Source of the DNA: Chelativorans salis
GTDB lineage: Bacteria; Pseudomonadota; Alphaproteobacteria; Rhizobiales; Rhizobiaceae
NCBI RefSeq assembly: GCF_025336525.1
Contig: NZ_JAOCZP010000003.1
Span: forward strand, 186,001-250,000
Direction: 5' to 3'
Length of the DNA: 64,000 nt
Positions 1 through 64,000 of this stretch are shown piece after piece. The stretch's first letter is position 1, and every line of letters starts with the position of its first letter. The notes beneath the pieces are model-generated. The model was not told the DNA's origin. It worked only from the letters and a program-made list of their open reading frames with translations, and did not search any database. The translations under genes were made by a program, and so were the position numbers.

Positions 1-662
1 AACGTGCCGGAAATGCGCTTGAAGCCGGCTTTCTCCGCGCCGGTCAGCAAAGCGTAGTTGGCTGTGCGGATGTAGTCGAACAGATAGGCGGCCCCCGAAT
101 AGTAGGTGACCACGTCGAGCAGAGCGAAAGCCAGGTTCGCCGCCCCCAGCACAAGGATAAGGCTGGCAAGACGGGCGAGCGATCCGACGCGTCGAAGATA
201 GGCGAATGTGAAGGCAAAGCAGATCAGCCCGCCCAACGCATAGACAGCCTGTGTTATGTTGTTGGTCGACGGTGCCAACGGAACCATGGAGATGGAGCTG
301 CGTCCCGCCGCTATCCGTTGTACGGTCATCGTCTCCGCCATTCCCTCCAGAAGCCGCGGAAAGAACACCGCTGTGGCGAGCGCATAGACGGTCAAAAGCA
401 GAAGCCAGAATCCAGCACGCGGTGCAGCCACGGCAGCCAGCACCGGCCCCTCGCCGAACGCCATGAACAGGCGCAGACCGTAGAAGACCAGGAACAGGCT
501 CGGCACGAGCACCGAGGCCCCTCCCAGCCCCGACAGGCTGAACGCCGCCGCTGCACCGAAAAGCGTGGACAGAACCATGATCGAGAAGGCCCGGTGGATC
601 GGGGCAAACAGAACGGCCACCCCGAGAACCATCGTCACAAAGCCGAGCAACTCGATATTCAT
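1..662 (-). CDS. O-antigen ligase / Wzy-like polysaccharide polymerase, C-terminus cut off by the window edge
   Basis: Translating the complement from the ATG at 660-662 gives about 220 uninterrupted residues that run off the left end, starting MNIELLGFVTMVLGVAVL. It is very hydrophobic, with at least five membrane-spanning stretches, and near the edge reads KAGFKRISGT. Such a Lys-Arg-Ile-Ser-Gly-Thr stretch in a loop after several helices is typical of O-antigen ligase/Wzy polymerases, which join repeat units at the periplasmic face of the inner membrane. It is divergent from the GH16 gene and matches the polysaccharide genes at 20-32 kb. The family call rests on topology and this motif; the frame and membrane nature are seen directly. 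Confidence 0.7.
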   Translation of the reverse strand, partial: MNIELLGFVTMVLGVAVLFAPIHRAFSIMVLSTLFGAAAAFSLSGLGGASVLVPSLFLVFYGLRLFMAFGEGPVLAAVAAPRAGFWLLLLTVYALATAVFFPRLLEGMAETMTVQRIAAGRSSISMVPLAPSTNNITQAVYALGGLICFAFTFAYLRRVGSLARLASLILVLGAANLAFALLDVVTYYSGAAYLFDYIRTANYALLTGAEKAGFKRISGT

Positions 663-835
663 GCGGTGATCCTTGCCCCTTGCCCGGGCCCCTTGTCCGG
701 AAGGAGCATAAATTATCACCGTTCCCCCGCGCCGTCGTTCCACCCCAGGTACCGCTTATGATGTATGGCGCGCCTCATTCGCCCGGCTGGTTACGGCCTT
801 CGCCCGTGGAGTATGTTGGTCGGGGAGGTACCAAT

Positions 836-1675
836 ATGAGCTCCACGAAACGAACCCTTTTCAAAACACGAAGTGCGCATGGTGGCGGAGGTAATCTTCT
901 TGCCGCGGCGACCCTTGCGGCAGCGATCTTCGCCGCCTCTCCAGGCTTCGCCGGCTCGGTTGAGGACCAGCTCGATTTGGAGGAGATGAGCATCTCCTTC
1001 GAAGAGAACTTCGATACCCTCAGCGTCTCCGCCTGGGGGCCAGGCACGCGTTGGATCGCACACACGCCGTGGTCAGGAGACTTCGGCGGCGCCCGCTTCG
1101 CCAATCCGGAAGAAAAGCCCTTCACCGTCGACGACGGCATCCTGCGCATAAAGGCGAGCAGGGATGCCGAGGGCGAATGGCGTTCCGGTTTGCTGGCATC
1201 CGTCGATACGAAAGGAAACGGCTTTGCGCAGCAGTACGGTTATTTCGAAATGCGCGCGCGTCTGCCAACCGGCCCGGGCGTGTGGCCAGCCTTCTGGCTG
1301 ATCGGCAAGGACCGCTCCCGCTTCACCGCTGAGATAGACGTGATCGAGTTCTACGGCGACAAGCCGGACGGCTACTCATCCGTCGTCCATGTATGGCATC
1401 GCGACGGCCGGCACTATTCGCGCTACACGCGCAACGAGGTTTTTGGCGATGCCGATCCCGGCGACTTCCATACCTACGGTGTCAAGATCGACCAAGATTG
1501 GATCCGCTTCTATTTCGACGGCGAGTTCATGTGGAAGACCGAGACCCAGGAAGAGCACAGGCAGCCGCTCTACATCCTGGTCAACCTCGCCCTGGTCGAC
1601 GGGCCGACGAAAAATCAGACCCCCGATCCATCCTTCATGGATGTGGACTACGTTCGCGCCTATCGCGCCGACTGA
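836..1675 (+). CDS. Secreted glycoside hydrolase family 16 (ExoK-like endo-beta-glycanase)
   Basis: A 279-residue protein. The ATG at 836 was chosen because it places a signal peptide (hydrophobic run about residues 20-38, ending ASPGFAG) at the N-terminus; an upstream in-frame start at 680 would add an unlikely leader. The GH16 catalytic signature is present as AEIDVIEFYG, giving E166, D168 and E171 as nucleophile, assisting Asp and acid/base. Aromatic substrate-binding stretches (GVWPAFWLIG, HVWHRDG) and a C-terminal YVRAY strand also fit the family. GH16 enzymes in rhizobial exo loci (ExoK, ExsH) cut beta-glucan exopolysaccharide to set its length. Its own substrate is inferred from context only. 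Confidence 0.9.
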   Translation: MSSTKRTLFKTRSAHGGGGNLLAAATLAAAIFAASPGFAGSVEDQLDLEEMSISFEENFDTLSVSAWGPGTRWIAHTPWSGDFGGARFANPEEKPFTVDDGILRIKASRDAEGEWRSGLLASVDTKGNGFAQQYGYFEMRARLPTGPGVWPAFWLIGKDRSRFTAEIDVIEFYGDKPDGYSSVVHVWHRDGRHYSRYTRNEVFGDADPGDFHTYGVKIDQDWIRFYFDGEFMWKTETQEEHRQPLYILVNLALVDGPTKNQTPDPSFMDVDYVRAYRAD

Positions 1676-1690
1676 CGCCGGGAGTTCGAC

Positions 1691-1710
1691 ACCCGCGAAC
1701 GGGTCTTAAC
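1691..1710 (+). terminator. Weak stem-loop after the GH16 gene
   Basis: ACCCG (1691-1695), loop CGAA and CGGGT (1700-1704) form a 5-bp stem followed by CTTAAC and, a little later, TTTT. The stem is short and the T-run is poor and distant, so this is at best a weak terminator. The rest of 1676-1962 shows no gene; it should hold the promoter of the biosynthetic operon, but no convincing -35/-10 pair was identified. Confidence 0.25.
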
Positions 1711-1962
1711 GCTTTTGGAACAGTGCCGCCTCGGTGTGTGAAAAATGCCCCCGCCGAATGAGCAAAAATACCATTCGACGTACAGCTTCCGGTCAGGAAG
1801 CCCTCATCCGGATGAATATCTGTTCCTTTTCTCCCACGCATGAAATCCTTGCACCAGAGAACGTGAGAAACCATTGATTTTCTTGCATTCTATCTGAAAC
1901 ACCAAGGTTCTCAGGGGCAATCGCCACAGTCGGCGCAGATCACCTTGAAGGTGGGTGCTGGA

Positions 1963-3906
1963 ATGAACAGCAATGAAGGGCGGGCGGAATATCTTAATGG
2001 ACGCGTGACAGCGGCGCGCCCTAATTTTCAGGCACGAAACAGCTATGATAGCCAGCGCAGCATTCATTCTCTGGTGAGTGAGCAGGCAGCGCTGCGGCCG
2101 TATGCGATAGCCGTTCAATTTGGCAGCACCGGCCTCACCTACACCGAGCTCGACCGTCTGTCCTCCGCGCTTGCCGGTGAGCTGATGCGGCTGGGTGTGA
2201 CGAAGGGTGATGTCATCGGCCTCTTCTTGCCGCGAGCACTGAACACGATAGTCGCCAAGCTGGCGATCCTCAAAGCTGGCGCAGCCTATGCCCCCTTCGA
2301 CCCCTCCTATCCCGCCAATCACCTCGGCTATATGATCGGCGACTGCAATCCCAAGCTTATTCTGGTCGACAAGGAGAGCATTGGTGCGATCCGCGCGATC
2401 CCGACCGTCAGCGCCGTGACCGACCTCGGTTATCTCCTGGAAAGCGCGGAAAAAGGCCTGCCTCACGACTTGCCCGATGTCTCAGGAGGCGACGCCGCCT
2501 ATGTCATGTATACCTCCGGCTCGACCGGCCGGCCGAAAGGGGTCGTTATCCCCCACCGCGGCATAGCCCGCCTCGTACGTGACCAGAACTACATTCGTTT
2601 CGAGCCCGACGATGTCGTCCTGCACACGGCGACGATCTCCTTCGACGCGGCGACCTTCGAGATCTGGGGCGCGCTTCTCAACGGCTCCACCCTGCTCGGA
2701 ATAGGTGATCGCAAGCTGTCGCTGCCACGCGTCGCGCAGACCATCGATGACAATCGTGTCACCGTCATGCTGCTGACGACGGGTCTTTTCCATTTGCTGG
2801 TTGATCACAGGAGTAGCCGCCTTGCCTCTTTGAGGCATGTGCTCTTCGGCGGCGAGGTTGCCTCGTCGGATCACGCCAAGCGCTTCCTGCGAGGCAACCC
2901 TGATTGCATCCTCACCAATGCGTACGGTCCTACGGAAGTGACCGTCATGGCATCTGCCTACACCATACCGCCGGATTTCGAAGGCGATGAGATTCCCATC
3001 GGATGCAGCATCGCCCATAGCCGCGTCCATATCCTCGACGAGGACCTCCGTGAGCTTCCGCCGGGTTCGGAGGGGCAGCTGGCGGTATCGGGCGATGGCC
3101 TGGCGATCGGCTATCTCAACCGGCCCGACCTGACGCGCGAGCGTTTCGTCACCATCCATACCGCCGAAGGAAACTCTCTGCGCTGCTACCTCACCGGCGA
3201 TCTCGCCATGATGGACAGCGACGGGATACTGCACTTCAGGGGACGCCTGGATCGGCAGATCAAGATCGACGGGAAGCGCATAGAACTTGACGAGATCGAG
3301 GCTGCTCTGCGCCGGGACGCACGCCTGGCCGATGCCGTGGCTGACTGTCACAAGAACAGCGCCGGCACCAAACAGATCGTCGCCTATCTGCGGCCTCACC
3401 CCCCGATGACGATGAGTGAGGCCGATTTCACGGCGGCGATCCTCTCGACATTGAAGACGGTGCTGCCTTCGCACATGATCCCGAGCCGGGCGATGGTGCT
3501 CGACCGGTTCCCCATGAACCAGGCCGGCAAGATCGACCGCTCCCAGCTCCCGCCTCCCCCGCCGGAAGCAGCCGTGCCGACCGCACCGCTGCCAGCGGGT
3601 GGCGATACCGAAGTGCTGCTCACGAGACTCTGGGAGCAGGTGCTTGGCAGGACCGGCGTAGGCCTGGATCAGAACTTCTTCGATCTCGGCGGCACGTCCA
3701 TGCAGCTCATCCGCGTACATGCCGCGCTCGAGGAATCCCTCGGACGTTCGATCGACGTCGTGGCGGTCTTCCAGCATCCCAACATCCGCAGCCTGGCACG
3801 CCATCTCGACAGCGGCAACCCAAGCGCGGCGCCCGCTACCTCTGTCCACGCACGGGCGGATCTCAGGAAAAGGATGATGTCTCAATTCCGCCGGAGCACC
3901 TCATGA
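1963..3906 (+). CDS. NRPS loading protein: adenylation domain plus peptidyl carrier domain
   Basis: 647 residues. The ATG at 1963 is preceded by GAAGGTGG at a good distance; an in-frame TTG at 1945 is less likely. The A domain (about 30-545) has A3 YTSGSTGRPKGV, A4 FDAATFEIW, A5 NAYGPTE, A7 YLTGD, A8 GRLDRQIKIDGKRIEL and the A10 lysine in NQAGKIDR, so it looks catalytically complete. The PCP (about 555-625) has S579 in DLGGTSMQL for phosphopantetheine. There is no condensation domain, as expected for a starter module. Asp at code position 235 predicts an alpha-amino acid substrate; the code read by eye is about DAFLLGAVMK, a hydrophobic pocket. The stop overlaps the next start as ATGA. Confidence 0.93.
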   Translation: MNSNEGRAEYLNGRVTAARPNFQARNSYDSQRSIHSLVSEQAALRPYAIAVQFGSTGLTYTELDRLSSALAGELMRLGVTKGDVIGLFLPRALNTIVAKLAILKAGAAYAPFDPSYPANHLGYMIGDCNPKLILVDKESIGAIRAIPTVSAVTDLGYLLESAEKGLPHDLPDVSGGDAAYVMYTSGSTGRPKGVVIPHRGIARLVRDQNYIRFEPDDVVLHTATISFDAATFEIWGALLNGSTLLGIGDRKLSLPRVAQTIDDNRVTVMLLTTGLFHLLVDHRSSRLASLRHVLFGGEVASSDHAKRFLRGNPDCILTNAYGPTEVTVMASAYTIPPDFEGDEIPIGCSIAHSRVHILDEDLRELPPGSEGQLAVSGDGLAIGYLNRPDLTRERFVTIHTAEGNSLRCYLTGDLAMMDSDGILHFRGRLDRQIKIDGKRIELDEIEAALRRDARLADAVADCHKNSAGTKQIVAYLRPHPPMTMSEADFTAAILSTLKTVLPSHMIPSRAMVLDRFPMNQAGKIDRSQLPPPPPEAAVPTAPLPAGGDTEVLLTRLWEQVLGRTGVGLDQNFFDLGGTSMQLIRVHAALEESLGRSIDVVAVFQHPNIRSLARHLDSGNPSAAPATSVHARADLRKRMMSQFRRSTS

Positions 3907-6900
3907 ACGATACGTCACCTCAGGCGGAAGCCCTTGCCGACGAGGGCATAGGCAGCGTCGCGATCATCGGCATGTCCGGCCGCTTCCCCGGCGCACACTC
4001 CGTCGATGCACTTTGGGATCTCATCGCGCAGGGCAGACACGCATTCGCGCATTTCCCGCCCGAAGAGATCGAGGACGCCTTCGGCGAGGACGTTCGTGCC
4101 GCCAAGGACTACGTGCCGGCGAGGCCCCATCTCGATGATGTGGAGCTGTTCGATGCCGAGTTCTTCGGCATGTATCCGCGCGAGGCCGCCCTCCTCGACC
4201 CACAGTTTCGCATCTTCATGGAAATCTGCTGGGAGTCTATCGAAGGCGCCGGCTACGACCCCTATGCCTGCCCTGGCCAAGTCGGGGTCTTCGCAGGCTC
4301 GGCGCTTGCCACCTATCTCATCAACAATGTCCTGTCGGACCGCGAAAAGGCCGAGGCCTTCACCTCGAATTATCAGATCGGCATGTTTTCCGAGCTGATC
4401 GGCTCGATCAACGACACGCTCGCCACACGCGTCGCCTACAAGCTCAATCTGCGCGGCCCCGCCTTCACCATCCAATCCGCCTGCTCGACCTCGCTCCTGG
4501 CGGTGGCCCAGGCTTGCCAGAACCTTTTGACCTACAGCTGCGATATGGCACTGGCCGGCGGCGTATCGATCACCTTCCCTCAGAAGCGCGGCTATATCTA
4601 CCAGGAAGGCGGCATGGCCTCCCCGGATGGCTTCTGCCGCCCCTTCGATGCCGATGCGGCCGGCACTGTCTTCGGCAGCGGCGCGGGCGTTGTGCTCTTG
4701 AAGCGCCTCGATGACGCGCTGCGCGATGGAGACCACATCCACGCGGTCATCCGCGGCTACGGCGTCAACAACGACGGGTCTGGCAAGGTCGGCTACACCG
4801 CGCCGAGCGTGGAAGGCCAGGCCGAGGCTATCACTACCGCCTATGCAAGTGCCGGCGTCGATCCTGCCACCATCGGCTATGTCGAGTGCCACGGCACGGC
4901 AACGCCGCTGGGCGATCCTATCGAGTTCGCCGGCCTGAGGAAGGCCTTCGGCGATGTCTCTCAGAGATCGACCTGCGCTCTCGGCTCGGTGAAGGGCAAT
5001 TTCGGCCATCTGGACGCGGCCGCCGGCGTGGCGGGGCTCATCAAGGCGGCATTGGTGCTGCGCAACGCCAAGATCCCGCCCATGGCGAATTTCTCCGAAC
5101 CCAATCCGCATATCGATTTGGACGACAGTCCCTTCTACATCCCGCGGGCGCTGTGTGAGTGGCCGGCAGATGCCCCGCGGCGGCGGGCGGGCGTCAGTTC
5201 CTTCGGCGTAGGCGGCACGAATGTGCACCTCGTCCTGGAAGCGGCTCCGCCCGCTCCTTCTCTCGTAGAAGAATACAAAAAAGCAAATCACATTATTCCC
5301 TTATCGGCGCTGAATGAAGTATCTCTTGCAGGCATGCGTCGGAATCTGGCTGAGGCGCTCCGCCGCCGTCCGGACATCCCGCTTCCCGCCGTCGCCTTCA
5401 CGCTTCAGAACGGCCGGCACCATTTCGCGCATCGCACGGCGGCAATCGGCGCAAATGTGGAAGAAGCTGTCGCCGGCCTCGAGAACGAGCGTCCGCTCGC
5501 CGGCAAGGCGGAGGAAACGCCGCCGCCAGTCATTTTCATGTTTCCTGGCCAGGGCGCCCAATATGTTGGCATGGGCGGCGCGCTCTATGACAGCGAGCCC
5601 GAATTCGCCCGCTGGATCGATCACGGCGCCGGCCTTCTCGAAGCGAAGACTGGCATCGACCTGCGCCAATTCATCCGTCATGCGGGCGACCCCACCGAGG
5701 AAATGTCGGCCGCCCTGCGCGATACGAAGTTCGCCCAGCCCGCGCTCTATCTCATCGAATACGCGACGGCGCGCCTGTGGATGAGCCGCGGGCTCGTGCC
5801 TGCCGCCATGATCGGCCACAGCGTCGGCGAATTCGTCGCCGCTACGCTCGCCAACGTCATGTCTTTCGATGACGGGCTGCTTCTGGTGGCCAATCGTGGC
5901 CGGCTCATGCAGAAACAGCCCAAGGGTGCGATGGTCTCCGTTCGCGCCGGGGCCGAAACCGTGCGTGCTCATCTCGACGAGGGCGTGGAGATCGCCGCCG
6001 TCAACGCACCCAAGCTCTGCGTCATCTCAGGAACATTCGAGGCCGTGGATGCCGCCTGCGCGCGGCTGCAGGAGGCCGACATCGCCTTTAGCCGCCTGCA
6101 CACCTCCCATGCCTTCCATTCGGCCATGATGGATAAGGCGGCAGCCGCCCTGCGCAAGGAGACCGGCAAGCTCGCCTACGGCACGGCTACAATTCCCTAC
6201 GTTTCCTGCACGACCGGCGACTGGCAGACCGATGCTCTCGGCACCTCGCCCGACTATTGGGCACAGCACTGCCGCGATGCCGTCCGCTTCGCCGAGGGCC
6301 TTGCCACTGCATGCCGCGAAAAAAGGCCGGTCCTGCTGGAGGTTGGCCCCGGCCGAACTCTTTCCGTCTTCGCCGCGCAGACCATCAATCGCGGCGACCT
6401 GGCGGCGATCGTCCAGTCACTGCCCGAGCATGACCGGGCTTCCGCCGCGGCCACCACCTTCGCCGAGGCTCATGCGCGGCTGTGGATTTCCGGCTGCGAT
6501 CTGGACTGGCCACAACTGCCCATATCCGCTCAGCGGCGCCTTTCCCTGCCGACCTATGCCTTTCAGCGCCAGAAGCACTGGATAGAGGCGCCACGGCCGA
6601 GCCGGCAGTCCGTGGCAAACCCGCAAACACCCATCGTCGTCGAGGCCAGCGCGCCTCAGGCAAGCATGCCTCAACCGGCACACGCATACGGAACCGATAC
6701 CATGAATGCTGTCACGCAAGCTCCCTCCGAAAACAGGATCAAAAGGCTGGAAACGGCACTGCTTGCCCTTCTAGCCGAGATGTCGGGCGAGGAACTGGCG
6801 GCGGACGCTGCCGAGGCAACGTTCCTCGAACTCGGCTTCGATTCCCTCTTCATCGGCCAGTTCGCGCAGAAGCTCGAGAAGCAGTACAAGGTGAAGCTCT

Positions 6901-9900
6901 CCTTCCGCGAGCTTCTGAGCAGCATCCCGACCGTCGACGCCCTCGCCCGGCATCTGGACGCCGAGCTGCCGCCTGACGCGCTGCAGCCGGCTCCCGGCTC
7001 GGCGGTGCAAGCCCCCGTTCCTGCGACCCAGGCCCCGATGGTGCCCACAGCAACACCTTCCACGCCGGCGGCCACCGGGCTGGAGGGACTGTTCCAGTCG
7101 CAGCTTCAGATGATGCAGCAGCTTTTCGCCCGGCAATTGCAGGCGGCACAGACGCTGGGTATCGCGACACCGCCGCCAATACCACAGCAGACGAGCCCAC
7201 AGTCGACCGTCTTCGGCAATGCCCCCGCACCCGAAGGGGCCAAGCCCGCCGAAGCGGAAAACAGTTCCGGACGCCCGCGCCTCTATAAGCCCGGCATGCG
7301 CCTCGGCGACGGAGAGTTGACGCCGCAAAAGCGCGCGTTCATCGCCGAACTGTCGGAACGCTACTCCGCGAAGAACGCCAAATCCAGGGCCTTCACCGAG
7401 GCCAACCGCCACCGCCTGGCGGACCCGCGTGCAGCCTCCGGCTTCCGCGCCGAGTGGAAGGAGATTGTCTTTCCTGTCGTCTCCGACCGCTCCAAGGGCT
7501 CGCGCATCTGGGACATCGACGGCAACGAATATATCGACCTCGTCAACGGCATGGGCCAGACAGCCTTCGGTCATGCGCCCGATTTCGTCGTCAAGGCAAT
7601 GATCGACCAGGTGAACAGCGGCTTCGCCATCGGTCCGCAGACGCCGCTTGCCGGAGAGGTCGCCGAACTGATTGGCGAGATGACCGGCCATGAGCGTGTG
7701 ACTTTCTGCAACACGGGTTCGGAGGCGGTGATGGCCGCCATGCGGGTCGCCAGAACCGTCACCGGCCGCGAAAAGGTGGTCGTCTTCGGCAATGATTACC
7801 ACGGCCAGTTCGACGAAGTTCTGGTGAAGGGCCGTGGCCGCTCAGGCGCGCCCGCAGCGCTGCCGATCGCCGCCGGCATCCCGCCCACATCGCTTTCCAA
7901 CATGACGGTGCTTAGCTACGGCGCACCCGAAAGCCTTGAGTGGATCCGGGCCAACGCCGAAGACATCGCGGCCGTCATCATCGAGCCCGTGCAAAGCCGC
8001 CATCCGGAGCTGCGCCCGGTCGAGTTCGTGCGGGAGTTGCGCCGGATCGCCACCGAAGGCGAATTTGCGCTGGTCTTCGACGAGGTCGTCACCGGCTTCC
8101 GCGTCCATCCGGGCGGCATGCAGTCCGTCTGGGGCATCAAGGGCGACATGGCAACCTACGGCAAGGTGCTGGGCGGCGGCATGCCCATCGGCGTCCTTGC
8201 CGGTGACAGCCGCTTCATGGATGCCCTCGACGGCGGCCACTGGAACTATGGGGACGACTCCGTCCCGATGGTGGCGCCCACCTTCTTCGCCGGCACCTTC
8301 GTACGCCATCCGGTCACGCTGGCGGCGGCCAAGGCGGTGCTGCAGCATATCAAGGGCGAGGGCCAGGCCCTCTACAGCCAAGTCGCCGACCGCACGCAAC
8401 TGCTCGTGGAAGAGCTGAACGCCGATCTCAGCCGTCGCGGTATCGCCGGCAAGATCAATGGCTATGCAAGTTGGTTCGTAACGGACTTCGGCAGTCTCGA
8501 TCCCCTCGGCGCGCTGTTCTACCCGCACGTACGCATGCAGGGCATTCATGTGCAGGACGGCTACCCTTGCTTCCTCACCACCGTCCATACGGAGGAGGAT
8601 TTCCAGCATATAGCCGACGTCTTCCGCAACAGTCTCGATGCTCTCCAGACCGCCGGCATTCTGGCGCCTTCCGAGGAGAAATCGCTGGCCGCGGCACCCA
8701 TGCCCGTAGCAGGAGAGACCGTGAGCTCGGCCGAGCTCACAGAAGCGCAGAAGGAAATCTGGCTTGCCGCTCAAGCTGGCGACGAGGCCTCCTGCTCCTT
8801 CAATGAATCCTTCAACCTCACCCTTGAAGGCTTTCTGAACAAAGAGGCTTTTCGCCGCGCATTGGACTTGGTTATTGGACGTCACGATGCCCTTCACATC
8901 CGTTTCTCGCGCTCAGGCGAGCGGTTGGAGATCATCCCCGACTTCCGGATCAACATGGAGTTCCACGATCTCGCCGGAGATCCGGATCCCGAGGCCGCGC
9001 TTGAAGAGCTCGTCGCGGAGGAAGCCCGCACGCCCTTCGATCTTGTGACCGGCCCCCTTGCCCGCACTCGGCTCGTGCGCCTCGCCGCCAACCGGCACGT
9101 GCTCATCTTCACCGCACACCATATCGTCTGCGACGGCTGGTCGACCAACGTGATCGTCGAAGAATTGGCCGCGGCCTATTCCGCGTTCGTATCGAACCGC
9201 GAGCCCAACCTTCCGCCCGCGCTCTCCTTCGCCGTCTATGCAGGCAATCTCGCCAAGGCGGAGACGAACCCGACGACTGAGGACTATTGGCTGAAGCAGT
9301 TCGAGACGGTGCCGGAACTGGCGGACCTGCCGACCGACCGGCCACGCCCGGAGCGCCGGACATTCGCAGGTGGCACCTGCACCAGGCACATCGAAAAGGA
9401 GACCTATAAGCGCCTCAAGAAGGCCGGTGCGAAGAGCGGCGCCACCATGTTCTCGACACTGCTCGCCGCGCTCCAGGTCATGATAGCACGCCTTTCCGAC
9501 AGCACGGACATCGTCATCGCCGTGCCGTCGGCGGGCCAAAGCCTGCTCGGCGACCAGACCCTGGTCGGCCATTGCGTCAACCTCCTGCCCTTGCGCCAGG
9601 GGGTCGATACCGGCGCCTCGTTCGAAAAGCACCTGCGCGCGACGCAGCAAGGCGTTCTGCAAGCCTTCGAACATCAGGACTACACATACGGTACTCTGGT
9701 CCGCAAACTCGGCATCAGACGCGACCCGAGCCGCCTGCCGCTCACGGAAATCCAGTTCAACCTCGAGCGCATGTCCAGGAACGCAGGATTTGAAGGACTG
9801 TCGGCAAAGATCACGCCGAACCCCAAGGCCTTCTCCAACTTCGACATGTTCCTCAACATGATCGAAAGCGAGGACGGCATTCGCATCGACGTCGATTACA

Positions 9901-11912
9901 ATGGCGACGTTTTCGATCGGACGACCATCGAGCGCTGGTTGGGTCACTTCAACACCCTCGTCTCCGCTATTGCCGACGATATCGGTCGCAAGGTCGTGGA
10001 TCTTCCCCTGCTTTCCCACGATCAGGAGAATTGGCTCGTCAACGAGATCAATCAGACGGCGACCGAGTATGAGCGTGACCGCTTCGTCTTCGAGCTATTC
10101 GCCCGCAAAGTCAGCGAACGGCCCGATGCGATCGCCGCCGAGCACGATGGCGCGTCCATCACCTACGGCGCGCTCGAAACCAGAAGCAACCAGCTCGCCC
10201 GGCACATTCAGGCCAGGCTCTTCATACCGGGCCAACGTGTCGCCCTGGCGCTCGATCGGTCTATAGACATGCTTGTCGCCCTACTGGCGATAATGAAAGC
10301 GGGCCACGCCTATGTGCCGCTCGACCCCAACCACCCGGAAGCGCGCCTGCGGCAGACGATGGAGGCCGCGGACATCTCGGCTCTCGTCTGCGGCAACGAC
10401 ACGATCGCAAGGCTAGCCGCCAAGAACACCTGCGTGATCCGCATGGATACCGAGCGGACGAAGATCGACGCGCAGGATGCGGCCCCGCTGGAACTGCAGT
10501 TGGCAGACGCCGGCTCGGCCGCCTACATCATCTTCACCTCGGGCTCCACGGGTACGCCCAAGGGCGTCGAGGTGTCGCACCGCTCCCTGGTCAACTTTTT
10601 GACCTCCATGGCCAGGAAGCCCGGTTTCACGCCGCAAGACACGTTGCTTGCGGTAACGACCATCTCCTTCGATATCGCAGGCCTCGAGCTCTACCTGCCG
10701 CTGATCGTCGGGGGCAAGGTGGTCATCGCCGACCGTGCGCAGGTGCAGGATGGCTTCGCGCTTGTCGAACTCCTTAAGGCGTGCGGTGCAACAGTCCTGC
10801 AGGCAACCCCGACGCTGTGGCAGATACTTGTCGAGGCGGGCCTTTCGGATCAGCCGAGCCTGAAGATGCTGTCCGGCGGCGAGCCCTTGCCGAAGGAGCT
10901 TGCCCGTGGGCTTTTGAAGATCGGCGGCGAGCTATGGAACATGTACGGCCCGACCGAGACCACCATCTGGTCGTCGCTCGCCCGCGTCGAAGATGACGAC
11001 AACCAGATCCACATCGGCCATCCCATCGCCAATACGCAGCTCTACATCCTCGACAGCAACGACCGCATCGCCCCGGTGGGCGTCGTTGGTGAGCTCTGTA
11101 TCGGCGGTGACGGATTGGCGAATGGCTACTTCAACCGCCTGGACCTGACAGAGGCCGCTTTCCGGCCGGTGAGGATAGGCAGCAAGGTGCCCCGCCGGCT
11201 CTATAAGACCGGGGACGTCGGCAGGCGCCTTGCAGACGGAACGCTGCAGCTACTCGGCCGGCGTGACAACCAGATCAAGCTGCGCGGCTTCCGCATCGAG
11301 CTCGGTGAGATCGAAGCAGTGATCGGCAAGAAGGACGGCATCCGGCAATGCGCCGTCGTCGCTGCCAAAAACAGGAACGGCGATCGCCAGCTCGTCTGCC
11401 ATTTCGTACCGGCGGACGGACGTGAACCCTCAGCGGAAGAGCTCACCTCCCACGCCAAAGACCATCTGCCAGGGCACATGGTGCCCAGTTTCTGGATCGC
11501 TACGACCGAGCTTCCACACACGGCGAACGGCAAGCTCAACCGCAAGGCGCTCGAGAGGTTGGGCGTTCCGCAGCGCGAGGCCGCCCCCATCCGCACCAAG
11601 CCGCGCACGCCGATGGAGGAGAGACTGTCGCACATCTGGAAGGAGGTGCTGGAGATCGCAGAGATCGGCGTCGACGAAAACCTCTACGCCCTGGGTGCGG
11701 ATTCCTTGAGTATCTTCCGCATCGCCGCACGCATGATGGATGCCGGCCTGCCGCTCGAAGCCAAGCATCTCCTGCGCCACCCGACCATCTCTGAGCTGGC
11801 AAGCTACGCCGAAGAGCAGGACGAAGCGCCGATCAACGGGACGGCGCCGCACATTCCCTCGCTGAGGGAGTTCCGAAACGGCGCACGGCGCGGAATGGAG
11901 AGGCCCTCATGA
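3903..11912 (+). CDS. Hybrid PKS-NRPS megasynthase: KS-AT-ACP-aminotransferase-C-A-PCP
   Basis: 2669 residues. KS (about 19-445) has the C194/H330/H369 triad in SACSTS, HGTAT and NFGHL. AT (about 545-880) has GHSVG with S640 and HAFH at 736-739, a malonyl-type signature. ACP (about 945-1030) has S981 in LGFDSL. A PLP aminotransferase of the GSA-AT type (about 1175-1590) has K1421 in TYGKVLGGG. C (about 1608-2040) has intact HHIVCDG (H1739, H1740). A (about 2060-2565) reads DILQLGMIWK, a known glycine-type code. PCP has S2601. There is no KR, DH or ER, so the beta-keto product should pass to the aminotransferase, as in iturin/mycosubtilin and McyE-type systems. Both ends overlap neighbours by ATGA. 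Confidence 0.95.
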   Translation: MNDTSPQAEALADEGIGSVAIIGMSGRFPGAHSVDALWDLIAQGRHAFAHFPPEEIEDAFGEDVRAAKDYVPARPHLDDVELFDAEFFGMYPREAALLDPQFRIFMEICWESIEGAGYDPYACPGQVGVFAGSALATYLINNVLSDREKAEAFTSNYQIGMFSELIGSINDTLATRVAYKLNLRGPAFTIQSACSTSLLAVAQACQNLLTYSCDMALAGGVSITFPQKRGYIYQEGGMASPDGFCRPFDADAAGTVFGSGAGVVLLKRLDDALRDGDHIHAVIRGYGVNNDGSGKVGYTAPSVEGQAEAITTAYASAGVDPATIGYVECHGTATPLGDPIEFAGLRKAFGDVSQRSTCALGSVKGNFGHLDAAAGVAGLIKAALVLRNAKIPPMANFSEPNPHIDLDDSPFYIPRALCEWPADAPRRRAGVSSFGVGGTNVHLVLEAAPPAPSLVEEYKKANHIIPLSALNEVSLAGMRRNLAEALRRRPDIPLPAVAFTLQNGRHHFAHRTAAIGANVEEAVAGLENERPLAGKAEETPPPVIFMFPGQGAQYVGMGGALYDSEPEFARWIDHGAGLLEAKTGIDLRQFIRHAGDPTEEMSAALRDTKFAQPALYLIEYATARLWMSRGLVPAAMIGHSVGEFVAATLANVMSFDDGLLLVANRGRLMQKQPKGAMVSVRAGAETVRAHLDEGVEIAAVNAPKLCVISGTFEAVDAACARLQEADIAFSRLHTSHAFHSAMMDKAAAALRKETGKLAYGTATIPYVSCTTGDWQTDALGTSPDYWAQHCRDAVRFAEGLATACREKRPVLLEVGPGRTLSVFAAQTINRGDLAAIVQSLPEHDRASAAATTFAEAHARLWISGCDLDWPQLPISAQRRLSLPTYAFQRQKHWIEAPRPSRQSVANPQTPIVVEASAPQASMPQPAHAYGTDTMNAVTQAPSENRIKRLETALLALLAEMSGEELAADAAEATFLELGFDSLFIGQFAQKLEKQYKVKLSFRELLSSIPTVDALARHLDAELPPDALQPAPGSAVQAPVPATQAPMVPTATPSTPAATGLEGLFQSQLQMMQQLFARQLQAAQTLGIATPPPIPQQTSPQSTVFGNAPAPEGAKPAEAENSSGRPRLYKPGMRLGDGELTPQKRAFIAELSERYSAKNAKSRAFTEANRHRLADPRAASGFRAEWKEIVFPVVSDRSKGSRIWDIDGNEYIDLVNGMGQTAFGHAPDFVVKAMIDQVNSGFAIGPQTPLAGEVAELIGEMTGHERVTFCNTGSEAVMAAMRVARTVTGREKVVVFGNDYHGQFDEVLVKGRGRSGAPAALPIAAGIPPTSLSNMTVLSYGAPESLEWIRANAEDIAAVIIEPVQSRHPELRPVEFVRELRRIATEGEFALVFDEVVTGFRVHPGGMQSVWGIKGDMATYGKVLGGGMPIGVLAGDSRFMDALDGGHWNYGDDSVPMVAPTFFAGTFVRHPVTLAAAKAVLQHIKGEGQALYSQVADRTQLLVEELNADLSRRGIAGKINGYASWFVTDFGSLDPLGALFYPHVRMQGIHVQDGYPCFLTTVHTEEDFQHIADVFRNSLDALQTAGILAPSEEKSLAAAPMPVAGETVSSAELTEAQKEIWLAAQAGDEASCSFNESFNLTLEGFLNKEAFRRALDLVIGRHDALHIRFSRSGERLEIIPDFRINMEFHDLAGDPDPEAALEELVAEEARTPFDLVTGPLARTRLVRLAANRHVLIFTAHHIVCDGWSTNVIVEELAAAYSAFVSNREPNLPPALSFAVYAGNLAKAETNPTTEDYWLKQFETVPELADLPTDRPRPERRTFAGGTCTRHIEKETYKRLKKAGAKSGATMFSTLLAALQVMIARLSDSTDIVIAVPSAGQSLLGDQTLVGHCVNLLPLRQGVDTGASFEKHLRATQQGVLQAFEHQDYTYGTLVRKLGIRRDPSRLPLTEIQFNLERMSRNAGFEGLSAKITPNPKAFSNFDMFLNMIESEDGIRIDVDYNGDVFDRTTIERWLGHFNTLVSAIADDIGRKVVDLPLLSHDQENWLVNEINQTATEYERDRFVFELFARKVSERPDAIAAEHDGASITYGALETRSNQLARHIQARLFIPGQRVALALDRSIDMLVALLAIMKAGHAYVPLDPNHPEARLRQTMEAADISALVCGNDTIARLAAKNTCVIRMDTERTKIDAQDAAPLELQLADAGSAAYIIFTSGSTGTPKGVEVSHRSLVNFLTSMARKPGFTPQDTLLAVTTISFDIAGLELYLPLIVGGKVVIADRAQVQDGFALVELLKACGATVLQATPTLWQILVEAGLSDQPSLKMLSGGEPLPKELARGLLKIGGELWNMYGPTETTIWSSLARVEDDDNQIHIGHPIANTQLYILDSNDRIAPVGVVGELCIGGDGLANGYFNRLDLTEAAFRPVRIGSKVPRRLYKTGDVGRRLADGTLQLLGRRDNQIKLRGFRIELGEIEAVIGKKDGIRQCAVVAAKNRNGDRQLVCHFVPADGREPSAEELTSHAKDHLPGHMVPSFWIATTELPHTANGKLNRKALERLGVPQREAAPIRTKPRTPMEERLSHIWKEVLEIAEIGVDENLYALGADSLSIFRIAARMMDAGLPLEAKHLLRHPTISELASYAEEQDEAPINGTAPHIPSLREFRNGARRGMERPS

Positions 11913-14698
11913 ACAAAATGGACCCTGCCGCGACATTCTCCGACGAGCGTCATGCCGTCGTCGCCGAGTTCCCTTGCACGCAGACACAGCTGCGCTGCTG
12001 GTTTCTCGACCAACTCAGCCCCGGCAACCCGGCGCTCAACGTCGCCGTGCGTTGGGAAATCCGCGGCACCTTCAAGATCGCCAGCATAGAGGCCGCCTTC
12101 CGGCAAATCATCGACCGGCACGAAATCCTGCGCACCCGCTTCATGGACGTCTCCGGCCGGCCGATCCAGCAGGTGGTCGATAAAGTCGATTTTAAGATGT
12201 CGGTGATCGACCTCAGGAATGTGCCTGCGGACCAGCGCGACGAGCGCATCCAATCCATCAGCCGTGAGACGGCGTGTGCGCCGTTCGATCTGCGCGTGCC
12301 AGGGCTTTTCCGCGTCACCTTCCTGATGGTGGAAAATGAACGCGGCTTCATCCTCATCACCGCCCACCAGACCTGCTTCGATGGCTGGTCGATCCGCGTG
12401 CTCGGCCGCGAGGTGGGTGAGGTCGCTTCGGCAATCGACGCCAACCGGAACCCCAGCCTTCCGGAGCTGCCCTTGCAATATGGCGACTTCGCCCTGTGGC
12501 AGGACGAATACCGCCGCAGCTACGGCTTCGAAGCCGAAAAGACCTACTGGCGCAGGCAACTGGCGGATGCTCCCTATTTCGAAGTCCCTCCCGACCGGCC
12601 ACGCGGGCACACCAAGACCAGCCGGGGCGAGATCCTATCGGCGGCGATGCCGCTTGAATTCGGCGAGCGCATCGACCAAGCCGCCCGCGCGCATCAGGTT
12701 TCCCTCTTCAGCTACGGCGCCGCTGTCATCAGTGCCGCATTGGGCCGGCTCACCGGCGAGAGGCAAATCCTGTTCGGAACGCAGATCGCCGGGCGCGACG
12801 AAGTGGATCTGGAAAATCTCATCGGCGTCTTCATCAACAACCTCGTCCTGCGCTTCGATGTAGCGGACGACCTGTCCTTTGCCGAGCATATCCGCCGCGC
12901 CAGCGATACGGTCGCCGCTGCTCTCAATCACCAGAAAATGCCGTTCAACAATCTGGTCGAGCTCATAAACCCGGCGCGGGATGCATCGCGGAATCCGCTG
13001 ATCTCGATCAACTTCAATCAGCAGAAGGCTTTTTTGGAGAATGCGCGCTACGGCGAGTTCGAGCTTATCAGCGCTCCTTCCCAATCGCCGGGCGTTGTCT
13101 ACGACCTCAACTTCATCATGATCGGCCGGCCGAACGGTTGGCGCATGTCGGTCGAGTACAACACCGACCTCTTCGATGCGGGCACTGCACAAGAGCTGCT
13201 GCGTCTCTGGCAGGATACCTACGAGCACGCCCTGACGGATCCGACCGCCAAACTCGGCTTGCCGAGTGTGCCCACCCGTCGGCGGGTTTCCAACGAGCTC
13301 ACTTCGGGCCCCACACAGCTTGAGAAAATTCTGGCAGAGCATCCCTGGGTCGCCGAGGCCGTTGCAATAGGTGCCGACACATCGGCAACTGGCCGCCCAT
13401 ACGGGTTCGTCGTGCCTTCGCCGACACTCGCCCATCCCGTCGAGGTGCTTCCCGAGCGCCTGATGGAGTTTTTGTCCACCCGCATTGAGGCCAAGGACAT
13501 GCCGGATGGCATCAGCGTTCTGCTCGCACTGCCGCGCACGGCCGCGGGCGGTATAGACCGGCAAGTGCTGAAGGTCCCTTCGTCCTTGCAGGCCAAGGAA
13601 CGCCCTGTGGTCGCGCCGACACCGGCAGGCAAGCGCCCCGCGACCGACAAGGAGCGCCAGCTAGCAGAGATATGGGCGGATGTACTCGGCGTGGACAAGG
13701 TGGAGGGATCCGACGATTTCTTCGCCCTTGGTGGCCACTCGCTGCTCGCCCTGCGCATGTTATCGGCGATGAGGGAGGCGTTCGGCGTAACTCCGGATCT
13801 CGCCCTCCTCTTCAGAGCACCCACCCTCACCGCCTTCTCCCGCGAAGCCTTCGGCGAGGAATTGCCTGCACCGGCAAGCCCCGAGCCAGCGCCCATGAAG
13901 CGATCCGCCTATTGGGAGACCTCGCTCTACAGGGAAGGCAACAGTGCGTACACCCTCTATACGCTCAATCACCCGTTCCTCTACTACCGCATGGCCAACG
14001 AGCTTGCCGAGGGAACGTCTGTGGTGAACCTCCACATGTTCGGCGCCGAGATCGACGACGAGCTTCGCGATCTACCGATGGAGCAGATCGTGGCCGATGC
14101 GATCGCCGCCATGGACCTTCGTCCCGATTCCGGTCCGGTCGCCGTCGTCGGGCTGTGCGTGAACGGCATCCTGGCGATCGAGCTGGCGCGACAGCTCCGC
14201 CGCCTCGGCCACCGCATCCAGTTCGTGGGCGTCATCGATAGCTGGGCGCCCGGCTATTTCCGCTCGCTCCCCCGCTTGAGACAGCTCCGCTGGACCATGG
14301 AAAAGCGCGCCAAGCGGCTCGCCTATTTCACCGGCAAGCTCATCGGCGGCAGGATGTCGCTGATCGATTACCTGAAGGAGTTCAACGCCACGCTGAAGCT
14401 CCTTGGTGCAAAAGGGACACCGAGCGAGGAGGAGCGGCAGAATGAGCTCGTCACCGACCTCCTGGTCGAGGCCTCACGCCGCTACCGTCCGCGGCCGATC
14501 ACAGGCGAGGACGTCCTGCTGTTCCGCAGCCAGGCAAACCACAAGCGCGCGAAAAAGCTCCTGTTCGGATGGCGCGGCTTCATCCGCGACGACACGCCGG
14601 TTTTTGATCTTAATGGATGGCACGAAGATTCGCTCAGCAGTGCCGGTATCAGCAAGCTGTCTTCGATCCTGTCGAGACGGCTGAACGTAGGGGGCTGA
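11909..14698 (+). CDS. Terminal NRPS protein: atypical C domain, A-domain remnant, PCP, Cys-type thioesterase
   Basis: 929 residues. C domain (about 18-440): the core motif reads H153-Q154-T-C-F-D158-G, so the second, catalytic His of HHxxxDG is Gln. Residues about 450-560 look like only the C-terminal subdomain of an A domain (HPWVAEAVAIG, then LPRTAAGGIDRQVL, where the A10 Lys is Gly); the ATP- and substrate-binding core is absent. PCP has S611 in LGGHSLLAL. The thioesterase (about 660-925) has GLCVNG, putting C750 where Ser normally sits, with D777 and H905 completing a triad. It should end the assembly line by hydrolysis, cyclisation or transfer; which one cannot be told. The next gene begins one base after the stop. 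Confidence 0.92.
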   Translation: MNKMDPAATFSDERHAVVAEFPCTQTQLRCWFLDQLSPGNPALNVAVRWEIRGTFKIASIEAAFRQIIDRHEILRTRFMDVSGRPIQQVVDKVDFKMSVIDLRNVPADQRDERIQSISRETACAPFDLRVPGLFRVTFLMVENERGFILITAHQTCFDGWSIRVLGREVGEVASAIDANRNPSLPELPLQYGDFALWQDEYRRSYGFEAEKTYWRRQLADAPYFEVPPDRPRGHTKTSRGEILSAAMPLEFGERIDQAARAHQVSLFSYGAAVISAALGRLTGERQILFGTQIAGRDEVDLENLIGVFINNLVLRFDVADDLSFAEHIRRASDTVAAALNHQKMPFNNLVELINPARDASRNPLISINFNQQKAFLENARYGEFELISAPSQSPGVVYDLNFIMIGRPNGWRMSVEYNTDLFDAGTAQELLRLWQDTYEHALTDPTAKLGLPSVPTRRRVSNELTSGPTQLEKILAEHPWVAEAVAIGADTSATGRPYGFVVPSPTLAHPVEVLPERLMEFLSTRIEAKDMPDGISVLLALPRTAAGGIDRQVLKVPSSLQAKERPVVAPTPAGKRPATDKERQLAEIWADVLGVDKVEGSDDFFALGGHSLLALRMLSAMREAFGVTPDLALLFRAPTLTAFSREAFGEELPAPASPEPAPMKRSAYWETSLYREGNSAYTLYTLNHPFLYYRMANELAEGTSVVNLHMFGAEIDDELRDLPMEQIVADAIAAMDLRPDSGPVAVVGLCVNGILAIELARQLRRLGHRIQFVGVIDSWAPGYFRSLPRLRQLRWTMEKRAKRLAYFTGKLIGGRMSLIDYLKEFNATLKLLGAKGTPSEEERQNELVTDLLVEASRRYRPRPITGEDVLLFRSQANHKRAKKLLFGWRGFIRDDTPVFDLNGWHEDSLSSAGISKLSSILSRRLNVGG

Positions 14699-14699
14699 C

Positions 14700-16346
14700 T
14701 TGCGCTTCAATGGCAAGGTTTATGTTCAGCCGGTCCTGGAGTGGACGGGCAAAAGCAACCGGCCTCCCCTTCGCATCGGCATCCTCGTCGGTAGCGAAAG
14801 TTTCGAGAACTGGGAGCTGCAGCTTTTCGACCGGCTGTTTGCCGATCCGCGCTTTGATCTCAAGGCCGTGCTGATACACCCGGGCGGCTATGGCCAACGC
14901 TCCACGACGCCGCTTCTTGGCCTCGTCGCAAAGGTCGACCGCCTGCTGTTCGCCCGTCAGCCTGCCTATCGTCCGAGCTATTTCGACGATATCCGTCAAC
15001 GGACGGAGTTCATCCGTCTTGATGAAGCTGATCGCGCCTACACGAACGGGTCACCGGCTTTGGAAAGGCTGCGCCTCGACCTTGTCCTGCGCACGATCCC
15101 TCGCGGGCTCCCGGATGCCTTCGTCGCCACGCTCCCGTTCGGCGAGTGGGCGTTGACGTTCGCCGATCTCAGATCCCGCACCGCAGACTGGTGTGGCTTT
15201 GCCGAGGTCGTCGCGGGCTCGCCGACGATGCAAATAGGGCTCAACGTCAATCATGGCGGAGGAAAACCCTTCGGGCAGATCGCTTCGGCCGCGTTCAACC
15301 CAAAGTTCAGCGCCGCCAGAAATTCGGCTTTTCTCAAAGAAAAGGCGGTGATCCTGCTCATGAGGGAGCTGCGGCGCCTGGCGGATACCGGAAGCCTCAC
15401 ACTTGGGCACGGCACGGCTTCAACCGATCCTGCCGGCCCGCCGGACACGGCAGAGGTCGCACGCTATGTCGTCGGACTGGCGCGCGCGGCTACCTCACGC
15501 GCCACGAGGGAGCTACGGAGAAAGGCTGGCATCGAAACGGCGGTCTGGACGCTTTTTAGCGGCGCCGGCTCCGTCGAGCGCTTTGATCCGCATCTCGCCG
15601 TCGAACTTCCGCCCGCAAAAGACTCGATCAAGGCCGATCCCTTTCTCTTCAGACACGGCGGCGACTGCTATGTCTTCTACGAGAATTATGCGGTCGGTGA
15701 CCACAAAGCCCATATCGCTGTCGGCAGGCTGAAGGGTGATGGCATCGAGCCGCTCGGCCCGGCGATAGAGAGCACCAGCCATCTCTCCTTTCCGTTCGTA
15801 TTCCGCAACGGCAAGGGCATTTTCATGATGCCGGAAACACATCAGGAAAAGCGCATAGAGATTTGGCGCTGCACCGACTTTCCCTTGAAATGGGAACTCT
15901 ATGCGACTGCGCTCGACGGCTACTCGGCCGCCGACAGCACTCTTTTCCGGCGCAAAGGCAAGTGGTGGCTTTTGTCCAATCTGTCAGACCACCACGCGTA
16001 CGAGGATCATTGCAGCGAGCTCCACGCATTCGAGGTCGACGGGCCCAGGCTGTCGCGCATCGTCCCGCATGCGCGTAATCCGGTAGTCATCGGCAGCACC
16101 GTCGCCCGCAATGCCGGCCGGGTCTTCGCCAGCCATGGCCGCCTGTTCCGGCCATCGCAGAACAACGCCTACGGCATTTATGGCTATGGTCTCAACATCA
16201 TGGAGATCCAGGAGCTGAGCCGCGAGGTCTATCGCGAGACCTGCATCAGGACGATCATTCCCGACTTCAAGCCCGGCCTCGCCGGCTGCCACCACTTCGA
16301 TGCCGCCGGCGGCCGCTACATCCTCGATGCGCGGTTGAGCAGCTGA
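14700..16346 (+). CDS. Formyltransferase-like / GINT1-type beta-propeller protein
   Basis: 548 residues, starting with TTG at 14700; AGGGGG six bases upstream supports this start. The N-terminal third (RIGILVGSESFENWELQLFDRL) resembles the Rossmann part of formyltransferase-like proteins, but no clear formyltransferase catalytic motif was found. The C-terminal half (from about 295) has repeated blade-like segments such as KADPFLFRHGGDCYVFYE and GIFMMPETHQEKRIEIWRC, typical of the domain found in glucosamine inositolphosphorylceramide transferase 1. In bacteria this domain usually sits in polysaccharide clusters, which suggests a role on a sugar. It is fourth in the NRPS operon, so it may link the peptide to a glycan; that is inference. 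Its 3' end overlaps the convergent PPTase by 31 bases. Confidence 0.75.
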   Translation: MRFNGKVYVQPVLEWTGKSNRPPLRIGILVGSESFENWELQLFDRLFADPRFDLKAVLIHPGGYGQRSTTPLLGLVAKVDRLLFARQPAYRPSYFDDIRQRTEFIRLDEADRAYTNGSPALERLRLDLVLRTIPRGLPDAFVATLPFGEWALTFADLRSRTADWCGFAEVVAGSPTMQIGLNVNHGGGKPFGQIASAAFNPKFSAARNSAFLKEKAVILLMRELRRLADTGSLTLGHGTASTDPAGPPDTAEVARYVVGLARAATSRATRELRRKAGIETAVWTLFSGAGSVERFDPHLAVELPPAKDSIKADPFLFRHGGDCYVFYENYAVGDHKAHIAVGRLKGDGIEPLGPAIESTSHLSFPFVFRNGKGIFMMPETHQEKRIEIWRCTDFPLKWELYATALDGYSAADSTLFRRKGKWWLLSNLSDHHAYEDHCSELHAFEVDGPRLSRIVPHARNPVVIGSTVARNAGRVFASHGRLFRPSQNNAYGIYGYGLNIMEIQELSREVYRETCIRTIIPDFKPGLAGCHHFDAAGGRYILDARLSS

Positions 16347-17122
16347 TTGTCGGGCGAGGCTCGTAGAACACGGGCCGCAAGCGGCATTTCCTCCCGCACA
16401 CTTTCTGCCGTTTCGTCCGTCCGGTAATGCAACGAGACATCGTTGTCGGCCGTCAAAGCCGCCATCGCACCCACGAAGCCTGCCGGCAGGGCCAGGTTGA
16501 GAAGCCGCCATTGCGCCGGCGCTTGTGCATCGCCCTCAAGCCGCAGCAGCCTTGGTTCGCCAACCGAATCGATCGACACGTCGAAGGCTTCGAGCGGCAG
16601 GGAAAGCCCCGCCCCGTGCGCCTTGACGAAGGCCTCCTTGCGTGTCCAGCACCGGTAGAAGGCTTCGAGATAATTGCCCCGCCGGACGCCGCGGAGCGCC
16701 AGGCGTTCGCTGGGTGAGAAAAAGTGACCCGCCACGTCTTCCTTGAGCGGCACGATCTTCTCGATATCGATGCCGACATGATACCTGTCCGACACCGCCA
16801 GTACCGCCATGCCGGCGGCATGGCTGAGATTGAAATGCAGCGGCGGTCGCGAGACCGCCAGACGCGGCTTCCCGAACACGTTGTAGGCGAAAGAAAGCCG
16901 CCTGGCGGGCACGCCCAGATAGCGGCCGATGATCTCGCGCAGCTTGCCCCGCCCGACGATGAAGCGCAGGCGATCGCGCTCATGCACAAAGCGTGAGGCG
17001 CGTGCGAACTCCCCATCGCTGAGCGCCGTGACGTAGCGCGGCAGGTCGTCCATGCCAACGTCGAGTGGCCAACGCCAGATATCGACGATGTCCGGGCCGA
17101 TGGTGAGGGGTCTATACCGCAT
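16316..17122 (-). CDS. 4'-phosphopantetheinyl transferase, Sfp type
   Basis: 268 residues from the ATG at 17120-17122, which has GGAGG seven bases upstream; an in-frame start farther up lacks such a site. It carries the family motifs VGIDIEKI (Mg-binding Asp and Glu) and WTRKEAFVKAHGAGL, plus LHFNLSHA near residue 95. It moves phosphopantetheine from CoA to the Ser of carrier domains, so it should activate the four carrier proteins encoded next door (S579, S981, S2601, S611). Its start overlaps the end of the DegT gene by 11 bases, so the two are probably co-translated. Confidence 0.95.
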   Translation of the reverse strand: MRYRPLTIGPDIVDIWRWPLDVGMDDLPRYVTALSDGEFARASRFVHERDRLRFIVGRGKLREIIGRYLGVPARRLSFAYNVFGKPRLAVSRPPLHFNLSHAAGMAVLAVSDRYHVGIDIEKIVPLKEDVAGHFFSPSERLALRGVRRGNYLEAFYRCWTRKEAFVKAHGAGLSLPLEAFDVSIDSVGEPRLLRLEGDAQAPAQWRLLNLALPAGFVGAMAALTADNDVSLHYRTDETAESVREEMPLAARVLRASPDNQLLNRASRM

Positions 17123-18290
17123 AGGAAAGCCTCCTCGCCGGATTGGCCCCGCTCGCCATCCGCCGCGCAATAAAGGCCACCAGGGGCGATGGATAGTTCT
17201 CGCCTAGGCTGATGCGGCAAGTGCGCCGCAGGATATCGAGCGTGCGTGCGCACATGTCTGGCGTGTACTCGATCCTGGGCGACGCCCAGGCGAAGGGGTT
17301 CATCTTGGGATGGGCGGCACGCTGTTCGAGAATGGGCACCCAGTTGGTGTAAACGTGACGGCTCGAATCGTAGAGCCTGTAGACCCCACGCCGGTTGCGC
17401 CCGGCAAAGTGCTCCGCTTCCTCCGGACTCTCGAAGATCAGGTGCAGCCCTACCGCATTCTCCACATCGTTGTGCGGGCCGACCCGTATGGCAGGTGAGG
17501 AAGCCAGGATGCGCGACATGAGCCGATAGTGCTTGCGCATGCGGCGGATCATCGGGTCGAGCTTCGCGAGCTGGACGTTGAGCATCGCGCCCTGGATCTG
17601 GCTTGCCTTCAGGTTCACGCCGAAGAAATGCGGCTCGTTGTCATTGTCGAGATGACCGCGGAAGATCGCGCCCACGTCATGATACATCCGTGCGCGGGCG
17701 AAATAGCGGTCGCTGTTGGTAACAACTGCTCCGCCCTCGCCGATGTTGATGTTCTTGAACTGGTTGAAACTGAAGGCGCCGATATCACCGATCGTGCCGA
17801 CGCGTCTTCCCTTGTAGGTGACGCCGACGGCCTGACAGGCGTCCTCGATGACGAGGAGCCCGTGCTCTCGGGCGATCTTCATGATCCGGTCCATGTCGCA
17901 GACCATGTTGGCCATATGCACCGGCAGGATGGCACGCGTGCGCGGCGTGATCTTGCGCACGATATCGGCCGGATCCATCGTCAGCGTCTGATCGATGTCG
18001 ACAAGAACGGGAACAGCCCCGACAGCAAGGGGTGCTGCGGCGGTGGCGATCCAGGTATAGGCTGGCACCAGCACCTCGTCCCCCGGCCCCACGCCGGCCG
18101 CAGCGAGCGCACAGGTCAGCGCGCCTGTCCCGCTGCTTACCGCGAGCGTATGCTTGACCCCGAATTTCTCCGAATAATCGGCCTCGAACCGCGTCAACGG
18201 CCCCTCGCCTCCGCCGCCGTAGCGGGCGAGACGCCCCGACATCATGACCCGCCCGACGGCGAACCACTCCCGCAACCCGACCCTTGCCAT
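17112..18290 (-). CDS. DegT/DnrJ/EryC1/StrS-family PLP aminotransferase
   Basis: 392 residues if started at the ATG at 18290; an in-frame GTG at 18371 would add 27 residues of low-complexity sequence and cannot be excluded. The fold-type-I family is clear: SSGTGALTCAL (PLP phosphate contact), VIEDACQAVG, and the Schiff-base Lys in FSFNQFKNINIGEGGAV. These enzymes usually aminate keto-sugars in polysaccharide or antibiotic pathways. Here it is paired with the phosphopantetheinyl transferase and faces the NRPS operon, so the substrate could be a nucleotide sugar or a biosynthetic keto acid; the sequence does not decide. Confidence 0.9.
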   Translation of the reverse strand: MARVGLREWFAVGRVMMSGRLARYGGGGEGPLTRFEADYSEKFGVKHTLAVSSGTGALTCALAAAGVGPGDEVLVPAYTWIATAAAPLAVGAVPVLVDIDQTLTMDPADIVRKITPRTRAILPVHMANMVCDMDRIMKIAREHGLLVIEDACQAVGVTYKGRRVGTIGDIGAFSFNQFKNINIGEGGAVVTNSDRYFARARMYHDVGAIFRGHLDNDNEPHFFGVNLKASQIQGAMLNVQLAKLDPMIRRMRKHYRLMSRILASSPAIRVGPHNDVENAVGLHLIFESPEEAEHFAGRNRRGVYRLYDSSRHVYTNWVPILEQRAAHPKMNPFAWASPRIEYTPDMCARTLDILRRTCRISLGENYPSPLVAFIARRMASGANPARRLSYAV

Positions 18291-18371
18291 TGCTTGCTTC
18301 CCCGAAATGCCCGATGGCGCTGCGGCGGCGGCGCCTGTCGATATCACCGTCGCCTGCAGGATAACTCCCAC

Positions 18372-18576
18372 GCCATCGAACCGCCCTTTAGTTCTTCAAA
18401 CCTATTTCGTGGAAGCGAGTTATTCAAATAAGCCTATGATATCTTTCAACTTACCGAGGGCCTTATCCCTTGGTAGCCAAAACTATTAGCAAGACATTTA
18501 TTATAGGCAATTTGGCTGAGTACGAGCGTGGAGCATTGTTTGCTAGCGTAGGGATTTCCAGTATGGCGGGGTCAAT
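18372..18576. promoter_or_regulatory. AT-rich divergent promoter region between DegT and GMC genes
   Basis: About 200 bases, markedly richer in A+T than the genes on either side, lie between two divergent operons. Candidate -10-like stretches such as TATTAT and TTATAT-type sequence are present, but no pair of promoter elements with proper spacing stands out. It presumably drives the DegT-PPTase pair leftward and the GMC oxidoreductase rightward. Confidence 0.4.
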
Positions 18577-20262
18577 TTGAAAATCCTCGACTTGCAATCC
18601 ATGCAGGCAGGGACGACGCTGAGGGTGGATTTGGCGATCGTCGGTGCCGGCCCGGCCGGCCTAACCATAGCGCGTGAACTCGCCAATACGAAGATCCGGG
18701 TCCTGGTCCTGGAAAGCGGCGGCGCCGACTTTGAACCCCGAGCGCAGGCCCTTAATGAGGTCGATAGTATCGGCGAGCCGGTCAAGCGCGCCACTGCGGC
18801 GCCAAGCCGCGGCTATACGGACGAGCTTTCATGGCTCAACGACATCCCCGCCTTCGAACTGCGCAACCGGATTGTCGGCGGAAGCACGCATACCTGGATC
18901 GGGAAATGCGCCGCCTTTGACGAGGTCGACTTCGCCGAGCGCCACTGGGTTCCAGGCTCTGGATGGCCGATCGCCCGCGAGAGCCTTGCAGGCGCGCTCG
19001 ACCGTGCTGCCGTCATGCTCAACTTGGGGCCGAACGTCTATGACGAGGGGCTCTACAGCCTCCTCTCCTCTCCGCCTGCCGATCTCCGGATAAACCGCGA
19101 GCTGCTCCGCCCGTTCTTCTGGCAGTTCAGCCATTCGCACGAGCGAGCCGGACCGCTGCGTTTCGGAGACGAGATCGGAAAGCTCGACGCCCCCAATATC
19201 GAGATCCTCACCAATGCCACGGTGACGCATCTCAACACGGACGAGACAGGCCACCGGGTCGTCTCGCTCGGTCTCCGCTCCCTCGACGGCGCCCATGCAT
19301 CGGTGCGGGCGGATATGGTTGTGCTCGGCGCCGGCGGCATCGAGAACCCACGCCTGCTGCTCGCCTCCGGCGGCATCGGTAACCGCCATGGCATCGTCGG
19401 CCGCTATCTCGCCGATCACCCCCGCGCAGTCATCACCCGCTTCGGCAAAGAACAGGCAGCGGCCATTGCCCGGCACTTCGGCTTTTATGGCCTTGCTCTC
19501 GGCTCCCGGACGCAGTTCTACCTTCACGGCCTCTCTCTCAGCCCGCAACTGCAGGAGCGGGAAGGCTTGCTCAATTGTGCGGCCTATCCGGTGCAGGAAC
19601 TCGCCGAGGATGACCCCTGGCTGGCGTTGAAGCACCTCAGCCGCCGGCGGGGCGGGAATCGGATGCGGCACGCATGGAGGGCACTTTCCTCCCCCGGGCT
19701 CCTTGCCGCCGGCCTTCACCGCCGTCTGGTTCTGAAGCGCGGGCTGCCGCGCAGGCTTGAGGGCATCCGTTTCGACACCATGGTCGAGCAGCGTCCGAAC
19801 GCAGAAAGCCGCGTCACTCTCTCTGATCGCCTGGACCGGCTGGGGATGCCCCTGGCAAGCGTCGACTGGAGGATTTCGCCCCAGGAAGTCGCTAGCGTCG
19901 CACGGCTTGCCGAACTGATGTCGGCGGAGTTCGAGCGCGTCGGCCTGCCTGAGCCCAGGCTGGCGGACTGGATTCTCCGCAACGACCCCGCCGGCGCCGC
20001 CTTCAGCGACATGGCCCACCCCGCCTGCACCACGCGCATGGGGCGCGACCCGGCGACCAGCGTCGTCGACGAGAACGCCCGTGTCCACGGCATGGAAGGG
20101 CTCTATATCGCCGGAAGCTCGGTCTTTCCCACCGCGGGCCACGCCAACCCCACCCTGATGATCGTGGCGCTCGCCATCCGCCTTGCCGATCATCTAAAGG
20201 ACCAGTTCGACAAGGGATCCCACCTCCGGCCCAAGCGGGAGCGGCTTGTCAGGGCAGCTTGA
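18577..20262 (+). CDS. GMC-family FAD-dependent oxidoreductase
   Basis: 561 residues from a TTG at 18577 (GGCGGGG five bases upstream); an ATG at 18601 would shorten it by eight. The N-terminus has the dinucleotide-binding motif LAIVGAGPAGLTIA. The C-terminal GMC domain shows HPACTTRMG and FPTAGHANPTLMIVALA, with the His and Asn expected at the active site. Such enzymes oxidise alcohols, sugars or polyols with FAD. It belongs physically to the biosynthetic/polysaccharide locus and could oxidise a sugar or hydroxyl group there. Its 3' end overlaps the convergent methyltransferase gene by 14 bases. Confidence 0.9.
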   Translation: MKILDLQSMQAGTTLRVDLAIVGAGPAGLTIARELANTKIRVLVLESGGADFEPRAQALNEVDSIGEPVKRATAAPSRGYTDELSWLNDIPAFELRNRIVGGSTHTWIGKCAAFDEVDFAERHWVPGSGWPIARESLAGALDRAAVMLNLGPNVYDEGLYSLLSSPPADLRINRELLRPFFWQFSHSHERAGPLRFGDEIGKLDAPNIEILTNATVTHLNTDETGHRVVSLGLRSLDGAHASVRADMVVLGAGGIENPRLLLASGGIGNRHGIVGRYLADHPRAVITRFGKEQAAAIARHFGFYGLALGSRTQFYLHGLSLSPQLQEREGLLNCAAYPVQELAEDDPWLALKHLSRRRGGNRMRHAWRALSSPGLLAAGLHRRLVLKRGLPRRLEGIRFDTMVEQRPNAESRVTLSDRLDRLGMPLASVDWRISPQEVASVARLAELMSAEFERVGLPEPRLADWILRNDPAGAAFSDMAHPACTTRMGRDPATSVVDENARVHGMEGLYIAGSSVFPTAGHANPTLMIVALAIRLADHLKDQFDKGSHLRPKRERLVRAA

Positions 20263-21067
20263 AATAGAATCCCGCGCTTTCGCTTGCCCCCAGTTCGGGA
20301 TGCGTGTCGATCACATGCGACAGCGAGGGGATCGACCAGCGGTCGACGAGGCTGTAGCCGAGGCTTTGCACGTCTTTCAGGAAAGTTTCCTCGTTACGCA
20401 TCTGGTAGGGCACCCTCGCCTTGCCGATCCGCTCCAGCGTGACGACGGTGGGCCCCTCGCGCAACGCAACCTTGTTGAGAAGCAGGTGACGCGGTGTCCA
20501 CGGCAACCGGCGGAGGAGGTTCGGCAGGGGCACATCGAGATATTGCAGGAGCCCCGAGCCGAGGAAGACGTCGGTTGCCCCGGCGTCCTCCAGCCGTTCC
20601 ACGAAACGCAGGTTCGTCAGGCCATCCGCCTCGGCACGCCGCCGTCCCGCTCGGACGATGGCCGGAAGGTCGTAGACCACCCAATGCAAGTCGTCCGTTA
20701 TCGGCAACAGGTCGCGGAAGGCTCGGTACTTCGTGCCCATATGGCCACCGGCGTCGATCAGGAATCCGACCTCACCGGACAGCCGGCGCAGCCAGAAAAG
20801 CACCGGATAATCCCACAGCGCAACATGGCACATCTTCTCGAAGGCCACTTCGGCGACCTCGTCATGATCGTAGCCCGCAAGCCCCATGCCGGCGGCCGCG
20901 GCAAGTGCTTCGGTATAGGTGGCATAAGCGCCGGAGAAGCGGCAGGGGAACGGCGACAGGAAACGCAACCTCCCCCGCGCCGCACGCAAAGGCGTCAGCG
21001 ACGAGTGCACGGTCCGGGCCGCGCGCGAGATCGCCCGGCGGGCGCCTTGCTTGGAGATCATATTCAT
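20249..21067 (-). CDS. Putative methyltransferase, LIC12133 family (copy 2)
   Basis: 272 residues from the ATG at 21065-21067; an upstream in-frame start would add 49 residues lacking family features. It shares FSGAYATYTEA, AGYDHDEVAE, LIDAGGHMGTKYRAF, GSGLLQYLD and HPELGASESAGFYF with the adjacent upstream gene, and the pattern matches the LIC12133-type putative methyltransferases found in sugar and surface-polymer loci. The glycine-rich IDAGGHMG is the likely SAM-binding loop. Substrate unknown. It is the last gene of the Wzx-methyltransferase operon. Confidence 0.8.
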   Translation of the reverse strand: MNMISKQGARRAISRAARTVHSSLTPLRAARGRLRFLSPFPCRFSGAYATYTEALAAAAGMGLAGYDHDEVAEVAFEKMCHVALWDYPVLFWLRRLSGEVGFLIDAGGHMGTKYRAFRDLLPITDDLHWVVYDLPAIVRAGRRRAEADGLTNLRFVERLEDAGATDVFLGSGLLQYLDVPLPNLLRRLPWTPRHLLLNKVALREGPTVVTLERIGKARVPYQMRNEETFLKDVQSLGYSLVDRWSIPSLSHVIDTHPELGASESAGFYFKLP

Positions 21068-21123
21068 CGTCGTGGTCCTGCCCTTGCTCGATGAACACCT
21101 TTCTGACCGGTTGCCTGCTGTGC

Positions 21124-21939
21124 CTAATCGAGGCGGAAATAGAAGCCGGCGCTTTCGCTGGACCCGAGTTCGGGATGGGTTCGGATCACGTGCGACAGCG
21201 ACGGGTTCGTCCACCGGTCGACGAGGCGATAGCCGAGGCCTTCCACTTCACGCATGAACCCGTCCTCATTACGGATCTGATAGGGCGTCCGTAGCTTCTC
21301 GTAGTGCTGGAGGGTGACGACCGTGGGGCCCGTGCGTAGCGCCACCTTGTTCAACAGCAAATGACGCGGCGGCGATTCCAGGCGGCCAAGGAGCTGCGCG
21401 AAACCGACATCGAGGTATTGAAGCAGGCCCGAGCCGAGGAAAAGGTCGGGCGCTCCGGCGTCCTCGAGCCGCTCGACGAACTGCAGCCGATCCAGGCCGT
21501 CCGCCGCCGCACGGCGCCTGCCGGCACGGACAACCGCCGGCACGTCGTAGACAACCCACCGGAGCTCCTCGTCGAGCGGCAGCAGTTTCCTGAAAGCGCG
21601 ATATTTGGTGCCCATATGCCCGCCCGCGTCAACGAGCAGGTCGACCTCGCCGACGAGCTGCCCCAACCAGAACAGGACCGGGTAATCCCACGAAAGGACC
21701 GGACACATCCGGTCGAAGCCTATTTCGGCCACGTCGTCATGGTCATATCCTGCCTGTCCCATGCGGGCCGCGGCGGCAAACGCTTCTTCATAAGAGGCAT
21801 AGGCGCCCGAAAATTGCGGCGGGCGCGGCAGCATCAGCCGCAGCCGGCCCCAGGCGACACGAAACGGCATCAGCGGGTCGCGTATCGCGGCGGCGTTTCG
21901 TGAATCTGGCTGGTTGTTCGTCATCGATTGTACGCTCAT
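21124..21939 (-). CDS. Putative methyltransferase, LIC12133 family (copy 1)
   Basis: 271 residues. The ATG at 21937-21939 overlaps the wzx stop (ATGA), which decides the start and shows translational coupling to the flippase. Motifs FSGAYASYEEA, GYDHDDVAEI, LVDAGGHMGTKYRAF, FLGSGLLQYLD and ELGSSESAGFYF run in the same order as in the gene downstream. The two proteins are a recent-looking tandem duplication but clearly diverged. Coupling to a polysaccharide flippase suggests it modifies a lipid-linked sugar before export; this is inference. Confidence 0.8.
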   Translation of the reverse strand: MSVQSMTNNQPDSRNAAAIRDPLMPFRVAWGRLRLMLPRPPQFSGAYASYEEAFAAAARMGQAGYDHDDVAEIGFDRMCPVLSWDYPVLFWLGQLVGEVDLLVDAGGHMGTKYRAFRKLLPLDEELRWVVYDVPAVVRAGRRRAAADGLDRLQFVERLEDAGAPDLFLGSGLLQYLDVGFAQLLGRLESPPRHLLLNKVALRTGPTVVTLQHYEKLRTPYQIRNEDGFMREVEGLGYRLVDRWTNPSLSHVIRTHPELGSSESAGFYFRLD

Positions 21940-23582
21940 CGACTTGCCTCTGCCCGCAGTGGACCCGGGGTCGCATCCTGATCGCCCACTGCCTGGGACG
22001 TGGAGGGGGGATGTTCCGCCGTTAGGGCGGGAAACATGCCTATTGCGAATTTCTTCAAAAGGAGCAGGACGAGCAGGTAACCAGCGGCACCGGCCGCCGC
22101 CTGAAGCCCGAGCGTCGCCAAGGCGGGCAACGTCGAGAGATCGAGCGCCTGGCCCAACGCAAAAACAGCGACCAGCATGCCGGCGACGGCGAGCGCGACA
22201 AAACCGCTGCCGCGTACGACGCCGAGCCAGTCGAGGCCGCCATAGCGCCCTTGCAGCCAGACCATGGTCCCGAACGCCACCACGGCGGCGAGGACCTGCC
22301 CGGCTGCCACCGGCAGCAAGCCGAAAGGCGCGAGGATGACGACGAGACCGACGGAAACGGTCGCATTCGCCAAGCCGACCGGGGCGAGCTTGCGGATGTT
22401 GCCTTTGATGGAAAGCAACGGCTCGGTCATGCTGCCGGTGATCAGCAGCAATTGCTTTATCGAAAGGATGCTCACCACCACGGCCGCCGGTGCCCATATC
22501 TCGCCAAGCACCAGACTTATGAAACCGTCGGATACCAGCGCCAGTCCCAGAAAGACCGGGGCGGCGACAGCCAGAAGGGTTGGGAACAACATGTTTGCCG
22601 CCCGCCTGACCGCATCTTCCTTGCCCGCCTCCGTATTCTCACGATCGCGCGCGCGGCGGAAAACGATCCATGCAAGTGTCCGCGCCGGTTCCCCCACGAG
22701 CTCATAGAACGCCGCCACGATGCGCTCGGCGGCCCGATAATAGCCTGCCTCGGCCAGACCGAGAAAACCGCCCACGGCGAGCGTTCCCGAATAAGAGCGG
22801 GAGAAGACGATCAGCCTGTTGGCTATGACATGCTTCGAAAATTGCAGCACTTCGCGAATGACGGACCGAGTCGGACCCGCAGGCCGCACCCAGCCAACGG
22901 CGAGGATCGAGCCGCACAGGATCACAAGCTGCATCGCCAGCCGCCCGGCGACGAGCGCGAAGACGTTCCACCCCATCAACAGCCCGAAGACGGTCAAGGC
23001 GAGCCCCGCAGCCTCGGCGGCGATCCGGATGATCGCCTGGCGGTGCAGTTGCCCGCGATGGACAAGCACCCCGTCATAGACAGTCGTCATCGCCGAAGGC
23101 AGTATCCAGCAACAGAATAGCGCCAGAAGCGAAGCCTCCCATACCTTGTCGAAGACGCCGTAGAGAATGCCAGCGGCGCTCAACCCCGAGACGGTGAACA
23201 GAAGGCCGCTTGCGAGCGAAATGGTCGTCACCTGGTCGAGATGCCCTTCCCCGTCGGCCGATTTCATGACGAACTCGGCCCATCCCCCCTCGGCCAGCAC
23301 CACCAGAAAGACGGCAACGGCGGAGCTGAAGGCGAAGAAGCCGAACTCCGTCGGCGTCAGGATACGCGCGGCTATGACGAACGCGGAAAGCTGCGCTATC
23401 TGTGAGACGAGCTTGGCCGAGAGCGCCCAGAGGCCGCCACCTACGATAGCGGGGATGCTCAGGCGGAACGCCCGTTTCGGCTCCGCTCCGGAGCTCACCG
23501 CGTTTGTCTCAGCCACTATCCTTGCCCCTTGATCTGCCCTGCCGACGGTGTGGAAACCGTTCTTCTTCTCCCCGGTATTCAC
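21936..23582 (-). CDS. Wzx-type lipid-linked oligosaccharide flippase
   Basis: 548 residues from a GTG at 23580-23582. After about 45 hydrophilic residues come 12-14 hydrophobic helices, beginning AIVGGGLWALSAKLVSQIAQLSAFVIAARILTP split over the first two, with the usual loop reading LTPTEFGFFAF. This is the topology and early-helix pattern of the MOP-superfamily polysaccharide transporters that flip undecaprenyl-linked repeat units across the inner membrane. It would work with the Wzy-like protein at 1-662 and with ExoP/ExoF. The stop overlaps the start of the following methyltransferase gene. Confidence 0.88.
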   Translation of the reverse strand: MNTGEKKNGFHTVGRADQGARIVAETNAVSSGAEPKRAFRLSIPAIVGGGLWALSAKLVSQIAQLSAFVIAARILTPTEFGFFAFSSAVAVFLVVLAEGGWAEFVMKSADGEGHLDQVTTISLASGLLFTVSGLSAAGILYGVFDKVWEASLLALFCCWILPSAMTTVYDGVLVHRGQLHRQAIIRIAAEAAGLALTVFGLLMGWNVFALVAGRLAMQLVILCGSILAVGWVRPAGPTRSVIREVLQFSKHVIANRLIVFSRSYSGTLAVGGFLGLAEAGYYRAAERIVAAFYELVGEPARTLAWIVFRRARDRENTEAGKEDAVRRAANMLFPTLLAVAAPVFLGLALVSDGFISLVLGEIWAPAAVVVSILSIKQLLLITGSMTEPLLSIKGNIRKLAPVGLANATVSVGLVVILAPFGLLPVAAGQVLAAVVAFGTMVWLQGRYGGLDWLGVVRGSGFVALAVAGMLVAVFALGQALDLSTLPALATLGLQAAAGAAGYLLVLLLLKKFAIGMFPALTAEHPPSTSQAVGDQDATPGPLRAEASR

Positions 23583-23746
23583 GGCTGCCCTTTCATCGGG
23601 TAGTTTTCGTCGCGCGTTGGTGTTGATTCACCGCCTTCGGCATCGGAAACACTTCGAGTGCAGCCATATGGGACATTCTCGTTTGAACGATGGTGCATGC
23701 CGGCCCGGCAGCCGGACCGACCGCGACGTTGACGGATACTGAGCGG

Positions 23747-23899
23747 ATGGCGCGGAACGCGGGAAGGGAGACATATCTGGGTCGAATATTCCTGGCCCGG
23801 CCGCTGAGATTGCTGAGCACCAGGGCAGTAGCCCGCTGGCTCGTGATTGCCCTCTGTCTCGTTTTCTGGATCGCCATCCTCGCCGCCTTCATCCTGTGA
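23747..23899 (+). CDS. Possible small single-span membrane protein (50 aa)
   Basis: This sits in the 323-base gap between the wzx start and the exoY stop, on the opposite strand. The frame from the ATG at 23747 encodes a basic, polar first half and a strong hydrophobic C-terminal helix (WLVIALCLVFWIAILAAFIL). No convincing ribosome-binding site was seen and no family is recognised, so it may be chance. The same gap must also hold the promoter or leader of wzx. Confidence 0.3.
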   Translation: MARNAGRETYLGRIFLARPLRLLSTRAVARWLVIALCLVFWIAILAAFIL

Positions 23900-23905
23900 G
23901 CCGTC

Positions 23906-24583
23906 TCAGCAGCCGTTTCGCTCGAACAGCAGCACGCCGACCGTCCGCCACATGATCCTCAAGTCGAGGCCGAGCGAGTGTGTGCGGTGATATTCGGCAT
24001 CGAGATCGACGCGATAATCGTATGAGGTGTCGCTTCGTCCCGAGACCTGCCAAAGGCCGGTGATGCCTGGCGTCATTGACAAGTAGCAGTGTATCCGGTC
24101 GCCATAGCGGGGAATTTCGTCCTCCACGATCGGCCGCGGCCCGACGATGCTCATCTCCCCGCGCAGGACATTGATGAACTGGGGAATTTCATCGAGGCTG
24201 GCCATCCGGAGGAAGCGGCCAAGCCGATGGATCCGCGGGTCCTGCCGCAGCTTTTGCTGCGTGTTCCACTCGCACCGCGCCGCCTCGCTCGTGCTCAGCA
24301 GGTCATTGAGCACCATTTCGGCGTCGCGGCGCATGGTGCGGAATTTAAGGCAATCGAAGATCTTCCCGTCGCGGCCCACCCGCTTGTGCCGATAGATCAG
24401 CGGCCGACCGTCATGCACCAGCAGAAGGATGCAGATGACGGCAATGACCGGAAACAGGAACAGGAGCGATAAAAAAGCGATGGAGACGTCGAGAGAACGT
24501 TTTACAGATTCTCTGGTTCCCCGTCTGTGCGAGGCATGAGAATGAACAGATTCACGGGCGGCGCTATCCAGCATAGACAGCAT
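23906..24583 (-). CDS. exoY: ExoY-like undecaprenyl-phosphate sugar phosphotransferase
   Basis: 225 residues from the ATG at 24581-24583, supported by AAGGGAG five bases upstream; another ATG 13 codons up lacks that. One N-terminal membrane helix (about 38-58) is followed by the bacterial sugar-transferase domain: KRVGRDGKIFDCLKFRTM, the basic DPRIHRLGRFLRMASLDEIPQ segment in parts, GEMSIVGPRP and PGITGLWQVSGR. This family moves sugar-1-phosphate onto undecaprenyl phosphate, the first membrane step of exopolysaccharide assembly. Length and motif order match rhizobial ExoY (galactosyl-1-phosphate), but sugar specificity cannot be read here. Confidence 0.9.
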   Translation of the reverse strand: MLSMLDSAARESVHSHASHRRGTRESVKRSLDVSIAFLSLLFLFPVIAVICILLLVHDGRPLIYRHKRVGRDGKIFDCLKFRTMRRDAEMVLNDLLSTSEAARCEWNTQQKLRQDPRIHRLGRFLRMASLDEIPQFINVLRGEMSIVGPRPIVEDEIPRYGDRIHCYLSMTPGITGLWQVSGRSDTSYDYRVDLDAEYHRTHSLGLDLRIMWRTVGVLLFERNGC

Positions 24584-24802
24584 AAAAACTCCCTTGGAGA
24601 GAATATACTTGACCGGCATCACTGCCAGATACAGGAACAGATTATAGTGCGACTAACCAATCAGATATAATTCTATTGGTGTAAATTATACAGATATTTT
24701 GATGGCGGGAATTAAGCCCATTGCTCCTATTTCATGCATCAGCTCTCTCATATGGCTTCACCTTGAATCTCTTACCCGCAACTCCTCCGAAAGTCTTAGA
24801 GA
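24584..24802 (-). promoter_or_regulatory. AT-rich region upstream of exoY
   Basis: This gap contains a run of about 110 bases (24600-24710) much richer in A+T than its surroundings, including TATAAT-like stretches (the complement of ATTATA at 24642-24647). It is the likely promoter region of exoY, showing that exoY is probably transcribed separately from the upstream glycosyltransferases. No specific operator was recognised. Confidence 0.4.
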
Positions 24803-26095
24803 CTACGAGCGCGGATACACCCTTGCGATGGTATTTCCCCTACCGGGCGTGGCCGTTTCCAGCGGCGGCCGTGCATGTTCCAGCACGTCCGCATAAAGCT
24901 CCATCAACGCCTCACCCCAGGAGTGAAGTGTGTTGGCCATGCGCGGGGCCTCCTGAAAGCCGTTCCGGCCCATGCGGCGCACTCCGAGGTCGTCACGTGC
25001 CATCGCCCGCATGGTGTCGGCGAGCGAGTTGACGTCGCCGGTCGTGAAGCCTAACCCGCAGTCCGCTTCGACAATTTCCCGGCACACGAGCGCCTGCGAC
25101 GGCACGATGACGGGAATGCCACTGCCGATTGCTTCCAGCGCCGCCAAACCAAAAGGCTCGGGCACACGCGAGGAGACGACGACGGCGCGCGCCTTCCGCA
25201 CAAGCTGCGCTATCTCTTCCCGTTTCTTCCAGCCATGCAGAACAACCTCCGGATACGAACGCTCCAGCAGCGCCCGCCCCGCCCCATCCCCGACCACGTG
25301 AAGCCGCACACCGGCAATCCGCGCCGCCTTCGCAGCATCCTCAAATCCTTTCTCCGGCTCCAACCGAGCGATGAAGAAAAAGTCCTGGGATTTCCAAGGC
25401 TCCGCGCGGGTCTGCAGGAATGGCTCTACCGGATTGCGAATGGTGACGAAGCGGCGGTCCGCTAAGCCGGCGCGCTCGAAATAACGCTGCATTTCCCCAT
25501 GCACGAGAACGATATTCGCCGGCTGGCGCCGGACGTCGTACAGGCTTTGGCGCAACGCATGCCGCGCCGAACGCCACAGCTTCTGGTGCGCGCCACGCTT
25601 GTCGCATTGCGTTAGAAGGCAGCGTGCCGACATAGGCGTAAGAGAACAGACAGAGGCTTTCCGATAGTTGACGAAGCCGCCGTTGGGGCATGCGAGAAAA
25701 TAGTCGTGCGCGTGCAGGACGACACGTTCGCGCACCGTGTTCAAAGCTCGAAAGATCGCCGGCGAAAGGATCTTCGACCACCCATGCACGTGATAGATGG
25801 TCGCCGGTGTGTCCGAGGTATCGATGAGCCGGCGAAGAGCGGCAAATGCCGAGGCATTGTAAAGACCGCCGACAAATGCCGACAGGCGACCCTGTTCCAA
25901 CAGCGGCGCGCCGTTCAGGTTAACCGCATCGGTCTCACTTGCCGCCGCATCCGCTCGGTCGCCTGCAAAGAAGGTCACCGGAATGCCCCTCTCGCGCAAT
26001 AGACGCGCAGAAAGGCGTGAGAGATTGGATGCACCGCCCACATCGGCCGAGCGATCGTTGATGATGACAACGCGGTCTGGCCTCGGCTGGGTCAT
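24803..26095 (-). CDS. Glycosyltransferase, GT4 family
   Basis: 430 residues from the ATG at 26093-26095, only two bases after the upstream stop (TAGCCATG). The N-terminal half has GGASNLSRLSARLL and a Cys-bearing insert (CPNGGF, CSL, CLLTQCDKRG) often seen in this group. The C-terminal half has the GT-B donor-site motif: FFIARLEPEKGFEDA, then VVSSRVPEPFGLAALEA, the EX7E region. It transfers a sugar from a nucleotide donor in the cytoplasm to the growing lipid-linked repeat unit. The acceptor and sugar cannot be predicted. Confidence 0.88.
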   Translation of the reverse strand: MTQPRPDRVVIINDRSADVGGASNLSRLSARLLRERGIPVTFFAGDRADAAASETDAVNLNGAPLLEQGRLSAFVGGLYNASAFAALRRLIDTSDTPATIYHVHGWSKILSPAIFRALNTVRERVVLHAHDYFLACPNGGFVNYRKASVCSLTPMSARCLLTQCDKRGAHQKLWRSARHALRQSLYDVRRQPANIVLVHGEMQRYFERAGLADRRFVTIRNPVEPFLQTRAEPWKSQDFFFIARLEPEKGFEDAAKAARIAGVRLHVVGDGAGRALLERSYPEVVLHGWKKREEIAQLVRKARAVVVSSRVPEPFGLAALEAIGSGIPVIVPSQALVCREIVEADCGLGFTTGDVNSLADTMRAMARDDLGVRRMGRNGFQEAPRMANTLHSWGEALMELYADVLEHARPPLETATPGRGNTIARVYPRS

Positions 26096-26097
26096 GG

Positions 26098-27003
26098 CTA
26101 TTCGAGTGCCGCGACGTTTTGCGGCGCCAGCCGGCCGCGAAGGAGGTCCGCCAGCGCCCGGATGTTGCCCTTGAAGCGCCCCTTGCGGTCCACCCACGGC
26201 TCGGGCGTGAAGAGCTTGATCGTGTTGGCAAGGAGGTTCCGCGCGATCTGTACCGATGCATGCCGCAAGCTCATGGTTTTCTTGCGCACGAGATAGATCG
26301 GGTTGGCGATCTGCGAATAGCCGAAGCGGACACCGGAGGTGCGGCCGGACTTCGTGCCGAGGTGGACCCCGCGCAGCCGCCGCGAAATCACGATCTTTCC
26401 GTGGCGAGCCATCTGGCGGCTGAAATCGACATCCTCCAGCCATCCATAAAGCGGCAGGTTTTCGTCGAAGGCCAATCCCTCGGTCCGCACCGTTGCCATG
26501 CGCACGGCCATGTTGCAGCCATAGGCGTTGTAAATCGTCTGCGGATCGTCCGAGGCGTCAGCAGGATCGTGCCGCCCGCGATCAATGATCGCCAGCGCCT
26601 CCGAGATATCTATGCCGGGACCGGTGATCCCGTCTGCATCCACCGTTCCCGTGCACATGATTACGCTCGGTTCCGACACAAATATCCGCTCCGTTTCATC
26701 GACATAGGACGGCGCCATGAGGAAATCGTCGTCCAGGAACAACAGGATGTCGGCGGCGGGGACGTTGCGCAGGATATGATTGCGTTGCCGGCACAGGCCG
26801 CGCTCGGAAACGAGCACGCGGATATCCAGCCCAATTGCGTCCAGCGCCTCCATGTCGACATCGTCCTCACGCGCGGCGCAGATGACCACCTCGTCCGGCC
26901 GCCGGACCTGCCGTGCCAGGTGCGGCAGCAGCGTTTTGAGGATTTCGCGCCTTCCGCTGGTGGCGATGCCGATGGCAAAGCGGGTGCCGCTAGCTTGTGC
27001 CAT
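26098..27003 (-). CDS. Glycosyltransferase, GT2 family
   Basis: 301 residues. The GT-A fold is shown by FAIGIATSGRREILKTLLPHL at the N-terminus in part, the acidic metal/nucleotide site ILLFLDDDFLM near residue 90, and GWLEDVDFSRQM near 190, the ED-type catalytic motif. This is typical of inverting beta-glycosyltransferases such as rhizobial ExoO/ExoU/ExoW. Its start overlaps the end of the ExoP gene by 14 bases, so it is co-translated with the chain-length regulator. Confidence 0.88.
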   Translation of the reverse strand: MAQASGTRFAIGIATSGRREILKTLLPHLARQVRRPDEVVICAAREDDVDMEALDAIGLDIRVLVSERGLCRQRNHILRNVPAADILLFLDDDFLMAPSYVDETERIFVSEPSVIMCTGTVDADGITGPGIDISEALAIIDRGRHDPADASDDPQTIYNAYGCNMAVRMATVRTEGLAFDENLPLYGWLEDVDFSRQMARHGKIVISRRLRGVHLGTKSGRTSGVRFGYSQIANPIYLVRKKTMSLRHASVQIARNLLANTIKLFTPEPWVDRKGRFKGNIRALADLLRGRLAPQNVAALE

Positions 27004-29371
27004 GGCCGCCGCCGTAAAATTGTGAAGCGGGAAGAGCGCCGGGGGGCCGCCGGCGGCGCGTGCTCCGATTGAAGATCACGCCGAGGATGCTCACGCGCGA
27101 TTTACCGAAGGTCGCCAGAGCCTCTGCCAGCCGCTCGACCGTCATCTTCCGATGATTGCCCAAGACGAGCAGGATGCCGTCGAGATAGGAACTGGCGACA
27201 CGGGCATCGACCGAGCTTTCGAACGCCGACAGGTCGACAATGACGACGGTGTAGCGGTCGCGAAGCATGTCGACCTGCGCCTTCAAAGCCGGTAGGTGGC
27301 CATAGCGATGGGAGGGGTGCGCCGAACGCTTGATCTGATCCACCGTCAGCACGGGCACCATCGCCAGCTCGCCGAGCTTCTCCGGCAGCAACGGCTGGCC
27401 GCCCTCCTTCTCCTTCAGCTCCATCTCCGCGAAACGCGACTTGGTCTTGCGCTCGCTGTAGCGCGGAAGAGGCCGCTCAACCTTCTCGGGTTCGATAGAT
27501 GGCGATGGTGGGCTACCAAGCTGCGCCATGGTCAGACCCAGGTCCTCGCCCTGCCCTGCCGCAAGATGGCTGATATGCGGGTACGGGAAATTGGCGTCGA
27601 CGAGGATAACGGACACGCCCTCGTTCAGGTAAAGTTGCGCCAGATTGGTGGCGATGGTCGTCTTGCCTTCGCCGGCATCCACCGAGGTGATACCGAGGAC
27701 GATCGATCCGTTCGCCGGAAAGGTTGCGTCGATGGAGTTCTTGACGCTGCGCAGCGCTTCCGAAAAGTTCGAATATGGCGCGTCCAGCACGTAGCGTAAG
27801 CTCCCGGTCTCGCTGCCGGACGAGATATTCCAGGTCGAGCGGAAGCGTGTCGCGGGCACGTGGCCGAGCATGGGCAGCCCCAACTCACGGCCCAGACGCT
27901 CACCTGAACCGATGCGGCGGTCGAAGACTTCGCGCGCGCCGGCAAGGCCGATGCCGGCGGCAAAACCCAGCATCATCGAGAAGGGCAGGACCAGCGTCGT
28001 CTTCGGCCAGATCTTGGACAGCGGCGGTGTGGCCGCAGTAACGAAGCGCGCATCGCCTATCGGAAACGACTGCTTCTGCAGGGCGCCGAGGAGCTGCTGC
28101 AGCAGGTTCTCATACATGCGCCGGTAGGTCGCCGCCCGGCTTTCCAGCTCGCCGAGCTCGACGCGGGCAAGGTTCGTGCCGGCGGTGGTTTGCTTCAGGC
28201 CGTCGAGCTGCTCGCTCAACAGCTTCTCGCGCGTGATCGCGGTCTCCAGGTTCGTCTTGTAGACGCCCTGTATGCGCACCAGTTCGCGGCGGATCTCGCC
28301 TTCGAGCTGCGCAATCTCCTCCTCCGCCGCGCGCACGGGCGCGCCGCCCGCTCCATATCGGCTCTGCAGTGTTTCCAGTTTGACAGCCGCCGCCTGAAGG
28401 TCCTCGCGCAGCTTGTAGATCTGCGTGTTGTTCAGCGCCTCACCTACGTACCCATCCATGATATCGCCGGCGAGCAGGCGGTTGATGGTCGCAAGCTTGG
28501 CCGATTCCGTGGCCCGGTTGGCCTGCGCCACCAGGAGCTGCGTGCTGATTTCCGAAAGCTGCTGGTGGTCGAGCGACGCCGCCGCGCCGACCTGCGTGAT
28601 GCCGTTCTTGTTGCGGTATTCCTCCACGGCGAGCGCGGCTTCGCGCGCCTGCTGGGCGACGTCTATCAGCCGATCTTCCAGCCACGCCGCGCCGCGCGTC
28701 AGCGCTTCGGCCTTGGCGTTTAGGCTCGCCTGCATATAGGCCCTGGCAATGGCGTTCGCGGCGTTCGCTGCTTTCACCGGATCGGTCGAGGTGTATCCAA
28801 TCTCCAGCACGTAGGACTGCCCGACACGGCGAACGGACACCCGGGATAGGAAACCGGCCATTGTCCGGCGCATGGTCTCTTCTTCGGTCTGCGCCCCCGC
28901 GGCATCCTCCCCGCTGGCCTCCGGCTCTCCCTGGAAAAGCGTGAAGAGCGACACGATTCCCGAGCGTATGGTCGACCTCCAGGACCGGCTCTCCAGGATT
29001 TCCGGATCCTCGAGGAGATTGAGCTCCTTGATCACCGCCCTGGCAATCGCCTCGGACTTGACGATCTCGACCTCGCTGGCGATCTCCGCCGCCTCGATGA
29101 TGATCGTTCCCGTCGAGGCGTCCTGGGAGGCTATGCGCGCCTGCTCGTGGTCGATCACCAGACGGGCGATGGCCGAATAGGTCGGCTCGGTCTTGGCGAT
29201 GTAGAGCCCTCCAAGCGCGATGCCGACCATGGTCATCAGGATGATGAGCAGGATATGACGGCGTAGGAAAGACCAGATGTCGCGAAAGGTGATGTATTCC
29301 TTGCTCGCCGCCGGCGCGCCGCGTTCGCCGCTGAGCTTGCGTATCTCCTGGATCACCATGCCCCTGTTCAC
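26990..29371 (-). CDS. exoP: ExoP/Wzc-like polysaccharide co-polymerase with BY-kinase-type ATPase domain
   Basis: 793 residues from GTG at 29371; an ATG four codons on is possible. There is a membrane helix at about 39-60, a long periplasmic coiled-coil section (about 60-440), a second helix (about 455-480) and a cytoplasmic ATPase. The Walker A is SVDAGEGKTTIATNLA (K570). The region normally carrying Walker A' reads VILVDANFPYP and the Walker B region VIVDLSAF, both away from consensus. The C-terminal tail has one Tyr rather than a Tyr cluster. It controls chain length and export of the polymer in concert with ExoF, 24 bases upstream. Confidence 0.88.
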   Translation of the reverse strand: MNRGMVIQEIRKLSGERGAPAASKEYITFRDIWSFLRRHILLIILMTMVGIALGGLYIAKTEPTYSAIARLVIDHEQARIASQDASTGTIIIEAAEIASEVEIVKSEAIARAVIKELNLLEDPEILESRSWRSTIRSGIVSLFTLFQGEPEASGEDAAGAQTEEETMRRTMAGFLSRVSVRRVGQSYVLEIGYTSTDPVKAANAANAIARAYMQASLNAKAEALTRGAAWLEDRLIDVAQQAREAALAVEEYRNKNGITQVGAAASLDHQQLSEISTQLLVAQANRATESAKLATINRLLAGDIMDGYVGEALNNTQIYKLREDLQAAAVKLETLQSRYGAGGAPVRAAEEEIAQLEGEIRRELVRIQGVYKTNLETAITREKLLSEQLDGLKQTTAGTNLARVELGELESRAATYRRMYENLLQQLLGALQKQSFPIGDARFVTAATPPLSKIWPKTTLVLPFSMMLGFAAGIGLAGAREVFDRRIGSGERLGRELGLPMLGHVPATRFRSTWNISSGSETGSLRYVLDAPYSNFSEALRSVKNSIDATFPANGSIVLGITSVDAGEGKTTIATNLAQLYLNEGVSVILVDANFPYPHISHLAAGQGEDLGLTMAQLGSPPSPSIEPEKVERPLPRYSERKTKSRFAEMELKEKEGGQPLLPEKLGELAMVPVLTVDQIKRSAHPSHRYGHLPALKAQVDMLRDRYTVVIVDLSAFESSVDARVASSYLDGILLVLGNHRKMTVERLAEALATFGKSRVSILGVIFNRSTRRRRPPGALPASQFYGGGHGTS

Positions 29372-29395
29372 CCATCCATGTTCGGTTGCGCCGCA

Positions 29396-30742
29396 CTACC
29401 GGGAAAGCATCGTTTCACTGATGTCCGCGGCGGCGGCGGACGCTGCCTCACCCGCTGCTTCCGTCAAATCGAGCCGCACCTCGAGGACATCGCCGGGCTC
29501 CAGCATGGTGCCGGCCGAAGCCTCGAACGTGTCGCCATTCTCGCCGCCACGGATGATGGTGAAGCGCAGCGGATTCTCCTCAATGGCCACCCGCGCATCG
29601 CGTCTGGCGATCGAGGCGCCTGTCGCCTGAAGCAGCCTTTCGTTGATTTGCCGCCGCAGCTTCAGTTCCTCGATTTCCGCAATGGTCGTCTGCAGGTCGC
29701 GGCTGATCTCGGTCTTGCGCTGCCCCTTGAGGCTCAGCGCATCGCGGTTCGTCTCGCTCAACCTCTGCTTGGCGCGCATGGAGGCTATGGCAAGGTCCAG
29801 CCGCTCGCTCTGCAGATCAGCGACGACGCGTTCCAATCCGGTCTCGCGCGACCGGGTGGCCGTGCCGCTGCTGACGAGCTTGGAGATGTCCTTGAGCTCG
29901 GCCTCGGCGATGCTGACCTGACGGTCTTGCGCAACCATCTTCTCGTCGAGGACCGCGATCTCCTTGCTGAACAGCGCACTCAACTCATCCAGGGATTCGA
30001 GCTGACGCTCGAATGCCTCGGTCCGCGCCTTGAAGATCACTTCCTCCTCGCGCAGGACTTGCGCGGCGGCGACGGAGAGGCCGGTACCGCCGGTCTCCGC
30101 CGGGAATTCGATCGTCGGCTTTTCGTCGAGTTCGGCTTTCAGCCGCGCCCGCCGCGCCATCAGCCGCTGCAACTCCAGATCGATGCGTCCGACTTCGCCC
30201 ACGTAGCGGATCTGCTCCAGCTCCGAATATCCACCCTGCGGGTCGCTCTTACGTGCCCGTCCACCCGCCATCGCCAGTGCCTGCAGGACGGTGAGGCCCG
30301 GCCGGTACTCGAACTCGCCGGGCCGGTCGACGCTGCCCGTCACATAAAGCGACGGATACCGCACCACCTCGACCGTCGTGACCGGCGGGGTAACGAGCCC
30401 CGTCTGCCGTTTCAGTTCCTTAGCAATTTCGGATGCAAGGGCACTGGCAGTCCGCCCTGCGGCAGGAATTTCGCCGACCAGCGGTATCGAGATCGAGCCC
30501 GACTGCGCCACAGTGTATTCGCCATTCAAGGGAGTCCATTCCCGGTATTCGCCCAGGCTGGGCACCCATTCCACCACCGTCACCTTTACCCGCGTGTGCG
30601 GCCGGAGCTGGAACAATTCATCCGCCCGCCCCGGTAGGGCTGCAAGACAAACGGCGCAGATGACGATCGCCGTCAGCACCATAGAAGCCACTTGCCGCCG
30701 CAGGCCGGAAGTTTCATCGATTTCTGTGCGGTTCTCTGCCAT
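29396..30742 (-). CDS. exoF: ExoF-like polysaccharide export (outer-membrane/periplasmic) protein
   Basis: 448 residues from the ATG at 30740-30742. An N-terminal signal or anchor helix (about 20-40) is followed by the polysaccharide-export domain (about 45-140: FQLRPHTRVKVTVVEW, then IPLVGEIPAAGRT) and a SLBB-like segment (YPSLYVTGSVDRPGEFEYRPGLTVLQAL). The second half is a coiled coil, as in rhizobial ExoF. It is the first gene of the ExoF-ExoP-GT2-GT4 operon and faces a divergent glycosyltransferase across a 323-base gap. Confidence 0.88.
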   Translation of the reverse strand: MAENRTEIDETSGLRRQVASMVLTAIVICAVCLAALPGRADELFQLRPHTRVKVTVVEWVPSLGEYREWTPLNGEYTVAQSGSISIPLVGEIPAAGRTASALASEIAKELKRQTGLVTPPVTTVEVVRYPSLYVTGSVDRPGEFEYRPGLTVLQALAMAGGRARKSDPQGGYSELEQIRYVGEVGRIDLELQRLMARRARLKAELDEKPTIEFPAETGGTGLSVAAAQVLREEEVIFKARTEAFERQLESLDELSALFSKEIAVLDEKMVAQDRQVSIAEAELKDISKLVSSGTATRSRETGLERVVADLQSERLDLAIASMRAKQRLSETNRDALSLKGQRKTEISRDLQTTIAEIEELKLRRQINERLLQATGASIARRDARVAIEENPLRFTIIRGGENGDTFEASAGTMLEPGDVLEVRLDLTEAAGEAASAAAADISETMLSR

Positions 30743-31065
30743 GATCTGCCCTGCGGGCTGTGCGAAAGCACCCCGGTGGAAAGGGCGCGCGAAAAGCCCG
30801 CCCAGTCCTGCCGATCATCAATCGAATTCCCGCAAGGTAAATACCGAAGGCCCTAGTCCCTTTCGGCTAGACGCGGCTAAGCGTCTGCCATCTTCGAAGC
30901 AGGAGGAACGCTGCGTGAGGATGATTCCAGCCCGAACGGATGAAGACCTAGTCCCTTTGCGCCGCCGGACTGACCGTACAGATAGGGGATTGGCCTGATG
31001 TACGGCGTGTTCCCGGATGCCCTTTCGCTCCACCATCCCGACAATTGGCTTCGTTCGGGGGAGGA
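30743..31065. promoter_or_regulatory. Divergent control region with a repeated 12-base element
   Basis: No gene is seen in these 323 bases between exoF (minus) and the glycosyltransferase (plus). The 12-mer CCTAGTCCCTTT occurs at 30852-30863 and again at 30947-30958, 95 bases apart in the same direction. The first copy lies in an imperfect palindrome (CCGAAGG ... CCTTTCGG, 30844-30866) and is followed by a perfect 6-bp inverted repeat AGACGC/GCGTCT (30869-30886). This looks like a regulator-binding region for the exopolysaccharide genes; the regulator is unknown. Confidence 0.5.
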
Positions 31066-32202
31066 ATGGTTTTGCGCGTCGCGATCGTCCATTACTGGCT
31101 GGTGTCGATGCGGGGTGGGGAGAAGGTCGTGGAAGCTCTCTGCGACATGTATCCCGGCGCCGATATCTTCACCCTCGTCTATGACGAAGAACGGGTTTCG
31201 GCAAAGATACGGCGCCACAAGGTCACGCCGTCCTTCCTGCAGAAGATTCCCGGCGCACGCAGATACTACCAGTCCCTGTTGCCGCTGATGCCCTTCGCGC
31301 TCGAAAGCTTCGACCTGTCGGGCTACGACCTGATCCTCTCCAGCGAATCGGGTCCGGCCAAGGGCATCGTCCCCGGACCGCAGGCGACCCATATCTGCTA
31401 CTGCCACTCACCCATGCGTTATCTATGGGATCACTACCATTTTTACCGGGCCGGCTCCGGGCTTCTCACCCGTGCAGCGCTGCCGGTCCTTGCTCCGGCG
31501 CTGAGGGCCTGGGACGTATCGACCAGCGCGCGGGTCGACAAATTCGTCGCCAACTCGCACCACGTCGCCGCCCGCGTCGAGAAGTACTACCGGCGCGACG
31601 CCACCGTGCTCAATCCGCCGGTTACGGTTCAGGATTTCTCGCCCCTTGCCGAGATCGGCGATTTCTATCTCTGCGCCGGTCAGCTCGTCGGCTACAAACG
31701 CATCGAGCTGGCGGTGGAAGCCTTTTCGAAAATGGCGGAGAATCTCGTCGTTATCGGCGAAGGAAAGGAGATGGCACGGCTCAAGCGCATAGCCGGTCCG
31801 ACAATCACCTTCCTTGGCCGGACGACCTTCCCCGTACTGAAAGACATGCTTGCTCGCTGCCGCGCCCTGGTCTTCCCCGGCGAAGAGGACTTCGGGATCG
31901 TTCCGGTCGAAGCCATGGCGAGCGGCCGGCCGGTCATCGCCTTCGGCGGTGGCGGCGCACTGGACAGCATCGTTCCCGACCGCACAGGCATCCTGTTCCA
32001 GGAACAGTCCGTGCAAGGGCTGATCGAGGCTGTAAGGCGTTTTCAGTCGATGGAATCGACATTCCGCCCGGACCTGATCCGCAATCATGCTCTCCAGTTC
32101 AGCGAAGCAAACTTCAAGGCGAAGATGCAGCAAATCATCGACGCGGAGCTGATGCAGCGGAATGGCGCGGGGTCTCGCCTTCCCGAACGCGCCGCCGCTT
32201 AG
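31066..32202 (+). CDS. Glycosyltransferase, GT4 family
   Basis: 378 residues from the ATG at 31066. A strong GGGGGAGG lies directly before this ATG and six bases before an in-frame TTG at 31072, so the TTG may be the true start. The N-terminus (VAIVHYWLVSMRGGEKVVEAL), ICYCHSPMRYLWDHY and the donor-site VFPGEEDFGIVPVEAMASG identify a GT-B enzyme of the type common in exopolysaccharide loci. It ends with a polar tail and is followed by a small coiled-coil gene. Substrate not predictable. Confidence 0.9.
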   Translation: MVLRVAIVHYWLVSMRGGEKVVEALCDMYPGADIFTLVYDEERVSAKIRRHKVTPSFLQKIPGARRYYQSLLPLMPFALESFDLSGYDLILSSESGPAKGIVPGPQATHICYCHSPMRYLWDHYHFYRAGSGLLTRAALPVLAPALRAWDVSTSARVDKFVANSHHVAARVEKYYRRDATVLNPPVTVQDFSPLAEIGDFYLCAGQLVGYKRIELAVEAFSKMAENLVVIGEGKEMARLKRIAGPTITFLGRTTFPVLKDMLARCRALVFPGEEDFGIVPVEAMASGRPVIAFGGGGALDSIVPDRTGILFQEQSVQGLIEAVRRFQSMESTFRPDLIRNHALQFSEANFKAKMQQIIDAELMQRNGAGSRLPERAAA

Positions 32203-32230
32203 CTCAGGAACAAAGGGGCAAGGTGCCACG

Positions 32231-32572
32231 GTGTTGGGATTTCGCATACGCAGCGAGGAACGCGACCGCTACGCGGACTGTGAGCGGATCGCCATGCTTG
32301 ACAGGGTTCTCGACGAGATCGAGATGGAGCTTTTGGCCGAAAAAGCAGGCTTCCAGAAGCGCTACGAGTCCGCCGCCGTCACTGCAGCCTTCGCCCAGCA
32401 ACACTACGAAGACGAGGTGCATGACATCCGGACGTTGGCGAAGGTGGACGATCTTACGCGCTCGCTGAAGGCGTTCGACGCACGCATTGCGGCGCTAGAC
32501 AACCAGATCGATCTTGTCACGGCGCTGCGAAGAACCGTTCGCTCCTTCGCCGCCGAGTACGGCATTGATTAG
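32231..32572 (+). CDS. Unknown small coiled-coil protein
   Basis: 113 residues from a GTG at 32231; an ATG at 32162 would overlap the glycosyltransferase end by 41 bases and is the alternative. The protein is almost wholly helical and charged (RIRSEERDRYADCERIAMLD, then LDEIEMELLAEKAGFQKRYES in parts) with heptad-like Leu spacing and no membrane segment. I do not recognise the family. It follows the glycosyltransferase closely and is probably in its operon. Confidence 0.55.
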   Translation: MLGFRIRSEERDRYADCERIAMLDRVLDEIEMELLAEKAGFQKRYESAAVTAAFAQQHYEDEVHDIRTLAKVDDLTRSLKAFDARIAALDNQIDLVTALRRTVRSFAAEYGID

Positions 32573-32775
32573 CTCCTCCCAACAGTCATGCGTCGTTCGC
32601 GGTTGTGCAGCCTGCACCTCCCAAATTGATTAGTCCGAAAGGTCAGATACCCTGATAGATAGAGAATGCTAACACCTATGCGTTGGGAATTCTGCACAAA
32701 TATCTTAGCTGCATCAAACAGATACGGCTCTATGATTGGCTCTACTGACACGCAAATCGGGCCGTGTGGACGGGC
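32573..32775. other. Low-GC stretch with no recognised gene
   Basis: About 200 bases clearly poorer in G+C than the flanks. Short frames here have no family resemblance. It separates the polysaccharide locus from the unrelated genes to the right and may hold the promoter of the small ORF at 32776. Lower GC at such a border is compatible with past transfer or with a promoter region; the sequence does not distinguish these. Confidence 0.4.
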
Positions 32776-32913
32776 ATGGACGATGCGGATTTCGAGGCTG
32801 TAAGATTCCTCAATTCCTTCATCAAATTGCCGCACAAACAAGAAGCCTTGTGTTCGACAGCGGAGCAGAACGCGACCAACTCAACTGTCGGCAAACTGGG
32901 CATGTATGGGTGA
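32776..32913 (+). CDS. Possible small ORF (45 aa) coupled to the next gene
   Basis: It starts with ATG at 32776 and encodes a normal-looking acidic/polar peptide beginning MDDADFEAVRFLNSFIKLP. Its TGA overlaps the ATG at 32913 of the following gene by one base (TGATG), a common coupling arrangement. No family is recognised and no strong ribosome-binding site was seen. Alternatively it is the remnant of an N-terminal part of the next gene. Confidence 0.4.
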   Translation: MDDADFEAVRFLNSFIKLPHKQEALCSTAEQNATNSTVGKLGMYG

Positions 32914-33950
32914 TGTGGCACGCTAGCAGTTCCCAAAGAGCGATTGCGCGGACCGACATGCCGAGGGTGCTGTCGCTCATCCAGAAGAATGTCGGCGATT
33001 TTACGCTGGACCTCTCGGGCCTGCACGTGGTGGTTCCGGCAGCTGCGGGATACCGCGCGGCGACAGCGACGCTCGCGCTGATGGCCGGCGCGGCCAGCGC
33101 GACAGCCATCACGCGCCCCTCCAACCGCTATTACTCCGCCCAGGAAGCGGCGGACGTAACGTCGTCGCTGGCAGCGCTGGCGGGGGTCCGTGGCCGCCTC
33201 AGGATCAGCGAGCGCATCGACCATCAGACCTGCAGCAACACGAACATACTCGTCAACAGCGACCCCATTCCGCCCATCACGCGATCGATCATCGAGCGGC
33301 TACCCAGGCGCTCGGTCATTGCGATGATGAGCGAGCCATGGATGCTGTTGAGGGGAGAGATCGACATCAGGGCATGCCAGGAACATCGGGTTCCCATCTC
33401 CGCCGTAAACGAATCCCATCCCGCAATCGGCGGAGAGGACTACCACGCCGCGTTGTGCCTCAAGCTTTTCCAAGAGGCGGGGATACCGCTCGACAAGGCC
33501 GCGGTCGCGCTCATTTGCGGCAATCCGCTGGCCCGCGACCTCAAGCGGGGCATGCGGGCGGCGGGAGCACAGGTCGAGGTGTTTCCCAATCCGGATATGG
33601 TGTTCACGCACTCCTGGAATGCCGTCGTCCTGGCGCAAAGGCCGACAGATCGACCGAGCCTCGGCATCCACGATCTCGGGCGCATTGCCAAGGTCGCTCC
33701 AAATGCAGTGATCCTCCAGTACTGGGGAGATATCGACCGCAAGGCAGCCCGCTATTTCGGGCTCAAGGTCTGGCCGCCGCGCACCCCTGGCAAGAGCCAG
33801 ATGGGCATGCCGCTGGAGGCCCTGGGGCCTGAACCGATGGTGCGCCTCATCGCCGGCACACTCAAAGCCGCCGAGCTTGTCCTGGCAGGTGGGACCCCCG
33901 GTCCCGGCGGAGTGGCGCAGTTCTTCAATGCCTCCGACTGGTCCCTCTAA
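32913..33950 (+). CDS. Unknown protein with Rossmann-like features
   Basis: 345 residues from the ATG at 32913; an ATG at 32958 is an alternative. The longer frame reaching back to 32736 reads as non-protein-like sequence and was not used. There is no signal peptide or membrane helix. Two beta-alpha-beta-like stretches are visible: LDLSGLHVVVPAAAGYRAATATLALMAG in parts near the N-terminus, and KAAVALICGNPLARDLKRGM near residue 195. HPAIGGEDYHAAL and WNAVVLAQRP lie around the second. I do not recognise the family and assign no reaction. The downstream gap has a 7-bp perfect stem-loop (33963-33982). Confidence 0.65.
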   Translation: MWHASSSQRAIARTDMPRVLSLIQKNVGDFTLDLSGLHVVVPAAAGYRAATATLALMAGAASATAITRPSNRYYSAQEAADVTSSLAALAGVRGRLRISERIDHQTCSNTNILVNSDPIPPITRSIIERLPRRSVIAMMSEPWMLLRGEIDIRACQEHRVPISAVNESHPAIGGEDYHAALCLKLFQEAGIPLDKAAVALICGNPLARDLKRGMRAAGAQVEVFPNPDMVFTHSWNAVVLAQRPTDRPSLGIHDLGRIAKVAPNAVILQYWGDIDRKAARYFGLKVWPPRTPGKSQMGMPLEALGPEPMVRLIAGTLKAAELVLAGGTPGPGGVAQFFNASDWSL

Positions 33951-33962
33951 TCGGCTAGAAAA

Positions 33963-33982
33963 CCGGTGCTACCTTGCACCGG
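33963..33982. other. Perfect 7-bp inverted repeat between the unknown gene and the copper genes
   Basis: CCGGTGC (33963-33969), loop TACCTT and GCACCGG (33976-33982). On the plus strand no T-run follows; AAAA precedes it, so a U-tract would appear only in a minus-strand transcript. It could be part of a bidirectional terminator or an operator for the copper genes; it does not match the CueR box I know. Confidence 0.35.
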
Positions 33983-34052
33983 CGCGTCGGAACGTCTCAT
34001 ATGACGAGATAGCTTGCCTTTTGGCAGCTTTGAGATCATCGTGCCAGACGCT

Positions 34053-34412
34053 ATGAAGCTTCGTTCGGCGCGCCAGGTCGCTACCTTTCTACTCGCGGTG
34101 TTTATGACCGTGGGTTTGAACCTGTCTGCGGTCCAGGCCAGCGACATGACGGTTCAAATGGCCATGACGGCGGAGATGACAGCCTACGACGGCGGCAACT
34201 GCCAGGATTGCACGAACACCGGCGAGGGCCACGGCACACAGGCCCTTTGTCCGACGACCGCCTGTGCCGCGCCCATCCTTGCCGTGCTTCCGCATGTGCC
34301 AGCGACGGCGATCGCTACCGCACCGGCCCCTTCGCTGCGACCATCGGCCCAAATGACCGGATGGGCCTTTCTGCCCGATCCATACCCTCCCAGAGGCGAC
34401 ACCCTCATGTGA
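34053..34412 (+). CDS. Small exported Cys-containing protein of the copper group
   Basis: 119 residues from the ATG at 34053, chosen because it gives a clean signal peptide (ATFLLAVFMTVGLNLSAVQAS). The mature part is Met-rich at first (MTVQMAMTAEM) and then has four Cys in NCQDC and LCPTTAC, a pattern suited to binding Cu(I) or forming disulfides. It ends in a Pro-rich tail. It precedes a multicopper oxidase and a DUF411 protein on the same strand, so a role in periplasmic copper handling is inferred. Family not recognised with certainty. Confidence 0.65.
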   Translation: MKLRSARQVATFLLAVFMTVGLNLSAVQASDMTVQMAMTAEMTAYDGGNCQDCTNTGEGHGTQALCPTTACAAPILAVLPHVPATAIATAPAPSLRPSAQMTGWAFLPDPYPPRGDTLM

Positions 34413-34507
34413 CGTGGGTGTTGTCGGCCGCTTCACGTGGCCGATCTCAGCGCCCCGAGATGTGTCCGTAGCCATCGACGGCGCGGTCACTACCTACTGT
34501 CCACAGG

Positions 34508-35977
34508 ATGCAGGGTATGAGTAATCGTTTCAGCAATACCATCTCGCGCCGGCGGCTCTTGCAGGCCGGGGCCGGGTTCGCCGCGATGGCGTTTCCCACG
34601 TTTCGCCCCGGGCAAGCTACCGCCGGCAGCGAATATCGGATCACAGCGAAGCCGGCACGTGTGCCGCTGATCGGCGGCGGCTATCCGGAAACGGCGGTGT
34701 GGAGCTACGACGGCGCGGTGCCCGGGCCGGAAATCCGGGTCCGTCAGGGTGAACGGCTGCGGGTCGCCGTCGAGAACCGGCTCGACGAGGAGACCACCGT
34801 CCACTGGCACGGCTTGCGCGTGCCGAATGCCATGGACGGCGTGCCGCATCTCACCCAGGCGCCGATAGCGCCGGGAGAGACCTTCGTCTACGCCTTCGAC
34901 TGCCCGGATGCCGGCACCTTCTGGTATCACCCGCACCAGCGCGGTTCCGAGCAGGTGGACCGCGGCCTTTACGGTCCGCTAATCGTAGAGGAGCCTGAGC
35001 CGATCGTCGTCGACCGTGACGTCACATGGGTGCTTGACGATTGGCGGCTGCTGCCGGACGGGCAGATCAGCGATGACTTCGGCAACATGATGGACGCCGG
35101 CATGGCCGGACGGATCGGCAACACGGCCACTGTCAATGGCCGCCTGGCCGAAACCTTCGCCGTCAGTGGCGGCGAGCGCGTTCGCCTGCGGCTGATCAAC
35201 GCCGCGAACGCGCGCATCTTCGCCCTGACGTTCGAGGGCCACCACCCGCGCATCGTCGCACTCGACGGGCAGCCGGTCGAGCCGCACGCACCGGACAACG
35301 GCCGGGTCGTCCTGGGGCCGGCCATGCGCGCCGACCTCGTCATCGACATGACCGGTGCACCCGGCGCGCGTTTCCGGGTGATCGACACCTTCTATCGGAA
35401 CCTGGAGTACCGCCTGCTAGACCTCGTCTATGCCGACCGCCCCTTGCGTGAGGCCCCGCCCGACAGGCCCATCCGGCTATCCGACAATCCGTTGGCCGAG
35501 CCCGACATCGCCACCGCCGAAACCCATGAGGTCACTTTCGGCGGCGGTATGATGAGTGGAATGATGGGCGGCGGCATGACGGAGCGAGGCATGTCCGGCC
35601 AAGGCATGATGGGAATGATGGGCCGCATGATGGAAGGAATGCGTCACGGCGGCGTTTGGACGGTCAACGGCATCGCCGCCGAAGGTCACGTGATGGACCC
35701 GATGCTCACGCTCGCGCGCAGTCGCTCCTATATCCTTGCCCTCCATAACGATACCGCCTGGCATCATCCTATCCACCTGCACGGTCATTCCTTCCGCGTG
35801 CTTGGCCGCGAAGGCGCGCCGACGCGCCACCGTGAGTGGCAGGACACCGTGCTGATGGCACCGCGCGAGCGCGTCGAGATTGCGTTTGTCGCCGACAATC
35901 CAGGCGATTGGATGTTCCACTGTCACATCCTCGAACATCAGTCGGCCGGTATGATGGGCGTGATCAGGGTTACTTGA
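34508..35977 (+). CDS. Multicopper oxidase with Tat signal and Met-rich insert (CueO/CopA-like)
   Basis: 489 residues; ATG at 34508, with an alternative at 34517. A twin-arginine signal (SRRRLLQAGAGFAAMAF) directs export of the folded protein. Copper ligands are visible as HWHG (H99, H101), WYHPH, HPIHLHGH and HCHILEH, covering the T1 and T2/T3 sites. Between the second and third cupredoxin domains lies a Met/Gly/His-rich segment (GGGMMSGMMGGGM and onward to MMEGMRHGG), like the Met-rich region of CueO that binds Cu(I). Likely role: oxidising Cu(I) to Cu(II) in the periplasm for copper tolerance. Confidence 0.92.
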   Translation: MQGMSNRFSNTISRRRLLQAGAGFAAMAFPTFRPGQATAGSEYRITAKPARVPLIGGGYPETAVWSYDGAVPGPEIRVRQGERLRVAVENRLDEETTVHWHGLRVPNAMDGVPHLTQAPIAPGETFVYAFDCPDAGTFWYHPHQRGSEQVDRGLYGPLIVEEPEPIVVDRDVTWVLDDWRLLPDGQISDDFGNMMDAGMAGRIGNTATVNGRLAETFAVSGGERVRLRLINAANARIFALTFEGHHPRIVALDGQPVEPHAPDNGRVVLGPAMRADLVIDMTGAPGARFRVIDTFYRNLEYRLLDLVYADRPLREAPPDRPIRLSDNPLAEPDIATAETHEVTFGGGMMSGMMGGGMTERGMSGQGMMGMMGRMMEGMRHGGVWTVNGIAAEGHVMDPMLTLARSRSYILALHNDTAWHHPIHLHGHSFRVLGREGAPTRHREWQDTVLMAPRERVEIAFVADNPGDWMFHCHILEHQSAGMMGVIRVT

Positions 35978-36022
35978 GACTGCGTAGACAATGCAAAGAA
36001 TGCGAAGGAAGGAGCTTAGCTC

Positions 36023-36475
36023 ATGAAACGGACTCTTCCGATACCGACGATCGTCGCGGCAACCATCGCCGCCGCAGTGGCAAGCGGCGTGCCGGCAGCA
36101 GCAGCCGAGGCGAAAGCCGCGACCCTCTACAAGAACCCCCAATGCGGATGCTGCGAGGAATATGCGGAATACCTGCGCGATAACGGTTTCACGGTCTCGG
36201 TCAAACCCACGCACGACCTCGCCCTCATGAGCCGCGAGGCCGGCATCCCGGACGACTACCAGGGCTGCCACCTAGCTCGCATCGACGGCTACGTCGTCAG
36301 CGGCCATGTACCGGTGGGCGTCGTCGAGCGCCTCTTGAGCGAGCGTCCCGACATCAAGGGCATCACCCTGCCCGGCATGCCGATGGGTTCGCCCGGCATG
36401 GGTGGCGAGAAGTCGGAGCCGTTCACCGTCTACGGGATCGCCGACGGCGCACCCGAGGTTTACGCCGTCGAGTAG
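36023..36475 (+). CDS. DUF411 family exported metal-binding protein
   Basis: 150 residues with a signal peptide (about 1-28). The mature part has the DUF411 pattern TLYKNPQCGCCEEYAEYL, a CxCC thiol cluster in a thioredoxin-like fold, then GCHLARIDGYVVSGHVP and ITLPGMPMGSPGM. These proteins are commonly encoded beside copper-resistance genes, and the multicopper oxidase ends 45 bases upstream. A ribosome-binding site (GAAGGAG) precedes the ATG. It likely binds or shuttles copper in the periplasm; the exact activity of the family is not settled. Confidence 0.9.
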   Translation: MKRTLPIPTIVAATIAAAVASGVPAAAAEAKAATLYKNPQCGCCEEYAEYLRDNGFTVSVKPTHDLALMSREAGIPDDYQGCHLARIDGYVVSGHVPVGVVERLLSERPDIKGITLPGMPMGSPGMGGEKSEPFTVYGIADGAPEVYAVE

Positions 36476-36497
36476 GTAAAGCGGCCGCCAGCCCACC

Positions 36498-38609
36498 TCA
36501 CATCAAGTCGCGCACCAGCTCCGGGATGATCTGCAAGTCCCGGAGCGCTATCCGGAGGGCGGCCTGCTGCGGGCGCGAGAGCGCGGCGATCTCGACCTTG
36601 TTGGAGACCGGGATGCCCTGGTGCCGGTCGCGGCTCTGCTGGGCGAGCGTAAGCGAAAGCACGAGATTGTGGGCGGACCGTACGCGGTGGAGCGACACTT
36701 CGCTGCCGATCTCCCGCTCAAGCAGCCCTTCGAGGCGTGCGCGGGTAGAGCGTGCTCGGATGTCGTGGCGGATCGACAGCGTGCGCGCCGCCGATACGAT
36801 AGGGAAAAGGGCAAAGCGCTTGAGATCCAACCGCCCCTCTTCGGTGCGAAACCGCCCGAAAAGGGTGAACGGCGAGGCCAGGTTCGCAAGCTGCTCGCCA
36901 AGCAGCAGCGGAAACGGCGCCTCGGCATGCCCGCGCCGATAAGCCTCCTCGAAGAGCGCCTCGCCAAGCCGTCGATCGCCGTGCACGGGGCTCAGGTCGA
37001 AGAAGATATCGACGTTGAGAAGATCCTGAGGGCGGGAGCGCGTCACCCATTGGCCGACGCGCTCCTTCCAAAGCGCCAGCGAGCCGCGCCACTCGGCATT
37101 CTTCGCCATCACACCGCCGTCGCAATAGGAGATGCCGGCGGTGTCGAGCATGGCGGCGATACGTTCGCCCAGCCCGGCAAACCAGCAGTCCTCCGGTCCG
37201 TCCGGCTCTCCGCTTTCGTAGACGATGGCGTTGTCCTGGTCGGCGGCGAGCAGGCTTTCGCCCCGTCCGGCCGAGCCGAGCACGAGCAGGGCATAAGGCG
37301 AAGGTGGTCCGCCGAGGCCGGCATCCCGCATCTCCTGTTCGGCGAGTATCGCTGCCCGGCGCGTCATGGCCCGCAGTTCCTCGCTGACGATCTCGGCGAT
37401 GATGCGCGGATCCACCTCCTCGACGACCAATGCATTGGCCACGGTGGGAAGGCTGGCCCAGGCGACGGCCATCTCGGCGGTGGAGGCCGCGGCATCGATC
37501 GTGTCGTCGAGCTGGATCGCCACGCTGGCACGCAGCCGCAGGAGATCGCGCGCCGAGATCACACCGGCAAGCACTCCCTTTTCGTCGCGCACGCCAAGGT
37601 GGCGGATGCCGAGCCGCTCCATGCGGCCGATGGCGCGGTAGGCGAAGGCCTGGGCGCGGATGCTGACGAGCGGCCGGCTGGCAAGCGCGCCTGACCGCTG
37701 CTCAAAGCTCGTCTCCCCCTGCGCTGCCACCAGCTGCAGCACATCGCGCTCCGTGATAATGCCGTAATCCTCGATCAGCCCACCCGGCTCGCCGCTCTTG
37801 CTCACGAGTATCGAGCCGGTCTTCCTTTCCACCATTAAGGCCATTGCAGTGCGCAGCGGGGTCTCTTCGCGCACGAGAACTGGCTGGCGGCTCATGAGAT
37901 CGCCGACGTGATGGCGGTAGGCGAAGGGATCGACGGCGGCGAAGGATGGCAGTGTCTCCGGGCTGGAGGCCGGCTCGTCCCAACCGGCCCTGTGCTGCCG
38001 TTCCCGCTCCTCGGCAAGCCGCAACAAGGCGCGCTCGGCCTCGGCCAGTGTACGAATGCCGGCCGCATGCAGCCGGGGGAGAAGTGCCGTGAAGATTTTC
38101 GCCGCGGAGATGGCGTCCCCCAGCGCCTGGTGGCGCCCCGTCACCTCGACGCCTAGCCAGGCGGCGATCGCCTCCAGCGACGGGTCCCGGAGTTCCGGAT
38201 TGACGAGATGGCTCAGCGTGCGCACGCACAGGGTGCGCGGCCGCTTCCATTCGAGGCCGGCGCGCTGGGCCTCCTGCTTGGCGACCGCCGTATCGAAGCC
38301 GACGGCATAACCTACCAAAAGCCGCCCTGCGCGAAACTTTTCAAAGCGCCTCCAGGCCGTGGCGAAGCCGGGCGCCTGGCGCACCATCGCGTTGGTGATG
38401 CCGTGGATGCGCATGGCTTCGGGCGGAATGGGCACCGCGGGATCCACCAGGGTCTCGAAGGTGCGGTCCGGACACATCGCTCCGTCGGCGATGGCGACGG
38501 CGCCAAGCTGCACAATGCGCGCCTTGCGCGGATCAAGGCCGGTGGTCTCCGTATCGAGCGCCACCGCATCGAGCGCGATCAGCGGAACTGCTCCGACAAC
38601 CGCCTGCAT
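36498..38609 (-). CDS. Fusion of DEDDh exonuclease, CBS pair and DUF294 nucleotidyltransferase-like domains
   Basis: 703 residues. The N-terminal part (about 10-185) is a DnaQ-type 3'-5' exonuclease: DTETTGL (D19, E21), YAVGFD and HQALGDA give the DEDDh residues. Two CBS motifs follow (about 240-370). Residues about 420-560 form a GlnD-like nucleotidyltransferase (VLGSAGRGESLLAADQDNAI), followed by the DUF294 C-terminal helical domain. CBS-DUF294 proteins are widespread; addition of an exonuclease suggests nucleic-acid or nucleotide signalling controlled by adenine nucleotides bound to CBS. It converges with the DUF411 gene. Confidence 0.88.
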   Translation of the reverse strand: MQAVVGAVPLIALDAVALDTETTGLDPRKARIVQLGAVAIADGAMCPDRTFETLVDPAVPIPPEAMRIHGITNAMVRQAPGFATAWRRFEKFRAGRLLVGYAVGFDTAVAKQEAQRAGLEWKRPRTLCVRTLSHLVNPELRDPSLEAIAAWLGVEVTGRHQALGDAISAAKIFTALLPRLHAAGIRTLAEAERALLRLAEERERQHRAGWDEPASSPETLPSFAAVDPFAYRHHVGDLMSRQPVLVREETPLRTAMALMVERKTGSILVSKSGEPGGLIEDYGIITERDVLQLVAAQGETSFEQRSGALASRPLVSIRAQAFAYRAIGRMERLGIRHLGVRDEKGVLAGVISARDLLRLRASVAIQLDDTIDAAASTAEMAVAWASLPTVANALVVEEVDPRIIAEIVSEELRAMTRRAAILAEQEMRDAGLGGPPSPYALLVLGSAGRGESLLAADQDNAIVYESGEPDGPEDCWFAGLGERIAAMLDTAGISYCDGGVMAKNAEWRGSLALWKERVGQWVTRSRPQDLLNVDIFFDLSPVHGDRRLGEALFEEAYRRGHAEAPFPLLLGEQLANLASPFTLFGRFRTEEGRLDLKRFALFPIVSAARTLSIRHDIRARSTRARLEGLLEREIGSEVSLHRVRSAHNLVLSLTLAQQSRDRHQGIPVSNKVEIAALSRPQQAALRIALRDLQIIPELVRDLM

Positions 38610-38680
38610 AGAGCCTCCCCTTGCCCGCCCTGCCGCGTGAACGGCTTATAGCGCGCCTCCGTACCCTACGCCATCAGGCC

Positions 38681-39478
38681 CTACCCGATGCGCAGCGAGT
38701 CGTCGTCGAGTTCCTCGCCGCCCCGCACGCGACGGAACATGGCGACGAGGTCGTCCACGTCCATATTCTTGCGGCGCTCGCCGGCGATGTCGAGTACGAT
38801 CCGGCCTTCGTGCAGCATGATCGTGCGGCTGCCGAGATCGAGCGCCTGGCGCATGGAGTGGGTGACCATCAGCGTGGTCAATCCGTGCTCGGCGACCAGA
38901 CGGCGGGTAAGGTCGACGACGAACTCGGCCATGCCGGGGTCGAGGGCGGCCGTATGCTCGTCGAGGAGCAGCACCTCGGCACCAGCAAGCGTCGCCATGA
39001 CGAGGGCGAGCGCCTGGCGCTGACCGCCCGAAAGCAGGCCCATGCGGTCGCCCATCCGGTCTTCCAGATCGAGGCCGAGTTCGGCCACCCGCTCGCGCAA
39101 GTGCTTCCGCCGGTCGGCGTGAAGGGCGGACCTGAGGCCGCGCCGGGCGCCGCGCATGGCGGCAAGCGCCAGGTTCTCCTCGATGGAAAGGTCAGCGCAG
39201 GAGCCGGCAAGCGGATCCTGGAAAACCCGGGCCACGCGGCCGGCACGCTTGGCCGGGGCCTCCCGCGTGACGTCGCGGCCGCCGATCTTGATCCTGCCCT
39301 GCTGAGGCGGCGCGTCACCGGCGATCGCCGCCAGAAGCGTCGACTTGCCGGCCCCGTTGGAGCCGATGACGGTGGCGAATTCGCCCTCCGCCAGCGTCAA
39401 GTCAATGCCGTTGACGGCACGACGCTCGATCGGCGTGCCGGGATTGAAGGTGACGTGGAGCGCCTCGACGGAGATCAT
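38681..39478 (-). CDS. ABC transporter ATP-binding protein (TrpX-type system)
   Basis: 265 residues with Walker A GSNGAGKSTLL, signature LSGGQRQALAL, Walker B VLLLDEHTAALD and the H-loop MVTHSMRQAL. Its start overlaps the permease stop by four bases. Together with the permease and binding protein upstream it forms an ABC importer of the ABC_sub_bind class, some members of which import aromatic amino acids. Confidence 0.92.
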   Translation of the reverse strand: MISVEALHVTFNPGTPIERRAVNGIDLTLAEGEFATVIGSNGAGKSTLLAAIAGDAPPQQGRIKIGGRDVTREAPAKRAGRVARVFQDPLAGSCADLSIEENLALAAMRGARRGLRSALHADRRKHLRERVAELGLDLEDRMGDRMGLLSGGQRQALALVMATLAGAEVLLLDEHTAALDPGMAEFVVDLTRRLVAEHGLTTLMVTHSMRQALDLGSRTIMLHEGRIVLDIAGERRKNMDVDDLVAMFRRVRGGEELDDDSLRIG

Positions 39479-40359
39479 TGGACGGCCCTCCTGCGGGCTC
39501 GCAGCTTCGGCAGGATCAGCGCCAGCGTGACGAGGACGGCGGTCACGAGATTGAGGTCAGATGCCTTGAGGAAGAGAAAATCAGCCGAAAGGGCCATCTG
39601 CACGGCGACACGGTAGACGACCGAGCCAACGACCACGGAGAAAAGCGCCACCAGCATGGTGCGGCTGCGGAACAGCGTCTCGCCGACGATGACGGCGGCG
39701 AGCCCCACCACGATGGTGCCGACGCCCGAGGTGACATCGGCGAAGCCGGCGATCTGCGCAAATAGCGCGCCGCCCAGCCCCGTCAGCGCGTTCGACAGCC
39801 CCATGCCGAAATAGATCTGCCGACCGACATCGACACCGTTGGCCCGCGCCATGCGCGGGTTGGCGCCGGCCGCGCGCGTCGCAAGGCCGAAATCGCTGCC
39901 GAGAAAGCGCGCCAGCAGCAGCACGGTCGCCAGCACCAGGACAGCCAGCACTGCCGGCCGCACCAGATGGTCGGCAAGGCCGAGATCGTAGAACGGCGTG
40001 ATCACCGTTTCCTGATTGAGGACGGCCATATTGGGCCTGCCCATGATGCGCAGGTTGACCGAGAAGAGCGCGATCATGGTGAGGATCGAGGCGAGCAGGT
40101 TCAGGATGCCGAAGCGGACATTGAGGAACGCCGTCACCAGTCCGCACAGGGCGCCGCCAAAAGCGGCGAGCACACAGGCAAACCAGGGGTCCCAGCCGCC
40201 GGTGATCGCCACGGCGGCCACGGCCGCCCCCAACGGGAAGGAGCCGTCGACGGTGAGGTCCGGAAAGTCGAGCACGCGGAAGGCCAGAAAGACCCCGAGC
40301 GCGACGAAACCGTAGATGAGGCCGAGCTCGACGGCGCCCCAAAAAGCGATTGCAGACAT
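39475..40359 (-). CDS. ABC transporter permease (BPD_transp_2 type)
   Basis: 294 residues with eight or more hydrophobic helices, beginning GAVELGLIYGFVALGVFLAF, and with the branched-chain/sugar-type permease stretch RAAGANPRMARANGVD in the middle. It is encoded between the binding protein and the ATPase, its last codons overlapping the ATPase start. It forms the membrane channel of the TrpX-type importer. Confidence 0.92.
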   Translation of the reverse strand: MSAIAFWGAVELGLIYGFVALGVFLAFRVLDFPDLTVDGSFPLGAAVAAVAITGGWDPWFACVLAAFGGALCGLVTAFLNVRFGILNLLASILTMIALFSVNLRIMGRPNMAVLNQETVITPFYDLGLADHLVRPAVLAVLVLATVLLLARFLGSDFGLATRAAGANPRMARANGVDVGRQIYFGMGLSNALTGLGGALFAQIAGFADVTSGVGTIVVGLAAVIVGETLFRSRTMLVALFSVVVGSVVYRVAVQMALSADFLFLKASDLNLVTAVLVTLALILPKLRARRRAVQ

Positions 40360-40484
40360 TGGACCGAGGTGCTCCGCAGCGAATATCCCAAATTTGCGCC
40401 TTCCGGTGGCCTGAACCGGCGGTCAGTGCAAGGAAAAAATTCGCGGTGCGACTTTAGGGGCTGCCGGGGGCGAAGGCTCTCGCC

Positions 40485-40502
40485 GGCGCGCGCCCGCGCG
40501 CC
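40485..40502. other. GC-rich intercistronic stem-loop after the binding-protein gene
   Basis: GGCGCGC (40485-40491), loop GCCC and GCGCGCC (40496-40502) form a perfect 7-bp stem in the 198-base gap between binding-protein and permease genes. No T-run follows on the minus strand. Such stems often protect the 3' end of the abundant binding-protein mRNA; that role is inferred from position. Confidence 0.4.
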
Positions 40503-40557
40503 GACCTCAGTTTCACCGAACGAAGCCCCACTCTCCAGGAAATGGTGCCTTGTTGAC

Positions 40558-41511
40558 CTATTCGATAACCTTCGAGGCCCGCTGCACCATCTCATCCGGC
40601 AGCGTCACGTCCATGGCCTCCGCCGCCTTGCGGTTGATCACCAGGTCGGTGCCGGAGGCAAAGGTCACCGGGATGGTGCCCGGATCCTCACCCTCGAGCA
40701 CGCGCACCACCACTTCGGCGGTCTGCTTGCCGAGCTGGTAGTAGTCGAAGCCGATGGAGGCCAGCGTGCCGCGCTCCACCGAATCCGTGTCGCCGGAGAT
40801 CAGTGGCAGGTCATTCTGCTCCGCCACCGCAATCAACGCCTCGAGCGCGGAGACCACGGTGTTGTCGGTGGGCACGTATATGGCATCCGCCTTGCCGACC
40901 AGGCTACGCGCCGCCGCCTGTACGTCGGCCGACTTGTTGGCGGCCGCCTCGACCACCGAAAGCCCTTCCTCCTCGGCTGCGTTGCGGAAGTGCTCGAGCA
41001 GCGCCACAGAATTTGCCTCGCCGGGATTATAGACAAAGCCGATGCTTTCCACCGACGGCACCAGTTCCCTGATGAGCGCAACGTGCTCGGCGATGGGCGT
41101 CAGGTCGGACACGCCGGTGACGTTTCCGCCCGGCGCCTCGTTGGATTCGACCAGGCCGGCGGCCAGCGGGTCAGTGACCGCCGAAAAAACCACCGGGATG
41201 TCGCGGGTAGCCGCGGCCGCTGCCTGAGCGGAAGGGGTGGAGATCGGTACGATCACGTCCGGCGCGTCGCCCACGAACTCGCGCGCGATCTGGGCGGCCG
41301 TGGCGGGGTTTCCCTGCGCGGACTCGTAGGCGAACTCGAGGTTCTCGCCCTCGCGGTAGCCGGCCTCCTCCAGCCCGTCGCGTACGCCGTCACGCACGGC
41401 GTCGAGCGCCGGGTGCTCGACGATGGCCGTCACCGACACCTTGGCGGTCTGGGCTGAAGCTGCCGTCGCCAGGGCGAGGCTCGCTGCGGCGATAAGAAGA
41501 AGTTTTCGCAT
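40558..41511 (-). CDS. ABC transporter substrate-binding protein (ABC_sub_bind, TrpX-like)
   Basis: 317 residues with signal peptide MRKLLLIAAASLALATAASA. The mature domain matches the ABC_sub_bind family: VTAIVEHPALDAVRDGVRDGL, PDVIVPISTPSAQAA, IPVVFSAVTDPLAAGLV and DAIYVPTDNTVVSALEALI, each seen in part. The family includes TrpX-type tryptophan/tyrosine binding proteins; the true ligand is not predictable. It is first in the operon and sits downstream of a palindromic element (41608-41640). Confidence 0.92.
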   Translation of the reverse strand: MRKLLLIAAASLALATAASAQTAKVSVTAIVEHPALDAVRDGVRDGLEEAGYREGENLEFAYESAQGNPATAAQIAREFVGDAPDVIVPISTPSAQAAAAATRDIPVVFSAVTDPLAAGLVESNEAPGGNVTGVSDLTPIAEHVALIRELVPSVESIGFVYNPGEANSVALLEHFRNAAEEEGLSVVEAAANKSADVQAAARSLVGKADAIYVPTDNTVVSALEALIAVAEQNDLPLISGDTDSVERGTLASIGFDYYQLGKQTAEVVVRVLEGEDPGTIPVTFASGTDLVINRKAAEAMDVTLPDEMVQRASKVIE

Positions 41512-41607
41512 GGGTGTCTCCCTAGTCGATGTTGCCTGATGTTCTTATCGGGCGGACGGGCTGTTGGCCACGATCCGCCGCTACCGCATCGGCGCAGCCC
41601 CGAAAAC

Positions 41608-41640
41608 CGCCAACTGCAATGCAGCCGCCAACTGTTGGCG
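41608..41640. promoter_or_regulatory. Candidate operator upstream of the TrpX-type transporter
   Basis: CGCCAAC-T-GTTGGCG (41626-41640) is a perfect palindrome with a single central base. The nonamer CGCCAACTG also occurs at 41608-41616, 18 bases away in the same orientation. The element lies about 100-130 bases upstream of the binding-protein start and would suit a dimeric repressor or activator. No T-run follows, so it is not a terminator. Confidence 0.45.
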
Positions 41641-41770
41641 ACTTGCCCGGAGATGTCAATCTGGAGTGGATTTAAGCTGGTGCGGTTTGGGCTGGTTCAG
41701 CTTCGAGAGTGAGGCGACGCAGTTCGGCCGGGTGGACCCTCTTTGCGCCGCGGGACTGCGTGCGGCCCGC

Positions 41771-42187
41771 TCAGTCGTCGCGGTAGACCTTCTCCCGCCG
41801 CTCATGGCGTTCCTGCGCCTCGATGGAGAGCGTGGCGATCGGGCGGGCGTCGAGGCGCTTCAGCGAGATCGGCTCTCCCGTTTCCTCGCAATAGCCATAG
41901 GTGCCCTCGTCGAGGCGTTGCAACGCGGCATCGATCTTCGCGATCAGCTTGCGTTGGCGGTCGCGCGCCCTCAACTCGATGGCCCGGTCGGTCTCCGAGG
42001 AGGCACGGTCAGCGAGATCGGGGTGGTTGGCGTTCTCCTGTTGGAGCGCGTCTAGCGTCTCGCGCGCTTCTCGCAGAATCTCGCTTTTCCAGTTGATCAG
42101 CTTACCGCGGAAATAGGCACGCTGGCGCTCATTCATGAAGGGTTCATCCTCAGATGGGACATATTTGGCATCGACGGTATCACTCAT
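41771..42187 (-). CDS. dksA: DksA-type RNA polymerase-binding regulator with a one-Cys zinc site
   Basis: 138 residues. A coiled-coil hairpin (about 25-95, with the DxxDxA-like region around residues 56-62) is followed by the globular region GYCEETGEPISLKRLDARPIATLSIEAQ in parts. In four-Cys DksA the metal ligands are C-C-C-C; here they are C100, T103, S121 and A124. Alphaproteobacterial DksA proteins with this C-T-S-A set are known to act without zinc. DksA acts with ppGpp on RNA polymerase to adjust rRNA and stress promoters. Confidence 0.93.
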   Translation of the reverse strand: MSDTVDAKYVPSEDEPFMNERQRAYFRGKLINWKSEILREARETLDALQQENANHPDLADRASSETDRAIELRARDRQRKLIAKIDAALQRLDEGTYGYCEETGEPISLKRLDARPIATLSIEAQERHERREKVYRDD

Positions 42188-42415
42188 CGCTCACCCCACT
42201 GCTTACCAGCGGCGCCTATATATTCGGGCACGGCGGCGGCGACAAGCGTAAACCGTGCTGCAATAACACAATTGTCAGATTCGCCGATATTTTAAGGTGA
42301 AAGCTGTAAATCGCTCGACGGCGCGCAATTTTCGTTCCGCGGGCAGGCCTGCGCCAGCCATTTCATCGTCGCGCCCCATCGCCTATATCCGGAAGGCCTT
42401 GAACGAATCGGGGGA

Positions 42416-43888
42416 ATGCCCTTGCCTTCGCTGACCAGTCTGGCCGACGAGGCCCGCATTGCCCTCGATACCGTCGCGGACCGCGCCACTGGCCTCTGGT
42501 CGCCGTCGGTCAGGCTCGGCGTCACCGGCCTTTCACGCGCCGGCAAGACCGTGTTCATCTCCGCACTCGTCCACAATCTCATCCATGGCGGCCGCCTGCC
42601 GCTGTTCGAGGCACAGGCCTCAGGCCGGATCGCCAAGGCTTATCTGGAGCACCAGCCTGACGACGCCGTGCCACGGTTCCAGTACGAGGATCACATCGCC
42701 GATCTTGTGGACAAGCGCATCTGGCCGGCCTCCACCCGCGCCATTTCGGAACTTAGGCTGACTGTGGAATACGAATCGGTGTCGGCTTGGGGGCGCATGT
42801 TCTCGCGCGGGCGGTTGTCGCTCGACATCGTCGACTATCCCGGCGAATGGCTGCTCGACCTGCCACTCCTCGGCAAGAGTTTCGAGGCCTTCAGCCGCGA
42901 GGCCATGGAATTGGCCGAGCTTCCCGTGCGCGAAGAGGTTTCCAGGTCCTGGCGCCAGCTCGCCGCCAGCGTCGATCCCGACGCCGCCGCCGACGAGATG
43001 CTGGCGCGGCGCCTGTTCGAGAGTTTCTCGGCCTATCTGAGCGCCTGCAAGGAGGACGCCCGCGCCCTCTCCACCCTGCCGCCAGGCCGCTTCCTGATGC
43101 CGGGCGATCTCGAGGGCTCGCCGGCGCTCACCTTCGCGCCGCTCACCAATCTGCGTGAAGGCAAGGCGCGGCCCGGCTCCATGCGGGCGATGATGGAGCG
43201 GCGCTACGAGGCCTACAAGACCCACGTCATAAAACCCTTCTTCCGCGAGCACATCGCCCGGCTCGACCGGCAGATCGTGCTGGTCGATGCCATGCAGGCT
43301 ATCAATGCCGGCGCGCCGGCGGTAGCCGATCTGGAGCGCGCCCTGACGGAAATCCTCGCCTGCTTCCGCCCCGGCCGTGGCAGCCTTTTGACCGGCCTCG
43401 TTTCGCGCCGCATCGACCGCATCCTGATCGCCGCCACCAAGGCTGATCACATCCACCACGAAAGCCACGACCGGCTGCAGGCCATCGTGCGGCGGCTCGC
43501 CGACCGCGCCATCGCGCGGGCCGACTTTTCCGGCGCCGCCGTTGACGTGGTGGCAATGGCCGCCGTACGCGCCACCCGCGAGGGCACGGCGACGCGCGGC
43601 CGTGAAATGCTTCCCGTCATCATCGGCAGTCCGCTTACCGGCGAGACCATCGGCGAAGACACCTTCGACGGCGAGGCGGAGACAGCGATCTTCCCCGGCG
43701 ATCTGCCGGAAAGCCCTGCCGCATTCTTCCGCAAGGATGCCGCACCTACATCCGGCGATCCAGCGATCCGCTTCGTGCGCTTCCGCCCACCGAAGCTGGA
43801 ACGCACGGCCGAAGGCGTGACGCTTTCCCTTCCCCATATCCGCCTCGACCGCGTCCTTCAGTTCCTTCTGGGAGACCAGCTCGCATGA
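42416..43888 (+). CDS. ycjX: YcjX family GTP/ATP-binding protein (DUF463)
   Basis: 490 residues. The P-loop is GLSRAGKT (residues 38-45), the characteristic YcjX variant, followed by FISALVHNLIHGGRLP. LSLDIVDYPGEWLLDLPLLG gives the switch-like DxPG region, and LIAATKADHIHHE resembles a guanine-type TKxD motif. The family is associated with envelope stress in proteobacteria; its activity is poorly defined. The stop overlaps the ycjF start as ATGA. Confidence 0.92.
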   Translation: MPLPSLTSLADEARIALDTVADRATGLWSPSVRLGVTGLSRAGKTVFISALVHNLIHGGRLPLFEAQASGRIAKAYLEHQPDDAVPRFQYEDHIADLVDKRIWPASTRAISELRLTVEYESVSAWGRMFSRGRLSLDIVDYPGEWLLDLPLLGKSFEAFSREAMELAELPVREEVSRSWRQLAASVDPDAAADEMLARRLFESFSAYLSACKEDARALSTLPPGRFLMPGDLEGSPALTFAPLTNLREGKARPGSMRAMMERRYEAYKTHVIKPFFREHIARLDRQIVLVDAMQAINAGAPAVADLERALTEILACFRPGRGSLLTGLVSRRIDRILIAATKADHIHHESHDRLQAIVRRLADRAIARADFSGAAVDVVAMAAVRATREGTATRGREMLPVIIGSPLTGETIGEDTFDGEAETAIFPGDLPESPAAFFRKDAAPTSGDPAIRFVRFRPPKLERTAEGVTLSLPHIRLDRVLQFLLGDQLA

Positions 43889-44955
43889 GCCGCCGCCCCG
43901 CCGCCTTCCGCATCGAACCGTCTGAGACGCAGAAGAAGCCCGAACGCCGGGAGAACGGCCGTGAGCCACGGGCGGTGAAGGTGGACGAAGCGGTCACCGT
44001 CACGCCGGCGGAGATCGACGTCTTCGAGGCGCTGGAGCCGGCCGCCGCCCCGCCCGCGCCGGCCACCGGCGCACGGCGGCGCTCGCGGCTCGGCAAGATC
44101 TTCTTTGCCGCCTTCGGCCTCCTCGTCTCGCTCGCCGTTGGTCTTTGGACAGACCGGCTCATCCGCGATCTCTTCTCGCGCGCCGATTGGCTCGGCTGGC
44201 TGGCAGTGGCGCTCGCCGCCATCGCCGCGCTCGCCCTTGTCGCCATCCTCGCCCGCGAGTTCATCGCCCTCGCCCGCCTCGCCTCGGTGGACAGGATGCG
44301 CGGGCGCGCCGAAAAGGCTTATGAGAGCGACGACGCACGTGCTGCGCGCGCGGTGGTGTTCGACCTGACCACGCTTCTGGCCAGCCACCCGGATACGGCG
44401 GCGGGACGGCAGGCGCTCAAGGGCCTGGAGGGCGAGATCATCGATGGCCGTGACCTCCTGCGCATCGCCGAGAAGGAGTTGCTCGCGCCCCTCGATGTCC
44501 GCGCGCAAAAACTGGTGCTGGACGCTGCCAAGCGTGTCTCCGTCGTGACGGCCGTCAGCCCGCGGGCTCTGCTCGACGTCGGCTATGTGCTGTTCGAGGC
44601 TGCGCGCCTGCTCCGCCGTCTGTCGGAGCTTTACTGCGGTCGGCCAGGTTTCCTGGGTTTCCTGCGGCTGTCGCGCAGCGTTGTCGCCCATCTCGCCGTC
44701 ACCGGCTCGATGGCCGTGGGCGAGACATTCGTGCAGCAGATCGTCGGCCACGGCATCGCTGCCCGGCTGTCGGCAAAGCTCGGCGAAGGCGTCGTCAACG
44801 GCATGCTGACGGCGCGAATCGGCATTGCGGCGATGTCGGCCATCCGCCCCCTCGCCTTCCACGCGGTCAAGCGGCCCGGCATGGGCGACTTCCTGAAGGC
44901 CGTGACGCAATTCGCCTCAAAGGCGCAGGGAACACCTGCGGACAAGCGTAAATGA
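43885..44955 (+). CDS. ycjF: YcjF family inner-membrane protein (DUF697/TIGR01620)
   Basis: 356 residues. A Pro/Arg-rich N-terminus is followed by two close membrane helices (about 70-90 and 100-125), a helical middle, and a C-terminal DUF697-like hydrophobic region (VAHLAVTGSMAVGETFVQQIV, then GEGVVNGMLTARIGIAAM in parts). It is the usual partner of ycjX, with which it overlaps by four bases, and probably forms a membrane complex with it. Confidence 0.9.
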   Translation: MSRRPAAFRIEPSETQKKPERRENGREPRAVKVDEAVTVTPAEIDVFEALEPAAAPPAPATGARRRSRLGKIFFAAFGLLVSLAVGLWTDRLIRDLFSRADWLGWLAVALAAIAALALVAILAREFIALARLASVDRMRGRAEKAYESDDARAARAVVFDLTTLLASHPDTAAGRQALKGLEGEIIDGRDLLRIAEKELLAPLDVRAQKLVLDAAKRVSVVTAVSPRALLDVGYVLFEAARLLRRLSELYCGRPGFLGFLRLSRSVVAHLAVTGSMAVGETFVQQIVGHGIAARLSAKLGEGVVNGMLTARIGIAAMSAIRPLAFHAVKRPGMGDFLKAVTQFASKAQGTPADKRK

Positions 44956-45109
44956 CCGCGTAATAAGGCTTGTCTAACCCGGCCGCCTCCTCCACTCTCG
45001 GCAAACCGCCATCCGGTCGGCAAGAAGAGCGGCCGACGGTGACAAAGCGTTAACCAAAACTCTTCATGCTTGCCGTGCCTGTTCTCGCCAGCTGTCCATC
45101 CAGGTGCCC

Positions 45110-45655
45110 ATGTCTTCGACCCTGCGCAATTTCGCCCTTCTGCCTCTTGCCGCGGCACTTGCCACCGGCACTGCCTTTTCCGCCCACGCCTCGGAGCGCG
45201 ACAAGCGGTTTTTCGAGCAGGTAGAAGGCAACTGGTCCGGTCCCGGCGAGATCGTCGCCGGCAAGTACAAAGGCACCAAGTTCATCTGCAACTTCGCCGG
45301 CACGACGCCGGGCGGAAAAATCGGCATGGCGCTCGACGGAGGCTGCCGGGTCGGTGTCTTCAACCAGGAAATGTCGGCCAAGGTGGAACGCCTGGACTCC
45401 GGCTACCGCGGCACCTTCCTTGATGGGGCCGCTGGCAAGGGGCTCGACGTGGTGAGTGGCACGGTGAAGGACGGCCACGCCGTCTTCGCCATTCACCGCA
45501 ACGAACTGACCGGCGCCATGCGCGCCCAGATCGCCGACGAGGATACGATGAACGTCACCATCTCCGTCCACGTCGAGGAGGAGTTGGTGCCCGTTATTGG
45601 CATAACACTCAAGCGTCTCGATGCGCGATCTGTCGGGGCGGTGGTGGCTGACTAA
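45110..45655 (+). CDS. Conserved exported protein of unknown function
   Basis: 181 residues from the ATG at 45110; an in-frame GTG two codons earlier is possible. The signal peptide (LLPLAAALATGTAFSAHAS) is clear. The mature part is beta-rich with two Cys (FICNF, GGCRVGVF) that could pair, and repeated Gly-containing strands. I do not recognise the family. TTAACC occurs shortly upstream. It converges with folK, three bases of overlap. Confidence 0.75.
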   Translation: MSSTLRNFALLPLAAALATGTAFSAHASERDKRFFEQVEGNWSGPGEIVAGKYKGTKFICNFAGTTPGGKIGMALDGGCRVGVFNQEMSAKVERLDSGYRGTFLDGAAGKGLDVVSGTVKDGHAVFAIHRNELTGAMRAQIADEDTMNVTISVHVEEELVPVIGITLKRLDARSVGAVVAD

Positions 45656-46173
45656 ACCCCTTCCCGCCACCAGTCGCCGTCAGCGCTGACCTGATCGATA
45701 CCGGAAACATCCAACGCCTCGAGATGTTCGGCGACACGCCGTCCCTCCACCACCAGATCCGGCGCAATCTCCGCCAACGGCAAGAGCACGAAAGCGCGCT
45801 CCAGCATGCGCGGGTGCGGGATCACCAGCCCTCCCTCCGACACCCGCTGCCGTCCGAACACCAGGATATCGATGTCGATCAGGCGCGGCCCCCAGCGCTC
45901 GCGGCGCTCGCGTTTCAGGGCCCGCTCGGTATCGAGGCACAGCTGGAGGAGCCGGCGCGGCGGCAAGCCGGTGCGGATCTCGGCGACGGCGTTCAGGAAA
46001 TCCGGCTGATCCTCTATGCCCCAGGGGGGCGTGCGGTAGAGCGAGGAGACCTTTTCGACCTGCACGTCTGCGTCGGCATTCAGCGCGCGAAGCGCTGCCG
46101 CCATCGCCTTCGCGGGCTCGCCGATATTGCCGCCGAGGCCGAGGAAGACGCGTGTTTCATTGCGGCCAGTCAA
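45652..46173 (-). CDS. folK: 2-amino-4-hydroxy-6-hydroxymethyldihydropteridine pyrophosphokinase
   Basis: 173 residues. HPPK motifs are all visible: FLGLGGNIGEP at the start, SSLYRTPPWG, DQPDFLNAVAEI, ERWGPRLIDIDIL (the signature with the Mg-binding DxD) and IPHPRMLERAFVLLPL. It transfers pyrophosphate from ATP to 6-hydroxymethyl-dihydropterin in folate synthesis. It is third in the folP-folB-folK operon and overlaps folB by 17 bases. Confidence 0.96.
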   Translation of the reverse strand: MTGRNETRVFLGLGGNIGEPAKAMAAALRALNADADVQVEKVSSLYRTPPWGIEDQPDFLNAVAEIRTGLPPRRLLQLCLDTERALKRERRERWGPRLIDIDILVFGRQRVSEGGLVIPHPRMLERAFVLLPLAEIAPDLVVEGRRVAEHLEALDVSGIDQVSADGDWWREGV

Positions 46174-46516
46174 TCGTCACCTCGACATAATCAAGCACGC
46201 CCGGCACCGGCGCATTCGGCTTTCTGATGGTGATGGAGGCGCGCTTGATCTGAGGAAAGCGCTTGGTGAGCGCCTTACCTACCTCCAGCGCCAGAGCCTC
46301 GATCAGGAAGCGCCGCTTGCCGTTAACGATCTTCTCGATTACGGAGAAGGCGACGCCGTAATCGACCGTCTCCTCGATGGAATCCTCCTCCAGCGCGCGG
46401 CCGGGCTCAACGGCAAGCTCGGCATCGACATAGAAGCGCTGGCCAAGCGTCTCCTCCTCGTCACGCACTCCATGGCGCGCGAAGAAGGCACAGTTCTTCA
46501 TCCGGATGACATACAT
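46157..46516 (-). CDS. folB: Dihydroneopterin aldolase
   Basis: 119 residues from the ATG at 46514-46516; a longer frame upstream overlaps folP and is not protein-like. FolB features: FFARHGVRDEEETLGQRFYVD (catalytic Glu and Tyr region), VDYGVAFSVIEKIV, FLIEALALEVGKAL and ASITIRKPNAP with the active-site Lys. It cleaves dihydroneopterin to hydroxymethyl-dihydropterin plus glycolaldehyde, the substrate for FolK. Confidence 0.93.
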   Translation of the reverse strand: MYVIRMKNCAFFARHGVRDEEETLGQRFYVDAELAVEPGRALEEDSIEETVDYGVAFSVIEKIVNGKRRFLIEALALEVGKALTKRFPQIKRASITIRKPNAPVPGVLDYVEVTIDWPQ

Positions 46517-46529
46517 GGGCGCGATCCCG

Positions 46530-47366
46530 CTATTTCTCAGCCGCCAGCATAGCATCGGCCATACGAAGCGCATCCCTGTTCTCGGCAACGTCGTGCACGC
46601 GGAAGATGGCCGCGCCTTTGACCCGCAAAAGCGCGCTGGTCGCCGCCGTGCCGACGGCACGCTCCTCGACGTCGCGGCCGGTGAAATGGCCGATGAAGCG
46701 TTTGCGCGACGTGCCGACGGCGAACGGAAAGCCCAACCCTGCCAGCTCGCCGAAGCGCGCCATGATCTCGGCATTCTCCTCGGGGTCCTTGGCAAAGCCG
46801 AAGCCCGGATCAAGGATGATCTGCTCGTCGGCCACGCCGGCCTTTCGGGCAATTTCTATCGCGCGCCTCAGGAAAGCGAACTGGTCGGCGATCACGTCGG
46901 AGAGCTTCTCCCGCTCCCGTCCGGTGTGCATCAGCATCAGCCCTGCTCCGGTCTTCGCCGCGACCTCGGCGATGGCGCTCTCCTTGTGCAGGCCCCACAC
47001 ATCGTTGACGATGTGCGCGCCGGCATCGATGGCAAGCCGTGCCGTCTCGGCACGGTAGGTGTCGATGGACAGAATGATATCCGCCCCCTTTGCCAAGGCC
47101 TCGATCACCGGCAGTACGCGCTCCTGCTCCTCGGCGGCGGCGATGGGCGCGGCGCCCGGCCGGGTGGATTCCCCGCCGATATCGATGATCGCCGCCCCCT
47201 CGGCCAGCATGGCTTGCGCGCGCGCCACGGCGTTTTCGACAGCCGCGTAACGGCCGCCATCGGAGAAACTGTCGGGCGTGACGTTGAGCACGCTCATGAT
47301 ATACGCCTCCGCCCCCAATTCGAGGATGCGCCCATGGGCGAGTTTCCAGTGCCGCGTCTCGATCAT
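46530..47366 (-). CDS. folP: Dihydropteroate synthase
   Basis: 278 residues from the ATG at 47364-47366 (start MIETRHWKLAHG); a longer in-frame start at 47426 would add 20 residues of low quality. DHPS signatures: IMSVLNVTPDSFSDGGRY, IIDIGGESTRPGA, HIVNDVWGL, LMLMHTG, ILDPGFGFAKD and VGTSRKRFIG, covering the pterin and sulfonamide/pABA pockets. It joins pABA to the pterin diphosphate in the cytoplasm. First of three coupled folate genes. Confidence 0.96.
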   Translation of the reverse strand: MIETRHWKLAHGRILELGAEAYIMSVLNVTPDSFSDGGRYAAVENAVARAQAMLAEGAAIIDIGGESTRPGAAPIAAAEEQERVLPVIEALAKGADIILSIDTYRAETARLAIDAGAHIVNDVWGLHKESAIAEVAAKTGAGLMLMHTGREREKLSDVIADQFAFLRRAIEIARKAGVADEQIILDPGFGFAKDPEENAEIMARFGELAGLGFPFAVGTSRKRFIGHFTGRDVEERAVGTAATSALLRVKGAAIFRVHDVAENRDALRMADAMLAAEK

Positions 47367-47530
47367 CCCTTCAGGTCCATCCGCCTGCCTGCTCCGTCTT
47401 GTGGGATGCCTGCAGGACAAAATCAATCGGCATTCGCACCACCGGGTTGATTGCCACCGAAGGACGGCCGCCTATAGCTTTTCGTTGCGCCGGTCTCGCC
47501 ATTGCCGCAATGTGCCTCCTGGAGGTTTTC

Positions 47531-48145
47531 ATGCAACGCGTACTCCTCGCCTTGTTTCTGCTGGCCGCGACCGTGCCGCCGCTCGGTGCCGTAACGCTGT
47601 CGAAGACCTATAGCTATTTTCCCATCGGTGGCCTGACATTGCCGGAGATCGAACGGCAGCTGCAGACACAGGGCCCGAGGTTGGAAAGCACCGGCCAAAG
47701 GCACCCCGGCGCCACCAATTTGGCGTTCAACACGCGCGTAGACTATGCCGATACCGGCAGATACTGCCGTATCGCCGACGCGCGCGTGTCGGTGAAGGCC
47801 AACGTCATCCTGCCGAGATGGCGCCATCGCCGCCGTGCGGAAAATGAAGTACGGCTGATCTGGGACACGCTTGCCCGCGACATCAAACGTCACGAGGACA
47901 GTCATCTCAGCATCGCCAAGAACCACGCACGCCTTCTAGAGGACACGCTGAAAGGCCTGTCGCGGCAGAGGAACTGCGACGTGCTTGCCAAAAAGGTGGA
48001 AAAGGCGACGGCGGACGTCCTGGCCAAGCACGATGCCGCCCAGCAGCGTTTCGACTACATCGAATCCGTCAATTTCGAAAGCCGCCTCCTGCGCCTCCTG
48101 CGCTATCGGCTGGAGCAGATCGAAGCGGGCCGGCTGCCTCGGTGA
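47531..48145 (+). CDS. DUF922 exported putative Zn-dependent protease
   Basis: 204 residues from the ATG at 47531, which has GGAGG five bases upstream. A signal peptide (VLLALFLLAATVPPLGAV) is followed by a DUF922-type domain with the zinc-binding motif HEDSH (H121, E122, H125) in DIKRHEDSHLSIAKNHA. These are predicted secreted metalloproteases of unknown substrate. It is transcribed away from folP; the two starts are about 165 bases apart. Confidence 0.85.
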   Translation: MQRVLLALFLLAATVPPLGAVTLSKTYSYFPIGGLTLPEIERQLQTQGPRLESTGQRHPGATNLAFNTRVDYADTGRYCRIADARVSVKANVILPRWRHRRRAENEVRLIWDTLARDIKRHEDSHLSIAKNHARLLEDTLKGLSRQRNCDVLAKKVEKATADVLAKHDAAQQRFDYIESVNFESRLLRLLRYRLEQIEAGRLPR

Positions 48146-48198
48146 GAGGTGCCACTTCGACGGCTGACCGGCCGCTGACGCGCTGATATTCCGTCAGG

Positions 48199-49265
<1,067 letters not shown>

Positions 49266-49287
49266 GGATAGGACTACGCATATAAGG

Positions 49288-49608
49288 CTACGCTTGGCGC
49301 TCCGGCACCCGCACCACCAGCCCGTCCAGTTCGTCGCGCACCCTGATCTGGCAAGACAGGCGCGAGTTGGGCTGCACCTCGTAGGCAAAATCGAGCATGT
49401 CCTCTTCCATGGCCTCCGGCTGACCGACGACGTCCGTCCATTCCTCGTCCACGTAGACGTGGCAAGTGGCGCAGGCACAGGCGCCGCCGCATTCAGCCTC
49501 GATGCCGGGAACGCCATTGCGGATGGCATTTTCCATCACCGTGGAACCGTTCTCGGCCTCCACCTCGAAGGTGGCGCCGTCGAAGGCGATGAATGTCAGC
49601 TTGGTCAT
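49288..49608 (-). CDS. [2Fe-2S] ferredoxin, adrenodoxin type
   Basis: 106 residues from the ATG at 49606-49608; the longer upstream frame lacks a ribosome-binding site. The cluster ligands are C40, C46 and C49 in [15 protein letters not shown] and C86 in RLSCQ, with the acidic helix [14 protein letters not shown] typical of ferredoxins serving P450s or Fe-S assembly. It is followed on the same strand by the ferredoxin-NADP reductase, its likely electron partner. Confidence 0.95.
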
Positions 49609-49718
49609 TCGGCGATCCTGAAGGGATTGTGCCGCATGAACGGCACCGGGAAACGATTGCTCACGCCGAGATAATCGCTGCGCGCGGCGTGTCAACCGAG
49701 CGAAACGGCGCAGCGCAC

Positions 49719-50054
49719 TTATGAGGCAAGCAATTCGCTAGCGAAAGCCTGCACTTCCTCAATCAGGGACACCAGCCGATCTACCAGCGCCCCCGAGTGC
49801 GGGGCCGCCTCCAGTTCAGCCGCGCCGTCGGCCAGTGCGAAGGCGCCGACGGCACGCGCCGAACCGACGAGGCAATGTGCCAGATGGCGGCGCGCCTTGG
49901 CATCGGCATTCGCCAACTCCCCGCGGGCAGAGGCAGCCTGTGCCAGGAACAATTGGAGCACCTCGCGCTGTAGCCCGGCGTCGCCCTGTGTTTGGCGCGC
50001 CAGGTGCGTCCGGTCGATCGGCCGATCCGCTGGATGCCGCTGTTGGTCAAGCAT
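49719..50054 (-). CDS. Small histidine-phosphotransfer (Hpt) domain protein
   Basis: 111 residues, nearly all helical. The segment [20 protein letters not shown] matches the Hpt core (AHxLxGSAxxxGA), with H60 as the expected phospho-acceptor. No kinase or receiver is fused or adjacent, so it would shuttle phosphate between partners encoded elsewhere. It is divergent from the large coiled-coil gene. The Hpt call rests on this one motif and length. Confidence 0.75.
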
Positions 50055-50337
50055 ACCATTCCCCGTCTTGGACCAACCTGCGATGGTCCGCTCCCATCAT
50101 CAAATGTCGCGCGAAGCCGGATGGCCGCGCGTGCACAAGATGTTAATCTCGGCGGCAGAATGCTTACAATCCTACCAGCCTAGCGTTAACCTTATATTTA
50201 AACTTGTAGGCATCGTCCGTAAAACGTGTTTCCATCACAATTCCGTGCCACTACGGTACGGTCGGCGCGATGTGGGGCGCATGCGGGTTACGAGGATCCG
50301 GGTTCGGAACGGCCCAAAAGAGTACAGGTGACGGCGT
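50055..50337. promoter_or_regulatory. Divergent promoter region with a CtrA-like element
   Basis: 283 bases without a gene between the Hpt gene (minus) and the large coiled-coil gene (plus). TTAACCTTATATTTAA at 50186-50201 resembles the alphaproteobacterial CtrA box (TTAA-N7-TTAA) but has an eight-base spacer, one too many. Another GTTAAT lies near 50143-50148. Both are about 140-200 bases before the coiled-coil start. Confidence 0.4.
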
Positions 50338-53300
50338 ATGGCGCGGAACACGACAAAGAAGAAAGCGGAGCAGGACGACTTCGCAAAGGAGCTTGAGGAA
50401 GCCCTCGAGCTGGAGACGGATCAGTTCGAAGCCGCTGCCGGAGACTTGGACCGGGGCGACTTGGACCCAGGCGACTCGGACCCGGGCGACTTGGACCCGG
50501 GCGACTTGGACATTGCGGCGTCCATGGAGGACCTGGAGGCGCAGATCTCTCTGGCGGCGGAAGAGCTCGCCCGTGAAGGACGCGAGGACGACACTGACGA
50601 TGATATCGAAGCGGCGAACGCCGCCGATTCCATCACCTGGGAGAACGAGCCTGCCATGGCGGCCGAAGAGGCAGCCGCCGCCCCGGCGGATAATGCTCAT
50701 CAACCCGTGGAGCGGCTGCGCCCGGCGGATCCCGCCCCTTCATCGAGCTCGGTGACGTTCGTGCCGGCCAACGACGACCAGCAGCACGAGTACACCCAGA
50801 TCGCGCACAGGCGCGACCTTCCGGCCTCGCGCACGGTCTATTGGCTTGTCGCCGCCCTCTCGGTCGCCTGGATTGCCGGTGCTGCCGCTCTCGGCAACGT
50901 CCTCTACGGCTCGACACTTTGGCAGATCGATTCGCTCGAAGGCCTGCTCACCTCACCGCAAGCGATCGGCCTTGCCATCGGTGCGCTCGTGCCGGTGCTC
51001 TTGTTCTGGGGCTTTGCAGTGATGGTCCGCCGCGCCCAGGAGATGCGGATTGCCGCCCAGCAGATGGCGGATGCCGCTGCGCGCCTGCTCGAGCCGGAGA
51101 ACCTCGCCCAGGACCGCGTCATGATGGTGGGCCAGGCCGTGCGCCGCGAGGTGCAGGCCATGGGCGATGGCATCGAACGCACTCTGGCGCGCGCCGTCGA
51201 GCTGGAAACCCTGGTGCATACGGAAGTAAACGAATTAGAGCGCGCTTATTCGGAGAACGAAACGCGCATTCGCCTGCTTGTCGACAGCCTGGGCAGCGAG
51301 CGCGAGGGCATTGTCAGCCATGCCGAGCGCGTGCGTGCTTCCATCACCGGCGCCCACGAGATCCTGAAGGAGGAGTTGGATTCGGCCGGCAAGCAGATTC
51401 GCCTCAGCGTCGATGGCGCCTCGCAGCGACTGACGGATTCACTTGGTCAGGCGGGCGACGGCCTGGTCGAGCGTATCAACTCGACGGGCGAGTCCATCTA
51501 CCTGGCAATGGACGAGCGCGCCGACACGCTGTCGCGGTACATCAGCACCTCCGGCGACAACCTCGCCAACGTGCTCGATAAGCGGATCGAGGCACTCAGT
51601 TCGTCGGCGGACAGCTTCATCCAGCGCATGGACGCTTCGAGCGGAGCGATCAGCCACGCACTCGACCAGCGTTCGGAAGACCTGACGCAGCGCATCACCG
51701 CCGCGGGCGACAATCTATCCGGCCTGCTCGACACGCGGATCGAAGCGCTCAGCACATCCGCTGAAAGCTTCATCCAGCGCATGGATGCTTCGAGTGGAGC
51801 AATCAGCCATACCCTCGACCAGCGTTCTGAAAGTCTGGCGCAGCGCATCACAGCCGCAGGCGACAATCTCTCCAGCCTGCTCGATACACGGATCGAAGCG
51901 CTCAGCACGTCAGCGGACAATTTCGTCCAGCGCGTGGATGCCTCGACGACGACGGTCAGCCATTCGCTCGACCAGCGTTCCGAAGAGCTGTCGCACCGCA
52001 TCACCCGTGCGGGTGAAAACCTCGCCAATCTGCTCGACACGCGCAGCGGCGCGCTCGACACCATGTTCAAGGACCGCCTGTCCGGCTTGGTCAACGCACT
52101 TGGCGAAGCCTCCGAGAAGGTCAACACCGAGTTCGATACGCGGCTGAGCCAGATCGACAGCACCTTGTCGGAGCGCGGCAGCGCGCTCATCAGTGAGTTC
52201 TCCACACGCGCCGAGGCCCTCGGCACGGGCATGCAGAGGCTCGACGCGGCGCTGGAAGCGCGCGCACGCGCCATCAACGAACAGCTTGTGGAGCGCACAC
52301 GCGAGATCGCCGATACCTTCGCCCATGGGCGCGAAGACGTCTCCTCGGCGATCGAGGCAGGCAAGGCCGCCATCGACAACGATCTATCCGGTCTCGTCGC
52401 CTCCACCTCCATCATGCTGGAAAACAAGGGCGAGGAGTTCGCCCGGCTGGTGGAGGAAGGTCAGTCGCGGCTCAACGCGCGGCTCGACGACAGCTTTGGC
52501 CGGTTCGATGCCGTGAAGACGCGCATGGACGAGACCGTCGATCGCCAGATCGAGGCCTTCACCCAGAGCGAGAACCGACTGAAGGAACTGCTCGAGGCCG
52601 ATCTCAGGAAGCTCGAGGAGACCCACGGCAGCTTTGCCGCCGCACTCGAGGCCGACATCGCCAAGATCGGCGAGCGCCGCGAGGAGCTGACGGCCGCCAT
52701 CCGTGCCGACATCGACAACGTCAATGCCGTCTTCACCTCCCAGGTGAGCGTTATCGACGAGCGCACCAGCACCATGCAGAAGGCGCTGACTGTCGGCGTT
52801 GACAATGTCCGCCAGACGCTGGAGAACAGCGCCACCGTGTTGGCCGGCGCCTTGCGCGAGAAGGTGATCGAAGCCACTTCGACGCTCGGCGACGAGTCCG
52901 CCAAGATATTGGACGACGTCGATGAACGCATCGTCGGCATGGACAGCCGCATCGCCGCCCGCACGAAGGAAACGGCCGAAACGCTGGCAACCCGCGCGGA
53001 GGCTCTGGTGCAGACCTTTGATGCGGCCGACCACCGCATCGCCGCCCGCACGAAGGAAACGGCCGAGACGCTGGCAAGCCGCGCGGAGACGCTGGTGCAA
53101 ACCTTTGATGCGGCCGACTACCGCATCGCCGCCCGCACGAAGGAAACGGCCGAGACGCTGGCAAGCCGCGCGGAGACGCTGGTACAGACCTTCGAGGAGG
53201 CCGACCACCGCATCATCGCCCGCACGCACCAGACATCCGCCGAGCTCGACGCGCGCGCCACGGCGATCACCGAGCGCCTTGGCGAGGTCGAAAGCCGGCT

Positions 53301-55308
53301 GAAGTCGACCGCCGGTTCGGCAGCGTCCGCTGTCACCAGCGGTATGTTGGAAGTCGAGAAGCGGCTCGGCGACAGCGTGGGTCGTACCCGGGCCGTACTG
53401 ACCGAGGGTATCGGCGATGCCGAGGAGCGCCTGAAGCAGAGCGCCGAGCAAGCAGCCGGCCTTGTCAGTCAGCAGTTGGCGAATACGCGGACCTTGTTGC
53501 AGGAGGGCGTCGGCGATGCCGAGGAGCGCCTGAAGCAGAGCGCCGAGCAGGCGGCAAGCCATGTGAGCCAGCAACTGGCGCGGACCCAGGCCGACCTGGT
53601 GTCGACGGCCGACACGATCGGCCAGACCTTCGCCCAGGTCAACGAGCACATCTCCAAGCGCACCGGCGAAGCGGCGCGCACGCTGGAAGAGCGCACACGC
53701 GAGTTCAACGCCATGCTGGCCGGGCGCAGCTCCGAGATGAGCCGCATCCTCGATGAGACGGCGCGCCCGCTCGTGGAACGCTTCGAGGCCAGCGGCGGTG
53801 AGTTGCAGCAGGGTATTGAGGCCATCACCAACCGCACCACCGAGCGGCTGCAGCAGGAGAACGCTGCCCTCGTCAACGCGCTGGCCAGCCGCACGGCAGA
53901 GGCGCTCGACGCCGTCGAGCGCGCCCGCAACGGCCTTGCCGGCAATGTCGACGAGCTCCTGCAACAGCTGAACGCTTCTGGCGAGAGGCTGGGCCAACTC
54001 GTCGACTCTGCGGCGCAGAACCTTTCGCAGGTGGACGAGAAGCTCACCAACACGACGCGCGAATTCGCCGCGAATACCGGCAAGGCGGCGGAGACGTTCG
54101 CCAACTCGGCAAGCCTCATCAACGCCAATTCCGGCCGGCTCACGGACTTCTCCGAGCGGACGCTCCGCGAGATCTCGAGCATCGCCAGCCGCTTCGAGGA
54201 CCACAGCCGTGTGCTGGAAAGCGCCTCGAACCTTCTAGAGAAGGCGCAGTCCGGCCTCAGTTCCTCCCTGGAGGACCGCCAGAGCGCGCTTGAGGCATTG
54301 GCGAACGGTCTCGTCGAGAAGTCACAGCAGATCGAGACTGCCATGAAGTCTTTCGAGGGGCTTCTCGACGGCATGTTCGACACGGCGGAGGGGCGCACGC
54401 GCCAGTCCGCCGAGGCGATCCGCGAAGCGATCAACCAGGTTCTGGAAGGCGCTACCCAACGCTTTACCGGAGCGACGGACGATATCCGCCGCACCGCGGC
54501 CGAAATCCGTGCCGAGTTGGAAGAGACACGCGCCGACATGAAGCGTGGCATCGTCGAACTGCCGGAGGAAGCCAGGCAGTCGACCTCGGCCATGCGCCTG
54601 GCCATCACGGAACAGGTCAATGCGTTGAAGGAACTGTCGGATATCGTTGCGAAATCCGGTCGCTTGCACGACATTGGCACGAATGAGGCCACGCCTCGTC
54701 CGGCCCCTGTGCCGCCCGCGCCCAACGGCGCGCCGGCCTCGGGCAACTCGCGTGTCTTGGAGAAGCCACGTGCCGAGCCGGCGTCGCAGCCGGCCCGTCC
54801 CGCCGCCCCTGCCCGCTCGGCGCAGGCGGCACCCGAGACGGCCCAGGCGGCGCCCAACACCGGCGGTGGCTGGATCCGCGATCTCCTGCGCAGCGCCTCG
54901 CGCGACGAGGAGGGCGAAGGGCGCGCGGAGCAGGCTGCCAACAATGGCGGCCGATCGGCCCTGCACGTGGTCGAATCGCTCAACTCGCTGTCCGTCGACA
55001 TTGCACGCGCGATCGACCATGAGGCTTCCATCGACCTGTGGGAGCGGTATCGCCGCGGTGAACGCAATGTCTTCACACGCCGGCTCTACACGCTGAAGGG
55101 CCAGCAGACCTTCGACGAGATCCAGCGCAAGTACCGGGCGGACGCGGAGTTCCGCAAGGCGGTCGACCAGTATTGCCGCGATTTCGAGAAGCTTCTGGCC
55201 GACGTTTCGCGCTCCGACCGCGACAACATGATGAGCCAGACCTACCTGACCTCCGACACCGGCAAGGTCTACACCATGCTGGCCCATGCCAGCGGCAGGC
55301 TGCGGTAG
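50338..55308 (+). CDS. GPR/RgsE-like giant repeat-rich coiled-coil membrane protein
   Basis: 1656 residues. An acidic N-terminus contains a DLDPG pentapeptide array (residues about 36-58), followed by two membrane helices (about 166-190 and 210-231) and about 1150 residues of helical coiled coil of apolipoprotein A1/A4/E type. Internal repeats of 51, 29 and 33 residues are seen. A Pro/Ala-rich linker (about 1455-1510) leads to a conserved C-terminal domain (LHVVESLNSLSVDIARAID to TGKVYTMLAHASGRLR). Size, topology and composition match the growth-pole-ring protein GPR of Agrobacterium and RgsE of Sinorhizobium, which organise polar cell growth in Hyphomicrobiales. Function inferred from that likeness. 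Confidence 0.8.
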   Translation: MARNTTKKKAEQDDFAKELEEALELETDQFEAAAGDLDRGDLDPGDSDPGDLDPGDLDIAASMEDLEAQISLAAEELAREGREDDTDDDIEAANAADSITWENEPAMAAEEAAAAPADNAHQPVERLRPADPAPSSSSVTFVPANDDQQHEYTQIAHRRDLPASRTVYWLVAALSVAWIAGAAALGNVLYGSTLWQIDSLEGLLTSPQAIGLAIGALVPVLLFWGFAVMVRRAQEMRIAAQQMADAAARLLEPENLAQDRVMMVGQAVRREVQAMGDGIERTLARAVELETLVHTEVNELERAYSENETRIRLLVDSLGSEREGIVSHAERVRASITGAHEILKEELDSAGKQIRLSVDGASQRLTDSLGQAGDGLVERINSTGESIYLAMDERADTLSRYISTSGDNLANVLDKRIEALSSSADSFIQRMDASSGAISHALDQRSEDLTQRITAAGDNLSGLLDTRIEALSTSAESFIQRMDASSGAISHTLDQRSESLAQRITAAGDNLSSLLDTRIEALSTSADNFVQRVDASTTTVSHSLDQRSEELSHRITRAGENLANLLDTRSGALDTMFKDRLSGLVNALGEASEKVNTEFDTRLSQIDSTLSERGSALISEFSTRAEALGTGMQRLDAALEARARAINEQLVERTREIADTFAHGREDVSSAIEAGKAAIDNDLSGLVASTSIMLENKGEEFARLVEEGQSRLNARLDDSFGRFDAVKTRMDETVDRQIEAFTQSENRLKELLEADLRKLEETHGSFAAALEADIAKIGERREELTAAIRADIDNVNAVFTSQVSVIDERTSTMQKALTVGVDNVRQTLENSATVLAGALREKVIEATSTLGDESAKILDDVDERIVGMDSRIAARTKETAETLATRAEALVQTFDAADHRIAARTKETAETLASRAETLVQTFDAADYRIAARTKETAETLASRAETLVQTFEEADHRIIARTHQTSAELDARATAITERLGEVESRLKSTAGSAASAVTSGMLEVEKRLGDSVGRTRAVLTEGIGDAEERLKQSAEQAAGLVSQQLANTRTLLQEGVGDAEERLKQSAEQAASHVSQQLARTQADLVSTADTIGQTFAQVNEHISKRTGEAARTLEERTREFNAMLAGRSSEMSRILDETARPLVERFEASGGELQQGIEAITNRTTERLQQENAALVNALASRTAEALDAVERARNGLAGNVDELLQQLNASGERLGQLVDSAAQNLSQVDEKLTNTTREFAANTGKAAETFANSASLINANSGRLTDFSERTLREISSIASRFEDHSRVLESASNLLEKAQSGLSSSLEDRQSALEALANGLVEKSQQIETAMKSFEGLLDGMFDTAEGRTRQSAEAIREAINQVLEGATQRFTGATDDIRRTAAEIRAELEETRADMKRGIVELPEEARQSTSAMRLAITEQVNALKELSDIVAKSGRLHDIGTNEATPRPAPVPPAPNGAPASGNSRVLEKPRAEPASQPARPAAPARSAQAAPETAQAAPNTGGGWIRDLLRSASRDEEGEGRAEQAANNGGRSALHVVESLNSLSVDIARAIDHEASIDLWERYRRGERNVFTRRLYTLKGQQTFDEIQRKYRADAEFRKAVDQYCRDFEKLLADVSRSDRDNMMSQTYLTSDTGKVYTMLAHASGRLR
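50443..50512 (+). repeat. 15-bp minisatellite coding for DLDPG
   Basis: Four copies of a 15-base unit (GACTTGGACCCGGGC with one to three changes) start at 50443, 50458, 50473 and 50488, plus a partial copy at 50503. They encode D-L-D-R/P-G units. Copy number of such perfect short repeats can change by slippage without losing frame. Confidence 0.9.
51508..52068 (+). repeat. Tandem 153-bp (51-residue) repeats in the coiled-coil gene
   Basis: Units start at 51508, 51661, 51814 and 51967 (the last about 34 residues long). Each encodes the pattern LDQRSExLxQRITAAGDNL followed by LLDTRIEALSTSAxSFIQRMDASSGAISH. The spacing is exactly 153 bases, and units two and three are nearly identical, pointing to recent duplication. 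Confidence 0.92.
52948..53295 (+). repeat. Tandem 87-bp (29-residue) repeats in the coiled-coil gene
   Basis: Units start at 52948, 53035, 53122 and 53209. The first three are almost identical in DNA and encode RIAARTKETAETLASRAET then LVQTFDAADH; the fourth is degenerate. The near-identity suggests recent expansion or active homogenisation. Confidence 0.92.
53413..53610 (+). repeat. Two 99-bp (33-residue) repeats in the coiled-coil gene
   Basis: Copies begin at 53413 and 53512. Each starts GDAEERLKQSAEQAA and then SQQLAxT. The first about 40 bases are identical between copies; the rest diverges. Confidence 0.85.
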
Positions 55309-55343
55309 ACGCGGCTTTCTGGAGGCCGTTTTTCCGATCCTTG

Positions 55344-55371
55344 AAAACCCCGGCAGCCAGCCGGGGTTTTT
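55344..55371 (+). terminator. Rho-independent terminator after the coiled-coil gene
   Basis: CCCCGGC (55348-55354), loop AGCCA and GCCGGGG (55360-55366) form a perfect 7-bp stem, followed by TTTTT (55367-55371) and preceded by AAAA. It begins 36 bases after the stop, so it ends the coiled-coil transcript. The A-run on the left could also make it work in the other direction. Confidence 0.92.
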
Positions 55372-55475
55372 CTTTGAAAGTCTCTTGGGTCAAAGTCCCC
55401 CTGCATGATTCCCTGACACTCTTGCATTCCCCTGCGTTGCCGCGCATTCTCGATTTGGGACGGAAAGGGGGACGT

Positions 55476-56196
55476 ATGTATGGTGGCCGAGAGCTAACAC
55501 TTCGGTCCGGACTGTCATATGCCATCGATGTGGTGGCAGACGTGGCGAGCATGGAGGACGCCGTCTTTCTGGTGCGAGACCGGCTCGGCCTCGACCACGT
55601 CACCTATATGGCCGCGGCATATGCCCGTCCGGTCGACAGTCCCTTTATCTGCACCACCTACCCGCCGCAGTGGGTTGCGCGCTATGTGCTGCGTCGGTAC
55701 CTGAACGTCGATCCGGTGGTCCGCGCCGGATTCGGCTCGACCAGGCCGTTCGCCTGGCATGAGCTGGAGTGGGGAGAGCGTGAACAGGAGTTCATGGCCG
55801 ACGCGCTGGATCACGGCCTGGGCGACAAGGGCTATTGCATTCCCGTGGTCGACCGGGCCTTCCGCCGCTCGCTTCTGTCGCTCAATACCAGCATGGAGGC
55901 CGATGTCTGGTCCTCTTTCATCGCTGCGAGCGCACCCGGCCTCGAGAAGATCGCCCGCATCATCCACGATAAGGCGATGCACGAGCTTTCCGCCGACAGC
56001 CCCGCCGAGCCGCCCTTGGCGCCGCGCCAGGTGGAGTGCCTGTTGTGGACGGCGCGCGGCAAGGAGGCCAAGGCAATCGCCGCCATTCTGGACCTTTCGG
56101 AATTCACCGTGCGCAGCTATCTGCGCACAGCGCGGCAGAAGCTGGAATGCAGAACACTTTCCCAGGCCGTTGCGAAGGCGATCCAGCGCGGCATCA

Positions 56197-56207
<11 letters not shown>
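55476..56207 (+). CDS. LuxR-type quorum-sensing transcription regulator (no luxI in window)
   Basis: 243 residues from the ATG at 55476, with AAAGGGGG just upstream; a longer frame overlaps the coiled-coil gene and terminator and is rejected. The N-terminal autoinducer-binding domain keeps the TraR-type residues in [17 protein letters not shown] (W, Y, D) and FAWHEL. The C-terminal HTH reads [25 protein letters not shown] then [17 protein letters not shown]. No acyl-homoserine-lactone synthase is encoded nearby, so it would be an orphan (solo) receptor unless luxI lies outside. Its end overlaps glpK by 11 bases, convergently. Confidence 0.9.
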
Positions 56208-57699
<1,492 letters not shown>

Positions 57700-57718
57700 G
57701 TTCCCTCCCGCATGACCG

Positions 57719-57755
57719 ATAAAAATCCGGGAGAGGCGACCAAGCCGCCTCCCCC
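57719..57755 (-). terminator. Stem-loop with U-run between glpV and glpK
   Basis: On the minus strand GGGGGAGGCG, a 7-base loop and CGCCTCTCCC (57755-57746 and 57738-57729) form a 10-bp stem with one G-U pair, followed by GGATTTTTAT. This has the form of a rho-independent terminator. Placed directly after the binding-protein gene it probably acts as a partial terminator or 3'-end stabiliser. Confidence 0.75.
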
Positions 57756-57779
57756 AATCTCAAAGACTGGCGAACCAGC

Positions 57780-59506
<1,727 letters not shown>

Positions 59507-59545
59507 GGTTTCCTCCCTAGTAGATGTTGCACCAGTATTCGGAGA

Positions 59546-59563
59546 GGCCGCCCGAATGCGGCC
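59546..59563. other. Small stem-loop between glpU and glpV
   Basis: GGCCGC (59546-59551), loop CCGAAT and GCGGCC (59558-59563) form a perfect 6-bp stem in the 75-base gap between glpU and glpV. There is no T-run. It may influence processing or stability of the operon mRNA. Confidence 0.35.
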
Positions 59564-59581
59564 GCCCCATCCTCTTCTCCG

Positions 59582-59869
59582 CTAGACCCACCGGAAAACG
59601 CCCACGGCGTAGACGATGGATAGAGCGAGAGCCCACCACAGGTTGGGGCCAACGAGCCCCAGCCATGCAAGATTGATGAAGGCGCTTCCCAGAAGCGAGA
59701 CGAACAGCCGGTCGCCGCGCGTGGTCTCGAAGCGCAACAGGCCGACGCGGGGATGGCCGCCGGGCGAAAAGTACTCCCACACGCCCATGCTGACGAGCAG
59801 AAGCGCGATGGTGATGAAGAAGGTTGCCGTCGGCCAGGTCCAGGCCATCCATGACAGGTCCATCGTCAT
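59582..59869 (-). CDS. glpU: GlpU, small DUF2160 membrane protein of the glycerol transporter
   Basis: 95 residues with three hydrophobic helices (WPTATFFITIALLLVSMGVW; LFVSLLGSAFINLAWLGLVG; LWWALALSIVYAVGVF) and the conserved WEYFSPGGHPRVGLLRFET segment of DUF2160. It sits between the permease glpQ and the binding protein, as in rhizobial glpSTPQUV operons. Its precise part in transport is not established. Confidence 0.9.
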   Translation of the reverse strand: MTMDLSWMAWTWPTATFFITIALLLVSMGVWEYFSPGGHPRVGLLRFETTRGDRLFVSLLGSAFINLAWLGLVGPNLWWALALSIVYAVGVFRWV

Positions 59870-59878
59870 ACCCTCCCC

Positions 59879-60808
59879 TTACACGCGCCCGAGGGCAAAG
59901 CCCTTGGCGATGTAGTTGCGCACGAACCAGATCACGAGCGCGCCCGGAATGATGGTGAGGACGCCGGCCGCCGCCAGTACACCCCAGTCGAGGCCGGAGG
60001 CAGACACGGTGCGTGTCATGGTGGCGGCGATCGGTTTTGCCGCCGTCGTCGTCAACGTGCGGGCAAGCAGAAGCTCCACCCACGAGAACATGAAGCAGAA
60101 GAAGGCGGCGACCCCGACGCCGCTGGCGATCAGCGGCATGAAGATCTTCACGAAGAAGCGCGGGAAGGAATAGCCGTCGATATAGGCCGTCTCGTCGATC
60201 TCCTTCGGCACGCCCGACATGAAGCCTTCGAGGATCCAAACTGCCAGCGGCACGTTGAACAGGCAGTGCGCCAGCGCCACGGCAATATGCGTGTCGATCA
60301 GCCCGAAGGCCGAGTAGAGCTGGAAGAAGGGCAGTGCGAAGACCGCCGGCGGCGCCATACGGTTTGTAAGCAACCAGAAGAACAGGTGCTTGTCGCCGAG
60401 GAACCGGTAGCGTGAGAAGGCATAGGCCGCGGGAAGAGCCACGGAGACCGAAATCACCGTGTTCATAACCACATAGATGATGGAGTTGATGTAACCCGAA
60501 TACCAGGATGGATCGGTGAAGATGACCCCGTAATTGCGTAGTGTCGGGTTCTGCGGCCATAGCGAGAAGGTGCTGAGAATCTCGGTGTTGGTCTTGAAGC
60601 TCATGTTGATGAGCCAATAGATCGGCAGCATCAGGAAGAGAATGTAGATGGTCGGCACCAGCCACCAGAAACGCGACTGGGTGCCTCGCCGCAGCATCGT
60701 CTGGCCGAGTTCGGCCTCCGTCTTGCCGGCTGCAGCGGCCGCGGCATCCGTCCGCTGCATCGTGATCCCGTCGGCCGCCGCAGTGGCGCTGTTCTTGCCC
60801 GCCGCCAT
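59879..60808 (-). CDS. glpQ: Glycerol ABC transporter permease GlpQ
   Basis: 309 residues from the ATG at 60806-60808, which overlaps the glpP stop (TGATG). After an Ala-rich cytoplasmic N-terminus, six helices follow, with the EAA-loop region PKEIDETAYIDGYSFPRFFVKIFMP contacting the ATPases. It belongs to the MalG-type sugar permeases. Partner of GlpP in the inner-membrane glycerol importer. Confidence 0.93.
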   Translation of the reverse strand: MAAGKNSATAAADGITMQRTDAAAAAAGKTEAELGQTMLRRGTQSRFWWLVPTIYILFLMLPIYWLINMSFKTNTEILSTFSLWPQNPTLRNYGVIFTDPSWYSGYINSIIYVVMNTVISVSVALPAAYAFSRYRFLGDKHLFFWLLTNRMAPPAVFALPFFQLYSAFGLIDTHIAVALAHCLFNVPLAVWILEGFMSGVPKEIDETAYIDGYSFPRFFVKIFMPLIASGVGVAAFFCFMFSWVELLLARTLTTTAAKPIAATMTRTVSASGLDWGVLAAAGVLTIIPGALVIWFVRNYIAKGFALGRV

Positions 60809-61673
60809 CACCGCTTCTCCGTCCCGTAGTTGGTCATGACCGTGTAGAATACCCACGACATGAGAAGAATGATCAGGAAGTAGACGATCGACATGGCCGC
60901 CGCCTCGCCGAGGTTGAATTCGCCGATGGCGAGCTTCACCAGGTCGATGGACATGAAGGTGGTCGTGTTTCCCGGACCGCCGCCGGTGAGCACGAAGGGC
61001 TCCGTGTAGATCATGAAGGAGTCCATGAAGCGCAGGAGGATGGCGATCAGCAGCACCCGGTGCATCTTCGGAAGCTGGATATAGCGGAACACGGCCCAGC
61101 GCGACGCGCCGTCGATCTTCGCCGCCTGGTAATAGGCATCGGGGATGGAAACCAGCCCGGCATAGCAAAGCAGCACAACCAGGCTCGTCCAGTGCCACAC
61201 ATCCATGAGGATGATGGTGATCCAGGCATGCACGGGGTTGTTGACGTAGTTGTAAGCGATCCCGAGCTCGGCCAGCGTGCGGCCGAGCAGGCCGATATCG
61301 ATACGCCCGAAGACCTGCCAGATCGTGCCCACCACATTGAATGGGATCAGCAGCGGCAGAGCCATCAGCACCAGGCACACCGGCACGCCCCAGCCCTTGC
61401 GCGGCATGTTGAGTGCGATGAAGATGCCAAGCGACACCTCGATGCACAAAATTATGGCCGAGAAGGCGAGGTTGCGGCCCATCGCGGCCCAGAAGCGATT
61501 GGAGTGCAGGATCTCCTGGAACCACTCCGTGCCGGCCCAGAAGAAGACGTTGTTTCCGAAGGTGTCCTGCATCGAGTAGTTGACTACCGTCATCAGCGGG
61601 ATGACGGCGGAGAAAGCCACCAGCGCCAGCACCGGCAGCACCATGAACCAGGCCTTGTTGTTCGGTGTCTTGT

Positions 61674-61677
<4 letters not shown>
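60808..61677 (-). CDS. glpP: Glycerol ABC transporter permease GlpP
   Basis: 289 residues from the ATG at 61675-61677, fixed by its ATGA overlap with the glpT stop. Six helices of the MalF/UgpA type are seen, beginning AWFMVLPVLALVAFSAVIPL, with the EAA-loop SIPDAYYQAAKIDGASRWAVFRYIQLP. Located between the ATPases and GlpQ, as expected for the rhizobial glycerol transporter. Confidence 0.93.
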
Positions 61678-62750
<1,073 letters not shown>

Positions 62751-62761
62751 CGCTCCCTCCC

Positions 62762-63850
62762 CTACGCCGCTTCCGCGCGGTCCGCGACCACGCTGCGCCC
62801 CGCCTCATCGAAGACGAGCAGATGGCGCGTGTCGATGAAGACGCGTAGCGTCTCGTCGACGTTGAGCCGGTGCACACCCTCTTCGAGCATTACCCATTGA
62901 TTGCCCGCATAGTCGAGGTGCACGAAGCTTTCCGAGCCGGTGATCTCCGTCACCGTCACCCGAGCATCGACGGACACGGCATCCGCCTCGCGCCCCTTGA
63001 ACGAGAGGTGGTGCGGTTGGAAGCCGAGCGTGTAGACGCCGTCGGCAAGGCCAGCGAGCCGCACCGGCACGGGCAGCCCGTCCGAACCGTCCAGCATGAA
63101 GCGATTTTTATCCTTGCGCACCTCGATGGTGTTGAGCGGCGGATCGGAGAAGGTCTGCGCCGTCAGAAGGTCGGCCGGATTGCGGAAGACCTCGATGGTA
63201 GTCCCGAATTGGGTGACGCGGCCTTCGCTGAGCGTTGCCGTCTTGCCGCCCAAAAGCAGCGCCTCGCTGGGCTCGGTGGTGGCGTAAACGAAGATGGCGC
63301 CGGATTCGGCAAAGATGCGCGGCAGCTCGGCGCGCAGTTCCTCGCGCAGCTTGTAGTCGAGATTGGCGAGCGGCTCGTCGAGCAACACTAGGCGGGCATC
63401 CTTCACCATGGCGCGGGCAAGGGCCGTGCGTTGCTGCTGGCCGCCGGAAAGCTCCAGCGGCAGGCGCTCCAGATAAGGCGTCAGCCGCAGAAGGTCCGCC
63501 GCCTGGCGCACCTTGCGGTCCAACGTCGCCTTGTCGACGCCGGCCACGCGCAGCGGCGAAGCGATATTCTCATAGACGCTCATCGCCGGGTAGTTGATGA
63601 ACTGCTGGTAGACCATGGCAACGCTGCGCTTTCGCACCGGTACGCCGGTGACATCCGCATCGTCCATATGGACTGTGCCCGAGGTCGGCTGGTCGAGCCC
63701 GGCCATCAGCCGCATGAGCGTCGTCTTGCCGGCCAGCGTCGGCCCCAAAAGCACATTGAGCGAACCCGCCTCGAGCCGCAGCGAAACATTGCTGATATGT
63801 GTCTCGCCCGAGACGATCTTGGAGACGTCACGCAGCTCCAGCACGGCCAC
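62762..63850 (-). CDS. glpS: Glycerol ABC transporter ATP-binding protein GlpS
   Basis: 362 residues from a GTG at 63848-63850; GGAGG is only two bases away, so the in-frame GTG two codons on is an alternative. Walker A GPTLAGKTTLM, signature LELSGGQQQRTALARA and Walker B LVLLDEPLANLD are present. The usual H-loop His is replaced (YATTEPSEALLL, Thr in place of TH). A regulatory C-terminal domain follows. It overlaps the glpD end by 23 bases. Confidence 0.92.
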   Translation of the reverse strand: MAVLELRDVSKIVSGETHISNVSLRLEAGSLNVLLGPTLAGKTTLMRLMAGLDQPTSGTVHMDDADVTGVPVRKRSVAMVYQQFINYPAMSVYENIASPLRVAGVDKATLDRKVRQAADLLRLTPYLERLPLELSGGQQQRTALARAMVKDARLVLLDEPLANLDYKLREELRAELPRIFAESGAIFVYATTEPSEALLLGGKTATLSEGRVTQFGTTIEVFRNPADLLTAQTFSDPPLNTIEVRKDKNRFMLDGSDGLPVPVRLAGLADGVYTLGFQPHHLSFKGREADAVSVDARVTVTEITGSESFVHLDYAGNQWVMLEEGVHRLNVDETLRVFIDTRHLLVFDEAGRSVVADRAEAA

Positions 63851-64000
63851 GTCCTCCTTCCGTTGGTGCTTCCGCGCGTGCCACCTCGCGCAACCTCAGT
63901 TCGCGCATGAACACATCCACCGCCCGCGCCTCCTCCTTCGTCAACCGCAGGCCGCGCTTGGTGCGCCGCCAGAGCACGTCGTCGCCGCTGCGCGCCCATT
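63828..64000 (-). CDS. glpD: Glycerol-3-phosphate dehydrogenase, C-terminal end only
   Basis: The complement reads WARSGDDVLWRRTKRGLRLT and ends at the TGA at 63828-63830. This is the conserved C-terminal stretch of the aerobic FAD enzyme GlpD (usually near ARTAEDVLWRRTKLGL). About 57 residues are in the window; the rest, and the operon promoter, lie to the right. GlpD oxidises glycerol-3-phosphate to DHAP at the inner membrane, completing the pathway served by the transporter and GlpK. Confidence 0.85.
   Translation of the reverse strand, partial: WARSGDDVLWRRTKRGLRLTKEEARAVDVFMRELRLREVARAEAPTEGGRGRAGAA

Follow-up and report, generated by a model that had tools for sequence, protein, structure and literature searches.

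What does a PKS-NRPS assembly line do in the middle of an exopolysaccharide (EPS) locus? Such lines are usually interpreted as makers of free small molecules, and the original prediction for the three genes described here treated them as a stand-alone natural-product line. We analyzed these genes in the window (the whole stretch of 64,000 nucleotides from the soil bacterium Chelativorans salis) and in related genomes. The chemistry predicted as far as acyl-glycine was right, but the context was incomplete, so that the earlier interpretation is partly supported. It had not considered a cysteine thioesterase nucleophile, a mostly lost catalytic histidine in the last condensation domain, the polysaccharide neighbours or the existence of a family of such clusters instead of a singleton. 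We think it probable that the line is dedicated to a polysaccharide pathway and not to a free antibiotic-like molecule. The evidence favours, short of proof, an assembly-line decoration of exopolysaccharide.

The assembly line and its predicted chemistry

Pfam and motif searches agreed with the domain order proposed previously, A-PCP / KS-AT(malonyl)-ACP-AMT-C-A(Gly)-PCP / C*-A remnant-PCP-TE (Table 1). In the sequence, both gene junctions are 4-base ATGA overlaps, and the starter protein lies in an open frame (1945-3906, plus strand) with an in-frame TTG at 1945 upstream of the ATG at 1963. Pfam reported ketoacyl-synt, Acyl_transf_1, two PP-binding stretches, Aminotran_3, Condensation, AMP-binding and AMP-binding_C in the second protein, and Condensation, AMP-binding_C only, PP-binding and Thioesterase in the third, with E-values over the three proteins between 3e-9 and 3e-86, much too low for chance matches. 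Neither KR, DH nor ER was reported by Pfam in the three proteins, as had been anticipated for the ketoreductase, and thus no beta-keto reduction is expected ahead of the AMT.

Table 1. Features of the assembly line and its neighbours in the window; specificities in brackets are predicted.
Feature	Position	Strand	Basis or remark
Multi-TM Wzy/ligase-like protein, N-terminal part	3-743	-	Runs past the left end of the window
GH16 glycanase, N-terminal hydrophobic (TM-like) segment	680-1675	+	Pfam; EglC-like NCBIfam match below cut-off
A1-PCP starter protein (A ~2077-3117; PCP ~3619-3807)	1963-3906	+	Pfam AMP-binding and PP-binding
KS-AT(malonyl)-ACP-AMT-C-A2(Gly)-PCP protein	3903-11912	+	Pfam, motifs, AMT comparison
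KS; AT; ACP (within 3903-11912)	~3954-5093; 5532-6479; ~6729-6971	+	Pfam
AMT; C; A2; PCP (within 3903-11912)	7470-8495; 8730-10031; 10098-11534; 11622-11807	+	Pfam
C*(HQxxxDG)-A remnant-PCP-TE protein	11909-14698	+	Pfam, motifs, TE model
C; A remnant; PCP; TE (within 11909-14698)	11966-13258; 13319-13549; 13658-13840; 13853-14695	+	Pfam
TE Asp; TE His (within TE 13853-14695)	in 14228-14254; in 14612-14635	+	Motifs, TE model
GINT1_N-family protein	14700-16346	+	Pfam; begins 1 base past the assembly-line end
4'-Phosphopantetheinyl transferase	16316-17170	-	Pfam ACPS; HetI-like NCBIfam match below cut-off; conserved neighbour
DegT/DnrJ/EryC1-family sugar aminotransferase	17112-18371	-	Pfam; WecE/PseC-like NCBIfam matches below cut-off
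GMC-family FAD oxidoreductase	18577-20262	+	Pfam
TIGR04325-family methyltransferase	20249-21214	-	NCBIfam above cut-off
Wzx-type oligosaccharide flippase	21936-23582	-	Pfam; TM-like segments
Initiating bacterial sugar (phosphoglycosyl) transferase	23906-24622	-	Pfam Bac_transf
GT4 glycosyltransferase	24803-26443	-	Pfam
GT2-like glycosyltransferase	26098-27003	-	Pfam just under curated cut-offs (26.3 of 27, 23.0 of 23.3 bits); conserved neighbour
Wzz/BY-kinase-type chain-length and export protein	26990-29371	-	Pfam; TIGR01005 match below cut-off
Wza-type polysaccharide export protein (Poly_export + SLBB)	29396-30742	-	Pfam
GT4 glycosyltransferase	31045-32202	+	Pfam

Active-site motifs were intact in the KS (QSACSTS, HGTATPLGDP and GNFGHLD), the AT (GHSVGEF and HAFH), the ACP (LGFDSLF), the AMT (YGKVLGGG), the first C domain (HHIVCDG) and the three PCPs, the phosphopantetheine serine of the starter PCP lying within LGGTSMQ, and they are also intact in the clade rows that cover these domains. 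HAFH, together with GHSVG, is presumably the malonyl-type pattern of the AT. The AMT is a class III aminotransferase with a PLP lysine; it follows the ACP and precedes the C domain in the protein that also carries KS and AT, which is the arrangement of an AMT-type PKS-NRPS. Its best solved relative is the AMT of mycosubtilin synthase (6kfm, E 2.9e-120, 405 bits), whereas the best glutamate-1-semialdehyde aminomutase reached 176 bits.

The A1 code in the window, DAFLLGAVMK, is one that we take to specify a hydrophobic, Leu-like alpha-amino acid. Twelve different A1 codes were found over the 32 Hyphomicrobiales rows, a common one (DAVNIGVCIK) in seven of them, and every one begins with the Asp235-type and ends with the Lys517-type residue that we assume to be the rule for alpha-amino-acid A domains. 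Three more codes, with Asp and Lys kept, occur in Loktanella, Rhodobacter and Jannaschia, and two further relatives, G277 and G436, share DAFWLGGTFK, presumably a Val-type code. The amino-acid starter of the original prediction is thus upheld, and a non-amino-acid starter of the McyG kind is rejected on the presence of the two residues in 32/32 rows. Since the codes vary and Asp and Lys are constant, the starter appears to be an α-amino acid that differs by species, the remainder of the line being fixed. The closest solved A domain to A1 is that of linear gramicidin synthase A, whose two modules score alike, so that this match gives no guide to the A1 substrate. In A2 the code is DILQLGMIWK in all 32 Hyphomicrobiales rows, of the DILQLGxIWK type that we take to be a glycine code.

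From this domain order, with an amino-acid starter, a single malonate extension, beta-amination and glycine, a β-amino (probably β,γ-diamino) acyl-glycine would result, consistent with what had been predicted. As far as acyl-glycine this chemistry is well supported and we regard it as likely; the substrates themselves we infer. A Leu-type starter would give 3,4-diamino-6-methylheptanoyl-glycine, the glycine conjugate of "aminostatine" (3,4-diamino-6-methylheptanoic acid).

Polysaccharide neighbours and distribution of the cluster

The presence of a flippase, an initiating sugar transferase, glycosyltransferases, a Wzz/kinase and a Wza protein identifies the surroundings as a Wzx/Wzy-type exopolysaccharide locus. 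The Wzy/ligase-like gene cut by the left end of the window (complete as L048:17205-18743) encodes 512 amino acids with 10 TM-like segments, gave no Pfam or NCBIfam match and adjoins a polysaccharide pyruvyltransferase gene outside the window. Crp- and LuxR-type regulators lie at or just beyond the same end. About 5 kb past the pyruvyltransferase gene there is a 1392-aa ORF (L048:6786-10964) matching cytochrome P450 and DyP peroxidase C-terminal models. Farther to the right, the window holds a 703-aa protein that combines RNase_T exonuclease, CBS and DUF294 nucleotidyltransferase domains (36498-38609) and a 1656-aa ORF with repeated Pfam Apolipoprotein matches, that is, amphipathic helical repeats (50338-55308).

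Several genes between the line and the flippase deserve comment. The 4'-phosphopantetheinyl transferase is the putative activator of the carrier domains. The GINT1_N protein accompanies the line in every Hyphomicrobiales genome locus but the cut or short L015, L023 and L027, and was not found in the Rhodobacterales loci nor in G436, G582 and G277. Its predicted model and fold comparison indicate an alpha/beta N-terminal half and a C-terminal five-bladed propeller of GH43/GH130 type. A sequence search gave no solved relative and the fold-comparison lists were filled by the propeller; by eye, we suspect a formyltransferase-like fold for the N-terminal half, with the usual catalytic His missing. 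Neither the GMC nor the DegT gene is present in the flanks retrieved for G436, G582 and six Hyphomicrobiales loci. As to the TIGR04325 methyltransferase, two members of this family come after a distant AMT-PKS/NRPS pair on a Variovorax sp. RA8 plasmid (L051), where there are no EPS genes, and because of this arrangement the enzyme may act on the peptide and not on the sugar.

The cluster is present in Chelativorans, Nitratireductor, Rhizobium, Sinorhizobium/Ensifer, Ciceribacter and others. With the genome of the window included in each sample, the third protein was detected at E<1e-100 in 16 of the 394 genomes of a family-wide sample and in 2/385 of a class-wide one. Linkage was scored by tblastn with the window's flippase, sugar transferase, glycosyltransferases, Wzz and Wza, as at least one match of at least 80 bits in locus flanks of about 10 kb. 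Polysaccharide genes flank the line in 28/29 Hyphomicrobiales loci longer than 20 kb (28/31 counting short ones) and in 5/5 Rhodobacterales plasmid loci, two of them from one species, but in 0/8 more distant AMT-PKS loci of other bacteria, a result that did not change at E 1e-3. The three Hyphomicrobiales loci without a match are the short L023 and L027 and L015, which is 22 kb with one end cut. Outside the 31-locus count stand L033 (9 kb, same clade) and the EPS-linked L037, L038 and L077. The relatives G436, G582 and G277 are likewise in polysaccharide loci, the last by Pfam, as tblastn is insensitive to diverged genes and yielded a single 43-bit match there. Because of this insensitivity, Pfam was also run on 20 flanking ORFs, a subset of those in four control loci. 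None of the 20 had a polysaccharide-assembly domain, although L036 has an MFS transporter and L032 an outer-membrane efflux protein. Nor are polysaccharide genes listed in the annotated stretches of L051, L054 and L055.

A KS-AT tree of 49 rows tells the same story. Forty of the 41 rows labelled EPS-linked group together (L015 was so labelled by clade, though its 22 kb bear no EPS gene), with support of 100/100 for 39 of them and 82/96 for the fork with G277. The exception, L052, is EPS-linked yet falls outside the group, on long branches that make its placement unsure. None of 500 shuffles scored as low as this clustering, to which near-copies contribute. Taken with the counts above, the tree leads us to reject a chance neighbourhood of EPS genes, and the claim of a stand-alone natural-product line is not supported for this window or for nearly all clade loci examined. 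The PKS-NRPS line is a scattered but tightly EPS-linked trait.

Two relatives differ in gene content. In 40 kb around the KS-AT-ACP-AMT-C-A-PCP relative of G582 (L080-L081) no separate A-PCP match was obtained, and its starter may be supplied from elsewhere. G277 has a third-module ORF (L082:13770-18887; L090, contig C93) in which the C domain starts at residue 377; its EPS genes and its PKS-NRPS line are separated by two Cupin_8-like proteins and an acyltransferase. With its complete third module, G277 seems to show an ancestral form.

The third protein and the fate of the chain

The last C domain (C3) has the motif HQTCFDG in the window, with Gln in place of the second His of HHxxxDG. This HQxxxDG form occurs in 34/38 rows, window included, and HHxxxDG in the other four as well as in G436, G582 and G277. 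One of the HHxxxDG rows, L030 (Peteryoungia aggregata), groups by KS-AT among HQ relatives; its TE is the most divergent of the Hyphomicrobiales (~41% identity to the window), and a replacement of its third gene is possible. Of the following A domain only the small C-terminal subdomain persists (residues 471-547), starting 20 residues past the C domain. This looks like a deletion scar because in the distant relative G277 the third module is a full C-A(Gly)-PCP-TE(Cys), with an intact A domain whose code, read by eye, is the DILQLGMIWK of A2. The serine of PCP3 is kept in the clade rows examined, as LGGHSLL or, in L018 and L030, AGGHSLL and LGGHSLA.

The TE nucleophile is a cysteine, in the motif GLCVNG (14150-14167), in all 37 readable rows, a count that excludes L033, whose TE lies in broken reading frames. 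In an alignment of 23 rows this residue (C102) was invariant and the Asp and His were conserved too. According to the alignment and the TE model, the invariant Asp129 stands right behind strand 122-128 (strand 6), past the nucleophile helix. A β-lactone or β-lactam release of the ObiF/SulM type is disfavoured by this position of the Asp, in spite of the Cys nucleophile.

We propose that A1 would load an α-amino acid (Leu-like here), KS-AT-ACP would extend it once with malonate, the AMT would convert the beta-keto group to an amine giving a β,γ-diamino acid, and C-A2-PCP would append glycine. The third protein would then collect the chain on its own PCP. Since its C domain is usually altered, we assign release to the PCP and the Cys-TE, which would form an acyl-S-enzyme and transfer the acyl group to an amine, most likely that of an amino sugar of the repeat unit; this loading of PCP3 and this acceptor we infer. 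Oxidoreductase-aminotransferase pairs convert a sugar hydroxyl to an amine in aminoglycoside pathways, and the GMC oxidoreductase (alcohol to ketone) followed by DegT amination is a putative source of the acceptor. The decorated unit would then pass through the co-encoded Wzx/Wzy/Wzz/Wza machinery for flipping, polymerisation and export, and the resulting slime would bear extra positive charges. We consider this whole sequence of events, an EPS-dedicated line whose diamino-acyl-glycine is passed by the Cys-TE to an amine, likely of an amino sugar, about evenly balanced between right and wrong. Covalent attachment of the product to the glycan, suggested by the neighbourhood, has a similar, even standing, and that the Cys-TE is the transferase we put forward tentatively. 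With comparable reserve, the loci could represent an alphaproteobacterial EPS family decorated by a dedicated PKS-NRPS, with a β,γ-diamino-acyl-glycine of species-variable starter on an amino sugar, and the Cys-TE as glycan N-acyltransferase. A cationic matrix polymer would then be made by way of an assembly line.

The same Cys, Asp and His of the TE could instead serve a free diffusible diamino-acyl-glycine, or a cyclic seven- or eight-membered lactam formed when the beta or gamma amine closes on the thioester, co-regulated with the biofilm matrix or acting on it. The chain itself holds amines suited to ring closure, a GH16 glycanase and the Crp- and LuxR-type regulators are nearby, and formation of a cyclic amide by a Cys thioesterase is described in PMC11536411. 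We regard such a product as rather unlikely, because it would not need the fixed linkage to Wzx, Wzz, Wza and glycosyltransferase genes that extends over two orders plus G277, and Pfam showed no small-molecule exporter in the ORFs examined between 1 and 33 kb.

The retained PCP3 serine, and the intact Gly-type A domain accompanied by HHxxxDG in G277, would also fit a charging of PCP3 with glycine in trans by A2, the altered C3 still condensing to give diamino-acyl-Gly-Gly before TE release. The product may indeed be longer than the acyl-glycine of the original prediction, since the third module of G277 is a second, complete Gly module. However, the absence of the A core in the window's clade and the Gln at the mostly replaced His suggest that this step was lost, and we hold it to be unlikely. 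Still less probable is a release by the last C domain onto a soluble or glycan amine with a TE that merely edits. It would account for the HHxxxDG rows and relatives, and the C-A*-T-TE layout with the A core lost recalls glidonin synthesis, in which the C domain adds putrescine (PMC10587159). Against it are the Gln at the catalytic position in most rows, window included, and the constant TE cysteine. Finally, a siderophore-like or microcystin-like product with polysaccharide genes as chance neighbours is very improbable given the EPS linkage and the clustering on the KS-AT tree, even though AMT-PKS-NRPS lines of other lineages yield free peptides (mycosubtilin, microcystin) and a more distant relative in Agrobacterium is surrounded by genes with siderophore annotations.

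Rhizobial surface polysaccharides are important in nodulation and attachment. If the line serves a polysaccharide, some "orphan NRPS/T1PKS" predictions in rhizobia and roseobacters would represent cell-surface chemistry, which would account for the lack of a known product; a cationic, species-variable substituent would be a direct candidate for recognition or adhesion. It would also provide a rare natural β,γ-diamino acid and a natural system joining assembly-line products to sugars.

Comparison with known systems

Among the open-licence papers listed by our searches we found no polysaccharide-linked NRPS, no β,γ-diamino PKS product and no characterised product of this line, in agreement with the earlier statement that no Hyphomicrobiales product of such design had been described. 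Two genome papers on cluster-bearing strains give only NRPS/T1PKS or PKS and NRPS predictions (PMC12993520, PMC6256449). One of them reports an "NRPS, T1PKS" region, with no product named, in Rhizobium sp. SL42 (PMC12993520); this region is probably the cluster, which is located on an SL42 plasmid.

Mycosubtilin and iturin synthases use a fatty acyl starter. In MycA/ItuA an AMT likewise beta-aminates a carrier-bound beta-keto chain in a PKS-NRPS protein, whereas in the window the starter comes from an A-PCP with an amino-acid code, which brings a gamma amine as well, and the setting is an EPS locus. Microcystin synthesis comes close in domain order, as McyG (A-PCP) is followed by McyE (KS-AT-ACP-AMT-C-A-PCP), the same succession of starter and extension proteins as in the window, but with an aryl starter without amine, many more modules and a free peptide product. 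A Planktothrix relative (L055) is far from the window clade by KS-AT, and its neighbourhood is free of EPS genes.

Among the closest solved structures to the window TE is that of AB3403 from Acinetobacter baumannii (4zxh), a C-A-PCP-TE protein solved without a PKS or AMT part. Its four-domain order is like the complete third module of G277, and its product is uncharacterised. The AB3403 TE has a Cys nucleophile and the Asp after strand 6, and the Cys thioesterases of SulM and ObiF have the Asp after strand 7 (PMC11298585). The window TE differs from the latter two, its Asp129 following strand 6, the strand after the nucleophile.

In layout, the glidonin terminus is the closest precedent, although it relies on an active C domain. 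Module 13 of that NRPS (C-A*-T-TE) shows the window's succession of C, a partial A that lacks its core, T and TE; its C domain is active with His and its TE part has two GXSXG motifs (PMC10587159), whereas the window has a single Cys TE and a C3 that is mostly of the HQ form. Rhizobial Wzx/Wzy exopolysaccharide loci share with the window locus the flippase, sugar transferase, glycosyltransferases, Wzz-kinase, Wza, pyruvyltransferase and GH16 glycanase, and none was found described with a PKS-NRPS among the open-licence papers listed, the addition that sets the present locus apart.
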